Of a stretch of 64,000 nt of DNA, positions 1 through 64,000 are shown piece after piece (within the stretch, counting starts at the first letter, position 1; each line of letters opens with the position of its first letter). Origin of the DNA: Tetraselmis striata (lineage: Eukaryota > Chlorophyta > Chlorodendrophyceae > Chlorodendrales > Chlorodendraceae); contig VCJN01003303.1 in assembly GCA_006384855.1 (NCBI GenBank), positions 1-64,000 of the forward strand, in the 5' to 3' direction. The notes under the pieces were generated by a model. That model was not told the origin of the DNA. It made no database searches and saw only the letters and a list, made by a program, of their open reading frames with translations. The translations under genes and the position numbers were made by a program.

Positions 1-371
1 CAGACCTATTTTCGTCCCACTGATGACATACCGATTTCGTCCCACTGATGAGAGACCTATTTTTGTCCCACTGATGACATACTGATTTCGTCCCGCTGAT
101 GACATACCTTTTTTCGTCCCGCTGATGACACACCGCTTTCGTCCCGCTGATGACACACCGATTTTCGTCCCAATGATGACAAACCGATTTCGTCCCGCTG
201 ATGACCGACCTATTATCGTCCCACTGATGACAAACAAATTTCGTCCCGCTGATGACAGGCCTATTTTCGTCCAACTGATGACACACCGATTTCGTCCCGC
301 TGATGACACGCCGATTTCGTCCCGCTGATGATGACCTATTTTCGTCCCACTGATGACATACCGATTTCGTC
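1..371. repeat. 25-26 bp tandem repeat, paired into a 51-bp higher-order unit
   Basis: About 14 units are built around the core CGTCCCRCTGATGA. Units reading 'accgatttcgtcc' alternate with units reading 'acctattttcgtcc', so the true period is about 51 bp. Because 51 is a multiple of three, a 17-residue repeat stays open in one plus-strand frame (125-328). I take that frame as a by-product of the period, not a gene. The array begins before the window and stops exactly where an LTR fragment begins. Confidence 0.9.
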
Positions 372-703
372 GGCCCGGCGGTGGTTTTGCCGGCCTATTT
401 ATAGTCGTTGGTTTCCGTCATTCCGTGCGCTGCGTATAGATTCCAATTCCCGCCAGTTGTGCTGCGTGTAACTACTAGACTTATACTAAAATCGACGTGT
501 GCGGTCCTAACCCGCGGCCCGTCGCTAATTTAGTAACACATAACTAACTACAAACAGGTTCCTAGCACCTTCGTCTGTCCGCAGCACAATGATGTAATAT
601 TTATCTACTATTGCTATAGGAAATGCTATAGCGTTCTAGATGGTTATAGTAGGTTCTAGTACCTACTGCTAAGACACTCCTAAGGCAGCGCTCCATCTAA
701 CGC
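372..703 (-). mobile_element. LTR fragment, same family as the LTRs at 17-21 kb
   Basis: It matches the middle of the LTR family at 16,947-17,769, on the opposite strand, and includes the TATA-like 'ctatttatag' block and the 'gctatagcgttctaga' block. Both LTR ends are missing. The left edge abuts the tandem array and the right edge passes into unrelated sequence. It is a partial, older fossil copy. Confidence 0.85.
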
Positions 704-1216
704 CACATCCTAACGACATTCCTGAGGCACTACTCCATCTGTGCCACATCCTCAGGACTCTCACACGCCCTTGGTCAACCAAAACCCCACGACCATGCAT
801 CCCGCATCTCCGAGGAATGGGTGTTGGTAGCCTACCGAGAGGGTCACGGCTCCTTGTCTCACGCTAGCGTGGGAGAAGGAGGTGCGGACGTGTTGGTGGG
901 TAGATGCGCTGGTGCGGGCTCTGTAGGCGGGCGGGCGGGCAAGGGGGTGAGCGCGCAGGCGCGCGCGGCGGTGATTTGTACCTGTGTCCGGGGTTTTTTC
1001 GGAGCGCGAACTACTGTACGGGTTGTATCGGGAAGCGATGTGCAAGAACACCGGCCACTACTAATCCCTTGTGCACGGTGCAACTACCCAAATATCACAC
1101 ACTTATGACATCACTGCCCAACACACAGGACACCCCACCGCAGATTCCCACATCCCCCCATACACAACAAATACTCACTCTCGTGAAGGAGGGCATCGCA
1201 GCCCCCACTAATTCTA
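704..1216. other. No recognisable gene
   Basis: It holds overlapping open frames on both strands around 760-1,240 in a GC-rich tract containing 'ggcgggcgggcgggc'. None has a recognisable domain or a plausible exon structure. A short internal duplication is visible at 703-757, where 'ccacatcct' and 'ctccatctg' recur. Confidence 0.5.
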
Positions 1217-1570
1217 CTAGCCGGCTCAGCGGTGGATAAATACTGAGCAACACTTAGCTATTCCGGTCAGCCCCCTCCCCCCATCTCACCATTGTAGCTG
1301 TAGGCGGGAACCTACGGCTGCCTAAGCTTACCTGCTGAGCTCTGAATGGGATAGGCCTGACTTAAGTAGGGACAGCATGGGGGCGCTGCTGTCCCAACTA
1401 CAGCCCGCTTAAAGAAGGAGGGGCTTGGACACACAAGAGGACGGCCGGTGCTGTAATTACACCTAGTGTTCCCTACCATGGTAAGAGAGATCAGGTCCTA
1501 CGAACAACTCAGTATGGGCAAGTGGACGCAGCAGACTAGCAGTTGTAATCAATTTCAATTTCGATTTCAG
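1217..1570 (+). repeat. SINE-like interspersed repeat with an (ATTTCA)n-type tail
   Basis: It matches 62,044-62,408 on the opposite strand almost end to end. Both copies share the head 'agccggctcagcggt', a TAAATA block, the middle 'gctgctgtc' region and a tail of repeated 'caattt' hexamers. The head resembles a tRNA box A (GGCTCAGCGGT), but I find no clear box B, so a tRNA origin is only suggested. The simple-sequence tail at one end is what a retroposed SINE would show. Confidence 0.65.
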
Positions 1571-2161
1571 AAGGACCCACTTATTGAACGACACCTTGTG
1601 CATGCCGCCATCATAGGGTGCAAGGGCAATCCAGAAAGCAAAGCCATCCGAAGAGTGTTGATGACACACACACCACACCAAGCGATGAGGTTCCTGATGG
1701 ATCTACGCGGGCACACAAGGGAAGATTAAAACTTGCAACGCCGTGTAATTCAAAAGCAGCAAATCATTTTTACCTACTTCATACTGCTCGTGTTCTCCAA
1801 TCCTGGCATCCAAGATTTTTCCAACGCATGCGAGAAATCGCGCTTTCGGATCAGCGAAGAAGTCTCTGCCGGTCAAGGGGCTAGACGAGTGCAATTCCGT
1901 GTAGAGATAGATCTCCACTCGACCGCCAGGATTTTAAAACCAGTGTATGGTCCATCTCCTCTCACTGAAGTCGATATAGGTGTCATCGTCTGTCCGCTCA
2001 ACACCGATGCCGTTGAAGTCGACATAAGTGACATACTTCATGAGCTTTGCCTTTTTGACGGGTGCAGGCGTGTTGACGTCGAGGTTTAAAACCCGTTGCC
2101 TTTCTTCCTCTTCCGTGCCGAAGAGGTCCTCATCCGTACCGGCACTGAGGAGTGCTGGCAC
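1571..2161 (-). other. Possible 3' continuation of the acidic-repeat gene
   Basis: Two minus-strand open stretches, 2,161-1,934 and 1,918-1,703, read like ordinary protein (the first contains DDDTYIDFSERR) and follow the Pro-Glu-repeat exon in frame after a stop codon. They may be further exons, a read-through remnant, or 3' UTR. I find no good splice pair that joins them, so they are kept separate from the gene. Confidence 0.3.
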
Positions 2162-3108
2162 TCATCTTTGGGCCTTCTCAGCAGTCACCGCTATGGAACC
2201 AGAGGCTCCAGAACCAGCCGCTTGCCCGGTAGTCGACTCATCAGGAGTCTTGGTATCGGACACTTCGGCGGGAGCTTCGAGTTCAGCAGTTGTTTCGGGC
2301 TTTGGCTTCATCTCGGGCTTAGGCTCAGACTTGGGATCCGTTTTCGGCTCAGGCTCGGGCTTGGGCTCTTGCTCCGGCTCCGGCTCGGGCTCTTGCTCCG
2401 GCTCCGGTTCAGGCTCGGGCACATTCTCGGGCTCGGGCTCGGGCTCGGGCTCAGGTTCATGCTCCGGCTCTGGCTCCGGCTCGTTCTCGATCATTGGTTC
2501 TGTTTTATTGGTACTTGAAGCGTCCCCTTGGCCAGAGAAGAGCCTTGAGTCGGGGAACCTGAAAAGAATGAGTAGAGAGTAATCAGCACACCTGCTGTAT
2601 GGGCATCAAGATCAACTACTGAAAAGCAATGACATGTTGCATCAAAGCCAATCGATATTTTCTTACCAGGGGATCCCGATTTACTGGAAGGTTCCGACGC
2701 AGTTGTCTTTGCCTTTGCCACCTGACGTCTTGTTGGGTCGTCACCATAACTCACAAACTTCCGGGATTCTTGCTAGGAAGGCTTGATAATTTCACTCACA
2801 AGTACCTGGAGTCACAGTCGTCTCGGAAATCTTTTCTTTTCCTTGGGATTCCTTCGGCGCCTTTCGCGCTGGTGGCTCCTCTTGGCGTCCTTTCGAACCT
2901 GTCAAAATACATAATTACAGTATAATTAGACAACACATGAAACACACGCAAGTCGTATTGGAGAGGTAAGGACCTGATTGGTAGTAAGGTTGCATAAGCT
3001 TTTCGTAATCCATCAACCTTCGCGCTGTCAACATTTGAGCATCTGAAAGGACTTGGCCGCTCTTGATTCGGGCCCTCAAGAGAGCGGCGGCCGATTTTTC
3101 TCCTTGCG
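2162..3108 (-). CDS. Multi-exon gene for a Pro-Glu-repeat acidic protein, 5' part lost to an LTR insertion
   Basis: Four exons read on the minus strand: 3,108-2,974, 2,898-2,806, 2,728-2,667 and 2,558-2,162, joined by short GT-AG introns (for example a GTAAGAAA donor at 2,666 and a TTTTCAG acceptor at 2,559). The first exon gives an ordinary helical stretch with [15 protein letters not shown]. The second is lysine- and glutamate-rich. The last is a long run of EPEPEPE dipeptides followed by a Ser/Thr/Ala tail. Such low-complexity Pro-Glu repeats form extended spacers and do not reveal a function. The exon series is cut at 3,109 by an LTR, so the start codon and any N-terminal domain are not visible. 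I do not recognise the family. The splice sites agree well enough that I believe this is, or was, a real gene. Confidence 0.55.
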
Positions 3109-3766
3109 TGTTATGTACTCTACACTGCTGTACTTTGTACTGCGGGAGCCGACGAAGGAGCGAAGAACTGGCGACTGAGGCGGACGAGAACGAGTACAAG
3201 CCAAGCGAAGTACGAGTATGAGCATTGCGAGTGCCAGTACAATTGAAGGCGAAGTACTGGTACGAGGACGACGAGGCGTCAGTACGAGCGACTACCAGGC
3301 GACTAGTAGTGCATGACAGTATTACGAGTACCCACATGGGGTGCGAGTAACCTGTACTCACGCATGTGTACCAGCAAGAGCGCGATTGTCGTACGCTATG
3401 GTGTCACCTGCTAGAGGATGATGATACCAAGCGTTAGATGGAGCGCTGCCTTAGTGGACTATTAGTAGTAGGTACTAGAACCTACTAGAACCATCTAGAA
3501 CGCTATAGCATATGCGAGTACCTTCTCGTGTGTGCATAGCGATAGAATATTACCACTAATGTGCTGCGGAGAGACGAAGGTTATGCAACATCTCCGAAAC
3601 CAAGTGTTACAGCCACATTAGGACTTAGGCCGAATAGTCGTCTAGCCATAGATAGTCCTAATGCAGGAGCAGAGTCGTAGGGCCCATTGCTTGATCGTTA
3701 TTCCACACGGCCAGGAATAATGAGCAGAGATTTGGGAAAAGGGATTCTTGTACCGTTTACGCTCTA
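3109..3766. mobile_element. Two LTR pieces joined head to head
   Basis: A plus-strand LTR begins with TGTTATG at 3,109 and runs to about 3,582. After a short junction there is 'tccgaaaccaag', the reverse complement of the primer-binding-site sequence, and then a minus-strand LTR piece starting TGTTACAGCC at about 3,604 and ending near 3,766. Both pieces are incomplete. The layout is a damaged version of the LTR-PBS/PBS-LTR palindrome seen intact at 19,588-21,262. Confidence 0.8.
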
Positions 3767-4415
3767 ATCTTGTCCCATTCCCACTATTACGAACATAACG
3801 CCAGATATATACACTGTGAGATTCAGATGTGACGTAAATGTGCCCTACTGGTGACGAACGACGACATACGGGGACGATACGGGACGGACGAGGGACGTGG
3901 ATTTCATAACCAGTAGCGACGACTATCGCGCGCGACCTGTAAAGTACTATATGAATTTCTCGTTTCCATAATTTCATCAAATTGATATGCGCACGCGGGC
4001 TCGCGTGTCGCCCGCCGACGCGGAGCACCCGGGCTAAGTACAGGCGGATGTACGCACTCATTGCACATCGCCGCACATCGCTGACCGCACATCGCTGACC
4101 GCTGACCCCGCGGTGTGCGGCGATGTGCGGCACGACGGGCGGAGGTGTGGGCGGATGTAGGTGGTACGGTAGGTGGTAGGCGGTAGGTGGTGTTCGTAGG
4201 TGCGCGTTTTAATGCAGCCGCCCTAACTGCTGATGATTGTGTAACGCCCCAGCACGCGCATGAAGTACGGGGTCGCCTCACGGTCACCGCCGCTCACCGT
4301 TGAATCAAGCGCGGACAGCCGCGCACTCGCATCTGTGTTGCCTGCCGGTGGTGGGTTACATCCACCCCAACTCTCAACCCCCCCCCCCCCCCGCCCCCCG
4401 CGCGCGGCAGCAGGC

Positions 4416-4826
4416 ATGCCGGGAGAGGGATGGATATCGAGTGTGTCGAAGGATGGCGTGTACTCATGCAAGCACTGCCGGGGCAACGTGACGGGCACAT
4501 GTGATAAGATGGCGCGAGAGCGGCACTTCCTAAATTTCCCGAACTGTAGCCACTCGTTGAAGCGTGCGGCTAAGTTGCGCCGCAAGGCCGCCTTATCACA
4601 AGCAGCAGCAGCATGGGCGGCAGCAGCACCAGCAACAACAACAGGGGCGACAGCAGGATTAGCTGCAGCCGTCGGAAACGGCCCGCCGGCGCCGGTCTCG
4701 GACGACGGCGGCTCGAAGGTGGACGATGTGATGGGCGTGGGGGAGGACCCCGTTGGCGAAGACGGTATGGACATCGACGCGCCTGCGTGGCCGCCGGCGG
4801 GCGTGGAACCCGCGATGAGGGCGTGA
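4416..4826 (+). pseudogene. BED-type zinc-finger exon of CACTA copy X
   Basis: The reading begins at ATG 4,416, just after a C-run. It shows C-x2-C (CKHC) followed by a basic stretch and RHFLNFPNCSH, the C2H/C spacing of BED-type DNA-binding fingers common in transposases. An Ala-rich tract and an acidic tail with EDGMDIDAP follow. Copy X' carries the same segment on the minus strand (25,330-25,568). Comparing the copies, X has lost one base near 4,808, so its frame ends at 4,826, while in X' the frame runs on toward the next domain. In the parent element this finger was presumably fused to the Tudor-like domain just downstream. Role inferred: binding of the element's own ends. Confidence 0.6.
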
Positions 4827-4829
4827 TAT

Positions 4830-5011
4830 GGAAAGGCGATCCCGGCGACTTCTACATGAAGGTCATCGCCAAGAAGTTCCGGGGAGTATGGCACTACGGC
4901 GTGATAACCGGCGTCGTTACCGAGTGGGTGTTGGAGGACTACGGCGGGGCGACCCAGTGGCGCGCTGTTTTCGAGGACGGGGACATTGTGGGCCTTCTGC
5001 GTTCAGAGGTG
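4830..5011 (+). CDS. Tudor/chromo-like barrel exon of the CACTA element
   Basis: The frame reads GVWHYGVITGVV, then WRAVFEDGDIVGL. This pattern, a strand pair followed by an F/Y-x-DGD turn, is typical of Tudor-like or chromo-like small barrels that bind modified histones or other proteins. A consensus splice donor, GAG|GTGAGT, follows at 5,009-5,011. It directly continues the BED-finger frame when compared with copy X'. A BED finger fused to such a barrel would suit a transposase that targets chromatin, but this is inference. X' has lost the segment through an internal deletion. Confidence 0.5.
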
Positions 5012-5099
5012 AGTGGGCCCGGCCTGCGTGCTGGTGGCACCACTCAACTGCGGTTGTATGGAATCACACGCACCCGCCCGGTCGGCGTGGCAGGTTGTG

Positions 5100-5870
5100 G
5101 AGGCTATGGCGGCTGCCTAGGAGCACCCCCCTGTGGATGCGGACGGGGAGGCTCGCTTGGTAACCGTCCATGAAGGCGATGACTTGTCCAGTGAATCACG
5201 CACCTTGCCCGGCGTGCGTTCAACACAACCCGGCTGGCGGAGGCCAAGCAGAACACTGGTTGCCGTGGCGTGTGCCATGTGCATGTGGTCCTGGGCTATG
5301 TCAGCATGGTCAACCTCTTCCCCCTCGCGCCGTTCCACCTGTTTTTTTTTGGCTTGGGAAGGGACTTCTGGAGGAAATTTGTCACCGTGCAGTGCCACAT
5401 TGGATTCCGAGCTATGAAGCAGGAAGACCGGCGCCAGGCTTTAGTCCCGATACCCAACAACTTTGAACGCGGGTTGCGCCCTTCGTTTGCAGTGTCCAAG
5501 AATCGAAAGGTAACCCCCCCCCCCCCCCCCCCCCCGGGCGTGGGCGTGGGCGTGGGCGTGACGGCATTCCCCTCCATGACTGCAGGGTCAGGCAAGGTGA
5601 CGGTGCAGTCCGGCTGGGTCATGGAGGACTGCTTGCACCACATGGAAACGTTTTCCATTCTTAACGCCGGTCCGCTGCTCGAGGAGGCCCGGGTGAAGGC
5701 GATCATGACCGAGAAGGAGCTTCGCGTCCCCAGGCGGTGCTTGGGGACATGTACAAGCGCATGCAAGGAGCTGCGTGGTTCGTCACGCGGTGGGGGTTGC
5801 AGAATGTGGTGACGGAGGAGGACGGCCCCGAGCGCAAGGCGCAGGTGGACGCGCTCACTAGGGAGGGGAG
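5100..5870 (+). CDS. Further exons of the CACTA-element gene, function not recognised
   Basis: Ordinary-looking coding sequence continues in pieces: an acidic stretch with VHEGDDLSSE near 5,165; a segment ending FAVSKNRK before a GTAACC donor at 5,511; an intron made largely of a C-run plus 'gtgggc' repeats; an acceptor CTGCAG at 5,580-5,585; then MEDCLHHMETFSILNAG and a downstream GDMYKRMQGAAW segment. The pieces lie in different frames, so either introns or decay separate them. The region sits where a CACTA transposase would be expected, but I see no DDE residues I can assign. It is absent from X'. Confidence 0.4.
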
Positions 5871-5877
5871 GACTCGA

Positions 5878-5992
5878 TACCCAGCGCGGCGCCAAGGCGC
5901 GGCGGCCGGGGCAGCGCGGCGCCAAGGCGCGGCGGCCGGGGCAGCGCGGCGCCAAGGCGCGGCGGCCGGGGCAGCGCGGCGCCAACGCGAGT
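5878..5992 (+). repeat. 33-bp tandem repeat
   Basis: Three to four copies of a GC-only unit, 'gcagcgcggcgccaaggcg' plus 'cggcggccgg', lie between the coding pieces and the longer array. A closely similar unit occurs at 28,829-28,917, outside X and on the opposite strand. The motif may therefore be a mobile or convergent GC-rich minisatellite. Confidence 0.8.
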
Positions 5993-6930
5993 GGGATGGG
6001 CGGGGCAGCGGTTGCTACCGAGTGAGGCGTAGCATCGTTTGCAGTAGCAACGCAGCCTTTCCGGTGTGACGCCGCCTGGATGTAACCCAACAGTACGCGC
6101 AAAGTGCAAGTACAAGCTGCTGATGGCGGGGATCCCGCGGGGGGGGGGGGGGGGGGGGGGGGGGGGAGCGGCTGTGGGATAGGCGCGGCAGCGGTTGCTA
6201 CAGAGTGAGGCGTCGCATCGTTTGCATTAGCAACGCAGCCTTTCCGGTTGCATAGTGTGACGCCGCCCGGATGTAACCCAGCAGTACGCGCAAAGTGCAA
6301 GTGCAAGCTGGTGGTGGCGGGGATCCACGCGAGGTCGCAACACTGTGCGCGAGGGGGGGGGGGGGGGGGGGGCAGCGGCTGTGGGATAGGCGCGGCAGCG
6401 GTTGCTACAGAGTGAGGCGTCGCATAGTTTGCATTAGCAACGCAGCCTTTCCGGTTGCATAGTGTGACGCCGCCTGGATGTAACCCAGCAGTACGCGCAA
6501 AGTGCAAGTGCAAGCTGCTGGAGGCGGGGATCCACGCGAGGTCGCAACACGGTGCGCGAGGGGGGCGGGGGGGGGGGGGGGGGGGGGGCAGCGGCTGTGG
6601 GATAGGCGGGGCAGCGGTTGCTACCGAGTGAGGCGTAGCATCGTTTGCAGTAGCAACGCAGCTTTTCCGGTTGCATAGTGTGACGCGGCTGGATGTAACC
6701 CAGCAGTACGCGCAAAGTGCAAGTGCAAGCTGCTGGTGGCGGGGATCCACGCGAGGTCGCAGGACGGTGCGCGAGGGGGGGGGGGGGGGGGGGCAGCGGC
6801 TGTGGGATAGGCGGGGCAGCGGTTGCTACCGAGTGAGGCGTAGCATCGTTTGCAGTAGCAACGCAGCCTTTCCGGTTGCATAGTGTGACGCCGCCTAGAT
6901 GTAACCCAGCCATACGCGCAAAGTGCAAGT
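5993..6930 (+). repeat. Tandem array of about 211-bp units, each holding a long G-run
   Basis: Four to five units share 'gggataggcg(g/c)ggcagcggttgctac', 'gtaacccagcagtacgcg', 'gcaagtgcaagctg' and 'ggggatccacgcgaggtcgc', with a G-run of roughly 15-28 bases in each. The run lengths differ from unit to unit while the rest is nearly identical, as expected for slippage in the runs and unequal exchange between units. Copy X' lacks the array completely. Confidence 0.88.
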
Positions 6931-6973
6931 GTTACACGTCCGTGTGCCCCACCCAATATCATTGCGCCCGACT

Positions 6974-7860
6974 TCACTGACGGCATGTCTCGCTCTCCAT
7001 CATCTCCCGGGCCGTCCGCCGCCTCACCCTACGCACCCTACCAGCCGCGCGTGCCTTCTCGGAAGCCTCACACACGGCGGCGCGAGTCGCGTCGTGGAAC
7101 ACGTCCCTGACATGGCGGAACTCCGCCCTCACCGCGGCCGTGGCCGGGCAGGGGACTGCCCGCTGATGGGTCGCCATGCATGGGTACTTGGGGCCGCACC
7201 AAGCCGGGGTCCCGTCGCAGCAACATTCCTATTCCGTCCGTTGGCCGCAGTACACGCATGACGGGTGTCCGGCCAGAACACGCACATGATAGTGCATGTG
7301 GCCGCCTCCCGCCAGTGCTCGTAGTGCTCCGGTCAACATGGCGACGAGCAAGTCGGCATGTCCCGCAGGTGGCTGCGGGGCGGGTGGCGCGAGCGCAGCC
7401 TCGCTCGCCTCGACAACTCACTCAGCCCCATCAGTCGCCTCAACCACGGCCTCCTCCGCCTCCTGACGCGGCGCATCAGGCGCATCATCGTCGCATGGCA
7501 GGGCGTCCCCCCCCCCCGCAACGGCGCCGTCGGCGGTGGCCGACGCCGTCGTGGCGGGGTGCTGTGAGGAGGTGGCCCTAGACATAGGTGGGGCCGGCAC
7601 CGCCATGTGTTGCTCCACATGCGGTGCGGTTCCTGACGCGACAGCTCCGTCGCACAGGTACCGGCGGCGGCACCCCACGCCTGCTGCGCTTACCACCAAC
7701 CGGCATGTTTCCTTTGGGAGGTGGTTCATCCGCGTCGGAGGTGAGCGGCGGTGCCGGTGTGGGTGTGGATACTGCCCGGCCATTAGGGCTCCCGCCGCCC
7801 GCCGCTCCGCCGACCCACGCCGCGGCGTGTGCCACGCCCCGCATAGTCGCCTCGAACATA
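6974..7860 (-). pseudogene. Decayed Cys-rich coding region on the minus strand of CACTA copy X
   Basis: Read on the minus strand, a Pro/Ala-rich N-terminal part (from MFEATMRGVAH near 7,855) leads to a Cys-rich stretch with CVYCG, ECCCDGTPAWCG and CMATH. A basic helical tail ending at 6,974 follows. The Cys/His spacing suggests a zinc-binding module of the kind found at the C-termini of several transposase families. Two in-frame stops and at least one frame change break it. The orientation is opposite to the BED-finger gene. X' has lost the region. Confidence 0.4.
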
Positions 7861-7907
7861 TTATACATGACGCCTGGAAGGGGGGGGGGGGGATTCGTGC
7901 GTTTCGT

Positions 7908-8210
7908 ATGTCGGCGGAACGGCGTGCGAAGCTGCGGCTGTCGAAGGTGGTGGAAGTAAGCGTGGCGGCGTCGGCGGCGTATTACCGTGCGTGCATGCGT
8001 GCGCAACCCCGCGGCAGCAAGCGCCGGACTCGGCGTGTGCCGGCGGCAGAGCTGCGAAGCCATGGACACGGTACGGGATGCCAAGTCTGGCTCAGCAACT
8101 GCCGAGGCTGGCGGCTTAACCCCCATGTCCGGCGGTTGAGGGACGGAAAGTGCGTAGAAGTTGATCGGCAAAGCGGGCATATAAGCCTGGCTGTGCTAGG
8201 TTCCTATTAA
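7908..8210 (+). CDS. Small basic ORF conserved in both CACTA copies
   Basis: An ORF from ATG 7,908 (MSAERRAKLRLSKVVEV) to the stop at 8,210 is kept almost unchanged in X' (24,824-25,12x), where an internal deletion fuses it in frame to the end of the BED-finger exon. It is rich in Arg and Ser and contains AAYYRACMRAQPRGSKRR. I do not recognise a domain. Conservation of the frame across copies is the only coding evidence, and such identity could also be simple youth. Confidence 0.4.
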   Translation: MSAERRAKLRLSKVVEVSVAASAAYYRACMRAQPRGSKRRTRRVPAAELRSHGHGTGCQVWLSNCRGWRLNPHVRRLRDGKCVEVDRQSGHISLAVLGSY

Positions 8211-8272
8211 GTAATGGCGGTTTGTGCTAAGTAATTCGTAGGGGTGGACCGTGCAGCGCAGGTAGGGGGCGG

Positions 8273-8586
8273 TATAAATGAGGCCGGGCACATATACTGC
8301 TCCACGAAACGACACTGCTGCCAGACCCGATCGTCTACGGCCGATATGATATTCACACTATATTAACATCGGTGCACACCTACCGCCGCACACCGCCGCA
8401 CACCGCCGCACAACGCTGCGCGCGCACATTCGTCGCGCACATATACGCGCGCCCTACCGCACATATTATCCCGGATTCACTCGGTGAAACCGCGTATTCA
8501 TTACGCCGAGCTACTTCAACAATAAACATTGCGAAATTACACCGACACAATGCCGACTAGCTCTTGACAATACGTGCATATAAATA
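8273..8586 (+). promoter_or_regulatory. Two TATA-like boxes in CACTA copy X
   Basis: TATAAAT at 8,273-8,279 and TATAAATA at 8,579-8,586 each sit in a locally AT-rich patch of otherwise GC-rich DNA. The second lies about 135 bp upstream of an ATG at 8,722 and is a likely promoter for the small gene that follows. The same boxes are present in X' on the minus strand (around 24,753 and 22,797). Confidence 0.5.
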
Positions 8587-8721
8587 GTAGTGGCGCGCTG
8601 CTCCTCGCCTCCGATGTGTCGTTGACTGCTGCGGACGGCGGTCGTCGACTGGGTGTTAGTTTCTCCACCTCGGCCGCCCCCCCCCCCCCCCCCCCCCCGC
8701 CCCTTCACCGCTCACAGCGCC

Positions 8722-9286
8722 ATGGCAGACCTCGCCCCCCGGCGGCGAGCCTTGTTGTCTCGCGTGTCCGCGCCGCCGGCATCGAGGAGGACGAGAAAGA
8801 CATGAGGAAACGCGTGACAAGGTGGGCGCGCAACAAAACACTCCACCCTCCACATTAGCACGCACCCACTCGTGGCTAACTTGTGCCGCGTGCAGGTTCG
8901 TCCGGGAGCGCCGTATGGCCCACCTCAACGCCAAGGCTTCCACAGTGCCAGCGGCGCAACTCGTGGTGGCCAAGGAGGCCGCATCCTCAGCCGCTTAAAG
9001 GCGAAACGATTGTGGCTTGTTGTGGGCGTCTGGGCACAGGGGGCGTCCCGACGCCAAGGTAAGGAAGCTCATGGCGGCGTCGTCGACGGCACAGCCTCCC
9101 GGGGTGGTGAGGACACTGACGGATGACAAGAAGCGGAAGAGGCCAGTGAAGAAGCGCCGAGGTAAGAAACTGACGGTCGCGGAGTCGGAGGCGGAATCGG
9201 AGGCGGAGGCGGAGGCGGAGGCGGAGGCAGCGAGATCGTCGAAGCGGAGGGTCCCCCGGGCACGCAAGAACAAGAACAAGCAGTAG
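8722..9286 (+). CDS. Small gene near the CACTA right end: Cys-containing N-part and basic NLS-like C-part
   Basis: ATG 8,722 opens MADLAPR. In X' the same start continues into a Cys-containing stretch (CCLACPRR, later TCAACRFVRERR), whereas X carries a small deletion there. A second segment at 9,017-9,286 reads KKRKRPVKKRRGKK, a strong nuclear-localisation-like cluster. An acidic ESEAESEAEAEAEAE repeat and the end KNKNKQ follow. The split probably reflects an intron near 8,830-8,960. A basic nuclear protein encoded beside the transposon end could be an accessory end-binding factor; that is inference. Confidence 0.5.
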
Positions 9287-9748
9287 CTAGCCCCCGCCCC
9301 CTTACCCCCCTCCCCTCACTCCCCCGGCGGGAGCGGCGGGCGGCGGGGGGGGGGGGGGGGGGCGGGGAGACCACGCCCGCCCGCCCGCCCCCCCCCCCCC
9401 CCCCCCCCCCCGGCCACATGCCCCGACGGCAGCTGTCGCGAATATTGTAATTCAAACATTCTTCGGCAAACCGCTGCCTGCCCCCGCCCTACCCCTCGCG
9501 AATATTTATGTAACGTGAGCACTCTTTGGCAAAACATGGCAGCCAAACCGCCCATCTGATGACCTTTGATCGGACGGCTGGCAGGCCCGTTCAGCAGTAC
9601 TAGCTATAATGTACACAAAATTCCCCACTTTGGCCGAATAGTACGGCTGAGATTTGCGCTCCCATGTACTAATAGTCGTAGTTATCCACAGGACGACTCG
9701 CCATCGCGCCCGGGTTCGTACTAGATACCCGGTACCGGCTTAATAAAT
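9287..9748. other. Right subterminal region of CACTA copy X
   Basis: It holds two G/C-runs (9,344-9,362 and 9,391-9,411), then 'gcgaatatt' twice, then the subterminal stretch that continues after the nested element at 11,605. No gene is seen. The sequence mirrors 21,613-22,080 in X'. Confidence 0.7.
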
Positions 9749-11604
9749 ATATGGTCAGATGTAGTCATCTAGAGGTTTACAGTACTTAGCAATGTTGTAC
9801 TGCGCACGATCCCCGCGGTCGGCGCACGGACTGGGGCCTGCCGGCCCGCACCAGCACCACGACCTGAGGGATCCACCCTCGGGCACCGGCACTCTCTGCT
9901 TTGCGCTCGCCTCAACCGGCTCGCGCAAGCAGTCTCGACTCTAGCAGTCGAGCAGAGTGTCAGCTTACTCTATGCCGACTCGGACCCGAGCCTCAGCCTC
10001 CCGAGACGCTACACCTTCCCCACCCCGCGACAGCAGGATGCCCCCTCGTCCTGTACCGGAAAACGCCCTAGTCGACGACGCCCCGGGCGGCGCCACTGCG
10101 GCATCCATCGCGGAATTGGAGAAACGCCTGACGGCCCAAGCGGAAGCCCTGGAGAAGCGGCTGGCCGAGCAGTTCGAGGCGGCTACGGCCGCCTTACTCG
10201 CTCGACTGGCCCCTCCCGTGCTATCGCCTCCTCCCAAAGGCACCCAGCCAGCCATTCCCGCGGGCGCGCCTGCGCCCGAGGGTGGTGAGCAAGGAGCGCA
10301 AGAGCCCCTTCCTGCTGAGCTGGACGCACTCGACACCGAGCTCGAGTACGTCGACTTCGCCTACTTCGGTCAAGTCCCCCCTTCCGGTCTGGAGCCACCC
10401 CCACGCGACGGCGACGAGCCTCGCTTGTGGATTCTGACCGACGACGACACCGAATTGGAAAAACGCCTGACGGCCCAAGCGATAGCCCTGGAGAAGCGGC
10501 TGGCCGAGCAGTTCGAGGCAGCTACGGCCGCCTTACTCGCTCGACTGGCTCCTCCCGTGCAACCGCCTCCTCCCACAGGCACCCAGCCAGCCATTCCCGC
10601 GGGCGCGCCTGCGCCCGAGGGTGGTGAGCAAGGAGCGCAAGAGCCCCTTCCTGCTGAGCTGGACGCACTCGACACCGAGCTCGAGTACGTCGACTTCGCC
10701 TACTTCGGTCAAGTCCCCCCTTCCGGTCTGGAGCCACCCCCACGCGACGGCGACGAGCCTCGCTTGTGGATTCTGACCGACGACACCGCCGCCCGCGGCC
10801 TCGCGGAGCAGCGGGGTCTGACAGCGTACGACAAGTGCCTGTATCTTCGCAGTTATGCTACGGCCTGCGGCCAATCCCTGGCGGTACAGCCGTCACTGCA
10901 GTACAGTGTACAGCACCTGGGCCGCCCGTCCCGCGCACGGCGCCCGCGCCCGGGCTCTGGAGCGCCCTGGACGGTGTCGATGGCGGCCGAGCCCCACCTT
11001 CTTGCCGACCTCTCTCCGGCGCCGGCCTGCCGACCAAGTTTTGGAGCGTCTCCCCGCTGGAGCCTTCCTCCGCTTGGTCCTTTTCAGCCACTCCCACTGA
11101 CTGGCTGCGGGACGCCCGCCTGGCGGCGGGCGCCCAGCCGCCCCCCAGTGTCACGTGGGCATCGCACAGGTTGCGCAAAGGCGCGGCCTCGGCAGCGAGC
11201 TGCTATGCTGCGTTTCTGCTGCTAGCTCGTCCCCGTCCGGCCGCTACACTTCGCTACTTGTGCAAGCCTTTGGCTTTCTTCTCTGGCAAATCGTGCCTCC
11301 TTGGGTAAATGGTCAGATGTAGTCATCTAGAGGTTTACAGTACTTAGCAATGTTGTACTGCGCACGATCCCCGCGGTCGGCGCACGGACTGGGGCCTGCC
11401 GGCCCGCACCAGCACCACGACCTGAGGGATCCACCCTCGGGCACTCTCTGCTTTGCGCTCGCCTCAACCGGCTCGCGCACCCACCCACCCACAGCCATCT
11501 TTCTGCGCTAGGAGACACCCAGGCCAAGCCTGTGGTTCTCGTCTTAGCCTCCAATGTAAGCGAGCTGACATTCTTTGGCAAATCGTGCCTCCTTGGGTAA
11601 ATCG
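9749..11604 (+). mobile_element. Small PAT/DIRS-like retroelement nested in CACTA copy X
   Basis: It has split direct repeats in the order A1 - coding - B1 - A2 - B2: A copies at 9,749-9,927 and 11,309-11,480 (start ATGGTCAGATGTAG), B copies at about 11,276-11,309 and 11,573-11,604 (tctggcaaatcgtgcctcc). This layout is specific to PAT-like and Ngaro-like tyrosine-recombinase retroelements, which integrate without target duplication. The empty site in X' (21,595-21,620) confirms the insertion. Inside is a gag-like frame and a remnant of the tyrosine-recombinase end. No reverse transcriptase is present, so this is a shortened, non-autonomous fossil. The A copies are nearly identical, so it is young. 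Confidence 0.82.
9957..11225 (+). pseudogene. Gag-like frame with recombinase remnant in the small PAT-like element
   Basis: A long open frame starts with a Pro/Ser/Arg-rich part, then a coiled-coil-like block (LEKRLTAQAEALEKRLAEQ) that is present twice because of a 339-bp tandem duplication (10,113-10,451 and 10,452-10,790). Its tail contains the HRLRKGAASAA signature of tyrosine recombinases without the rest of that domain. The coiled-coil module is typical of a gag-like assembly protein. The element looks internally deleted between gag and recombinase. Confidence 0.6.
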
Positions 11605-12041
11605 CGTACTACCCGGTACCACCCGGTACTACCCGGTACTACACGGACAACCTCGCACCTTTTACTTCAGTGCCATGTAGCACATCACACGTCATGTACG
11701 ACTACCTCAATGATTACAAAAAGGATTTATCGCCCGCCGGCAATAACGCCGGATGTACTCGCACGTAACTGGATGGACATGCCGCCACCAGCAGCAGCTT
11801 TCACGGATAATAGTGGTACCGGTACGGTAGTGCTTCGTCACCCGTATGTCACATCTGAATCTCACAGTGATATCCATCAAAAAATGCTTTGCTGTAGTGC
11901 AAATCCACCCCATCTCTACATTTAAGCATTGTGGGGCCGCGTTTGCCAAAGATGTGAATCTCTTACATTTTGGGTGTGAGTAGGCCCACGGGGCGTACTG
12001 TCCGCAAAGCAATGAAAAGGGTAGCATAGCGGGGTGGGTGG

Positions 12042-12290
12042 GTTGCGCTAGCTGGTCAGCTAGCGCAAAGGCAGAAGGTGGACTCCCCTCGTGGTGCGGG
12101 TGCGTCATGTAGCAGGGTTGTCGCATGCTGGCGCTAGCGCCGCTGGACATCGGGAAGTCCAAGCGGTACGCGTACCGCGAGTACATGTACTGGTCGCTAG
12201 CATTCAAACTACTGTAGAATCGTAACGTTACCAATACCGGTAACATAATAGCCCGGTGTAATCAAACCTCTATATTACCAATATGACCAT
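12042..12290 (-). repeat. Split direct repeat A2 of the DIRS/PAT-like element
   Basis: A 249-bp copy of 33,554-33,802 in the same orientation, beginning (minus strand) ATGGTCATATTGG and ending with 'gctagcgcaac'. It is flanked on each side by a copy of the B repeat (cattgtggggccgcgtttgc). Confidence 0.88.
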
Positions 12291-12317
12291 TTAACCATTG
12301 TGGGGCCGCGTTTGCCA

Positions 12318-13832
12318 TCATGCCGCCCATGGGCGGGCAGCTTGTCGATGGCGGCCCACCCCAAGGGGTAAGCCAGCCGAAGAGCTGCCACGATGCCGCA
12401 CACGGTAGCGCCGTGGGATTGATGTAGTCGAGCACGACGCTGGACAACTGCGCCCAACCGCCAAGTGCTTGATCTTTTGCAGCATCATGCCGATGGCGTT
12501 TGCCGCAGTGGCCGCGCCCCTGCGGAGAGAGTGTGACGTCCACACAAACCCGGGAGGCGGGTGCTCCTCCATCATATGTGCCACTAGCTGCAACCAGTCT
12601 CTAACGGTGGCCGATGTCCACGATGCCGCCGGCTCGTCGTGGGTTACTGCCCACCGGGCTGCTGGCAGTCCGCGCTGACCGCAGTAAACTGCGCGTGCGG
12701 CATCAAAATAGAGCAGCATGGCCGCAATCCGGGGCTGCGCGCGCGCCGGAATCTGGCACTGTAACTTACGGTCACGGTGCTGCCCGCGTCTGCCTTTTCG
12801 GTCCCGATGGTACAGTAGGATTGTACCATCTGCAATAACCGTCAAATCGCCCGTCTGGCAGGCTATGCCGGCCTTGCCACGCGCGTAGAAACTATACATG
12901 GCAACGACTGCCATCGCGGCGCGGAACTAGAGGATACGAGGAAGCTGGTCGCGGGTCCATGTGGGTCCAAACTCCTCACGCATGGTCTCCGCCAGCCGCA
13001 ACGTCCGTGTGATCAACCGGGCGGGCACGTCGGTGCGGACCCCAGGCGGGTCAGGCTCAACTTGCGATGCCGCAAGGCCCTTTCTCACCTTGCTGATGAG
13101 GTCGCCTTGCGCCACCGGCTCCGCGCCGTGGTCGCGGTAGAAACCGTTGATCGCGGAAAGGTAAGGCTGCAGACTGGCTGCCTTGACAGTCCCGCGCAAA
13201 CCATGCCACGCGATGTAGCGCGCGACGGTTGCCACCGTGCCACCCAGGGGCGGCACACCCTGCTCAGCGCAGAACTGTAGGAATGGGCGGATGGCACTGC
13301 CGTACGCACTGGCGGTAGTCTCTGCCCACGCCGATGCGTACAAATGAAGCGCCGTTTCGCCGAGTTGATCGTTACCTAGTACTGAACGCATGTACGGACG
13401 CATAGTAGCTGCCCACGGGTTCGTGCCGCTGGTCTGGATGTCCAACAGATATTTTGCCTGCGGCACGCGTGGCGCGCGCGCGGGCCTAACGACAAGCGTA
13501 GCACCTCGTACCGGGAACAGCGCCAAGGTTGCGCTCACTGATCCGCGGCGCAGGGTGCAGCCATGACGGTATGGCACACGGAAGACACTCACTGCCCAGC
13601 GCGGCGCTCCGGGCATATCGCGCCATGCCCTTCGCCCCGGCCAAAAAAGATCCGGGCAGTACCACGCGCTCCGCCACCGCCATCTCGGTAAGTGCCTGGT
13701 GCCATACCTTGCCCTCCCAGCGGGGGGCCACGACGGTAGCGGCCGCGCCGCTCTGGCGCAGTTTCTGCACCAGGTCCGGCAGAAGCGGCCAAGGGGGGTT
13801 GCAGTAGTTGTTCTCGAGACGCCACTCCGCAT
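12318..13832 (-). pseudogene. Tyrosine recombinase region of the DIRS/PAT-like element
   Basis: The minus strand encodes an N-terminal helical SAM-like part (YASAWAETTASAYGSAIRPF) and later the catalytic-region signature HSLRRGAATAAN, as in tyrosine recombinases of DIRS and PAT elements. The family uses this enzyme instead of a DDE integrase to insert circular cDNA. It lies 3' of the reverse transcriptase as expected. Fossil; broken. Confidence 0.75.
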
Positions 13833-13950
13833 CGGACAGGTGCAAGGACTCCACCGCCTCGCAGCCGGGGTCCAACCACGCAGCGTTGTAGCGTGGTAGC
13901 ATCGCGTTCAGGGCTGATGCGAATTGATCGACTGAGTGCGCACCCCACAT
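13486..13950 (-). pseudogene. DIRS-type domain between RNase H and recombinase
   Basis: The reading SVDQFASALNAMLPRYNA, then a Cys-Asn-Pro-Pro-Trp motif (NYCNPPWPLL) and ATVVAPRW, is the conserved block that follows RNase H in DIRS/PAT elements. It is often annotated as a methyltransferase-like domain because of the NPPW motif. It helps fix the element's family. Fossil. Confidence 0.7.
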
Positions 13951-14049
13951 TGCCTCCTGCTATGCAAACATGACGGGGTCATGTTGCCAGTCGTCGCTGT
14001 CGATGTGTCGGCTCAGTCGATCCGCCCGGACGTTCGCGGCGGACCGGAT

Positions 14050-15475
14050 GTAGCGGGCTCTGATGTGTACGCCGTTGCTGTCCAGCAGGTACCATAGCTT
14101 GCGTAGTTCCGCCATCATCGCCGGAGAGCGGGAGGTGAGGCCAGCAAGGACGCTGCACACCGCATGGTTGTCCTTGTGCAGCAACACGCGGCGACCGCGA
14201 GGTGCGGCAGGAAAGACTCCACTGCCAGCCGGACGGCCTTCAGTTCTTTCCAAGTGATGTGATGGCGCTCGTCGGCTGCCCCCCAGAACCCCCGCGCCTC
14301 CAGCCTGCCATTCAGCACTGCACCCCAACCGTAGCCGGAGCTGTCGCAGTGCATGTAGGCCGTCTCCACAAGGTGGTGGATAGGGCGGCCGTTGGCCTGA
14401 GTCGGCACGGCGGTCCACCACTGCAGGTCGCGCCGCAGCTGGTGTGTCATGCGCACTCGGCCGCCCCACTTGGAGCCCACCACGTCGTGGAGCTCCCGCA
14501 GGTATAAGCGCGCGGCCGGGATTGCCAAGGAAAGGTATTGAGCCCGCGCAGCGAGCGACTGCAGCTCCCGCACGGGTAGCCAAAGGGCGTTGCGGGCCGC
14601 GCGCTGCAGCAATTGCTTGGCTTGGCGCGCGAGCCGCTGCAGTTTGTCCACCGGGGCATAAAAATTTCCCATGGCTGTGTCGATGTCCACCCCCAGGTGC
14701 TGGCCGTACTGGACCGGCTCCCACAGCCCTTTGGAGGGGTTGCGCAGCAAGCCCAGGCTGTCCAGCAAGTCGGCGACGCGCTGGCGGAGCTCCAGCGCCT
14801 CCGGCTCCGACGAGGCGAACATCAAGAAATCGTCGACGTATGGTAAGATGCGCGCCCCCATCCACCGCCCGCGGCGCAGCCAGCGGCGCGACCGCGGGAC
14901 ATTGCCAGGCGCAGCGGGGGTAGTCGGAGAGCGTAGGTGCTTGACGAACGTCATCGTGAACGTCGTGAAATAGTAAGGGCTGAGCGACCAGCCCGTGGGA
15001 AGGCCACAACCGGTAGAGGGTCCCGCGGATGTTGACCGTGAAGTAGTCGCGGTCGGAGGGCGCGATGCCCGGGGCATAGAAGCCGTCTTGCAGGTCGAAC
15101 GAAAACTTGTAGTCCCCTTTCGCGGCATGGTGTCGGACGCCCATGAGTGTCTCCATCCGTAGTCGCTTGCGCGCGCATAAGGTGCTGAGCACGCGGGGGT
15201 CGATGATGAAACGCCACTGGTTGTCGCCGGGCTTCGGAACGAAAAACGCCCGGGACACCAACCATGCGCACGACGACTTCTCCCACGCGCCGGGCGCCGT
15301 AAAGCGTCTTAGTTCGGCGGTGAGGAACTTGAGTTGGGCAGGGGTTGCGTCGTTGAGCGAGACGCCTTGGTTGAACCTTGGGGGTGGCCGGTTGTAGCGG
15401 AAAGGCACGCGTACGCCATCCCGGATCCAGCTCGTCACTTGCGCGCTCGCGCCGATGTCTCGCCAGTGCCGCCAA
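14050..15475 (-). pseudogene. Reverse transcriptase and RNase H region of the DIRS/PAT-like element
   Basis: Reverse-transcriptase blocks can be read on the minus strand: a fingers block with RAFFVPKPGDNQWRFIIDPR, a palm block with KFSFDLQDGFYA, and the second catalytic block YVDDFLMFA near 14,830. An RNase H start, MHCDSSGYGWGAVL, lies near 14,330. The order and wording match DIRS-like elements. The region is a broken fossil with a few frame changes. Confidence 0.8.
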
Positions 15476-16301
15476 CTCCGCCTTACGCGGTGACGCATAT
15501 AGTCGGAGTCGGGGCTACAGCTGTCGGCGCGGCGCGCCACACCGTCAGTCGCGTGTCTTTTCGCCGGTTCTGTCGACGTTCTTGTCGCGGTTCTTGGCGT
15601 CCGCCTCGCGGCGTTGCTGTTCCCGCCTCTCGCGCGCCGCCTTGTCCTTTTTCTTCCGCGCCTTGTCGCGGTCGGTGTCGCGCTCCGCTGCTTGCCTCTT
15701 GAAGGTCGCTGATGCCTGTGCCTTGGCCGCAGCCGCGAGCCCGACCTCGAGGCGCTTGTCCTCGCTGCCATGAGGCCGTCGACGACGTTGGCGGAGCGTT
15801 CATGCTCGGCGGTGCCGAAGACTCGGGAGTAGATGAGTCGCTCGGCGACCTGCTCCTCGGGGGTGAGGGCCTTCTTGGCCTTGAAGCGTGGAAGGTAGGT
15901 GAGCCTGGCCTCATCCGCGTCGCCCACTGCTTCAAGCGTGCGATGCGCGGCGTCGAGTAGGTCGAGGGCGTCGACGCGGTCCTGGGTGGGGGTATCGGGC
16001 GCGCGAAGCGTAGCCAGAGCTGTCTTAGCCGCCGCGTTAGCGGCGGCGCGGTAGACGCCAGAGCACAGCAGGTGGCGGTACTCGTCGCGCGACGCAGTCT
16101 TGTTGGCCTCAGTGAGATAGCGGTCGGCCTCGTCGTTACGGGGCCGCCAGAGGCTCGGGCGTGTGGCGCCCGACGGGGGGGGGGGGGGGGGGGGGGGGGC
16201 AGTGTTGGTACGCCCGGGGCAAGAGGTCTTCCCAATCCCGAGGGTCGATGAACACGGCCGCGGCGTCGCGCGCGCCCCCCGTAGCAGCGGGTACAGGGGG
16301 C

Positions 16302-16350
16302 AATATCGAGTCAAAATGGGCACATTTACGGACCCGAAAATGTGCCCTCC
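16302..16350 (+). repeat. Left terminal inverted repeat of the MULE
   Basis: It is the mirror of 33,124-33,171 with two mismatches. An inner hairpin, CACATTT...AAATGTG, lies within it. The outermost 10-12 bp (16,291-16,301) are less well matched between the two ends. Confidence 0.88.
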
Positions 16351-16946
16351 GCGTGATCGCTTAGGCTGGGATATGTACCCACTTTTTGGGTGCATTTCAG
16401 GTGCAATCTATAACTATACGAGAGTACTAACAACGTCAATTCGCCGTGTCCTCTTCGCGCCCTCTGCAGCGTAAAGTACTACCCGCCTCAACCTAGGTGG
16501 CGGCGCTCTTTTGCGCCCCGTGGTGACTCACCCTGTTGGAGATTTCACTCCTCGCCCCACTCTCGAGTCCACACCACTGCAATGCACTCCACTCTCCTTG
16601 ACGTACTTTTGTTGCCGTCATGGCCGACCGTTCTTCTGCCCCGCAGGCCAGCGAAGCCTTTCGCCAGGCCCAAGAGCAAATTCAGCCTTGCATCTCCTTC
16701 CTAGACAGTTTGCCCCTTCAACCGGATCACAGAGACAAGCTTTTCAAAGAGGGTGTGAATGCCGTTGCTGGACAGTTGCTACATGGGCTCGCCCCTTCTC
16801 CGTGTCTGCCTTCGGAGGTAGGTGGACCGTTGTACACCGCGCCTCCATGCGGTACGGGTCCGGAACGGGCCGGTACCGGCCCGCGGAGCCAGCAAAGCAA
16901 GCGCCCAACACCCTCGCCAAGCTCCCGCGAGCGGGGGAGCGCTTCT

Positions 16947-17769
16947 TGTTATGTACTCTACACTGCTGTACTTTGTACTGCGGGAGCCGACGAAGGAGCG
17001 AAGAACTGGCGACTGAGGCGGACGAGAACGAGTACAAGCCAAGCGAAGTACGAGTATGAGCATTGCGAGTGCGAGTACAAGTGAAGGCGAAGTACTGGTA
17101 CGAGGACGACGAGGCGACAGTACGAGCGACTGCAAGGCGACTAGTAGTGCAGGACAGTATTACGAGTACCCACATGGGGTGCGAGTAACCTGTATGTACC
17201 TGCGTACCAGCAGCGGCGATTGTCGTACGCTATGGTGTCACCTGTTAGAGGATGATGATACCAAGCGTTAGATGGAGCGCTGCCTTAGGAGTGTCTTAGC
17301 AGTAGGTACTAGAACCTACTGGAACCATCCAGAACGCTATAGCATTTGCTATAGCAATAGTAGTGAAATATTATATCACTGTGCTGCGGACAGACGAAGG
17401 TGCTAGGAACCTGTCTGTAGTTAGTTGTGTGTTACTAAAATAGCGACGGGCCGCGGATTAGGACCGCACACGTCGATTTTAGTATTAGCCTAGTAGTTAC
17501 ACACAGCACAAGTGGCGGGAATTGGAATCAATACGCAGCGCACGGAATGACGGAAACCAGCGACTATAAATAGGCCGGCAAAACCACCGCCGGGCCAGTC
17601 ACCCAGGTTACCGGCATTCCGGTACTGTAAGAATCCCTTTTCCCAAATCTCTGCTCATTATTCCTGGCCGTGTGGAATAACGATCCAATGGGCCCTCGAC
17701 ACAGCTCCTGCTTTAGGACTATCTATGGCTAGACGACTATTCGGCCTAAGTCCTTAGGGGGCTGTAACA
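16947..17769 (+). repeat. 5' LTR of the complex
   Basis: 823 bp with TGTTA...TAACA ends and a TATA box, TATAAATA, at 17,565-17,572. The primer-binding site TGGTTTCGGAGC follows at 17,772-17,783 and resembles the initiator-methionine-tRNA site TGGTATCAGAGC used by many plant elements. Confidence 0.9.
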
Positions 17770-19587
17770 CCTGGTTTCGGAGCGGTGACCGGAGCACATG
17801 GTTCCGGATTCCACAAGAGAAGCGGCATAGCGACGAGAGCGAGAGGCGAGATAGGGACAGAAGAAGACTTCAAATGTCAAGGATCCTATGGCGGGGACGC
17901 CCACCGAGGATGCGCACCGGCTTTGATAGATGGAGTCAAGTTCGACGTGGCGAGAACGATGTAGCGACGATGAGGAGGATGCGACAACGAGCGAGCGAAA
18001 TTATGAACTAGCGAAGGGACGAAGATCGCGAGTACCAAGGAGCAGCCGAACGTTCGATCTGAGATGTGTAACGATGACGCTGCAAGCTGCGAAGCCATGA
18101 GGGCGGAGCAACGTGCGACTCGCGACCCCAGCTACAGTTCCGACGACGCGAGTTGGCGATGGCGCGACATCAACCAGAACCGACCTGTATCAGCCGTTAT
18201 CGGCACAGTAGCGACTACTGGTAACGAGTTGGTATAGCGAACGAGAAGAACCGCAGATTTTTTTCTGCGCTGAAGAATGAACCTGCCACATGAAAATCGA
18301 ACTCAGAAGACGAAGAAGACAGAACAGCTGTGGTTACCGGTACAACCATGAGGTGCTGGTACGATTAATTTCGTACTCGAGTACAAAACAGCTGCAGAAT
18401 CAGATTCGAGGAGAGCGCTGCGAGATAATGACATGAGCCGTCAGGTGAAAATCCTGGGTGACCACGGTTCAATGTCCGGACGCGCGCATTTCTCTCGACA
18501 TGATGCGGTATGGCGGAGGAGACCCTGCTGCCTGCTGCCAAGACAGAAGACTCGACGACGGCCAACGCGAAGATGGCGCGATGGGAGCTGCGGAGAGGCG
18601 ACAGAGACTCGGCGCGTTACCTACCTGTACATGCTGTATGCTGTACGGTACCGAACGAAGCCCGTCGTACCACAGTAGGAGACACCGAAGCAGCGACTAC
18701 GAATCTACTACTGTGGAGGCCAAGAGTGCAAAATACAGGAAAAACAGGAGGATATTTGCACAAGTATGTCTACGACTCAATGCATCAGAACCAAATACAG
18801 TATCACCGGTATGGGACGGAGGTATTGTACTGCTGCGATGAGAAGCTGACTACGACTACAAATGGCGAGGAGATATCCGGTATGGGACGGTTATCTACTT
18901 GCGGAAGTACTGTATAAGGTACTGGCCGATGATTCCCTCTACCAGCCCTGCTACGAGCTTTGACCGAAATCGAGAGTAGAAAAATCCGTGGACTACATGA
19001 GACTACGGTTCAGCGACGGGCGACTGCGAGCACGAGAGCTGCTACAGGTAGCGACAAGTGTCCCACCTACGGTATCGCGAGCAGCGACGACACACCATTG
19101 ACTTTCTGCTTCGCGATGAATATACCGACGCGCTGCGTGCCAATGTCGACACCGCTGAGATGCCAAGATGCGAGCCTGCTAACTCGGCGAACTGCGACGC
19201 AAGAGCCTTTGGTATGAGATCTTTGACCACGACTACGCGAGTGTGCGTTCCGATGGCAACATGGGGGCGATGGCGCACACGGACGAGTCAAAAGGGACTT
19301 GCGACAGTACGACGCGACGAGGCTGAGCTCGAAGAATGCTGCATTTCTGTGGCTACCCACCGACCGACACCTATCGGTGCCATTGGTGGCGTTTTGCTGC
19401 GACTTGCGACACCACCAGATGATGCTCGACTATGAGGATTTTTTTTTCCAAAGGGACTGCCTCCATGACGAGTGTCACCACTGTACATATCTGTACATAT
19501 TCTGGCTACGCGACTCTACAACGACGACCGAGTTCTGCTGAACGTACTGGCGAACAGCGCGGCCGCTGTTCATTAACAGGGTGAGAG
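17770..19587 (+). other. Internal region of the LTR complex, no retroelement proteins seen
   Basis: 1.8 kb rich in short CGA/GCGA motifs. Open frames are 135 codons or fewer on either strand, and none resembles gag, protease, reverse transcriptase or integrase. A purine-rich stretch, 'agggtgagag', lies directly before the second LTR (19,578-19,587) and is a fair polypurine tract. The element must have moved with proteins from elsewhere. Confidence 0.7.
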
Positions 19588-21262
19588 TGTTATGTACTCT
19601 ACACTGCTGTACTTTGTACTGCGGGAGCCGACGAAGGAGCGAAGAACTGGCGACTGAGGCGGACGAGAACGAGTACAAGCCAAGCGAAGTACGAGTATGA
19701 GCATTGCGAGTGCGAGTACAAGTGAAGGCGAAGTACTGGTACGAGGACGACGAGGCGACAGTACGAGCGACTGCAAGGCGACTAGTAGTGCAGGACAGTA
19801 TTACGAGTACCCACATGGGGTGCGAGTAACCTGTATGTACCTGCGTACCAGCAGCGGCGATTGTCGTACGCTATGGTGTCACCTGTTAGAGGATGATGAT
19901 ACCAAGCGTTAGATGGAGCGCTGCCTTAGGAGTGTCTTAGCAGTAGGTACTAGAACCTACTGGAACCATCTAGAACGCTATAGCATTTGCTATAGCAATA
20001 GTAGTGAAATATTATATCACTGTGCTGCGGACAGACGAAGGTGCTAGGAACCTGTCTGTAGTTAGTTGTGTGTTACTAAAATAGCGACGGGCCGCGGATT
20101 AGGACCGCACACGTCGATTTTAGTATTAGCCTAGTAGTTACACGCAGCACAAGTGGCGGGAATTGGAATCAATACGCAGCGCACGGAATGACGGAAACCA
20201 GCGACTATAAATAGGCCGGCAAAACCACCGCCGGGCCAGTCACCCAGGTTACCGGCATTCCGGTACTGTAAGAATCCCTTTTCCCAAATCTCTGCTCATT
20301 ATTCCTGGCCGTGTGGAATAACGATCCAATGGGCCCTCGACACAGCTCCTGCTTTAGGACTATCTATGGCTAGACGACTATTCGGCCTAAGTCCTTAGGG
20401 GGCTGTAACACTTGGTTTCGGAGCTCCGAAACCAAGTGTTACAGCCCCCTTAGGACTTAGGCCGAATAGTCGTCTAGCCATAGATAGTCCTAAAGCAGGA
20501 GCTGAGTCAAGGGCCCATTGCTGGATCGTTATTCCACACGGCCAGGAATAATGAGCAGAGATTTGGGAAAAGGGATTCTTACAGTACCGGAATGCCGGTA
20601 ACCTGGGTGACTGGCCCGGCGGTGGTTTTGCCGGCCTATTTATAGTCGCTGGTTTCCGTCATTCCGTGCGCTGTGTACCGATCCAATTTCCGCCACCTGT
20701 GCTGCGTGTAACTACTAGACTAATTCTAAAATCGACGTGTGCGGTCCTAACCCGCGGCCCGTCGCTATTTTAGTCATATACTACTAAGTACAGACACGGT
20801 TCCTAGCACCTTCGTCTGTCCGCAGCACAGTGATATAATATTTCACTACTATTGCTATAGCAAATGCTATAGCGTTCTGGATGGTTCCAGTAGGTTCTAG
20901 TACCTACTGCTAAGACACTCCTAAGGCAGCGCTCCATCTAACGCTTGGTATCATCATCCTCTAACAGGTGACACCATAGCGTACGACAATCGCCGCTGCT
21001 GGTACGCAGGTACATACAGGTTACTCGCACCCCATGTGGGTACTCGTAATACTGTCCTGCACTACTAGTCGCCTTGCAGTCGCTCGTACTGTCGCCTCGT
21101 CGTCCTCGTACCAGTACTTCGCCTTCACTTGTACTCGCACTCGCAATGCTCATACTCGTACTTCGCTTGGCTTGTACTCGTTCTCGTCCGCCTCAGTCGC
21201 CAGTTCTTCGCTCCTTCGTCGGCTCCCGCAGTACAAAGTACAGCAGTGTAGAGTACATAACA
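19588..21262. repeat. Palindrome of about 830-bp arms made by two head-to-head LTRs
   Basis: The plus-strand LTR (19,588-20,410) and the minus-strand LTR (20,437-21,262) face each other across 26 bp that is itself a perfect palindrome, centred between 20,423 and 20,424: CTTGGTTTCGGAG mirrored. The centre is exactly the primer-binding-site sequence folded on itself. Arms are roughly 97% identical by eye. Confidence 0.9.
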
Positions 21263-22085
21263 CTTCTTGTCAAAGGGCGGAAAAACGTGTGAGATTCGAC
21301 TGGAGGAAGGTTGGCGATGCAACCTTTCTCACAAGGCAAGCCGCAGTGAAGGAGTTCACTGTGAGATTCAGATGTGACATACGGGTGACGAAGCACTACT
21401 ACTAGCGACTATTATTTATCCGTGAAGGCTGCTGCTGGTGGCGGCACGTCCATCCAGTTACGTGCGAGTACATCCGGTGTTATTGCCGGCGGGCGATAAA
21501 TCCTTTTTGTAATCATTCTGGTAGTCGTACTAGGGCGGTGAGGTGTTACATGGCACTGACGTATAAGGTACAAGGTTGTCCGTGTAGTACCGGGTAGTAC
21601 GCAATATATTTATTAAGCCGGTACCGGGTATCTAGTACGAACCCGGGCGCGATGACGAGTCGTCCTGTGGATAACTACGACTATTAGTACATGGGAGCGC
21701 AAATCGCAGCCGTACGTATTTGGTAACACTGGGGAGTTTTGTGTACATTATAGCTAGTACTGCTGAACGAGCCTGCCCGCCGTCCGATCAAAGGTCGTCA
21801 GATGGGCGGTTTGGCTGCCATGTTTTGCCAAAGAGTGCTCACGTTACATAAATATTCGCGAGGGGGAGGGCGGGGGCAGGAAGCGGTTTGCCGAAGAATG
21901 TTTGAATTACTATATTCGCGACAGCTGCCATCGGGGAATGTGGCCCTGGGGGGGGGGGGGGGGGGGGGGGGGGGGAGGCGGGCGGGCGTGGTCCCCCCGC
22001 CGCCCCCCCTCCCCCCCCCCATCCCCCGCCGCCCGCCGCTCCCGCCGGGGGAGTGAGGGGAGGGGGGTAAGGGGGCGGGGGGTAC

Positions 22086-22675
22086 TGCTTGTTCTTGTTC
22101 TTGCGTGCCGGGGGGGGCCTCCGCTTCGACGATCTCGCTGCCTCCGCCTCCGCCTCCGCCTCCGCCTCCGCCTCCGCCTGCGCCTCCGACTCCGCCTCCG
22201 ACTCCGCGACCGTCAGTTTCTTACCTCGGCGCTTCTTCACTGGCCTCTTCCGCTTCTTGTCATCCGTCAGTGTCCTCGCCACCCCGGGAGGCTGTGCCGT
22301 CGACGACGCCGCCATGAGCTTCCTTACCTTGGCGTCGGGACGCCCCCTGTGCCCAGACGCCCACAACAAGCCACAATCGTTTCGCCTTTAAGCGGCTGAG
22401 GATGCGGCCTCCTCGGCCACCACGAGTTGCGCCGCTGGCACTGTGGAAGCCTTGGCGTTGAGGTGGGCCTTACGGCGCTCCCGGACGAACCTGCACGCGG
22501 CACAAGTTAGCCACGAGTGGGTGCGTGCTAATGTGGAGGGTGGAATGTTTTGTTGCGCGCCCACCTTGTCACGCGTTTCCTCATGTCTTTCTCGTCCTCC
22601 TCGATGCCGGCGGCGCGGACACGCGAGACAACAAGGCTCGCCGCCCACTTTTGCCCGGGGGGCGAGGTCTGCCAT
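22086..22675 (-). CDS. Small Cys-containing and NLS-rich gene of CACTA copy X'
   Basis: Counterpart of 8,722-9,286 in X. ATG at 22,675 (MADLAPRAK) gives a Cys-bearing frame (CCLACPRR ... CAACRFVRERRKAH) to a stop at 22,388. A second frame, from about 22,369 to 22,086, gives the KKRKRPVKKRRGKK cluster and an acidic EAEAE run longer than in X. Here the last codons are not followed by the stop present in X. A TATA box lies upstream (about 22,795-22,802, minus strand). Confidence 0.45.
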
Positions 22676-23049
22676 GGCGCTGTGAGCGGTGAAGGGGGGG
22701 GGGGGGCGAGGTGGAGAAACTAACACCCAGTCGACGACCGCCTTCCGCAGCAGTCAACGACACATCGGAGGCGAGGAGCAGCGCGCCACTACTATTTATA
22801 TGCACGTATTGTCAAGAGCTAGTCGGTGCGGCATTGTGTCGGTGTAATTTCGCAATGTTTATTGTTGAAGTAGCACGGCGTAATGAATACGCGGTTTCGC
22901 CGAGTGAATCCGGGATAATATGTGCGGTAGGGCGCGCGTATATGTGCGCGACGAATGTGCGCGCGCAGCGTTGTGCGGCGGTGTGCGGCGGTGTGCACCG
23001 ATGTTAATATAGTGTGAATATTATATCGGCCGTAGACGATCGTAGACCG

Positions 23050-24720
23050 CCCGTGCTTGTAAATAAGCGACAATGGATCACGTCATGCTCCGGTTGTACT
23101 CCTACACTTCCTCCACTTTGGCGGGTGGGGCGGGGGGGGCGGGGGGGGGGGGGGGGGGGGGGTCCTGTCCTTATTACTTGCATCGGTGGACGTGCTGGAT
23201 ATGGAGGTCACCGGGCACATCGCGTGGGTTCGGAGCAGTTCATTCGCGCCTTCTCGTCTTGTTTGCAATCGTCGCCCTATCTAATCCAATGCAGGGTGAG
23301 TAGCGGGACACTGTGCCCCCCCCCCCCCCCCCCGGTTTATGTAAACAAATATCTAGCCATGCATGCGCCGCAATCGGTACCCAATGAGCGGGGTATGTGA
23401 CAGTGGTTTCGGAGCAGTGCAAGCATTCCGTGCGTGTGCACAAGCACGTAGGACTGGGAATGAGGCGGGGGTTGCGGATGGAGTGCATTGGCGGTCCATA
23501 GAATAGCGTGTTCTTGGGGTTTAGGCTGCATCAGACGCCGTATTCCCATCCATCCGGCACGGAATGTCCGGTTTTCACACGTTTGTGTGTTAATATAGTG
23601 TGAATATTACGCGTCTTTTACGCCGGGTGGATGGGCATCCGGCGTCCGATGCACCCCAAGTATTTGCAGCACGCTACTCTACGCACCGCCAATGCACTCC
23701 GCAAGCCCCGCCTCCATCCGCGTCGGAACCGGTAGTAAGTGTTGTTGTGTGCGCACATCGTGACAACATTACACGGTGGCAATTGCAATTATTAGCGGTG
23801 GATAATGTGAAGGCGTTTTCGAAATCGACAGAGAATGAGGCGGTGCTGGCGGAGTGCATTGGCGGTGCATAGAATAGCGTGTTGCTGGGGCTTTGGCTGC
23901 ATCGGACGCCGTATTCCCATCAATCCGGCACGGAATGTCCGGTTTTCACACATTTGCGTGTGTTAATTTAGTGTGAATATTACGTACGCGTCTTTTACGC
24001 CGGGTGGATGGGCATCCGGCGTCCGATGCACCCCAATTATTTGCAGCACGCTAGTCTGTGCACCCCCAACGCACTCCGCAAGCCTCGCCTCCATCCGCGT
24101 CGGAATCGGTAGTAAGTGTTGTTGTGTGCGCACATCGTGACAACATTACACGGTGGCAATTGCAATTAGCGGTGGATAATGTGAAGGCGTTTTCGAAATC
24201 GACAGAGAATGAGGCGGTGCTGGCGGAGTGCATTGGCGGTGCATAGAATAGCGTGTTGCTGGGGTTTTGGCTGCATCGGACGCCGTATTCCCACCCATCC
24301 GGCACGGAATGTCCGGTTTTCACACATTTGCGTGTGAATATATATAGTGTGAATATTACGCACGCGTCTTTTACGCCGGGTGGATGGGCATCCGGCGTCC
24401 GATGCACCCCGAATCTCACCAACACGCTACTCTACGCACCCCCAACGCACTCCGCCAGCCCCGCCTCATTCCGCGCAGGTCCTACGTTCCATTGTATGTA
24501 TATACATACGTACATGTACTGCTCCGAAACCAGCCCAAACTTAATGAGTGCACAAGTGTAAATGGGGGGGGGGGGGGGGGGGGGGGATATGGCGGCGGGG
24601 CATCCACTCACACATACCCCGGCGATGCATGACAGATATTACATGCCGTGGCGGGTCGGCGGGCCGACCCGGGGGGGGGGGGGGGGGGGGGGGGGTCTAT
24701 TCAACTACACGTGCGACAGT
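23050..24720 (-). other. Segment present only in CACTA copy X'
   Basis: 1.67 kb between the two shared halves of the element. It begins beside the 'ggccgtagacgatcg' shared edge and ends beside the 'cgaaacgacactg' shared edge. It holds four G/C-runs, the palindromic tandem array (23,480-24,453) and an ATG-initiated frame at 23,073 whose likely exon ends at a donor, CAG|GTGAGT, at 23,295. Either X lost it or X' gained it. The palindromes hint at a gain by fold-back DNA. Confidence 0.6.
23480..24453. repeat. Tandem array of three ~372-bp units, each centred on a ~225-bp palindrome
   Basis: Palindromes lie at 23,480-23,700, 23,851-24,077 and 24,225-24,453. In each, 'ggagtgcattggcggt', 'gctgcatcggacgcc' and 'cccatccatccgg' on the left return inverted on the right, around an AT-rich centre, 'tagtgtgaatatta'. 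The spacers, about 150 bp, are near-identical and encode the same short frame (DNITRWQLQL, VKAFSKSTENEAVLAE) each time. Confidence 0.85.
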
Positions 24721-24823
24721 GTCGTTTCGTGGAGCAGTATATGTGCCCGGCCTCATTTATACCGCCCCCTACCTGCGCTGCATGGTCCACCCCTACGAAT
24801 TACTTAGCACAAACCGCCATTAC

Positions 24824-25282
24824 TTAATAGGAACCTAGCACAGCCATGCTTATATGCCCGCTTTGCCGATCAACTTCTACGCACTTTCCGTCCCTCAACC
24901 GCCGGACATGGGGGTTAAGCCGCCAGCCTCGGCAGTTGCTTAGCCAGACTTGGCATCCCGTACCGTGCCCATGGCTTCGCAGCTCTGCCGCCGGCACACG
25001 CCGAGTCCGGCGCTTGCTGCCGCGGGGTTGCGCACGCATGCACGCACGGTAATACGCCGCCGACGCCCCCACGCTTACTTCCACCACCTTCGCCAGCCGC
25101 AGCTTCGCACGCCGTTCCGCCGACATACGAAACGCACGAATCCCCCCCCCCTCCCTTAAGTCACCCGGATCGCCTTTCCGTATCACACCCTCATCGGCAG
25201 CTTCCACGTCCGCCGGCGGCCACGCAAGCGCGTCGATGTCCATACCGTCTTTGCCAACGGGGTCCTCCCCCACACCCATCAC
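24824..25282 (-). CDS. Fused ORF created by the internal deletion of CACTA copy X'
   Basis: It starts in the acidic tail of the BED-finger exon (GEDPVGKDGMDIDA), passes the deletion junction near 25,155 ('ggtgacttaag' to 'ggagggggg'), and continues in frame into the Arg-rich MSAERRAKLRL segment that is separate in X. The fusion may be chance. It is a normal outcome for internally deleted, non-autonomous CACTA copies. Confidence 0.4.
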   Translation of the reverse strand: MMGVGEDPVGKDGMDIDALAWPPADVEAADEGVIRKGDPGDLREGGGIRAFRMSAERRAKLRLAKVVEVSVGASAAYYRACMRAQPRGSKRRTRRVPAAELRSHGHGTGCQVWLSNCRGWRLNPHVRRLRDGKCVEVDRQSGHISMAVLGSY

Positions 25283-25329
25283 ATCGTCCTCCGAGACCGG
25301 CGCCGGCGGGCCGTTTCCGACGGCGGCAG

Positions 25330-25568
25330 CTACTCCTGCTGCCGCCCCTGCCGCTGCTGATGCTGCTCCTGCCGCCCTGCTGATGCTGCTTGTAATAAGG
25401 CGGCCTTGCGGTGCAACTTAGCCTCACGCTTCAACGAGTGGCTACAGTTCGGGTATTTCCGGAAGTGCCGCTCTCGCGCCGTCCTTTCACTACTGCCCGT
25501 CACGATGCCGTGGCAGTGCGTGCATGTGTACACGCCATTCTTCGACACACTCGATATCCATCCCTCTC
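25330..25568 (-). CDS. BED-type zinc-finger exon of CACTA copy X'
   Basis: From ATG 25,575 or the nearby start the frame reads GWISSVSKNGVYTCTHCHG, then RHFRKYPNCSHSLKR, the same Cys/His pattern as 4,416-4,826 in X with several substitutions. A Gln/Ala-rich tract follows. The finger residues are intact in both copies, which suggests that end-binding was selected for until recently. Confidence 0.5.
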
Positions 25569-28033
25569 CCGGCATGCATGCTCCCTCGCGCGCGCGGGGG
25601 GGGGGGGGGGGGGGGGGGGGGTTGAGAGTTGGGGTGGATGTAGCCCACCACCGGCAGGGAGCACAAATGCGAGTGCGCGGCTGTCCGCGCTTGGTTCAGC
25701 GGTGAGCGGCGGTGACCGCCAGGCGACCCCGTACTTCATGCGCGTGCTGGGGCGTTACACAATCATCAGCAGTTAGGGCGGCTGCATTAAAACGCGCACC
25801 TACGAACACCACCTACCGCCTACCACCTACCGTACCACCTACATCCGCCCACACCTCCGCCCGTCGTGCCGCACATCGCCGCACACCGCGGGGTCAGCGA
25901 TGTGCAGCGATGTGCAGCGAGTACGTGCAGCCGCCTGTACTTAGCCCGGGTACTCCGCGTCGGCGCGCGACACGCGAGCCCGCGTGGGCATATCAATTTG
26001 ATGAAATTATCGAAACGAGAAATTCATATAGTACTTTACAGGTCGCGCGCGATAGTCGTCGCTACTCGGTATGAATCCACGTCCCTCGTCCGTCCCGTAT
26101 CGTCCCCGTATGTCGTCGTTCGTCACTAGAAGGGCACACTTGCGTCACATCTGAATCTCATAGTGGTTGACCTGGATGATGGACGAATGGAGGCACCAAT
26201 ATACCAGCAAGGGCGCGTATGTGAGCGCTCCTCACTCGTGTTGTCTGAAGCACAGGCATATTGTACCGGCATCTTGGCATGTTCCACGATTGTATTCACT
26301 AACAAGGCTTGGCTATCGGCAGGTGTATAACTGCGCCTCCCACGTTAATTGCCCCGCGCATCTCCGCATCTGTCATGATCCGGTGAGCAAGCGTTGGGAG
26401 ATGCAGCGCGACCACCGCCTCCACTCGCAGCAGCAGGTTGACGTCGTCGTGGACGGCAAAGTTCGCATTCCTCAGCGAGTTAAAGCCCAGATGAAGGAGC
26501 ACATCGACGACATGCCAATGCGACTTGTGGAGAAACTTAACAAAGAAGACATGAAGATTGCGGACGCGAGGGCGTGGCGAGTGGCGTTTAAAGCCTGGAA
26601 AAAGAGCCTCACCCGCGCAGAGAAGGGGCCCCGGGCCTACGAGTCTATTGCCGATCTCAGATATTGGGCTCGTCGCAACGAGATGCCACCTCTGAACTCC
26701 GGTGACAGCGACGCGCCGTTGGAAGACGACAAGTTGGTTGTCCTACAGCTCAACGAGGAGGCCAAAGGAGTGGTGTTCACAACGATATGCCTTTTTAGTA
26801 CCTTGAGCCTCGCCGAAACGGGAAGTCTCCCAATCTGCCTCGTCACGGACGGCACGCACAAGATTCACTACGGCAAGTGGCTCCTGTTGACACTGGGCAC
26901 CCACTCAATCGAGTATGACATGGAGAAGTACGACCTCGTTCACAAATTCCGCCCAATCTCGTTCTGCTTCGCGCAAGAGGAGGATGGGGGCAGCGATGAC
27001 CCTCATGTTCCAGACGACGATGGACACGCACAAGATGTTGTATGGCATTTCGCCCAACGTGCGCGGGCTCTTGAGCGACAAAGGGGGCGGAATTCACGTC
27101 GCCAAACGAACCGTTTTCCCTACTGCGAGGGTGCGCCCTCCCCCCCCTCTCCCCCCCCCCTTCCCCCCGTTTGGGGCTTCTCGGAGGAATCTCGTGACAA
27201 TAGGTACGAATCTCCCCCGCTGAGGCGGTCACGCTGTGCATCTCTTGCAGACCATTGGGTGTTGGATACATGTCCTTCACAAGTTCCAGTTCAAGAAGGG
27301 TACGACGAGCATCAACGGTCGACGTGTCCAGGTATGCCGAGGGGAGCACGAGTGGAAGGTGTGCGAATTGTGTGTGAAGGTGATTCATTCTTGCCGCTCC
27401 GAGGAACATGCACATGCAGTCGGGACCAAGTTGTTGCAAGTGATGGCCAGGTCAGCCCCCGGCCCGGTCGCCCAGTGGTTCGAGGACAATTATTTGGGTG
27501 CCAACCTGGACTGGTGGTCGAGCGCCTCCACCTTCGTGGGAGTTCCCGCCAGGAATAATATCATGGAGGGGTGGCACAATGCTGCCAAGAACGCCTTTCC
27601 CAAGGGATTGCGCAACCCCACCGACTCCCTAATGGAGAAGCACTTCCCAAAGTGGCTGGAGGACGAGACGTACAAGCGCGGCAGCAAGTCTATCAACTCT
27701 GCCTTCCGCATGGAGCTCTCGACGGACGTCCACTTCGCGATAGACTATCTGCATGCAGCGGGAAGCCATATGGAGGTCGACGAGGCGTTGTATGTCGTGG
27801 GCGACCCCTTCAAGATCGGCAATCGCAGCGTCACTAGACCAGCGGTACTGAAGTACCGCAACAGCTTGGCGGGAAATGTGGGAAGCAGACCGCAATGGAC
27901 GATTCAGGCGATTGAGCGGGACTTCCTCTTCCTGAATCGAGTGACCCTTCAAAACGGCCAGCCAAGATGCGACTGCGAGCGCTTCTGGCTGTACGGCATC
28001 TGCTCCCACCAGCTTCTGTGGGGTGCCCTATGA

Positions 28034-28985
28034 GACCCTACGGAGAAGATGGGACTCGAGAGGCTGGCAGGCGACATGAGCGACCGTCCAGGCAGGCATC
28101 GGCCTCGCGGTCCTACAAGGGCTCTAGTGCGGCAGCCCCAAGACGGCGGGAACGCGTCGCAGCGCCGTCGCGAAAACGCCGTGCCGCAGCGCGAGAATCT
28201 CCGGGCGGCAACGGGTACTGGGGCTCCATCTCCTTCCGCCTCATCCCCGGCCGCGGGCGGCAGTGGACGCAGGGCGAGGCGTTAATCAAGGAAAAGTGCC
28301 CGCAGATCGTAATAGTATGGCTTTTGTAAAAGGCGTAAGTTTGTAATGGCACTCCGCGCTCCGACGTGCGACTCTTCCTTCGTTCTGCGAGGAGAATTCG
28401 CAGACGGTACAACGTATAAAATCTCTTAACACTATGTGACAATAACGCTTCACTTTGAAGCTGGTTATACCACAGAGGCTATTTTTTGTTTGCCTCCCCA
28501 GTGTCTCCAATAACTGCGATGTCATATTAGGCGTTTCCATAGGTCAAAACATTGTATCCGGATATGCAATGGGATGATGGAACTATACACGAGAGACAGG
28601 CAGATGCAACACTGTTTGGTTGTGAGATCGAACCCAGACCAGCAGTGGTGAGCATCTTCTCATCAGATGGCTAAGCTGCTACATATCTCTGCTGAACCAG
28701 TTAAAAGTGCAGAGGCAGCATCAATTTTTATAGCCACTCTGAAAGAAGACTACTAGTACCCAGACAACACAAAGAAAGTCAGATGATCTGCAGGTAAATA
28801 CTGATTTTGGCGAACAATATGATGTAAACGGCTGCCCCGAACGCGGCCCCGGCCGCGGCGCGTTGGCGCCCGGCTGCCCCGGCCGCGGCGCGTTGGCGCC
28901 CTGCTGCCCCGGCCGCAATAAGAAAGGAAATGCGGTTTGTGAAATCGACGGACGAGAGACGTTTAAACTCTAATCTGCTGTCGAA
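28034..28985. other. MULE middle: possible transposase tail, then space between convergent genes
   Basis: 28,034-28,285 may continue the transposase in another frame with an Arg/Gly/Pro-rich tail (SDRPGRHRPRGPTRALVRQP), a common disordered MULE C-terminus. 28,286-28,985 is AT-richer and gene-free. It holds 2.5 copies of a GC-only 33-bp unit ('gccccggccgcggcgcgttgg', 28,829-28,917), like the repeat at 5,878-5,992. Confidence 0.5.
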
Positions 28986-29031
28986 AACAGTTTATAATGA
29001 TCGTCGATTATGACTAATGTTGATTCCTTTG

Positions 29032-29870
29032 TCACGGACCATACACGAACCCACGTTGCTTGGCGAGGTGCTCCGAGAGATGCGCCGTTAAAGTCGCCGA
29101 ATCTCTTCCGACGACCAACCACAAGGCGCGTTTGCTGGTGTCGGGGTTTCTTGGGTGCTTCGACGCGATGATAAGTACACGACCCGTTGTCAACAGACTG
29201 TCGAGGTAGTCCATTCGTGGGAGGGGGGCTTGCGTCAAGTAGGTGCTCGGAATCTGCACGCAGCAGATATCCGCATTGGAGGCCGCCAGCAGCGGAAGGA
29301 GAAAGTCCAAGTGACTGAACCAAGGCGACGTCACGACGACAAAGGGCTCGTTGCACAGGGCAGTGGCCTTGTCGTGTGTTTCCGGCGATAAAGCGTCGGC
29401 GACGAAGTGGGACACGCGAGACGGGTTGATGTCACTCAATATCACCCTCCTGGCCCTCCCGAACAGAGCGTGTGCCGTACCGGCAAAGCCGCTGCAGGGA
29501 TCCCACACGCAGACCTGTCGCCAGGTCTTTACGCAGGCCGTCAAGTAGTGATACTCCCACGGAGAGGTGTAGGTGCACGGTGGGTTGTTGCCCAACATCT
29601 TGCGGTAAAGAGCGTGCCCGCGTTTCAGCGTGTGCTCCGACCACGTGCCAGGCATCCCCGCAGTCAAGCGAGCTGCGTACGTTGACAGCGTACCACCAAT
29701 CTCCGGTGAAATCCGGCGCAACATCATGTTTGAAAGGTTCCACCACGCACGGAAGTCGGGTACGGAAAGCGTCTCGTGGTTACAAGAGGTCGGAGCGATA
29801 GTACACGGGTTTGTACGCGAGAGATGCGGGCGTTCACCTGCCCCCACTGCGGAGGTGCGGGTAATCCCAT
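29032..29870 (-). pseudogene. Methyltransferase-like domain, end of the MULE's leftward coding region
   Basis: The minus strand gives AWWNLSNMMLRR, then VWDPCSGFAGTAHAL, VILSDINPSRVSHFVADAL, VVVTSPWFSHLDFLLPLL and a final ALWLVVGRD strand. DP-x-SG-x-AGT resembles the S-adenosylmethionine-binding motif I, SDIN the acidic motif II, and TSPWF the (D/N/S)PP(Y/F) catalytic motif IV of amino-methyltransferases, with Trp replacing the second Pro. A DNA or RNA methyltransferase fold is plausible; activity is uncertain. It joins the upstream zinc-ribbon-like part by a frame change in a G-run near 29,850. Such a gene in a MULE would be accessory to the transposase, for example by marking element DNA; that is inference. 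Confidence 0.5.
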
Positions 29871-30530
29871 CCCTCTCGGTTAATTCTCTCCACCCTCCGC
29901 ATCTCTTGCTCGTCAGTCTTGCCTGCGGTGGCCTCAACCACCGCTGCTTTGACGTCCTCGAGGATGTAGTCGTCCTCCCCAATGTGGGCCTCCGGGCTCC
30001 ATTGCCGCATCTCTTTCGCCGCCGCCATGGTTCTCGCTGTCTCATGCATGCGACGGTAGGCCTCGTCCTTGTGGTCGACTTCAGGCAGGAAGGCAGCCAT
30101 GCCGGGGACGTGGTAGGACAGAATTTGCCAATCCGGTCCTGGCATCATGGCGCCTGTGTTTGAGTGCAAGCTCAGGAAGATGCGGAAGCAAGGGCTGACA
30201 CCCGCAACTTCCTTGCATCTCGGGCATCTTGTTTCGAGCGCATGGTTGACGCCTCCCTTGGGTGGGCTGGCGTGGACATCTTGTGCAGGCAAGAGAAAAG
30301 CAAGACCAGGGCGCGAGTATGTCGCAGCGTCCTCGTTTCCATCGCAGACGTCCATGCGGTACCGGTCGTCCGCGACGCCGAGGGGAACGAGAGATTTGCT
30401 CTGCTCGAGGCGCCCAGTGCAGAGATTCCGAACCTTCCGGAGCTCGGCAAGGACCTCCGGCCGATTCTGCTCCACCCACGGCACGACGCCAAGCGACGAG
30501 GCTGCAGCCACTTCCCACTGAGCGAAGATG
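29834..30530 (-). pseudogene. Unrecognised domain with CPRC motif, upstream of the methyltransferase-like part
   Basis: A 225-codon minus-strand frame reads VPWVEQNRPEVLAELRKV, then DRYRMDVCDGNED, ETRCPRCKEVAG and PGPDWQILSYHVPGMAAFL, ending in a helical acidic stretch. CPRC suggests half of a zinc ribbon, but I see no clear second Cys pair. Codon content and hydrophobic spacing look like real protein. It belongs to the same leftward coding region as its neighbours. Confidence 0.45.
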
Positions 30531-30713
30531 TAGTGAGAGTCACACGCGAGGGTGAGATTCCACCCTACTGGTGTCTAAAACACAATGGGACTGTGGAAGA
30601 CGAGAAGGGGTGTTGGGGGAGGGGGGGAGGCTCACGATTCCAGGTGCAGCCCACTTCAAGGCGTCGACGATAGTCACATCTCTCCCCCTCCGGACGGCGG
30701 TCAGTGGCTCACA

Positions 30714-31290
30714 TCAATTGAGAAAGATGATGAGGAGGAGCCCCCCCGCCACGCCATCTACATGGGCAGAACCCGAGCCGCAGTCCGGGTCTGCCATGAC
30801 GAGGGCCTTGTGCCGGGCAATGTAACCGGGGGACGAGATTCGTAGCTGCCGGTGAGCTTCTTGGACATACTCGTTGCAAATCCCCCGCAGCTCGTTGTAC
30901 ACAAGCCGGTGTTCATCGGAGGCCAGGAAGGCTCGCATGTTCACCGTGAAGTCGACCCCCCCCCCCCCCCCCCGCAGTTTGAGGTCATCGGGGCATGCGG
31001 GTCGTGAGGTGTTAGAGGTCGTTGGTGAACAAGGACGTAAATAAGGAATGGGAAAGGGGGCTGGTGTCACCACTCATGTCGAGATGCAGCTGCTTCCTGC
31101 CGCCTCCAATGAAGGTCCACGCCTTCTCCTCACCAAGGGAACCGGCAAGACGTGCAGCGACCAGCATGTCCCCTAGGTCAGCGACGCGGTCGCAAAGGTC
31201 TTGGGACCCAAAAAACGAGCGGACGCGTGTTTGAAGGAAGTCTTGGTTGCCGACAAGAGTGGCGACGGTGGGGTCGGTGATTGGCGGAGA
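30714..31290 (-). pseudogene. Domain with an HxD motif, possibly oxygenase-like
   Basis: The upstream exon reads TVATLVGNQDFLQTRVRSFF and KAWTFIGGGRKQLHLDMSG and ends at a GTGACACC donor near 31,070. After an intron ending in a C-run, the next exon begins FTVNMRAFLASDEHRLVY and reaches GSAHVDGVAGG and LLLIIFLN before a stop at 30,714. His-x-Asp followed by a hydrophobic strand recalls the iron-binding start of 2-oxoglutarate oxygenases (AlkB, TET/JBP or PHYH types). The second His and the Arg of that family are not visible, so the assignment is weak. If correct, oxygenase plus methyltransferase would be a DNA-modification pair. Confidence 0.35.
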
Positions 31291-31639
31291 TTCCCGACAA
31301 GGCGAGGCGCGACAAGTCGCTCAGCGAGGGGCGTGGGAGCATGCTGCCCACGAAGGGGAGGGAGAGGAGCATACCGCTGGAAGCCGAGCCTGGGTGCACT
31401 TGGAGTGCTCCCTGTCCTAGGCCGGCAGAAGACTGTCGGTGCGAGAGTAGGAGGCCGAGATGTCCGCGCAGGCGGCGTTACGGGCTTTGCGTCCCGAGAT
31501 GAGGGCTTTTTGGGCGGAGATGTGGGTCGGGGACGCAGAGATGGGGCACCGCCATGGGAAGATGTGGCAAGGCGACTTCCAGCAGCGGCACCCGAAGGCG
31601 CCTGACGGCTTGACCGGGTTTCGCGTTTCGGCTTAGGCG

Positions 31640-32811
31640 CCTAGAAGGGGTCGTCGTCCTCCAATTCTTTCGCCATCTTCAAAGAAGGACTCGGCCCGCG
31701 CTTCTCGGAATGCTTCCTACGCAGCTTTATGGGCGACAAGGTGGTCTTGCCTCCTGTGCTGAGCGCACCGTGAGATGGGCACCCGGAGCTCCATACCTTC
31801 TGGGCAAGGGAAGAGGTCCACGATGGCGTGGAGGCAAGGCATGAAGAAGGAGTTCGAGTTGGGCGACACGTTGACCACGTTGCCAATGACTCTTGTCAAG
31901 AGCTTGTGATGCTCCTTGTAGTCGTCGGGATGCCCGTCCTGTGGTTCGGGCTAGGTGGCGAAGTACGCAGGGAAGTCCCGCTCGTAGCAGTTCCAGTCGC
32001 CGAGCATTGGGTCGACAAGTGGCGCTTCTTGTTGAAAGGGGGTCGTGGAGATGGTCTATGCAGGGAAAGGGGGGGGGGGGCGTGTGAGAATCTTTTCCCT
32101 CACGCGCGAAGATGCGCACACGTTTGAGGTTATGTTGACAAGGGGCGAGGGGTTACCATTTTGCTCCCACTTGTGGCGCTTGTGGCGGGGCTCGTTTCTC
32201 CAGGCGGACACCCTCCGACAGTATTGGGCCCCTCCTCCTCCTCCTCCTCTTCCTCCTCCTCCTCCTCCTCTTCTTGTCCGTGCTCATCCTCATGAATCGT
32301 GGCCACAGGTTCACCTTGACCGGCTCCAGACTGTTTGACATCGGTTTGGGTGAGTTGAGATCCCTGATATGCGCGATGGCGAGGTGCGCTTAACGCAGCC
32401 CACGGCGCCGAGATGAGTGATGCTAACGAAGATGGGAGTCCGCGTACCGTTGGAGTCGCTCCGGGGAGTGGGTCCAAAGGTGGCACGCCTTGAGGCTGGG
32501 GGTTAGGCTGAGGCCCCGGCTCGGCCAAAGGCTGCGAATCTCCGTACCAAGTAAGGCCATGGCGGTCCGCTTCGATGTTGCCCACCGCTCGGTTGCATGG
32601 GCCTTATGGGCTGAGTCGTGGGTATTGGAGCCTGAGACGCCCTCCTACCCGAACGCAAGTGCATCTGCGGAGAATCTCGCGCCATGGGGGTCACTAGCAG
32701 TGCGTCGGGAGCCGTCGTTGGCTCGAAACCAAGCGCAGCTGCAGATGCCCCCGCCACCGGAGTCTTCAACCGGGCAGAGGTGCGGTTTCCTTTGCGAGGA
32801 CGGTCTGCCAT
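31640..32811 (-). pseudogene. N-terminal part of the MULE leftward coding region, Pro-rich and acidic
   Basis: ATG at about 32,811 opens MADRPRKGNRTSARL. Pro/Ala-rich sequence follows, then (after a G-run frame change near 32,590) GNIEADRHGLTWYGD, a run of fourteen Glu encoded by 'cctcct' triplets, a likely intron (donor GTAACC near 32,155, acceptor CATAG near 32,057), and a compact part with GDWNCYERDFPAYF and VIGNVVNVSPNSNSFF, ending LEDDDPF at 31,640. At least one in-frame stop is present. I do not recognise a family. Confidence 0.4.
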
Positions 32812-33123
32812 GCTTTTGTGAACCAAGATGCGTGAAGATGTCTCCCTGAACAAAAGCGCGAGGGTGCTTGCGAGTGATAGAAGAGTGAAAAGCACAGCGG
32901 CGGAGTAGCATTCGAGACAGAAGCGGGTAGTATGGACTGGTAGCGACGCATCTCGTCAAGGGGCGGTGGACAGATGTGTAGTACATAGTGCAGTATAGGT
33001 GAAGGGTACCTCGTACAGTGTTGGCAAGAATGTGTGAAAGGCCAGTTTCACAGTACATTCGTACGGTATTGGGCGTTACTCAGTTTTTGCACTCCCCTTG
33101 GGGGGTGCAAAAACCGAGTTAAG

Positions 33124-33171
33124 GGGGGCACATTTTCGAGTCCGTAAATGTGCCCATTTTGACTCGATATT
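33124..33171 (-). repeat. Right terminal inverted repeat of the MULE
   Basis: Reverse complement of the left end at 16,302-16,350. Just inside it, at about 33,087-33,119, is a second small hairpin, 'ttgcactcccc' against 'ggggggtgcaa'. Confidence 0.88.
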
Positions 33172-33199
33172 TGCCCTTTTTCCCGTAGCAGCGGTTGTC

Positions 33200-33456
33200 C
33201 GGGCGTCGTGCTCCGGCTCCTTGCCACCCTCGCCGACTTTGTCGTCGTCCGAGGGAATGTCGCGCTGCTCCTTGTGCTTGTCGTTGTCCTGTTCGTCCAA
33301 GCGGGTCGATAAAGCGTCCACCTTCAACGCCAGCGCTTGCAGTAACGCAAGCGTTGTCGTGTCCCGTGTCGTGTCTGTCGGCTCCGCGGGCGTTTCGGCC
33401 AAACTGTCGGCTGGCGTTGCCTTCGTAGGGTCTGCCGCCTTCTTTCCGCATGCCAT
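33200..33456 (-). pseudogene. Gag-like start of the DIRS/PAT-like element
   Basis: The minus strand reads MACGKKAADPTKATPA, then a helical block (LALLQALALKVDALSTRLDEQ) and an acidic, Lys-rich part. Short coiled-coil N-termini like this are usual in gag-like proteins of DIRS/PAT elements. It lies between repeat A1 and the MULE insertion. Fossil. Confidence 0.5.
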
Positions 33457-33553
33457 CGTAGCGTGCGCTAGTGTCGTGGTGGAAGACTAGTCGTCGAGAC
33501 TGTCCACTCATAGAGATATTCACACCTTGCACACCTACGAGAGGTGCGACGCC

Positions 33554-33802
33554 GTTGCGCTAGCTGGTCAGCTGGCGAAAAGGCGGAAGGTGGACTCCCC
33601 TCGTGGTGCGGGTGCGTCATGTAGCAGGGCTGTCGCATGATGTCGCTAACGCCGCTAGACATCGGGAAGTCCAAGCGGTACGCGTACTGCGAGTACATGT
33701 ACTGGTCGCTAGCATTCAAACTACTGTAGAATCTTAGCGTTACCAGTACCGGTAGCAGAATAGCCCGGTGTAATCAAACCTCTATATTACCAATATGACC
33801 AT
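33554..33802 (-). repeat. Split direct repeat A1 of the DIRS/PAT-like element
   Basis: The outer (5') copy of the 249-bp A repeat. Its outer edge, ATGGTCATATTGG on the minus strand, marks the element's right border at 33,802, next to unrelated sequence. No target duplication is expected or seen. Confidence 0.88.
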
Positions 33803-35045
33803 GAATCACACACCCCGTTGTCTTTGCGGGAAAACTTGCTGCATGTTGGTGAAAGCATCCATGGCCTTGCAGGCTTCAGAGTTCCAAACCCATTGATATA
33901 TTCGTCTCCGCACGTGCCTCTGCGCAGAGCCCATTCCCCATCCCAACAGAATTGCTTTGTTGTAACACGTGCTACACGCCATGCGCAGCACTGCGCTGCA
34001 AAAGCCATATACCCGCTGGCCCCGGACACCAACTTGCCGCCGCCGCACGCCCACCACCCATCATCGCCCCCCCCCCCCCCCCCCCCCCCCCCCAAGACCC
34101 ACCAAGGCCCTTTTGGGGATGAACTAGGGGGTTGTTGAGCTAGGGCTTTCTCTGACGGAGGTCATTGCCAAAGCCAAGGAAAGATCCTTAATTGTACTGA
34201 AATTTTTAAATAGGTTCGCTTTGCCAACCCCTACACCTACTGTTTGCAGGGGAATGGAATGTGATGAGATATTCTCACCATGTAGTAGCTATATAATACA
34301 CTCGCAGCGTGTCATACGCGGTTCCGCCTTGCTTTTGATAGAGCGCGGCTATCAAAAACTACCTCCTTGCACGCATGGCAGGATTAACACTGTAAACTCG
34401 GTACGCGGAACTTCGTCGTCGTGATATTTACTTGCGTATAATTCGCAATAACTCGTCATTTTTTCATATCTGCACCCAAAAAGTCTATAATCATTGTACT
34501 GTTGTGTTCGTACGGCCATACTAGTACGAACATATCGGTACGACACGCAGCAATTTCGAATAATACCGAATAATGCCGCCGCAATATATATCGAATACAG
34601 TAATACAAACTTGTCGCTACAGGCTAGTAGTTATTATTGCTGCTGAATATGTGCTGAATGGCTCGGGCTAATTCGAACTCAGATCGTCACGCGGACAATT
34701 ATCCAACCATCATGCGATGAGCACCGCAGGATGGGGCCGACACTTTCACTCGCACGCGTCCCGCCGTCGATCTGTTGATCATATTTTATGCGGCGGGCGG
34801 CAGCAAGCAGTGGTACGGCAGGGACTACGAATAGCGACTATGCTGGGTCAGTCCGCGCATCTCAGATTGCATGCGATTACTCCCACAAAGAATATATTTG
34901 TTAAGACCCATGTACGAAAATGCCCAAATGGCATTTTATACACGGGTCCAAACACATATCGTGCTCGGTGCACTACATATGTTTTACACAATCAGATATG
35001 ATTCGGCTTTAAGGTTTTATATATGTGCATCGCAACCATGATATC
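33803..35045. other. No recognisable gene
   Basis: GC-rich to 34,140 with a C-run at 34,069-34,091, then distinctly AT-richer DNA. Short open frames only. Nothing resembles a domain, RNA gene or intact mobile element. Confidence 0.5.
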
Positions 35046-35225
35046 ACAGTTGATTTGATGAATTTACGCCAGATATATCAGATACTTGATAAGTCAACGC
35101 CGGAAAGATCAGATACTTAACAAATTATCGTCGGATATATCAGACATTTAAATGAATTTTGGCGCCAATTATCAGATACTTGATGAATTTTGGCGCGAAT
35201 TATCACATATCTTGATGAATCATAC
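35046..35225. repeat. Degenerate ~37-bp tandem repeat
   Basis: About five units share 'atatcagatacttgat(g/a)a' and 'ttttggcgcsaatt' or 'ttacgccagat'. The spacing drifts between 33 and 40 bp. Noncoding. Confidence 0.75.
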
Positions 35226-35457
35226 GGAGAAATGCTGTGTTTACATCATGATGTGGTGCGTCACAACATGTGAGTAATGATTGTCGCTACTTTTGGCCGA
35301 TTCCCCTACCTCTTGGGTTGAGCGGAGAAAACGGAGGCGGTCCAAAATTGCCCGCAGTGTGAGCGAAGCAATAAAAGTAGCACCGCGTTTCTATAAAGAA
35401 GTCTTAGGCGTCCTCCTCCTCCGCGTGTGCTGCATCTTCGTGTATGAACCATGGTTG

Positions 35458-35822
35458 GGCTGCAGTATCTACTGCACTGCAGACTGCAGAAACTGCAGCC
35501 TGCAGTTGAGCTACTGCACTGCAGCCTGCGGTACTTCCTGAAAAGGGGCTGCAGTGCAGTTACCCAAAGTGCCCCACATATATGCCCTTCTCTGTCCCGC
35601 CCTTCCCTATAATCAGCAGTTTCAATGTTACTGCAGTCTGCACTGCAGCTTGCACTGCAGCCTGCAGTACTACTGCAGCCTGCACTGCAGCATGCATGCA
35701 ACATCAGTACCGCAACATGTTGACTGTAGCCTGCACTGCAGCCTGCACTACAGCCTGCCTGCAGCATGCATTACTGCAGCGTGCATGCAGCCTGCATCCT
35801 CAGTACTGGAAAGTGGACTGCA
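35458..35822. repeat. CTGCAG-rich degenerate array
   Basis: More than a dozen CTGCAG palindromes sit within 'cactgcagcctgcactgcag'-type units. Because the unit is nearly self-complementary, Cys/Ala/Gly/Ser-rich frames open on both strands; these are artefacts of the repeat. Confidence 0.85.
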
Positions 35823-36110
35823 GCCCAACCCTGGTATGAACCGTTGCACGTTCGATATTTGCTCGTTTGATTTCTAGGAACTGGTACCACAATCATTAAA
35901 AATCCTGCAACTTTGACGACTTTCTCTGGAATTATCCCGGAAACATATTACAAAATAACGAATGTCCTCCTCCTCCTCCTCCTCCCTCCTCGCGTGATGC
36001 GTCTTCGTTAATGAACCGTTGTACGTTCGGTATTCGGTCGTTTGATTTCACGGTACATGTACGAGTACGGCTTGTTTCTGAATGGACGCGCGTGTATTCT
36101 AGCCCGCGCA
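35823..36110 (+). repeat. Two ~50-bp direct repeats spaced 180 bp, beside CTC runs
   Basis: 'tgaaccgttgcacgttcg' plus 'tcgtttgatttc' at 35,837-35,876 returns at 36,012-36,052. The second copy is preceded by a CTC-triplet run and 'gcgtcttcgt', a pair also found at 35,408-35,446. This indicates local duplication of a small module. Confidence 0.65.
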
Positions 36111-36893
36111 CGCTTGATATTCGTCCGATACGCCAAAATAACCGCAACGCGTTTTTACCGCAGCAAACTACCGCATCAAACTACCGCAGCGCGTTTTTAC
36201 TGCTGATTAAGAAAGGAGTGATTATGGTGTACCTATAAGGATTAATATTAGTACCGGTATGGTGTAGCCGCCTGATGCATATACTCACAGATATACAGCC
36301 CCGCGTCCGCCGACCCGGGGCCCGGCGTTCGTCGACGGACGGGCGACGGTCGAACGACGGCGTCCGGCGTCCGGTTCCGGTACACGCGGCGGGCTTGGCG
36401 TTTCGCGCCGTGCCCGCCCCGTAGACCTGACGACCGGCCCGACCGGCGCGGCCTCGTTCGAGATGCAGCGCTGATCTGTTAATACAGTACTGCTTTTACC
36501 GGTGGGTTTGTTAATACTGGCCTTTTTGTAATGCACACCAGTATCCAGCGGCCCGCTTTTACGCTTCTAGTAGATTTGATCCGTTTTTTAAATCAATATA
36601 CTGCTCTTAAAAAACAGTATTATTAACTGCGCATTTGTGAAATCCCTGATGTAATAAATTATTCTTTACAAATCTACCGCTAAAAGCAGACCTGCATGAA
36701 AGATCAACACTACAAGCCGGCTGAAAGCGGCCCGCATATCACAGCGCACTGGTAAACGGTTACGACAATGTGGTACGAGTATACTACCAGTACCCTGCGC
36801 TGATTTGCAATTTTGTTTACTACTAATGGTTGGGCTTCCTCTTCCCTTGTGTACTTAACGGGCGTAGTACGGCACCAATACGGTGCTAATAAT
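36111..36893. other. No gene; carries fragments of dispersed repeats
   Basis: Holds a CGACGG-rich stretch (36,300-36,420), one copy of the short motif 'ctttttgtaatgcacaccag' (36,517-36,537), and a short LINE 3'-end match ('gcgcatttgtgaaatccctg', about 36,627-36,660). Nothing coding is recognised. Confidence 0.5.
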
Positions 36894-37165
36894 ATGTGAT
36901 CGTGGCGTGCCCGTTGGTACCGCCCGAGGATCATCTAGCTAGCAACCCAGCAACTCATGGGCAGCTTTATCGTCGGCGGAAGTTGCTGTACGCCCGTACG
37001 GCACCACCTCGCGCGCGGTTTCCGACGCAGCCACCCAAGGTAGCGCTGCTCCCGCATGCTGGCTCGTCGTGTGCGTAAAAGCATAAGTGGGCTTGTCCGT
37101 CCCCATCTTCGTCCGTACTCGCGCTGCACCCACCATGGGTCGCGCCGCGGCAAAGCCCGTGTCAT
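36894..37165. repeat. Dispersed repeat, first copy (pair with 39,830-40,065)
   Basis: It shares 'gtggcgtgcccgt', 'accgcccgagga', 'acgcccgtacggcacc', 'cgacgcagcc', 'gtccgtccccatctt' and 'gggtcgcgccgcggca' with the second copy, in the same order and orientation. On the minus strand both copies keep one frame with WWV-x-R and WGRT-x-PL, so an ancient coding origin is possible. Confidence 0.75.
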
Positions 37166-37439
37166 CGTGACATGCAAGGTCTTTGGTGTACAAGCCATTC
37201 AAAAGTGATGCTACGCGCCCAGCTCGAAGACCACATGTCTTGCTGGCCGGGAAGCGGTTGACGATCGTTCATAGGGCACCGTGCGCCAGCTCCTCGAGCC
37301 CCCCCGCCGGCCTTCGGCTCGCCGGTGAAGAAGACCGCCATTTCCGGGCACGAACGATCCTTGCGCCGGTGGGACCTACGGCTTCAACGCGCTAATTCGC
37401 GCCACAACCGGACATGCCCTTGCAACCCCATGCGCATAT

Positions 37440-38630
37440 ATAACTTGTCGGCGCCAACCGGCCACCACTGTCTGCCCCCTCGTACCTCGGCACCCACGGA
37501 ATTGGCTGGCGCCATCGGGCCTCCACTGCGCGCATTTGATCGGCACCATCGAGCCGTTCGCTTCCGCGGTCTGGGCACGCAAGTGGTCGGCGCCATAGGG
37601 TCGCCATTCCACCATATGCTCCGGTCGCTTCTGCGGCCCGGGCACGCAGCTCGTCGACGACATCATCTATCGGGCCGCTGCTCCACTATGTGCCCCCATG
37701 TCGCTTCCGCGGCTAGGGCACGCAGTGAGTCGCCGCCATAGGGCCGCCGCCGCACCATATGCCATGGTTGCCTTCGCATCCCGTGCGGCACGCAGCTTGT
37801 CGGCGCCATCGAGCCGCCACTGCAACATTTCAATTTTATTTTGCGCCTTGTGCTCTAGTCGCTTCCGCGGCCCGGGCCCGCAGCTCGTTGGCGTTATCGG
37901 GCCGCCACTGCACCTTGTGCTCCGGTCGCTTCCGCGGCCCGGGCCCGCAGCTCGTCGACGCCAACGGACCGCCGCTGCACCCTGTGCCCCGGCCGCCTTA
38001 CCAGCCAGCACACGCAGCTGCTCGGCGCCAATTGTACGGGCCGTGGCCGCCGTTGCAGGTTGTGCCCCGGTTGCTTTCGCATTCCGGGCACGCAACTTGT
38101 GGGCGAACACGGGCCGCGGTTGCACCGTGTGCTCCGGTTGCTTTTGGTAGGTGGTCGGCGCCAACATGCCACCGCTGCAACCCATGCCCCGGTTGCTTGA
38201 CCAGCTCGGGCACATTGTGCCCCGGTCGCTTCCGCAGCCCGGGCACGCAGCTAGTCGGCGCGAATGGGCCGCCGCTGCACATTGTACCCCGGTTGCTTTT
38301 GTAGCTCGGGCACGCAGCTTGTCGGCGCCATGGGGCCGTCACTGCACCTTGTGCCCCGGTCGCTTCCGCGGCCCGGGAACATAGCTGGTCGGGGCCATCG
38401 AGCGGCCCCTGCACATTGTGTCCCGGTCGCTTTCGCGGCCCGGGCACGCAGCTGGCCGGCGCCAACGGGCCGCCGCTGAACAGTGTGCCGCCCCGGGCGC
38501 TTTCGCAGCCGCGGGCACGCAGTTGGTATAGGCGCCATCGGGCCGCCCCTGCACACTGTGCCCCGGTCGCTACAGCGGCCCCGGCACACAACTAGTTGAC
38601 GCCGTCGGGCCGTCGATGCACGCTTGGCTC
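37440..38630. repeat. 67-bp minisatellite, about 17 units
   Basis: The unit reads 'gcttccgcggcccgggcac' then 'gcagctcgtcggcgcca', 'gggccgccgctgcacc' and 'tgtgccccggtc'. Period 67 is clear at 37,861, 37,928 and 37,995. All six frames stay largely open because the repeat lacks stops, so long ORFs here are artefacts. Units diverge by 10-30%, so the array is not recent. Flanks are gene-free. Confidence 0.9.
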
Positions 38631-38830
38631 CATCGTCGGGCTGCGCCTGCCGCAGCCCCACCATGCGCGGAGCTGGCTACAAACTACATTGCCCACCCCC
38701 TCACTTCCCCCCCTCCGCCTTCGCACGCCCCGATGTGCCACAATAGCGAGCCGTTCTTTTCTAAGGGGCGGTCGCTCCGGCCGGTGGTCGGTGCCAAAGA
38801 TATGTCTCGGCAATGTGCATGCGCCCCCTC

Positions 38831-39698
38831 TGTCACAACCCCCTTAGGACTTAGGCCGAATAGGCGTCTAGCCATAGATAGTCCTAAAGCATGAGCTGAG
38901 TCGAGGGCCCATTGGATCTTTATTCCACACGGCTAGGAATAATGAGAAGAGATGTGGGAAAAGGGATTCTTACAGTACCGGAAGTCGGTAACCTGGGTGA
39001 CTGGCCCGGCGGTGGTTTCGCCGGCCTATTTATAGTCGATGGTTTCCGTCATTCCGTGCGCTGCGTATTGATTCCAATTCCCGCCACTTGTGCTGCGTGC
39101 GTGTAACTACTAGACTAATACTAAAATCGACGTGTGCGGTCCTAATCCGCGGCCCGTCGCTATTTTAGTAACACACAACTAACTACAGACAGGTTCCTAG
39201 CACCTTCGTCTGTCCGCATCACAGCGGTCATTCATTAGCTATTCATGCGCGCACGAGACGTTACTCGCACATGCTATAGCGTTCTAGGTGGTTCTAGTAC
39301 CTACTAATACTAAGACTCCCCTAGGGCAGCGCTCCATGTAACGCTAGGTATCATCATCCTCTAGCGGGTGACACCATAGCGTACGACAATCGCCGCTGCT
39401 GGTACACAAGCGCGCGTAAGGATTACATGTTACTCGCCCCCTACGGGTACTCGTAATGCCGTTCTGCACTAGTCGCTACTAGTGCAGAACCTAAAACCTA
39501 AACGCCTAGTAGTTGCTCGTACTGACGCCTCGTCGTCCTCGTACCAGTACTTCGCCTTTGGTTGTACTCGCACTCGCCTTGCTCGTACTCGTACTTCGCT
39601 TGGCTTGTACTCGTCATCGTTCTCCTCAGTCGCCAGTTCTTTGCTGCTCCTTCGTCGGCTCCAGCAGTAAATTGTACATCAGTGTAGAGTATATAACA
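38831..39698 (-). mobile_element. Solo LTR of the 16.9-21.3 kb family
   Basis: A full-length, clearly diverged LTR (TGTCACAACC at the left, TATAACA at the right) lies on the minus strand. Flanks CCCTC (38,826-38,830) and CCCTA (39,699-39,703) are a probable 5-bp target duplication with one change. It is 868 bp, longer than the young copies. It is an old insertion reduced by LTR-LTR recombination. Confidence 0.85.
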
Positions 39699-39829
39699 CC
39701 CTACCTTTCTAGAAATGTTTACTACCGGTAATTGGGTTGGGTTTTCTAGTAATTGGGTTTTTCTCCTTCCATCATTGTCTACTGTCTACTAGACGATGTA
39801 TGTATGGCACATGTACGATGCTAGTACGT

Positions 39830-40065
39830 ACATCACGTGGCGTGCCCGTACCGCCCGAGGAGTTGCATCGACCCAGCAGCCCCTCGGCAACCTCATCGAC
39901 TGGCGAAAGTTGCCGTATACGCCCGTACGGCACCCTCGGTTCCCGACGCAGCCGTCCCGGGTAGCTGCTTCGTCGGGTGCTTAACAGAACTAGGGGACAT
40001 GTCCGTCCCCATCTTCCTTTGTCGCGGCGCACCCACCATTGGGTCGCGCCGCGGCAGCCACACCC
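39830..40065. repeat. Dispersed repeat, second copy (pair with 36,894-37,165)
   Basis: Same orientation as the first copy, about 2.9 kb downstream, with the minisatellite and solo LTR between. The copies differ by several short indels and many substitutions. Confidence 0.75.
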
Positions 40066-40490
40066 ACCCTCCTCTCAATTCGTTCAGTTTCGCGAGCTGC
40101 CTCGTTGTGAGGGGATATGCGCGTGGTGGTGAGAGACAGTGCTATTCCACTGTGGTGGTGGTTGAATATGATCTCCTTGAATATGATGTCAAGCGCCGTG
40201 CCTGATATATCAGGCGACGCGATGCGGCCGGCAGGGCGCGGGAGCAGCCCGTCATCTGACGGGCGCGCTCTACGCGCCTATTGTGCTATGTTGATTAGGG
40301 CTAGTGAGGGTATCGGATATATATCCTCACACTCGTAGTCTTTCTGGCCCCTCCCAAAAGCCTGTAACCTTTTCGACGATGAACCTGTGCCCCCTCCCCC
40401 CCTCGATGAATTACTGAAGCAATAATATACTGGAGCGGTTACATGTACTGGTACCGGTACGCAGTACTTGTATCTGGGCGGATAGTACAG

Positions 40491-40746
40491 GTAAAAGTAA
40501 AAGTAAAGTTCGCCCCGGGACATCGGCCGAAGCCGCCCCAACACTTGACCTCGTGCGCCAATTGCAGTCGTAGGTCTGGCATAGCCCATAGACCATTGCC
40601 CCATTCGAACCCCGAAGGGCTAATGCATCTACCGGGTAAATCCGGGACACGCCGGGCCGATATTGCCGAAATACATCGGCCAGGAATATAACTCGGGTCT
40701 CTCGCATACGCGACGACCGCTCTACCGAGCGGACAAGGGATGTACC
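40491..40746 (-). mobile_element. tRNA-derived SINE, diverged copy
   Basis: It matches the SINE at 47,986-48,238 along its length. On the minus strand the head 'gtccgctcggtagagcgg' resembles a tRNA D-arm/box A, and the box B position is decayed. The 3' end is a TTTTAC-type tail (plus strand 'gtaaaagtaaaagtaaag'). Confidence 0.8.
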
Positions 40747-41051
40747 TGTACCTGGGATGCCATGTACAAGGGCAGGTACATGTATGGCCTATACTAGTTT
40801 ATGGGGTTTCCTCCCTTTACCTAACCGCTTTTCAGCTACAAGTGCTGCTCAGTGGTACGGGGACTAGGCACCTGCCGTTGCGCCCTTTTGGGGTGCAGCA
40901 CGAGTAGACATAAAAGCAGCCATAACAGCTGAGCCTCCCATCTTCCAGTTATCGCTGCGTTACACGCAGCGATGTTAAAACTGTCTCGTAACCTGTTGCG
41001 AGCTAGGTCACCCCAGGTTGCTCAAGACCACACCCGGCTCACCACCCGTGT
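40747..41051. other. No gene; possible 5' region of the next element
   Basis: Contains a perfect hairpin, 'atcgctgcgt tac acgcagcgat' (40,951-40,973), and 'ggtacc'-rich short repeats. It may include the 5' border of the tyrosine-recombinase element that follows, but I find no matching direct repeat. Confidence 0.4.
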
Positions 41052-43511
41052 GTGATATTCTCATCCGTACGTCCGTGCGTTACCATGCCAGATGGAGAAG
41101 AACCCGTCGTTGAGCCGACGCTCGAGTCTCTACACGCAGACGTGAAGGCCCGATCTACATTACTGCGTAAGCTTGCAACAACGTTGGCCCAACTGACGGC
41201 TCGTGAGCGCGTTGTTGATGGAGAAGGGGCACATGGCTCCGGTTCCGGGCAGCGCATCGCGGGACAGCCGACATGCAGCGGGGGAGCCGCGGAGCGCCCC
41301 GACTTGCTAGAGCTAGCCCAGAGCGGCCGTGTCGGAGCAAAATCCGTGAATGACGAGGATGACTACCTCGCGGTGCCAGAGCTTTGTAGCGAGCAGAGTC
41401 TGGTTACGAGGCCGTTCGACCGGACAGCCGAATGCATGGACTCTTCCCCCCGAGCACCGACCTAACGAACGAGTACCTCAAGCATGATGACCGGCGTCTG
41501 CCGGCCTAGGAGGAGTATCTATGGATGTCGTGTTTCGGCGCCCACATGGCCGCACTTTTCGTGGCTCTCGACGGGTTGCTGCCCTACGTCCATGTTGCCA
41601 GTCGGGACTTCACCCCCTACCACGCGAGAGCTCGGAACCACGCCGAAGCCATCGACAAGGCGTTTTGCCTTCGTTTGGTCTTCCTACGGAGGCTTTATGA
41701 GGTCAAGCGTGTGCACGGTGACCAAGGTGTTCTGGACGTGCTGCGAGCCCAGCACTTTCAGCCTGCTTCTGAGCATCCGGCTTCCGCGATTTTTGGGGAC
41801 CTCATGAGGGACTACGAGCGTCGCGTCTTCGAGGCGACCGTGGCCAGCAGCGCAAAAGCAACCGCTACTGCTCGGGTAGCGGCAGCAGCCGCAGGACGCG
41901 GGCGTGAACGAGGGCGTGGTGGTGGACCCGGGCGTGGCCGCGAAGGTGAGCACGAGTGACGGTGTGGGGCGCCTTTCGTCGGAGCTGCTGGAGCTTTGCG
42001 AGGCCACCTTTCGGTGACCGCCGCAAAGCGCACCCTTGCAGCTCATCAACGGCGGGATGAGCGCCCTGTGTCATGACCTGACCCCCCCCCCCCCCCCCCC
42101 ACATTACAGACTTCATTAAGACCTTCCTCGGTGCGGCGCTTCTTACAGCTACAGCCAAGTGCGGCTCAACCATCCGCACACCTGCACATGGCGGCTCAAC
42201 CAACCGCCTCTTGTACCATTTCATCATTGCGTCCGTCGGTTGTCACACTGCGTGTTACAACTGCTTCGCAACGACCAAGCTTCGCGCGTGTACGTTACTC
42301 GCGTGACAGGCGCTACGAGCGCGAAGGGCGCGCGGGGCGGCACTCTTACCCGAACCTAGCCCCGCAAACCCGTACTGGTGCTACTGCAAACCCGTCCAGC
42401 AACTACCGGCCAACCGCCGGGAGCCTAACCGCTGCTGCCGAGTACTTTGCAGACAGTAGTCGCCCCCATGGTACTCTATCGGTAAGACGAAGCAATTACG
42501 TAATTGACGAGCCTGAGGCTGTCGCTCCCTGGGCTGCTTCACTGCGATCTCGACTGCATGATGCTTTCGGCTGAGACGAGTTAGGACAGCGGACGCTCGA
42601 CTTGCTCTCCAGACACTCAAGAGCTACGCCGGCATACTGTCTCAGTTCGCGGAGCTCTGCCACGACTCCGAGAACATCACCCCGCTCGAGGCGACTACTG
42701 CTAATGTCGTCCGGTACGTTGCCTGGATTGGTGAGCGAGGACACATTGGAGCTAAGTCACTGTAACCTTACATGTCTGCAATCAACACGCTCTTCGACCT
42801 GCAAAACCTCGACCCAATCGCTTAGGACAGCCTACACCTTACTGCATCTAAACGTAGGCTGATGCTGCGGCAGCGCCGCCTTGAGGCCGCCCCTTTGCGA
42901 GTTCCTCTGCCTGCTGATTTAGCTTACAGATTCGTCGAGAAGGCCGAGTTAATTATGTATGCTCCCACCACAAAGTACCAGCACGACTTTCGAGCCCTCA
43001 TGGCCTTGGTTGTCAACTTCATGTTCTTTGCCGGGGGACTTACTGGCGTCTCCTGCCGAGTGCGGGATGTGCATGTCGACGATTATAACATTACCCTGCA
43101 GGTGTACCGCGAGAAAGGTCACGTTGGCCGACGGGGACCCGACGACCTGCGCGTGCTTCTCCTTCCGGTGTCAGAACATCCCCGAGTTGCACGCCTCCTG
43201 CACCACTTCATCGACAACGTACAGTATGTTCCCCTGGTTACTGTTGCCTTGGCTGAAACAAACTTCTGCGCGGTCACCCCAAGCAAGCAGCCAAAACCTT
43301 GGACCGCGGCTACCATGTCGGGCTGGCTGTCCGTCTTGTCGGTGCTGCCCCTCCCGCCGGCACTTCCTGGACCCCACACAGCCTTCGCAAGGGAGCAGCG
43401 TCTGCTGCCAATGCCATCGGAGTTCCATTGTCCCACATTCGCTACCAAGGCGGTTGGGCCACTAAAAGTATAGCAGCCCACATAAGTCTTTGCATGTTTT
43501 TATGGGTATGA
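41052..43511 (+). mobile_element. Degraded tyrosine-recombinase element without visible reverse transcriptase
   Basis: A gag-like start (41,052-41,465: LESLHADVKARSTLLRKL), a helical block ending in an Arg/Gly-rich tail (41,525-41,959), and a tyrosine-recombinase region (about 42,560-43,500) with YAGILSQFAELCHDSEN, VNFMFFAGGL, HSLRKGAASAANAIG and IRYQGGWATKS. These last motifs are the catalytic His-x-x-Arg and a following helix. It resembles DIRS/PAT recombinases, but no reverse transcriptase lies in the 0.6 kb between. It may be a deleted DIRS-type copy or a Crypton-like element. Fossil with several breaks. Confidence 0.7.
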
Positions 43512-43539
43512 TTTGGGTTTGGTCGCCTCTAGTCGGTAA

Positions 43540-44460
43540 CCCCACGCATAGTCTACGCCGTTGCAGCCATTGCGAGGATAACCATATGGAAGAGCGTGCA
43601 GATGGTGTGCTAGGGCCAATGCGACGTTGCGCGTGGCGCGCGCGTCGCATGTTATGCGGCACTACCAATGTAACAAGTGTTGCACCGCCGGGTTGTGAAC
43701 GGTTTGAGCGCACGGCACGCCGACATTTGGACATAAAGAACCGTGTTTTTCTCCCATGGTCGCCGAGATACATGTCTTGGCCACCTACCCCATGCCGCGC
43801 GGCGCATGGTTTGGAGTCTATTGTCAGGTAGCGGGCTACATGTGATATTCGCAAACCGGCCGTTCGCCCTGCACGAAGCCGTAATATTGCAATCACGTTT
43901 TAATTCATAACATTTCGGCGTTTTATCAGATTGGGCTGCAAATTAGTGCGATGGAACGCCCATGACTTGCGCTTGCCAACGCAATAATTTTCAGCCCAAT
44001 CTGATAAAACGCCGAAATTTATGGCCTGTCAAAGTTACCCCCATGTTCTTGTATCCCAGCCAGCCCACTCACTGTGGATGGGGGCGCATGATGGGGGCAT
44101 GTTATGTGCCCTTCCACGCAAGCTCCCAGGCGCGAGGACCCCTTTGATATGTCTCCACGTCACGCGGACCCCGTCATCATTTTGGCTTTCCCCTTTGGAG
44201 GATGGGTGACATGTGTGACAACATGCGTGCGATAAACCTGTGCAGCAGTGGCGACATTGTTGCCGAGGGGGGCAGCCCGCGCTCAGCCTACGGTGCGGGC
44301 GGTATAAGCATGCACCTATGGAATCGAAGGCACTTTATGTGTGCTACTTTCACCCAGGGAGGCGCGGCCAACGGCGCTTATCTTGCAGCTTGGAAAATTG
44401 TGGGATGATTGGTCCCATCACGACGAGGGATTATTGGCACACTCTCATGGAAATACCATG
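43540..44460. repeat. Dispersed ~0.9-kb repeat, first copy (pair with 61,085-61,975)
   Basis: It shares ordered blocks with the second copy: 'ggtgtgctagggccaa', 'gcacggcacgccg', 'cgccgagatacat', 'ggcgcatgg', 'cactgtggatggg', 'gacatgtg(t/c)gacaacatgcg', 'gaa(t)cgaaggcactttatgtg' and 'ttattggcacact'. No conserved frame runs through, so it looks noncoding. It starts just after the recombinase element. Confidence 0.75.
43913..44017. repeat. Perfect 26-bp inverted repeat with 53-bp spacer
   Basis: 'ggcgttttatcagattgggc' (within 43,913-43,938) returns inverted at 43,992-44,017. It lies in the centre of the dispersed repeat. The second copy at 61.4 kb keeps only traces, so the perfect arms may be a small nested insertion or a conserved end structure. 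Confidence 0.85.
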
Positions 44461-45101
44461 CATTGCATCGGTAGCGTGCATGGATTGGGCTCAATCTCGG
44501 TGGTCTTACAGCGCATGCATACGTCCACCCACCACCGGCAGCGCGCGGGCATATGCGAAAAATGGTAGCTACGCCGCCAGCAAGTTGCCCCCGATTCATC
44601 GCCCGTTTTTTTTCTGTGGTTTTCGCCATGTGCCAAGCAATGCCATTGCCGAAGAACAATTCTTAAAGTGCGATAACCGGGAATAACGGCTGCATCCTTG
44701 GCGTAGGAGGCTTGCATACAGTGGATTACAAGGCTCCATGGCCCCGTGGCCCCATGGCTTGGGCACCGAGGCGAGGATACGCGCGGATTTCTATGTGCAA
44801 AGACTTATGTGTACTGGTGTATCTCATAATGGAATAATAAATATAAATCGCGTACCTGGGACGTACCGCACCGGTAAAATCCACCGCCGGAGGCACGACA
44901 TCAGCTTCAGCAGTAGGGCGTGCGGGAAGTTCTTTTTTCGCTCCCGGGACACTGCGGGAAGTATCCTCGCGCGCCGCGGGTAATCCTTAGCGACTAGTCG
45001 CTACCATGTCAAAAGGACTAAGGATTAACGATTACTACTGGACTCATCATCGCGGCATAAACCCGATATGATAAAGTAGACAGGGCGCGACACATGATGT
45101 C
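44461..45101. other. Intergenic region upstream of the CCT gene
   Basis: No gene seen. Short frames at 44,240-44,720 belong to the end of the dispersed repeat. An inverted pair, 'ccttagcgactag' and 'ggactaaggattaacg' (44,985-45,030), precedes an AT-rich promoter-like stretch. Confidence 0.5.
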
Positions 45102-45109
45102 TATTTAAA
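45102..45109 (+). promoter_or_regulatory. TATA-like box of the CCT-domain gene
   Basis: TATTTAAA in an AT-rich patch, 182 bp upstream of the start codon, with C/A-rich, G-poor leader sequence between ('gacagaaaacaaacaagc'). Confidence 0.5.
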
Positions 45110-45290
45110 AGCATATTAGTGAACGGATAACAGACAGAAAACAAACAAGCTCGGCAGCGGCAGAGCTGCCAGACTCCACCAGCCCACCACCGTATACTGC
45201 TGTTCAGCTCCTTGTGCCCCCACAGTCATACGCTTCCGCATTGACACACGTCGAAGTCCTTACACGAATCCTTACCCATACTGTGCAACC

Positions 45291-46496
45291 ATGACGCGCT
45301 GGCCTACGCCCAGTGCCGACTTACGCGGCGCGCAGAACGGAAATAATCGCTATGCAAATCAAGCCACAGAACCACTCTGCTATCAAGCTCTCGGCTCCGA
45401 CTTGATCCCAACGCGAAAGGAAGCACTCCGCTCACAACAACTCCAGCTCAGCACTGGATCGTCAACAAATACAGTGACCTCACATGGTACATGCACCGCT
45501 TTCGAGGGAGCACACCACTGTCGCGATAGTACGCCCGAGCTCGCCGGCAGCAAGACATGCTCATCAATTTCCGCAGGCTATGGTTCAAGCTGCTTCGTGT
45601 CTAGTTATCATGGCGACGCAGAGGCTTCAAGTGGCGGGCCTCCAACACTGCATGCTCAGGCGACAGCTTGGAGTGATCATAATCGCAAGCGTGATGTCCT
45701 GAACAACGACACTAGTCGGTCGACGGCTGATGAGCTTTTCGAAACATGTGGCCATCCCGGAGTTAATTTCGGCCTCTCGGAATCTCTGCAAGAAGGCTGC
45801 CCGCAAGTTTCCGAGATGTTGTATCGCCCCTTTTTAGACACCAGCGAAGTTGAGCAAGCCGAGCATTTTGACTGCTATGCTATCCTCAACCTCAACGAAC
45901 AGGATCTCCAAAGCATTTTCTCAGCCGTGCGGGTGCTGCAGAACAACAGTGACAGAGTTTCCCCTCGCGGGTTTCAGGAAATCTCGCAGTCTGAACTCAC
46001 ATTCTTGGACACCGCTGGCGAGGCGACAGCCAGCCAGGGGGTCGACGGTACAGCAGCCGCAGAGTCGCATTTTGACGTTCCTGCACCTGAAGCTCTACAC
46101 TGTGCCCAAGCCTACGACGTATCGCGGGCTGTGCACAAAGCACCTGCAGTCTCTCAAAATGAAGACGGGCATCCCGCGACTTCCCCCTGCGACGACGGGT
46201 CGATCGAACGCAGAACTTCCGTCAGCGCGCGTTCAGGAGCTGAAGTCAAGACAAAGGACCCCACGACGGACTTCACACCAGTCCCACAAGTACCACGGAC
46301 CCGTGAGATTGCGTTGCAGCGCTACAGAGAAAAACGCCAGTGTCGCCGCTTTGGCCAAAAGGCGCGGTACCGGCTGCGCAAGGCTAACGCGGACAGCCGC
46401 CCCAGAGTTGGGGGGCGGTTTGTCGGGCGCACGGAGGCTGCGGCTATTCGACAAGCCCAGACCACATCAACTGTGCAGCAAGCCAGCAGCGTCTAA
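45291..46496 (+). CDS. CCT-domain protein (CONSTANS / pseudo-response-regulator-like transcription cofactor)
   Basis: A single open frame of 401 residues starts at the first ATG after the leader. The C-terminal part (about residues 336-378) reads REIALQRYREKRQCRRF, then KARYRLRKANADSRPR and GGRFVGR, a close match to the plant CCT motif (R-x4-RY/F-x2-KR-x7-K-x-RY-x2-RK-x2-A-x2-RPR-x2-GRF). CCT domains bind NF-Y-type complexes and DNA CCACA sites and act in light, circadian and flowering control in plants; algae have several. The first 330 residues are Ser/Thr/Gln-rich and acidic, with no B-box Cys/His pattern and no receiver domain, so it is a CCT-only (CMF-type) protein. This is the best intact host gene here and supports the green lineage. 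Lack of introns is unusual next to the EF-hand gene but common for small regulators. Confidence 0.85.
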   Translation: MTRWPTPSADLRGAQNGNNRYANQATEPLCYQALGSDLIPTRKEALRSQQLQLSTGSSTNTVTSHGTCTAFEGAHHCRDSTPELAGSKTCSSISAGYGSSCFVSSYHGDAEASSGGPPTLHAQATAWSDHNRKRDVLNNDTSRSTADELFETCGHPGVNFGLSESLQEGCPQVSEMLYRPFLDTSEVEQAEHFDCYAILNLNEQDLQSIFSAVRVLQNNSDRVSPRGFQEISQSELTFLDTAGEATASQGVDGTAAAESHFDVPAPEALHCAQAYDVSRAVHKAPAVSQNEDGHPATSPCDDGSIERRTSVSARSGAEVKTKDPTTDFTPVPQVPRTREIALQRYREKRQCRRFGQKARYRLRKANADSRPRVGGRFVGRTEAAAIRQAQTTSTVQQASSV

Positions 46497-47090
46497 GCAT
46501 TTCACGCGCTGAGGACCGCTGTTCCAATCTACATCCACAGTAGCACCGGATGGGGTCGTGATACATATATAAATATATATATATTTACCAAGAATAGTTA
46601 GCGGTTTATTTACTTATTACCCTCGTCCAAGCCCGTGGGAGCGTGCAGCGCTTTCCTGAAAGCGCTTGCTGTAGATACACGCCGACACGCTAATACCCTG
46701 TAATATAAGATTCGCTGTGGTTGCATTCGTCTTGCAGCTGACAGAAGGCACAGGCATCATCGAAATGCCCAAGCACCCATGTAAGTATTTGCTCTGGTTT
46801 GCTTTCCAGCAACTTAGTCTGTGTGTGTAGGGGCTTTTAATACCTGACAGTATTATGACGGCTGGGCGATTGCTCAACATTCAAAGCTGCACCAGTCATG
46901 CTTTGTGATGTTACAGCAGCAGTTGTTATGAAGGGATAGACCCAAAGTGTGAGCGTTTCAAAGTAGGTGGGAGTAGAGAACTTCTCGTGGGTGAGGGGCA
47001 TCGCCTCATCTTGATCGGTCAAGCATCTGCAGCCCAACTTGACTTTGCATCCAGGATATGCATATCATGAATAATATGCAAAACAGCAGT
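46497..47090. other. 3' region of the CCT gene and intergenic DNA
   Basis: A long TA run (46,562-46,590) follows the stop by about 65 bp, and TGTAA, the usual chlorophyte polyadenylation signal, occurs at about 46,697. A minus-strand frame (46,880-46,617) has no recognisable domain. Nothing else is seen. Confidence 0.45.
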
Positions 47091-47448
47091 TCAAGCACAG
47101 CATCTGGTACATATACTTTCGGCAGTAGCCTGCTTCAGATTACAAATCCCTGATGACTTTGACGTCACTCCCCTGTGGAGCAATGCGAACCTAGAATATA
47201 TTCCCAAAATCCAAGCCGTGCGGCGGCCCATGTACCTGAACGCTGGGTGTGCGAGGCATGGACTGCCGCATAACCATAAGGAACTGCCGTGCCGGACCCG
47301 GGCTGATGCTGCGCACGGCTTGCTGACTGGCCTTGCTGGGCATATATGTAGGGTAGATGGCCGGCGTGGGTGAGTGGGCGGCTGGGGAGCGGCTGCTCCG
47401 CCATGTTGTGGGTCGGACTCCATTGGTTGGACCGGCGTGCTTAGGTCT
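47091..47448 (-). CDS. Possible terminal exon of an unrecognised gene
   Basis: After a good acceptor (CTCCCCAG at about 47,449-47,456, minus strand) the frame reads VRPKHAGPTNGVRPTTW, a Pro/Ser-rich stretch and SPGPARQFLMVMRQSM, ending GLDFGNIF near 47,191; an alternative frame runs to 47,091. A further minus-strand frame upstream (47,876-47,625) could be another exon. A palindromic G-box, GTCACGTGAC, lies at 47,516-47,525. I cannot name the product. Confidence 0.3.
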
Positions 47449-47985
47449 GACCTGGGGAGGGCTCAGGCACACAACGGAGTAAAGCCAATTGCAGCTCAGA
47501 AAATTGAATGCATTTGTCACGTGACGGTAGCAACCTCAAAAATCATCATCACCGAACCGGATCCACTACAATTTGGAGGATGAACGGCTTACGATTCAAG
47601 TTTAATGGCAGCAAGCATGGGAAGTTAGACACATGGCTGAGTACGCACCAGGGCGCCAAGCTGGAGGGAGTGCCGCGCTTGAGGGCTCCGCTGGTGGTGG
47701 TTGCGATCACCGTCGAGCTTGTTAGCTTTGGTGCGGTTGATAGAAGGCAGGCTGACGGACCCTAAGGGCGTGCGAGATGCAGGGGGTGCATCGCTTGCTT
47801 CACCCTGCAATTTCACCGGAGAAGCACCAAGTTCAGCACACACGATATGGCACTGGTAATTTCCTACCAGCAGCATATTATAGATTTATGTACACTGAAA
47901 TAAACGATACATCGTGAGCTACATACTGGACTAAAAAGTTCAATCCGCGACGAAATAAATGCTGGACAAATTGCTGGCATTATTA

Positions 47986-48238
47986 TGAAAGTAAAAGTAA
48001 AGTTTGCCCAGGGACATTGGCCGAGCCGCCCCAGCACGACATGTTGCGCCAGCTGCAGTCTTAGGTCTGGCATAGCCCTTGGACCAGTGCTTCATTCGAA
48101 CCCCGAAGGGCTAATGCATCAATCGGGCACTAGCGGGAAACGCCGGGCCGATATTGCCGAAATACATCGGCCAGGAGTCGAACCCGGGACCTCTCGCAAA
48201 CGAGACGACCGCTCAACCGAGCGGACAAGGAATGTACC
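47986..48238 (-). mobile_element. tRNA-derived SINE, better-preserved copy
   Basis: On the minus strand the head carries box A-like 'gctcggttgagcgg' and a perfect box B, GGTTCGACTCC (plus-strand 48,174-48,184), the internal RNA polymerase III promoter of a tRNA. A unique body and a TTTTAC-type tail at 47,986-48,003 follow. The tail suggests mobilisation by a LINE that recognises it. Confidence 0.85.
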
Positions 48239-49129
48239 CGCACCTTTTAGTTCGCAACATTGGGTTTTTGCCAACTGTAAGAGTCGTCTGAGTAATCGAT
48301 GTGACTATTGATACATAAATAACTACAATGTAGATGTGCTAGCCCATATAAAATCAATGAACGAAAATAACACGGGTACATGTCCCAGTTGTCAATTTGG
48401 AAATATTGACCTCATGGTATATCACTTGTCAAGTTATGATACAACTGGTACCGGTGCACGTTTTTACGGTGAAGAGCAAGTTGCATGTTGTACGGGTATA
48501 TTGAAGACTATCCGCGGTACGGGCAAATAGCACATCATCATAGTACACGGGTGTCACGGTATTACGCGAGCCGACATTCAGACACGAATACGGGTACGGG
48601 TACCAGTAGCGCTACTTGGTATCGTCTCTACATACGACTAGTGGTAGTTTGAATTGCAAAAAGGCTAGTGATAAGCAAGTCCGCCGCGAAAAGCAGTATC
48701 CCGATATACCGGTTCGAAATATCAACACGGCAGCAGCGCAAGCATAAAAACGGCCGCGCGCTCATCGGTTGTCCGGCCACGCGAGCACGCGTGAGGATAC
48801 GGGTACCATACTCGTGGCCATTTTTTTACTACCAGTCCCATGTACCTGCCCTGGTACCACTACAGCGATATAGCTACTATGGCCTGTACCCGTAGCAACG
48901 CATGCGCTGCAGCAGTGTACACTACACAGTCACTACGGGTAGGGTGCTTGCCGCTTTAAGATAGGCGGCTTTGCTGTGTTGATCTTTTGGTACTGCTTTT
49001 AGCTGTGGATTTGTTACTGGCTTTTTTGTAATTCACACCAGTACGGGTAGGTCATCCAAGCATCCCGCCTGGCGGTGCGGGATGCGGACCGCTTTCAGGC
49101 GGAATATATTGATATATTACTGAATTGAT
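48239..49129. other. No gene; short dispersed motifs
   Basis: Many 'ggtacc', 'cgggtac' and 'tagcgact' motifs and one copy of 'ttttttgtaattcacaccag' (49,023-49,042) are present. Open frames are short and unrecognised. Confidence 0.5.
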
Positions 49130-49345
49130 CTTAGTTAGTACTGCTTGTAGCGACGATGCAAGAGTTTCACTTATGAAATATTATTACATCAGGGCTTTAA
49201 CAAATGCGCACGATAAACAGAACCAACAGGTTTAGGGTTTACTAACAACTAACTCTGAAAGGTTGCCAGCAAAAGAGACATAAGCCTGAAACCAAGGTCG
49301 GGCAGGAGGCCAGGGGGCCAAGAACCACTGCTGCCAGTCCTGTGA
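49130..49345 (-). mobile_element. LINE 3'-end fragment
   Basis: On the minus strand it matches the 3' UTR and end of the LINE at 58,684-60,249: 'ctggcctcctgcccgacc', 'ttggtttcaggcttatgtc', 'ggcaacctttca' and 'agccctgatgtaat'. It is 5'-truncated to about 0.2 kb, a usual outcome of LINE insertion. Confidence 0.75.
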
Positions 49346-50042
49346 CGGGGGCGGGGAAAAACTGCTTACAGCGGTAGGTGGATTTGTCGCTGCCCTTTTT
49401 GGTAATTCACATCAGTACGGGTACCCGGGTAGCGAACGCATCCAGTTGTTGAAACTGCGCACAGCGCGCGTCCGCGGATCACCCGCCCTCGCACACGCGT
49501 GTGCTCGCGTGGCCATGACTGAACAACTCCCGGGCGCGCGCGCGGCGAGTGATGCGGGCCGCCTTTAAAGTTTAAACCGGCTTTATTTCAAGCCGCCTTT
49601 AAGCGGCTTGTGTTAATCGGTCGGTAATGCTCTCAGAGGTACCGTACCAGGAGTGCGACTACTGGCCTTTTTGTAATTCACACAGGTACTCACATTAATT
49701 ATTGTACATGCGCTTCTGTAATCCAAACCAGTATTCATGGACGGCGCCTTGCTCTTGCTTGCTCTACGCTCTGCTGTAGCGACTATCTCACTGGAGATAA
49801 TCACTATATACTGGTAGTCGCTACCAGCACTGCTTGTATTTTACAACCCATGGAGCGCGTCCTACCCAGGGCGCAGGGCTTTCCGCAACTGGATCGCTGC
49901 CTGAATAAACGCCCGCGGCGTAGATGCCACAGTTTCACTGTTACCAGTCCTGTCCCGGGGTGAAAGAAAACTACCAATATATTATTGTACCCGTTGCAGC
50001 TATGACTATACCAACATCAAAGGCGGAGCGGTGATATAAATA
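49346..50042. other. No gene; three copies of a short dispersed motif
   Basis: Variants of 'ctttttgtaattcacaccagtac' occur near 49,400, 49,668 and 49,712. The rest is GC-variable DNA with short frames only. No RNA gene is seen. Confidence 0.5.
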
Positions 50043-50995
50043 AGGGTTGGGCGTAAAATGACCCGGATAAACGACTTGTCACTTTACGTTACGTCAACCT
50101 TAGGTGGTGACGTTATTTTAGCTCCAGCGAAATTCCTCCTTTACGCATCGAAACGGCGCCTGGCCATGCCGGTGTGCGACCACAGGGGCCGGTAGGGTGG
50201 CAGGGTGCTAAATACGACAATATCGTTCGCGGCATGACATCGGCAGATAATTTTCAAGACCTCCCATCCGGCATTAAGATCGACATCTCGCTCTGTCGCG
50301 CCTCTCGCCCACTAGTCCAAGATATACCCATCCCCCCGATGCCCCCCAATTACCGCTCCCCGGCCACACCAGCGTTGTCTAAGTAATAATAGTTGAAGTT
50401 CTTGCATGCCACCTTGGGTATAGCGTGCTGCCGTCCGCCTCTCCTAGCAACTCTTCATGCATGTTTTAAGGGTAGTCGTCGAATCTTGCAACAATTACCC
50501 GTGCACTGCCATATGTGTCGAAAACTGGCATGTGCCCTCTCCCTCTACCCACGCACACACATACATGCCTCGAGCCCTCGACTGGCCGTGTCTCTCGTTG
50601 ACCGAAGCTATCGAACGGGTTGCTGCGCCCCCGGAATATTTATCGACCGTGCGGCTGTCTGATACCCGCCATCATCTACCGTTAGCTTGTAGCGATGCGG
50701 CCGTCGATCGGTAAATTGCGCTTGCCACATAACATCATATGCCTCGACGGATGACTCCGTAGCCAATGATATGTGATGATTCAGTGTGCGTTATTAGCGC
50801 TACAAGCTAACATGAAATGTATGCTCGTGTTCCCATCCACCAGCAAGTCGACAACGCCAACGAAGTTCCGTGGACTACATCGATTAATTTGACTCAATTG
50901 ACGTATTTATGTGGCGTATCGTAACGTACTCGAATTGCGTCTTTACATAACGTACTTATGTAATGTAGACCCAAATATGAGTTACGCCCAACCCT
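50043..50995. mobile_element. Small element with 13-14 bp terminal inverted repeats (MITE-like)
   Basis: AGGGTTGGGCGTAA at 50,043 is inverted at 50,982-50,995. Flanks are TAA-like on the left and TAC on the right if the element starts at GGG, which would be an imperfect Harbinger-type duplication. Subterminal 'gttacgtcaacc' and 'cgtaacgta' blocks are partly inverted too. A frame at 50,174-50,386 is not recognisable as a transposase. A non-autonomous DNA element is the most likely reading. Confidence 0.5.
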
Positions 50996-51203
50996 ACCTG
51001 GCAATGATGACAGAATTAATTAACCGCGGCAATGGCAGCATGCAATCGAGAATCGGTATGTAATAAGGGAGGCAGCGCATTACCCGGCTAGGTACGGTCC
51101 GGTCCATTCTTCAGACTTTCCAGATCGCCGCGACCATTGATCATTTTGCACTTGTCAGCTGGCGCCTTTTAGTACATTATTCTTCACATATGTTCTGCGT
51201 TAA

Positions 51204-51788
51204 CTAGGCATGTTGATCAGTCCTTCTGCTGGTGTGCTGGCAGCAGCGGGTGGCTATTGGTACGAATACTACAGACTGGGTAGCGCATGGCGACGCCATG
51301 ACCGCATCGCGGAATGCCAAGCCGCCCAGCTTGGTGCCTATCTTGTTCACACATAAGACAAGGACTGTCTCTGTGGGTTCGTGCAGTTGCGGCGTAAAGC
51401 GAACGGCATGAACGGAGCCGAGGACGGTCTCGCTTGATGGGGTGGTAGCCGGGTGCCTGCTTTCTGATTTGGCGCTGGATCGCGGCATTGCCCCATCTCT
51501 GCCGTCACCCAGCCGTTCCGCGCGGTTCCACTCCTGAAAAACAAACCCGCCACAATTGTAAACTATACTAACGCAAGTGCCACACCAATGTGACGAGAGA
51601 AAGAGCTGGAATGCCGCCTCTGTCTTTCTCTCGTCACTATGTCGACCCAATTTTCGCTTTTCGGACATGTTAAGAGTTGTGTTGTGGGGAGACCACACAG
51701 GGGTAGCGGGGTAGACTTTCGCTGACCAAGGGGTTTCCCGATATAGTGGTTGCCAGCTGAAGCATATGGTCGCTACATATGGTGACAT
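51204..51788 (-). CDS. Possible two-exon gene, product unknown
   Basis: A minus-strand frame of up to 194 codons. A more natural start is the internal MSEKRKLGRHSDERK near 51,669. A 41-bp segment inside (GTATAG...TTTTTCAG, about 51,536-51,576) could be an intron. The C-terminal half (VLGSVHAVRFTPQLHEPTETV, LCVNKIGTKLGGL) looks like normal protein, but I recognise no family. Confidence 0.35.
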   Translation of the reverse strand: MSPYVATICFSWQPLYRETPWSAKVYPATPVWSPHNTTLNMSEKRKLGRHSDERKTEAAFQLFLSSHWCGTCVSIVYNCGGFVFQEWNRAERLGDGRDGAMPRSSAKSESRHPATTPSSETVLGSVHAVRFTPQLHEPTETVLVLCVNKIGTKLGGLAFRDAVMASPCATQSVVFVPIATRCCQHTSRRTDQHA

Positions 51789-51808
51789 ATGGCCGCTACA
51801 TATGGTCG

Positions 51809-51888
51809 CTACAAACTGCTAGCGATAGATTTCTGCGTTTCTCAAATAGTGGTTGCCACCACCGAGTTCTATCGCTAGCAGTTTGTAG
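51809..51888. repeat. Perfect 21-bp inverted repeat (hairpin) with 38-bp loop
   Basis: 'ctacaaactgctagcgatag' at 51,809-51,829 is exactly inverted at 51,868-51,888. Outside it 'catatggtcgctac' recurs three times at 51,768-51,810, and 'ccatatgcgac' follows on the right. It may be a small fold-back element. Confidence 0.8.
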
Positions 51889-52049
51889 GGGCCATATGCG
51901 ACGCGTGGTCGGTACGAGTACAGGTAAGACCAGGACGGAACCGCTGTATAATAGTTTTCTTTCTGCCGCTGCAGTACTGCTGGTGCTGTTTTCTTTCCCG
52001 CCCCCGGGACAGGACTGGAAACCCTTGCAGCGTCCCTACGACGGCCGTT

Positions 52050-52535
52050 AAGGCAGCAATCCAGTCACTGAAAGCCCTGGGTAGGCGATGCTCCGTTATG
52101 GTCATCATCCTACTGGTGCCGTATCCCTTATACGCGATAATTAATATAAACCTCATACGCGATCCGGTCTGAGCGCGGGGTAGTAACTCTGCGGGGGGAA
52201 ATCTGCGCCGCCAGGCGCGGTTGTGCTTATCCGCTGATGCTTCTGTACCGCGGCAGGTCCGGCGCAGGTCCGGTACGAGACGCCGGCAGGCGCGGTGTAT
52301 GCTACCCGTGCCGACTATGAGTTCGAGTACCGGTACCCGGAGTGATTTCCGGTACCCGGAATGATTCCAAGTCCGCTTGGTCCGGATGAAATATCGTCGT
52401 CGTGGTCATGCCAGCCTATATTTACGATACTCGCCGTACTGCAAACGGCATCGGTGTAGCGCGACTACCTTATGTACGAGGTAACAATACCCTACGCGCG
52501 CCGACACCCAACGAGGCTCGAGTACCTGTACCCTG
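52050..52535. other. No gene
   Basis: GC-rich DNA with 'ggtccggcgc' and 'ccggtacccgga' direct repeats (52,256-52,365). No domain or RNA gene is seen. Confidence 0.5.
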
Positions 52536-52600
52536 CCTCGTCAAGTGCTGGGGCGGCTTCGGCCGATGTCCTGGGGCGAACATTAAGGACTACTTTCCTT
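52536..52600 (+). mobile_element. 5'-truncated SINE fragment
   Basis: 'gtcaagtgctggggcggc' and 'ttcggccgatgtcctgg' match the 3' part of the SINEs at 40.5 and 48.0 kb, here on the plus strand. The tRNA-like head is missing. Confidence 0.7.
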
Positions 52601-54354
52601 TTAATACCCTGCGTCGTGAAGCTGACATTTGCACTAGCAGTATTAAGGATTAGCAGCTTGAGTTAATCAGTGTGAACTCTGCGTCGTGAGGCTGATATTT
52701 GCCCTAGCAGTACAGGCCAGTGGTGGATGTGTTACTGGCCTTTCTGTAAATCACAATGGTATATGTTCCGCGTACATGGTATTCGAAGCATATTCGCACC
52801 CCTGCTGGCTAGCCGGTTGTCCAGCGGATTTTGCCTGTACACCGACTGCACACCATGCAGACCTGTTGGGAATCGACTACTTGTACCTATACAAAGCAGA
52901 TAGGTGAATCCTCGTACTCCAACGACAAGCAAGTAGTCGTCACTGACCCACTGTCGAAGTATCGCCACTGGCGGCGGAGTACAGGCGGCGACGCGCGGAG
53001 GAGCCTAGGACGTTTTAGAGCCATGTACCCGTGGCGACGCGCGGAGTCCAAGAGCCTAGCAACTGTCTCGCCAGTTTTAGCCTGTAACTCTGCTTTACGG
53101 ATTTACATCCCGCCTTTGCTATTATATCACGTCGTTTCACGTATTCTTGGGGTTTCTGCTGGTACATACCTGCAACAAAGGTCCGCCTGCTGCTGTGGTC
53201 ACCTATTTATTGTTTACCATGCTGTCATTACATTGCCGACGTTTCTTGATGTGCTGCCATAGCGCGAGGCTGCCGCGTGAGAGGGAGAAAGTACTTCCAG
53301 TCACGTTTGCTGAGAGGGCAAAAGCTACAAGCCCTTGTGGAGCAGTGGCCGGAGCGGCACTCTGCGGTAGTTGCTACGGAAAGCACACGATGCTGTGGGA
53401 GGCGGGCTGCGGAAACTGCACTGCTGCGAAACTGCCAGAAAAGAGTACGCATCAGTACAATTGTTTAAGATGGGGTTGCTGCGTGAGGTAGCGTGAAAAA
53501 TGACACAATCGCCCCAGCTCCTAGCTAGCCATGAACCGGAAGTAAGTAGAGTAATTGTACCACTCCTGCTATTGTGTGTGCGTTGTTTGTGTGTTGGGGA
53601 GGGGGGGGGGGGGGGGGGCATCCGTTATACTATCGTCCAATCGTAGCATGTGCTTCCAATGGCAGTGTCTGGCATGGGCGGTCCGCGCACCCCCATATCC
53701 ATCATCCTAGGCCCGGGTCGACAGGTGCGTTGCGATTGACAGTTCTCGGAGGTATAAATTTGTCCGTCCGTTATGTCCGGTAATTACATCTGTCCTTTCG
53801 TCTCATGTTACTTCTATGTCGACATGTATGGCCTACATGTCCGCCATCCGCTACATTTATTATCCCGTATGCTGGGTGTATTACATCGAGTAAGGAATTA
53901 TCAAGGATCAAGGATCCTCACCATATTGTTGTATACGAATGCCCAAATAACAGTTTAGTAGTCCCACCAGGCAAATGGGTGCTGGTATAATCCGTGGAAT
54001 ATTTGGGTATCATATTAACGGCAATGATACAGCACAAGCGCTCAGCCAGGATTCACCTAAAAGTTTGTGGTTTTTTGTGAAGCGACACAAAAACATGAAG
54101 ATTTCGGGATATGAGGTGGCGCCATTATTTGGGAATATATGACATATACCGTACGTATGCATAACTTAAGATGAGTTATAGATAGATGAGCGGATACGTA
54201 CATATGAATCCCTGCGCACATGTAACTACATATAGCGATCGGTGTTCACTAGGGACAGCGTAGTATTACAACATAGGGGCGCCATTAATTCAGATAACAA
54301 AGTAAGGATCATTCTTCTACCGGTATTCAAATCATGACAATATGGGGTTCCTAT
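52601..54354. other. No recognised gene
   Basis: Short frames only (for example 52,831-53,262 and 53,147-53,491). One copy of the 'ctttctgtaaatcacaatgg' motif lies at 52,740, and a G-run at 53,596-53,618. 53,990-54,330 is AT-rich, with no repeat or RNA structure that I recognise. Confidence 0.5.
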
Positions 54355-56677
54355 CTACATACTTGCTATATTATCATGAATTGGATAATGGCGAGTGTAT
54401 TTGATACTTGGGTAGGTTCTTGCTGCATACACATGGGCGTCGAAAAGGATTTGCGATATTTTAATTGTCGCTATCCCCATCGAAACCGTCACAGGATGCT
54501 GAATGCTGGCAAGCAGGGTGCTTAAGGCAGTGGGAGGTGAGGAGGGGCGTCGCACCTTGTAGGTATCGGGCGAGCGATGAACCGCCGCCGGGAAGCAGCT
54601 CGTAAGGCTGGTGGGCGTTGGCGAGCTGCGCAGGTGTGTGCCCATGCGCCCATCGCTGCCAGCTGCCTGGTCCATGGAGTGCTGGTACACGGAGCGGTAA
54701 CGCATCGTGACGCGAACGTCTGGGCTGCGCGTGGCGTGCGTCGGCGCCTGCTGCCATCTCACGCCCGCCTCCCGCCGGACTCCATGGCCGTGGCGCTCGC
54801 CAGCACCTTCCATGACCCTCCGCACTTCATCATCCTCAGCGCTGGTTCCCTGCTCTTCCTCCGCCGCGCGGCCATTCTCCTGGCCGCCTTCCGCCGCATC
54901 CCGCCCTGCTCGAAGCTCGGAGCTCGCCTCAAGCATCGGCGGGGCACTTACGTCGGGCGGCTCCTGGCTAGCGCTGTGCTGCAACTGCTCAACTGTGCTC
55001 AGGGCCTTGCTGCTTGCATGCGCCATCCACTGGCGATCTTTTTCCCGCGCCATCGCCTGTAACGCCTCCTTCGATTTCTCTCGCCCCGCCTCCTCCAGTC
55101 GCCGCAGCCGCGCTGACCGACTCTCATTTCGCGCCAACCGATCATCCATCTCATCTTGTTTCGTGCTCTCGCCTATGCCCTTGGCGCCAGAGGGCGACGA
55201 GAACGGAATGCACGACTGAGAGCGCGGAGGGGGCACCTCTCCGGTGACCGGTGGTAGGACGGGCTTCATGGTGAGCCGCGAGGTTCGCACACTGTTGCGG
55301 TTGACGGCGAGCTGCAGGGTCGATGAGAGACGCCTGGAAGCATTGCGCGCCGGCAGCTGCGACAGACGGTCGGCCGCCGCGGCTACCTCCCGCCCGCGCG
55401 GGGACAAGTCCACGTCGCCGCGGATGTCGCTCGGTGCCAGCTGGTACTCGATCTCAGGCGGCGGCATGAACGAGGAGCGGCGAGTCTCTTGCGCGCGCAT
55501 GCGATTGTGCGCCGTGGCGGCCAGAAGCATTCGTTTCTGCAGGCCCTTGCCATGCTCCTGTGGGCAACAATAGTTTCAGCCCCACCATGTCTAACGTCCT
55601 TCGAAACAACAGGGCTGAGGACTGGGACAATGAAGTAAAAGCATCCTTACCGCAATGGTGGAGTTGATGACGCTGCGGAGGTTACCCTTGATGGAGAGCA
55701 TATCATGGCGCTCGTGCTGATGGTTTGTGGTGTTGCTGTGCATTTCCAGCTGGTCATGTGCACTGAGAGCATGCACGATTGACCCCAACTTGGCACGCAG
55801 GCGGATCTTCTCCATCGTGCGCCCGTCCATCTCACGCGCGTTCATCTTTAACCCCATATCGCGCTCCCCCTTCTCGTGCAGAACTGCAGGCCACATGGCA
55901 CAAACCAACCCAAGCGCCATCAGCAGCCTGTTCTGCTATCCGCTAAAGCTGCATGCAAGCCGCATGAAGGAGCTGAGCGGGCGCGGCATGGGCATACAGA
56001 GTGTTGCTGGTACTGCATCCTCGTCCTCGATCCCAAGAGCGCGCATCTCTTCTAGCCTATCCAGATGTTTTTGTTTTTGCCGGGCCTTCCAGCGCCGAAT
56101 CCAGCCGCGAATCTGTGTGCACTCACACTGAGACCAATGCAATCACTGGGAACCGCACGGACAGTGTCTACTCTAGACACGGGACGTGCGGTGACAGGTA
56201 GAATTAACGTGAATAAGGAAGGGCATGAAAGCAACCGGGCAGAATGCCAGGCACGCGCACCATGAATGCCACCTTGGTGGTAATCCAAAAGTACTCCCCA
56301 CGGAGAATCTCCTGGTTCAGTTCTTCCAATTCGCGGTACGCCTCGGCCTTCTCGATCATTGACTCGGTGGCCTGCCTGTCTCCAGAGAGAATGGCATCGA
56401 GCAGCCGTTTGCGGCGGTAGCTGCAACGAAAGTTGGAGCGCCGTCAGCTACAGGTGTCATCTGCAAGGGCTGCTTCTCGCTCCGATGTGTCAACTGTACC
56501 TCACTCTACTGATTTACGTGCACATGGGCTTGCTGCCAGACAAAAGGTGTGAGGAGATGACAGGTATAATATATTGGTATGCTTGCAGAGATACGCCAAC
56601 TGCGGGCCACACACACACACACGCACGCCTCTCCCCTCTCCACACATGCCACATGCCACATGAATCCCCCCCCCCCC

Positions 56678-56726
<49 letters not shown>

Positions 56727-57889
56727 CTGGTCCCAATATATACATCATTGAAGCATTATATGCAGCATTACTCAAGAGATGCAGGTGGTGAAGACAGAGC
56801 TAATGTGCCGTTGTCACCTTGTTGCAATCACGTGAAATGGCACTGCGCCCATGCCACTGCTGCTCTTTGATTTCTCGTCTGGGTCCGCCATCAGCTGTTT
56901 GGTCATGATCTGCTCAAACTCTGGCAGCTCCACCTCGCCCGACTTGTCCTCATCCACCTCATCCATCATCTCCTCCACCTGCCGCCGACTGGCCTTGATG
57001 CCCAGAACCTGCAGGGAGGAGCGGCGACAACCCCAGCCATATCCGCCTGGTCACTGACTGCGCATCAACAAGAGAAATCCCCCCCCGCCCCCTGCCCCCG
57101 GCCTGTCTGTCCGGTCCTGCACCCCCTATCTCTGCGCAAAGTCCTCGCCGACATGCGCAGAAAGTACCTTGAAAGCCTCCTCCAGCTCGTCCACGTCGAT
57201 AGCTCCTGACCCATCCTGGTCAATGAGGTCAAACGCCTGCTGCAGCTGCAGCTTCATGGCAGGGTCCAGCTCCGGCCTCACCACCTGCGCCACAGGCCCG
57301 TCTCTCCCTTCAGGAACAGTGCAGACAAGGCAGCTTCCCTGCCCCATTCACCCGCGGTCTGCAGTGGGTCCATCACTTCATGGGGAAAAGAGAAGGCGAC
57401 CACCCGCCCGCGTGACGACATCCACTTCTTGCGCTCCTCGGTGTGGAGGGCGAGCAGCGTTTCCCGGCGCTCCCGCATACGCTTCTCTCGCGCCTTCGTC
57501 TCCTCCGGTGTTTCATCCAGCAAGCTATAGAAGTGACTCACGTGTGTGCGGCGCTTGGGCGCCTTGGCCTGCTTCGTGGCCTTTTTCGTGCTCTCATCCA
57601 CTCTAATGCTATCACTGGAGGGCTGCGTCACGGCAGGCTCCTCCTCCTCCAGCACGGTCTTCAGCGAGTTCAGGTCCTGCGCAGCCTGGAACAGCGCGTC
57701 CCAGCCCTTGCTTTGGAACACACTGGCATCACGGGTAGACATCGCGGCGACAGATTGGGCCCGTGCAACGCTGCGCTCCCGCATTTGCTCCTCTCTGTCC
57801 TTTGGCTCCAGGTTTGGGTCGACGAAGCGCGGCAGCGCTATCATATCATCCTCCTGATTATGCGACTTTGACAGCACGCCGGCGAACAT
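54355..57889 (-). CDS. EF-hand calcium-binding protein with IQ-like and coiled-coil regions, seven exons
   Basis: Exons read (minus) about 57,889-57,352, 57,301-57,168, 57,008-56,818, 56,420-56,273, 56,127-55,998, 55,883-55,651 and 55,557-54,355, all with GT-AG introns. Exon 1 (from MFAGVLSKSHNQ) is charged and helical, with RVVAFSFPHEVM. Exons 2 and 3 each hold one complete EF-hand loop, DQDGSGAIDVDE and DEDKSGEVELPE, in a calmodulin-like pair. Exons 4-5 give a coiled coil and a basic IRGWIRRWKARQKQ stretch resembling an IQ motif. Exon 7 is long, polar and coiled-coil rich (RSARLRRLEEAGREKSKE). The product is about 850 residues. EF-hand plus IQ/coiled-coil proteins are frequent in algal cilia, so a ciliary role is possible but unproven. 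The last exon's 3' limit is the least certain; the stop is at 54,355. Confidence 0.78.
56608..56725. repeat. (AC)n microsatellites in an intron
   Basis: An AC run at 56,608-56,626 and a longer one at 56,680-56,725, separated by 'ctctcccctctccacaca' and a C-run, lie in the intron between exons 3 and 4 of the EF-hand gene. Confidence 0.95.
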
Positions 57890-57913
57890 GGCGGACCCTG
57901 CCCTCGCCCTCAA

Positions 57914-58673
57914 AGGCGGCTCAAGTACTTGCTGCCTATCTTCTAAGGGCGGCGCAGGCGGCTTGCCAGAACAGGTGGCCCGCTCGAGGAGCTGTGCCGT
58001 GGCGTGTCAAGCAGTCGCTGCCACGTTCAGCAGGAACGGCAGCGGCGCTGTGTGCTGAACCCGCGCTCCGCAGCGCAACCGCAGTCACCGGCGGCCTCCG
58101 TCACCGATGCTTCATGGTGAATTGCACGGCTCCAACACCGGCTCCCCGGCAGCGGGACCTGTGAGAATCTCTGGTGGCCCTCAACCCTAGTCACAAGCGC
58201 GATGTGGCCCTCAATGTGGCCCTCAACCCTAGCGGCGCAATAAGCACCCGCCGCGGAGGCCCCCTCTTCACCACTGTCACCTGCCCAATTATGTGCAGGC
58301 ACTTTGCCTCTCCACAAGTGACGACGGTGCCGATATTGCTGAAATGTAGGACGTGAGACCCCTACGGGGCTACTGGGTCTGTGAAAGGAGGGCCAGGCTG
58401 CGTCACACACACGGTCTGACGCGGGACGTCGGCAGGCGACGAGGCGCAGCATGCGGGTACAGTACTACAGGCAGATAGTAGTAGCAGCATGCGGCGGCGA
58501 GATAAACACTAGCGACCATATATATCTAAAACTCGGCAAGCAAGAAATAAAACATATAGCGCGCGCTCGCGGATGATTTACAGCAGGCCACAAAAGTCTG
58601 TGCATGTTGTTATGGGTGTGATTTCGCTTGGGCGCTAACAGGATGGCGTCGTTATTTTAGCTATAGCGGATGA
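57914..58673. other. Region upstream of the EF-hand gene
   Basis: A promoter for the minus-strand gene is expected here, but I see no TATA box. 'ccctcaa(c/t)' direct repeats occur at 58,178-58,232. At 58,588-58,670 'gtctgtgcatgttgttatgg' resembles the end of the recombinase element at 43,482-43,530, and 'gcgtcgttattttagct' resembles 50,111-50,127. Confidence 0.45.
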
Positions 58674-58683
58674 CCCTATGCTA

Positions 58684-60249
58684 GCCTCTACCTTGTTGGG
58701 GCGTCCTCGATCCACCAGGCTTTGGCCACCCCAACGTTGGAGCTTGATGCCGGCGCCAACGCGTCGGCGCCGATGTGGGATGTCGAGCTTCGCGCCGCTC
58801 ATATATACCCGTGTCGTTGACGAGTGTGGAGACGCGGTGCTCGAGGATCTAGCGGGGCCGTTGGCCTCTGCCCTAAAGTTGCCCCCCTCCAAGCGCTCCC
58901 ACGTTGCCCGTGCCGGCTGCTCGGCCGCCGGGGCTGAGCCGGCGTCGGCAATGCGCTCGGCGGCCGACCTGCAAGCTATCCCGCATTACTCGGACTTCCC
59001 CATGCACCCCATGCGGAAAGTACAGAAAACCCTGAGCCAGCGCATTCACACGGTCAGTTTCGCAAAGCTTGCTGCGCGTATGCCTACAAGCGGCCCTGAC
59101 GGCAACCGCTTCCGAGGCCGCCTCTTACGCGCTGCGACAGCGTTCCTGGTGACTGATCTTCCAAGTGAGGGTCGCCTTGGTGAAGTCCGTGAGCGTTCCC
59201 CTGAGTACTACGACTCCATGTTCCGCGTTGCCACTTGCCGCCCATTTGGCCTTCCGGCGGCTCATGTCCTCTCCCTTGGCCAGCCATGCCCTTGTGCTTT
59301 TTGCTCCTTCTCGGTACAAGGTATGCTGGCCCGTTTTGAGGATGTTGGCGCGGATTTCACTCCTTCAACTTGGGCGGTCGCATACTTTGATCACGTGGCA
59401 CGTTGCTCTGGGGGCGACTCTAATCATACCGCACACGAGTGGGCGGCACATGGCCTTTCCGACATTATATTTGCCACGACGTGAAGCCCGCGCTGGGCGT
59501 GGGTGTCCATATCCTCACGGACCCGTCGGTGCTTGTTTCTCTTCCGAAGGGCAGCGACGGCCGGCCGGCCGATATTGGGCTTTTTGGGTATGGCGGTATC
59601 CGCGGGAACACGATTGCTGTCGATACCACCATTGCCCCTATCCTCGGCGTGCCAAGCTCGGATCCAACGACCGCTTTGCGGGCTGCAGAGCGCCACAAAA
59701 TCCAGAAGTATGACGAGGGTGTTCGTAACGCCGCCGGCATGCTTCGCTTTGTTCCTTTCGCCGTTTCCGAGTTTGGCTCGCTGGCCCCGCACACTGAGGC
59801 TTTCTTGGTGGAGCCCGCGAAAGCTAGCCATACACACACTGGCAAAAAAATCGGCCAGCTCTTGTCTGCGTGGCGCCGCCGTTTCTCTTTGCTTATCAAC
59901 ATGGCACATGCAGACAACGTTCTTGGCGGGGTCGCGGCCGCGCGTGCGGCACGTGGTGGTGCTCTTGCGCCTGCGTCGCGTCGCTCGTCGGCATCTGTTG
60001 CTATGACCCGGGTCATTGGCTGCAAGCGTCCTCGCCGCGGCTGATAGCCTACCCCGGGGCGGGGGTCCCTTTGGTTCCTGGCAGCTAATCGACTTCGTGG
60101 TTCCCTTGGCTCCTCCTTGGTTCTTGGCTCCCTGGCCTCCTGCCCGACCTTGGTTTCAGGCTTATGTCTCTCTTTTGCCGGCAACCTTTCATAGTTGATG
60201 TTAGTCCTGTTTGTAGTGGCATTGTGAAAGCCCTGATGTAATGAATCAT
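58684..60249 (+). mobile_element. 5'-truncated LINE with zinc-knuckle and restriction-like endonuclease
   Basis: A 10-bp target duplication, CCCTATGCTA (58,674-58,683 and 60,250-60,259), brackets the copy. The first frame (to 59,484) is the C-terminal part of a LINE ORF2, with CPCAFCSFS and HVARCSGG as a Cys/His knuckle. The second (about 59,466-60,044) gives RPADIGLFGYGG, NTIAVDTTIAPI, ERHKIQKYD and RFVPFAVSEFG, the PD-(D/E)XK-type endonuclease found at the C-terminus of R2-like and related LINEs. One frameshift near 59,470 separates them. The reverse transcriptase is lost by 5' truncation. The 3' UTR ends 'gccctgatgtaatgaatcat' with no poly(A). Confidence 0.85.
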
Positions 60250-60259
60250 CCCTATGCTA

Positions 60260-61084
60260 TGGAGTTCCGGTACAGGTACATTCAAAGGGCGGCGGGAACA
60301 TGTCCGGAATGTGTATCTAGCCCAAATGCATAGAAATCCGCCAGAGAAAAAATCATTTCAGTGCCTTGCCCTGCCCTCAGAAAAGGGGGGGGGGGGGAGC
60401 ATGAGGACCAGGAAAATTCGAGTTCCGGCGTATCCGTTATGACACCGGTTGTTATTCGTATTGAGTTACTTTTTATTCGTGTTTATCGTCTGAACCCGCT
60501 CCTGCGGCGCCTGATGTTGAGCGCTTACACGCCGGTTCACCCTGCCCGCGGAGCGCAACGTATCGGCGAGATCCGGTACCGCAGTCGCGAACTACGTCGC
60601 TACTACCGCCAGTAACCGCCGGAGTGACCCCGCATTCGAAGTAGCCGTCACACGATGTAGGGCCGTCCCATGACCCGTGCCAGCGGCCGTGTCCTATGCT
60701 AGGGCACCTCAACCCAGCAAGCAGCCGACGGCGGCATCAGCCCCGATGCCGGCGTGGGTGACGCAGGGATGAAGCCCAATGATGCTTAGATCAGCCTAGT
60801 CACGCATAGGATGCATCCAGCAAGCATCCGCATTGCAATATTAGAGACTTTGCATGGACGTGACGTCATTGTGAGCCGTATACCCCCGCATGTCTTAGCA
60901 TGTCTCACATATTATTACACAATATTATTGTAGGCGCCTTGCCCGCCCTTCGGGGGGCGAGGGGGGAGGCAGGGGGGGAGGCGGACTAAAAATACCCCAT
61001 AGGATTCAACGCTTTTTTCCACACATGGTGCCAGTCCATATTAAACGTACGCAAACTATATGCCGTTACGATCATTGCGGGCGG
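60260..61084. other. No recognised gene
   Basis: Contains G-runs (60,385-60,398 and near 60,955-60,980) and a small stem, 'gcccgcccttcggggggcg'. Open frames are short. Confidence 0.5.
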
Positions 61085-61975
61085 GGGGGTCCTAACGAAA
61101 CGGCGTAGTGCACATGGTGCGCTAGGGTCATAACGAGGGTGTGCGGTGCGCGCACGGCACCTTCATTGGGCAATATATGGTATCACGTGTTGGACAACTC
61201 CGGGGTGATGGTGGCCGCACGGCACGCCGGCATTTTAACCGGCGTTTTCCCCCATAGTCGTCGAGATACTATATGTGTTAGCCACAAAGCATGCACCGTG
61301 CGCTGCTCGGCGCATGGATTGCGTGTATGGTCAGCTAGAACTGACTGGTCGCCCTGCAACGAGCAGTAATCGTGAAATCACGCGGAAATCATAAATTAAG
61401 AATCGCCATTTTAACAGGATTTAGATCTGAATAGCGCACTAGAAATCTTGTTAGCGAGGATTTGTAGTCCACCCATTAGCACATATTTTGATAAACCTGC
61501 GAAATTCTATGGCATGTCCAAGATACCCCCTACTAAGGCACACCAACCAGCCAACTCATTGTGGATGGGTAGTGGGGGGTGTTGGGGGGGGGGGGGCTAT
61601 ACTGATTAGGGCATGTAGTGTGCAACTCTACGCAAGCTTCCATGTGCGAGGACTTCTTGGATGCGTCTCTACGTCGCGTCGACCCCGTCGTCATTTCGGC
61701 TCTTCCCATTTGGTTATGAGTGACATGTGCTACAACATGCGCGCGGGCATGCGCGCTAGTCGTTAAATTCTGTTGATGGGGGCGAGCCCGCGCTTAGCCC
61801 ACGGTGCGGGTGGTGTTAGCATGCCCCAGTGGATTCGAAAGCACTTTATGTGTACTTTTTCTACCCAGCGAGGCGCATCAACCAAGGGCGCTTGTCTTGC
61901 AGCTTGAAAAAATAATCGCGGGCTTTTAATTATTTGGGGGAATCGCCTGTATTATTGGCACACTGTCTGTTAGGG
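61085..61975. repeat. Dispersed ~0.9-kb repeat, second copy (pair with 43,540-44,460)
   Basis: Same orientation and block order as the first copy, with a G-run at 61,583-61,596 that the first copy lacks. The match ends near 'ttattggcacactgtc'. Divergence is substantial, so both are old. Confidence 0.75.
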
Positions 61976-62043
61976 TTTGTTCCCCAAACCCTATCTTTGC
62001 ATGCTCCCATACCCTCACCACTGTTAAATATACCATTTGCATA

Positions 62044-62408
62044 AATTGAAATTGAAATTGAAATCTGTTTCAACGTCTAGTCTGCTGCATCCACTCGCTC
62101 AGACTGAGTTGCTCTGAGGGCCGGCTATCTCTAACCACAGTGGGGAACACGAAGTGTTATCACAGCTCAAGCTACCGGCCATCCTCCAATGTTTCCTAGC
62201 CCCTCCTCCTTCCAGTGGGCTATAGCTAAGACAGCAGCGCCCCCCTGCTGTCCCTACCTAAGTCAGACCCATCCCATCCACAGCTCAGCAGGCACGCTAA
62301 GGCAGCCAAAGGCGTCCCGCCTGCTGCTACTGAGGTGTGATGGGGGAGGGTAGCCAACCGGAATAGCTATATGGTGCTCAGTATTTATGTACCGCTGAGC
62401 CGGCTAGC
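62044..62408 (-). repeat. SINE-like repeat, second copy
   Basis: Inverted partner of 1,217-1,570. The tail 'attgaaattgaaattgaaat' is at 62,044-62,063 and the head 'gccggctagc' at 62,398-62,408. Confidence 0.65.
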
Positions 62409-62481
62409 TTGGGGGGGGTGGGGGCTACAATGCCCTCCATTTCTCAAATATATATTTTCTTTTTGGCACAGTATACCGCGT

Positions 62482-63245
62482 TTAATGGCATGATGACTCC
62501 GTCTCGTGCATGTACCGGAACCAAGCCCGCGGGTCGGGCGATACTGTTTGTAATACTTGCGGGGAATAGTGCGGTAAATTCGAAAAATGCATTCCGGGCA
62601 TACCGGCTAGAAACGTCCGTAGTTCTTGGGTGGCGGCGCTGATAGTCTCGGGCGTGCTTCCAGCTTGGAGTTGGGTGCCGTGCCTGCGGAGCATCCGCAT
62701 ACGATCCACCTGCGGCTGCAAGGGGGCCGTCCGGCGTGGGGGCCGGCTGGGGCGATGAGCCTCTGCCGCGAGCTGGGCCATGCGGGACGCCTGGGCTGGT
62801 GTGCGGGATGTGGGGTTATGCTCGAGGGGTTGGTGGCCTCCGAGGCCTCTCTTGTCGAGGTGGGGGCTTGGGCTGCGGCCAGTGGAGCCGGCTCGGGGTG
62901 CGGGGCTGGATCGACGCTTGTCGCCGGCTGCTTGACTGCCGCTGGCGAGTCGCTCGTCGATGTCCATCTCCGTGACTTGAGGGGCTGCCGCGGCCGGGGC
63001 GTGGGCCACTTGTAGCTGGGTAGTTGGTGGTGGCTGGAGCTGTTGGGGGAGCTGACCGTGGTGCATCGCCGACTAATCGGCTGTAGGCGGCGCGGGTGGT
63101 GATCAGTCGCGATCTTCTCCCGCCCATATAGGTGCGTGATACTGGTTGCGACGAGTTTCGCGTCGGATCCCGTGTGAGTGGCGAGTCCGGCTATGCTCAC
63201 CCCTGCCGGAGCGGCGGCAGCCGGTATAGGGGCGCGTCGGGTCAC
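62482..63245 (-). CDS. Possible gene with Pro/Ala-rich disordered protein
   Basis: Two overlapping minus-strand frames. The better one (63,066-62,482) reads TEMDIDERLASG, then VDRMRMLRRHGTQLQ, ISAATQELRTFLAGM and HFSNLPHYSPQVL, ending MHETESSCH. The C-terminal 70 residues look like a folded helical module. It could be a gag-like or LINE ORF1 remnant or a host gene; I recognise no family. A frame at 63,511-63,242 may be an upstream exon. Confidence 0.35.
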
Positions 63246-63885
63246 CGCCTAGACATTGTGGGTTTATGTGTATACCCTGAGCTTGGGGCCGAGGGCACGG
63301 ATCGGGTTCCGGAACTCACGGTTGCGGCGCAGGTCGGCCCCCGTCGCACGGTTGCGGGTCGCCAGATTGCCGAATAGCATGGCGACTTGCGTGGCACAGT
63401 CGGTATCAAGGGGAAGATCGATTGGGGGCTGGCGGGACTAGCCGCTCGAGACGCGGAGGCGGCGGCGGACAGCAGGTGGGAGGCGGGTGAATGTGAATTT
63501 TTTCGCGGCAATGGTTGATGGGGTCTTGGGGGGTTCGGCTACCATTTGCATAATTCTTGTAAACCATCCCCATTATCTTTACGACTATACTCGTATGCTT
63601 GCATGCGCCCAGTGCCCGAGGGTGATTTCCGAGGCCCATATATGTTATACTACACATGGCGCCATCTGACTGCTACTGCCCGGGCGGTCATCCGTGACCT
63701 CTAGCCTGATCTGCCACGACCTGCCAGTTATAAGCCGGCGGCTAACCGGTATGTAACCAGAATCCGTATGCTCAAACCACTGGACGGTCCGTGTATCAAT
63801 ACTACACCGCACTACTGCACCTTACATTGTTTTCGCCGAGATTTGGTTCGAACCCCCGACGGCAGCTCTCCGTGCTTCCGCCGCA

Positions 63886-64000
63886 TGCCGATGACCACCC
63901 GCCGCAACGCCGCCGACTCATCTGCTCATGCTTTCGTCTGCCCCCTCCGTAACCCTCTCATGTCCAAGTCCAACGCCGAGCTTGCTCAGCTCATCCGCCG
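63886..64000 (+). CDS. Start of an ORF that leaves the window
   Basis: ATG 63,886 (MPMTTRRNAADSSAHAF) stays open to the last base; an inner ATG at 63,960 begins MSKSNAELAQLIRR. A short basic, helical start after 'ttggttcgaacccccgacgg' would suit a gag-like protein or any other product. Too little is visible to say more. Confidence 0.35.

What the first reader, a model, noticed from the sequence alone, without database searches (positions are those of the whole stretch)
29032..32811. MULE carries a convergent coding region with methyltransferase-like and HxD (oxygenase-like) domains
MuDR-type elements have a convergent second gene of unknown function (mudrB). Here the convergent region contains an apparent SAM-binding motif (DPCSGFAGT), an SDIN acidic motif, TSPWF, and further upstream an AHVDG motif. 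If both domains are real, a plain DNA transposon carries a nucleic-acid modification module, which could mask element DNA or affect silencing. This is my best candidate for an undescribed system in the window.
Basis: partly seen in the sequence, partly recalled or inferred. Interest (0 to 1): 0.8.

Follow-up and report, generated by a model that had tools for sequence, protein, structure and literature searches.

The report
Transposon carrying a DNA methyltransferase-like gene
A broken copy of a Mutator-type jumping gene carries, facing its transposase gene, a second gene that ends in a methyltransferase-like domain resembling DNA-modifying enzymes of bacterial viruses, while the suggested second (oxygenase) enzyme could not be confirmed.

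Summary
I found the element's ends: a 9-bp target duplication (GTAGCAGCG, 16281-16289 and 33185-33193) outside inverted repeats of about 61 bp. The MULE thus spans 16290-33184; it holds an LTR-type and a CACTA-like insert, and its transposase gene is broken. The convergent minus-strand gene (about 32811-29032, start uncertain) lies inside the repeats, in the mudrB position. Its last segment (29778-29032) is very likely a class I SAM methyltransferase: profile comparison with a phage DNA-methyltransferase family (phrog_799) gives P=1e-5; best of 200 shuffles 0.012, best of 113 other window frames 0.0032. The catalytic loop is TSPWF, not canonical [DNS]PP[YFW]. The oxygenase claim is not supported: HxD is at chance frequency and two 2OG-oxygenase profiles fail. 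The central segments stay unassigned. Methyltransferase accessory genes are in print for other algal transposons (PMC12477816); my searches found none for a MULE. No second copy could be reached, so stability and selection are untested.

The parts
16281..16289 (.). left 9-bp target site duplication GTAGCAGCG
   Evidence: this 9-mer occurs only twice in the window, on either strand, at the two element ends
16290..16350 (+). left terminal inverted repeat of the MULE
   Evidence: inverted match 16288-16350 / 33185-33123, 63 bp, 88.9% identity, aligned
16620..16817 (+). candidate first exon of the transposase gene (MADRSSAPQ...), ends at a GTAGGT donor
   Evidence: open frame read; inferred
16947..21262 (.). 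nested LTR-type insert (LTR, internal part, LTR, extra inverted LTR) with 5-bp duplication CTTCT
   Evidence: self-comparison, end sequences
21357..26165 (.). nested CACTA-like insert, ends CACTGTGAGATTC.../...GAATCTCATAGTG, duplication GTT, inside transposase coding sequence
   Evidence: sister copy at 3812-11869
26166..28033 (+). rest of the MULE transposase gene: zinc-binding N-part, DDE residues by reading (VTDGTHK, LLSDKGGG, NNIMEGWH), SWIM-like end CDCERFWLYGICSH; frame break near 26985
   Evidence: segment with LLSDKGGG against a Transposase_mut profile P=0.013, 0 of 60 shuffles as good
29032..29778 (-). last segment of the convergent gene: class I SAM methyltransferase domain (WDPCSGFAGT, SDINP, TSPWF, GRVLII); exact exon start not fixed
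29838..30574 (-). internal coding segment of the convergent gene, function unassigned (holds DVHASPP and FRIFLSLH)
   Evidence: open frame and sliding codon-position GC; no family match
30636..30956 (-). internal coding segment with AHVDG; in-frame TGA at 30714-30716
   Evidence: no family match
31071..31300 (-). internal coding segment (ITDPTVATLVGNQDFL...)
31797..32055 (-). internal coding segment (...GDWNCYERDF... HHKLLTRVIGNVV...), in-frame TAG at 31951-31953 unless this ends an intron
32151..32811 (-). proposed N-terminal part of the convergent gene: candidate start MADRPRKGNRTS at 32811, proline-rich and acidic stretches; exon limits unclear
   Evidence: base composition does not favour 32811-32506
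33123..33184 (-). right terminal inverted repeat of the MULE
33185..33193 (.). right 9-bp target site duplication GTAGCAGCG

Best explanation
This is a dead copy of a two-gene, MuDR-type Mutator element of a eukaryote, probably an alga (a guess). In the mudrB position, convergent to the transposase, it carries a multi-exon gene whose protein ends in a methyltransferase domain of the phage DNA amino-methyltransferase type. Shown: element ends, target duplication, convergent layout, methyltransferase-type homology. Inferred: the intact protein bound element DNA through its unassigned N-terminal part and put a methyl group on an exocyclic amino group of a base (N6-adenine or N4-cytosine), marking the element's own DNA to tune transposase binding or to counter host silencing. 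I found no evidence for an oxygenase domain.
For: 9-bp duplication at the ends of the inverted repeats, and an empty-site join across which a frame of the retroelement target reads on. Convergent gene inside the repeats, with coding-type base composition over most of its segments. Profile match to phage DNA methyltransferases (A1, 35 sequences; its seed matches phrog_799 at E=6.6e-37): P=1e-5, against best 0.012 of 200 shuffles and 0.0032 for the best of 113 other window frames of 130 aa or more. Colinear motifs W[DE]PC[AS]G, SDI.P, DAL, [IV][IV]T.PW and GRV. With 21 N6_N4 methyltransferases, a family not chosen by similarity, the best local match also falls on motif I (P=0.027, 3 of 60 shuffles as good). 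Fold-search trend. Weak PADLOC row MTase_II at motif I, E=0.071 (DUF499 scores nearly the same, 0.078). Precedent for opposite-strand methyltransferase accessory genes in algal transposons (PMC12477816, passages).
Against: No curated family matched the domain (Pfam, PHROGs, NCBIfam; PDB sequences). The profile A1 was reached from a weak tblastn hit (E=6, one of 4 plasmid records, the other three unannotated or hypothetical; 3 phage records at E=5 were hypothetical proteins), so its P-value carries some selection. Motif IV is TSPWF, with tryptophan in place of the second proline, so activity is uncertain. No match to a Dam (PF05869) profile of 4 sequences (P=0.15, 13 of 60 shuffles as good). 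Only one copy, with stops. Splice sites are not verified; the GT/AG pair 29837/29773 does not fit in phase. A methyltransferase fold alone does not fix the substrate.
Confidence: 0.58

Rival explanations
1. Captured host gene: a Pack-MULE-like event in this copy picked up a host methyltransferase gene, which has no role in transposition.
For: The gene seems to have several exons; additional MULE reading frames are often assumed to come from the host (PMC6446971, passages); only one copy could be examined.
Against: It fills the mudrB position in convergent orientation, from close to the right inverted repeat (candidate ATG 32811, repeat at 33123), beside a transposase gene rather than in its place.
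Confidence: 0.25
2. Methyltransferase acting on RNA or protein rather than DNA.
For: RlmJ (rRNA), fibrillarin and DOT1L are frequent among the top fold rows; single-sequence data cannot fix the substrate.
Against: The best sequence-profile relation found is to phage proteins listed as DNA methyltransferase; the TxPW-type loop fits amino-methyltransferases (recalled).
Confidence: 0.15
3. Two-enzyme protein: 2-oxoglutarate oxygenase plus methyltransferase.
For: HxD in AHVDG, followed by GGLLLIIFLN and, in the next segment, GLAFLLPAQDVHASPP and FRIFLSLH, which by eye resemble late strands of such folds.
Against: HxD is at chance frequency. hhalign against 2OG-FeII_Oxy_3 (26 of 27 fetched sequences): P=0.35, 54 of 100 shuffles as good; against 2OG-FeII_Oxy_2 (16 of 16): P=0.62, 85 of 100. 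No Pfam or PDB match. The model is uninformative, pLDDT 32.5. Tet_JBP could not be tested as a profile: 0 of 396 genomes gave a member.
Confidence: 0.08
4. Chance open frames and motifs; no gene on the minus strand.
For: GC-rich DNA gives long frames by chance (36 of 200 shuffles reach 248 codons); stops are present.
Against: Profile match with controls; codon-position composition across several segments.
Confidence: 0.03

Closest known systems
[quoted passage not shown]
   Same: DNA transposon with an accessory gene on the strand opposite to the transposase, carrying a predicted N4C/N6A-type methyltransferase
   Different: Here the transposon is a MULE (9-bp duplication), no ParB match was found, and motif IV is TSPWF; sequence relation to those proteins not tested (no sequence held)
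MuDR (maize) mudrA/mudrB
   Same: two genes between inverted repeats; convergent order in MuDR is recalled
   Different: mudrB is described as of unknown function (PMC6446971, passages); homology to this gene not tested
VANDAL/Hiun MULEs with VANC anti-silencing protein (PMC5735166, abstract)
   Same: MULE accessory protein thought to act on the epigenetic state of the element
   Different: VANC induces loss of DNA methylation; here a methyltransferase-type domain
phrog_799 phage DNA methyltransferases (A1; seed L017:911-1432)
   Same: colinear motifs I to IV and the C-terminal GRV strand; P=1e-5
   Different: phage proteins have EPCAGDG and TNPPW; here DPCSGFAGT and TSPWF, with a long N-terminal part of unknown kind
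Mariner elements of large viruses with methyltransferase genes, and Fanzor1 captured by MuDr and other elements, then proposed to be a methyltransferase (PMC3627910, passages)
   Same: DNA transposon with a (proposed) methyltransferase accessory gene
   Different: the mariner genes are of another superfamily and match Methyltransf_26 or a C5 domain there; Fanzor is an OrfB/TnpB relative, not a SAM methyltransferase fold (recalled)

Membership tests
Mutator-like element (MULE) | 8-11 bp target site duplication | tested here: met
   9 bp GTAGCAGCG, only at 16281 and 33185
Mutator-like element (MULE) | terminal inverted repeats | tested here: met
   63-bp match, 88.9%, of which about 61 bp lie inside the duplication
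Mutator-like element (MULE) | MULE-type DDE transposase | tested here: inconclusive
   residues by reading; no Pfam MULE match at E<=10, only DUF7612 at 0.056. Of 4 pieces against 7 Transposase_mut sequences, the one with LLSDKGGG gives P=0.013 (0 of 60 shuffles as good), the last exon 0.075 (2 of 60), the other two 48 and 47 of 60
MuDR-type two-gene layout | second gene convergent to the transposase, inside the repeats | tested here: met
MuDR-type two-gene layout | second gene homologous to mudrB | not testable with these tools
   no mudrB sequence held
Class I SAM methyltransferase (phage DNA methyltransferase type) | profile-level homology above controls | tested here: met
   P=1e-5; none of 200 shuffles and none of 113 other window frames of 130 aa or more as good; profile found through the query
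Class I SAM methyltransferase (phage DNA methyltransferase type) | glycine-rich motif I and acidic end of strand 2 | tested here: met
   WDPCSGFAG ... SDINP, aligned
DNA amino-methyltransferase (N6A/N4C) | catalytic [DNS]PP[YFW] (motif recalled) | tested here: not met
   TSPWF in its place; works-like claim kept, membership lowered
Fe(II)/2OG oxygenase | HxD...H...R on a double-stranded beta-helix | tested here: not met
   HxD at chance rate; profile tests at shuffle level; model uninformative
TET/JBP oxygenase | Tet_JBP profile | tested here: inconclusive
   no Pfam match; no member fetched for a profile test (0 of 396)
Algal ParB-methyltransferase accessory protein | ParB-like domain | tested here: not met
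   no ParB match in a three-frame Pfam scan of 28999-33399 minus at E<=5; a diverged or intron-split ParB could be missed

The most novel reading that the evidence does not exclude
A MuDR-type MULE whose mudrB-position gene is a self-marking DNA base-modification enzyme, in the boldest form with a second catalytic (oxygenase-like) domain in the unassigned centre, used to mask the element from host silencing.
Probability: 0.1. Interest if true: 0.8.

Novelty: new variant of a known kind. Interest (0 to 1): 0.5.

Why it matters
The role of second genes in Mutator elements is largely open. A methyltransferase in that position would make it testable whether DNA transposons write their own base marks, in parallel with the methylation-lowering VANC proteins of plant MULEs, and would extend to the Mutator superfamily a transposon accessory type now in print for an Ectocarpus Sola1 element and other algal transposons.

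Tried and rejected
Oxygenase reading: tested with Pfam, PDB sequences, tblastn to plasmids (1 weak record) and phages (2 weak records), a model, and two oxygenase profiles; nothing above chance. A Tet_JBP profile could not be built. Relatives in IMG/VR: none for the methyltransferase segment, the transposase exon or the central segment; in GTDB contigs only the transposase exon was searched as a protein, with none found. A TSPWF pattern scan gave 1 viral stretch and 15 prokaryote stretches. Of these 16, 10 gave an in-frame match in my scripts, and none of the 10 looked like a methyltransferase with an upstream motif I; the other 6 (L002-L005, L009, L010) were not looked at further. Dam-type (PF05869) relation, considered because DIRS elements carry such domains (recalled): P=0.15, 13 of 60 shuffles as good, with 4 of 6 fetched sequences. 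Extended similarity between the two subterminal regions, suggested by both candidate proteins starting MADR: not above shuffles (70 of 300 as good). BFVD fold search of the methyltransferase model: 15 of the 50 rows shown are named methyltransferases, the others unnamed, uncharacterised or unrelated, none at E<=0.001. Exon 31300-31071 by tblastn to plasmids: 1 record at E=10, unrelated. Transposase exons: a single row each in PDB (E=0.36) and NCBIfam (E=0.051), taken as chance. Papers opened: passages of PMC12477816, PMC3627910, PMC11065753, PMC6446971, PMC13317346 and PMC6431247; abstract and outline of PMC5735166.
Full report
Setting. The window has no held genome, is GC-rich with apparently spliced genes, homopolymer runs and many repeats, no Rfam match at gathering score, a CCT-motif protein at 45123-46493 (E=1.4e-13) and a reverse transcriptase match at 14118-15308 minus (E=4.6e-7). 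I take it for a eukaryote; that it is an alga is a guess from its transposons.

Element. An inverted match of 63 bp (88.9%) links 16288-16350 and 33185-33123. At its outer edge the 9-mer GTAGCAGCG stands at 16281-16289 and 33185-33193 and nowhere else in the window. Joining the two outer flanks with one copy of the 9-mer gives a minus-strand frame that begins MACGKKAADPTK and reads on across the join for about 45 residues to a stop. Another frame is open over the whole join too, so this is supportive rather than decisive. The target looks like a retroelement with 249-bp direct repeats of 94% identity at 12042-12290 and 33554-33802. So the MULE covers 16290-33184. Two later inserts lie in its left half: an LTR-type complex at 16947-21262 with CTTCT duplication, and a CACTA-like element at 21357-26165 with ends CACTGTGAGATTC and duplication GTT, whose sister copy lies at 3812-11869. 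The second insert splits transposase coding sequence (VRFDWRKVGDATFLTRQAAVKE before it, LTWMMDEWRHQYTSKGAY after it). The transposase gene ends at 28033 and has a frame break near 26985. The copy is dead.

Transposase. By reading, it has MULE-type D, D, E positions and a SWIM-like CxC...CxH end (both recalled patterns). No curated family matched at E<=10 other than a weak DUF7612 row (E=0.056); single chance-level rows came from NCBIfam and PDB. Of four pieces tested against 7 Transposase_mut proteins, the one with LLSDKGGG gives P=0.013, better than all of 60 shuffles, with its D aligned to the D of STDNLTG in that family; the last exon gives P=0.075 (2 of 60 shuffles as good); the first piece (48 of 60) and an off-frame piece (47 of 60) give nothing. 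I rest the MULE assignment mainly on the ends, the duplication length and the layout.

Convergent gene. Minus-strand segments with coding-type codon-position GC lie between about 32055 and 29032. The proposed N-terminal stretch from an ATG at 32811 is open but its composition does not favour coding, so the start is uncertain. Proposed exons switch frame at GT/AG pairs such as 30635/30575, which fits in phase. The pair 29837/29773 does not, so that frame switch may be an intron elsewhere or a frame break (my reading). An in-frame TGA lies at 30714-30716, and a TAG at 31951-31953 unless the latter ends an intron.

Methyltransferase. The last segment reads YTSPWEYHYLTACVKTWRQVCVWDPCSGFAGTAHALFGRARRVILSDINPSRVSHFVADALS...PFVVVTSPWF...GRVLIIASKHP...RALWLVV. 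No curated family matched, and the PDB by sequence gave nothing. tblastn at E<=10 gave 3 phage records (hypothetical, E=5) and 4 plasmid records, one of them annotated class I SAM-dependent methyltransferase (E=6) and the other three unannotated or hypothetical. The annotated one aligns colinearly over 126 columns (32 identities). Its relatives are common in viral contigs (566 confirmed stretches, 80 kept) and it belongs to phrog_799, DNA methyltransferase. Against a profile of 35 sequences (the seed and 34 of the 80 kept) the window segment gives P=1e-5, probability 82%. Controls: 200 shuffles, best P 0.012; of 114 window frames of 130 aa or more, the frame holding the domain gives 1.5e-5 and the next best 0.0032. 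The profile was found through the query, so the value is not free of selection. Two less biased checks point the same way. With 21 of 30 fetched N6_N4 methyltransferases the best local match is again motif I to strand 2 (P=0.027, 3 of 60 shuffles as good); with 4 Dam-type sequences there is nothing. In a fold search of a poor model (pLDDT 44.5), 42 of the 50 best PDB rows are by title SAM-dependent methyltransferases, fibrillarins or spermidine synthases, which share the fold (recalled). Three more are chains of ribosome-assembly complexes not named by chain, and five are others. The rows come from few proteins (mostly DOT1L, RlmJ, fibrillarin, spermidine synthase, ZMET2), none reaches E<=0.001, and no control model was searched. 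In the viral library 15 of the 50 rows are named methyltransferases. I take the methyltransferase domain as very likely. The catalytic loop TSPWF lacks the second proline, so amino-methyltransferase activity is likely in kind but not shown.

Oxygenase. HxD occurs 67 times in 614 window frames (64,016 aa), about 0.73 per 700 aa, so AHVDG carries no weight. The joined central segments match no Pfam family at E<=10 and no PDB sequence, and only weak rows in plasmids (1 record) and phages (2 records), none of them an oxygenase by name. Profiles of 26 and 16 bacterial 2OG oxygenases give P=0.35 and 0.62, with 54 and 85 of 100 shuffles as good. The fold attempt, on a read-through that contains some intron residues, failed (pLDDT 32.5). 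A Tet_JBP profile test was not possible. By eye, DVHASPP and FRIFLSLH in the next segment would be where a second H and an R are expected, but this is not evidence.

How it may work. Shown: a convergent gene within a MULE, with a methyltransferase-type end. [quoted passage not shown] A MULE accessory protein with epigenetic action is known from Arabidopsis: VANC, which induces loss of DNA methylation (PMC5735166, abstract). A survey of 1631 MULEs (PMC6446971, passages) holds no occurrence of 'methyltransferase' or 'dioxygenase' in its main text. A 2013 paper reports Fanzor1 in MuDr elements and proposed Fanzor to be a methyltransferase (PMC3627910, passages). I found no report of a SAM methyltransferase domain in a MULE in the searches. 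The library lacks most subscription journals, and the Bostrychia paper cited by PMC12477816 was not among the six rows listed.

Verdict. Real element, convergent gene very likely real, methyltransferase domain very likely, oxygenase not supported. New variant of a known kind.

Noticed in passing
3812-11869 and 21357-26165: Two copies of a CACTA-like element with TIR CACTGTGAGATTCAGATGTGAC and 3-bp duplications (ATA, GTT); they differ by several internal blocks.
   Followed up: partly
12042-33802: Retroelement with 249-bp direct repeats (94%) and an RVT_1 match, into which the MULE inserted; minus frame 12321-12926 looks like a tyrosine recombinase by eye.
   Followed up: partly
16947-21262, also 3108-3749, 372-703, 38831-39705: An LTR-like repeat family of about 840 bp, once as a complete LTR-internal-LTR unit with an extra inverted LTR abutting it.
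   Followed up: partly
28846-28916 and 5882-5989: Related 30-bp GC-rich minisatellite units between the two convergent MULE genes and inside the other CACTA copy; VANC targets in Arabidopsis often form tandem repeats (PMC5735166 abstract).
   Followed up: no
33079-33118: 40-bp near-palindrome (CTCAGTTTTTGCACTCCCC/GGGGGGTGCAAAAACCGAG) just inside the right inverted repeat of the MULE.
   Followed up: no
45123-46493: CCT-motif protein (PF06203, E=1.4e-13), a possible host gene.
   Followed up: no
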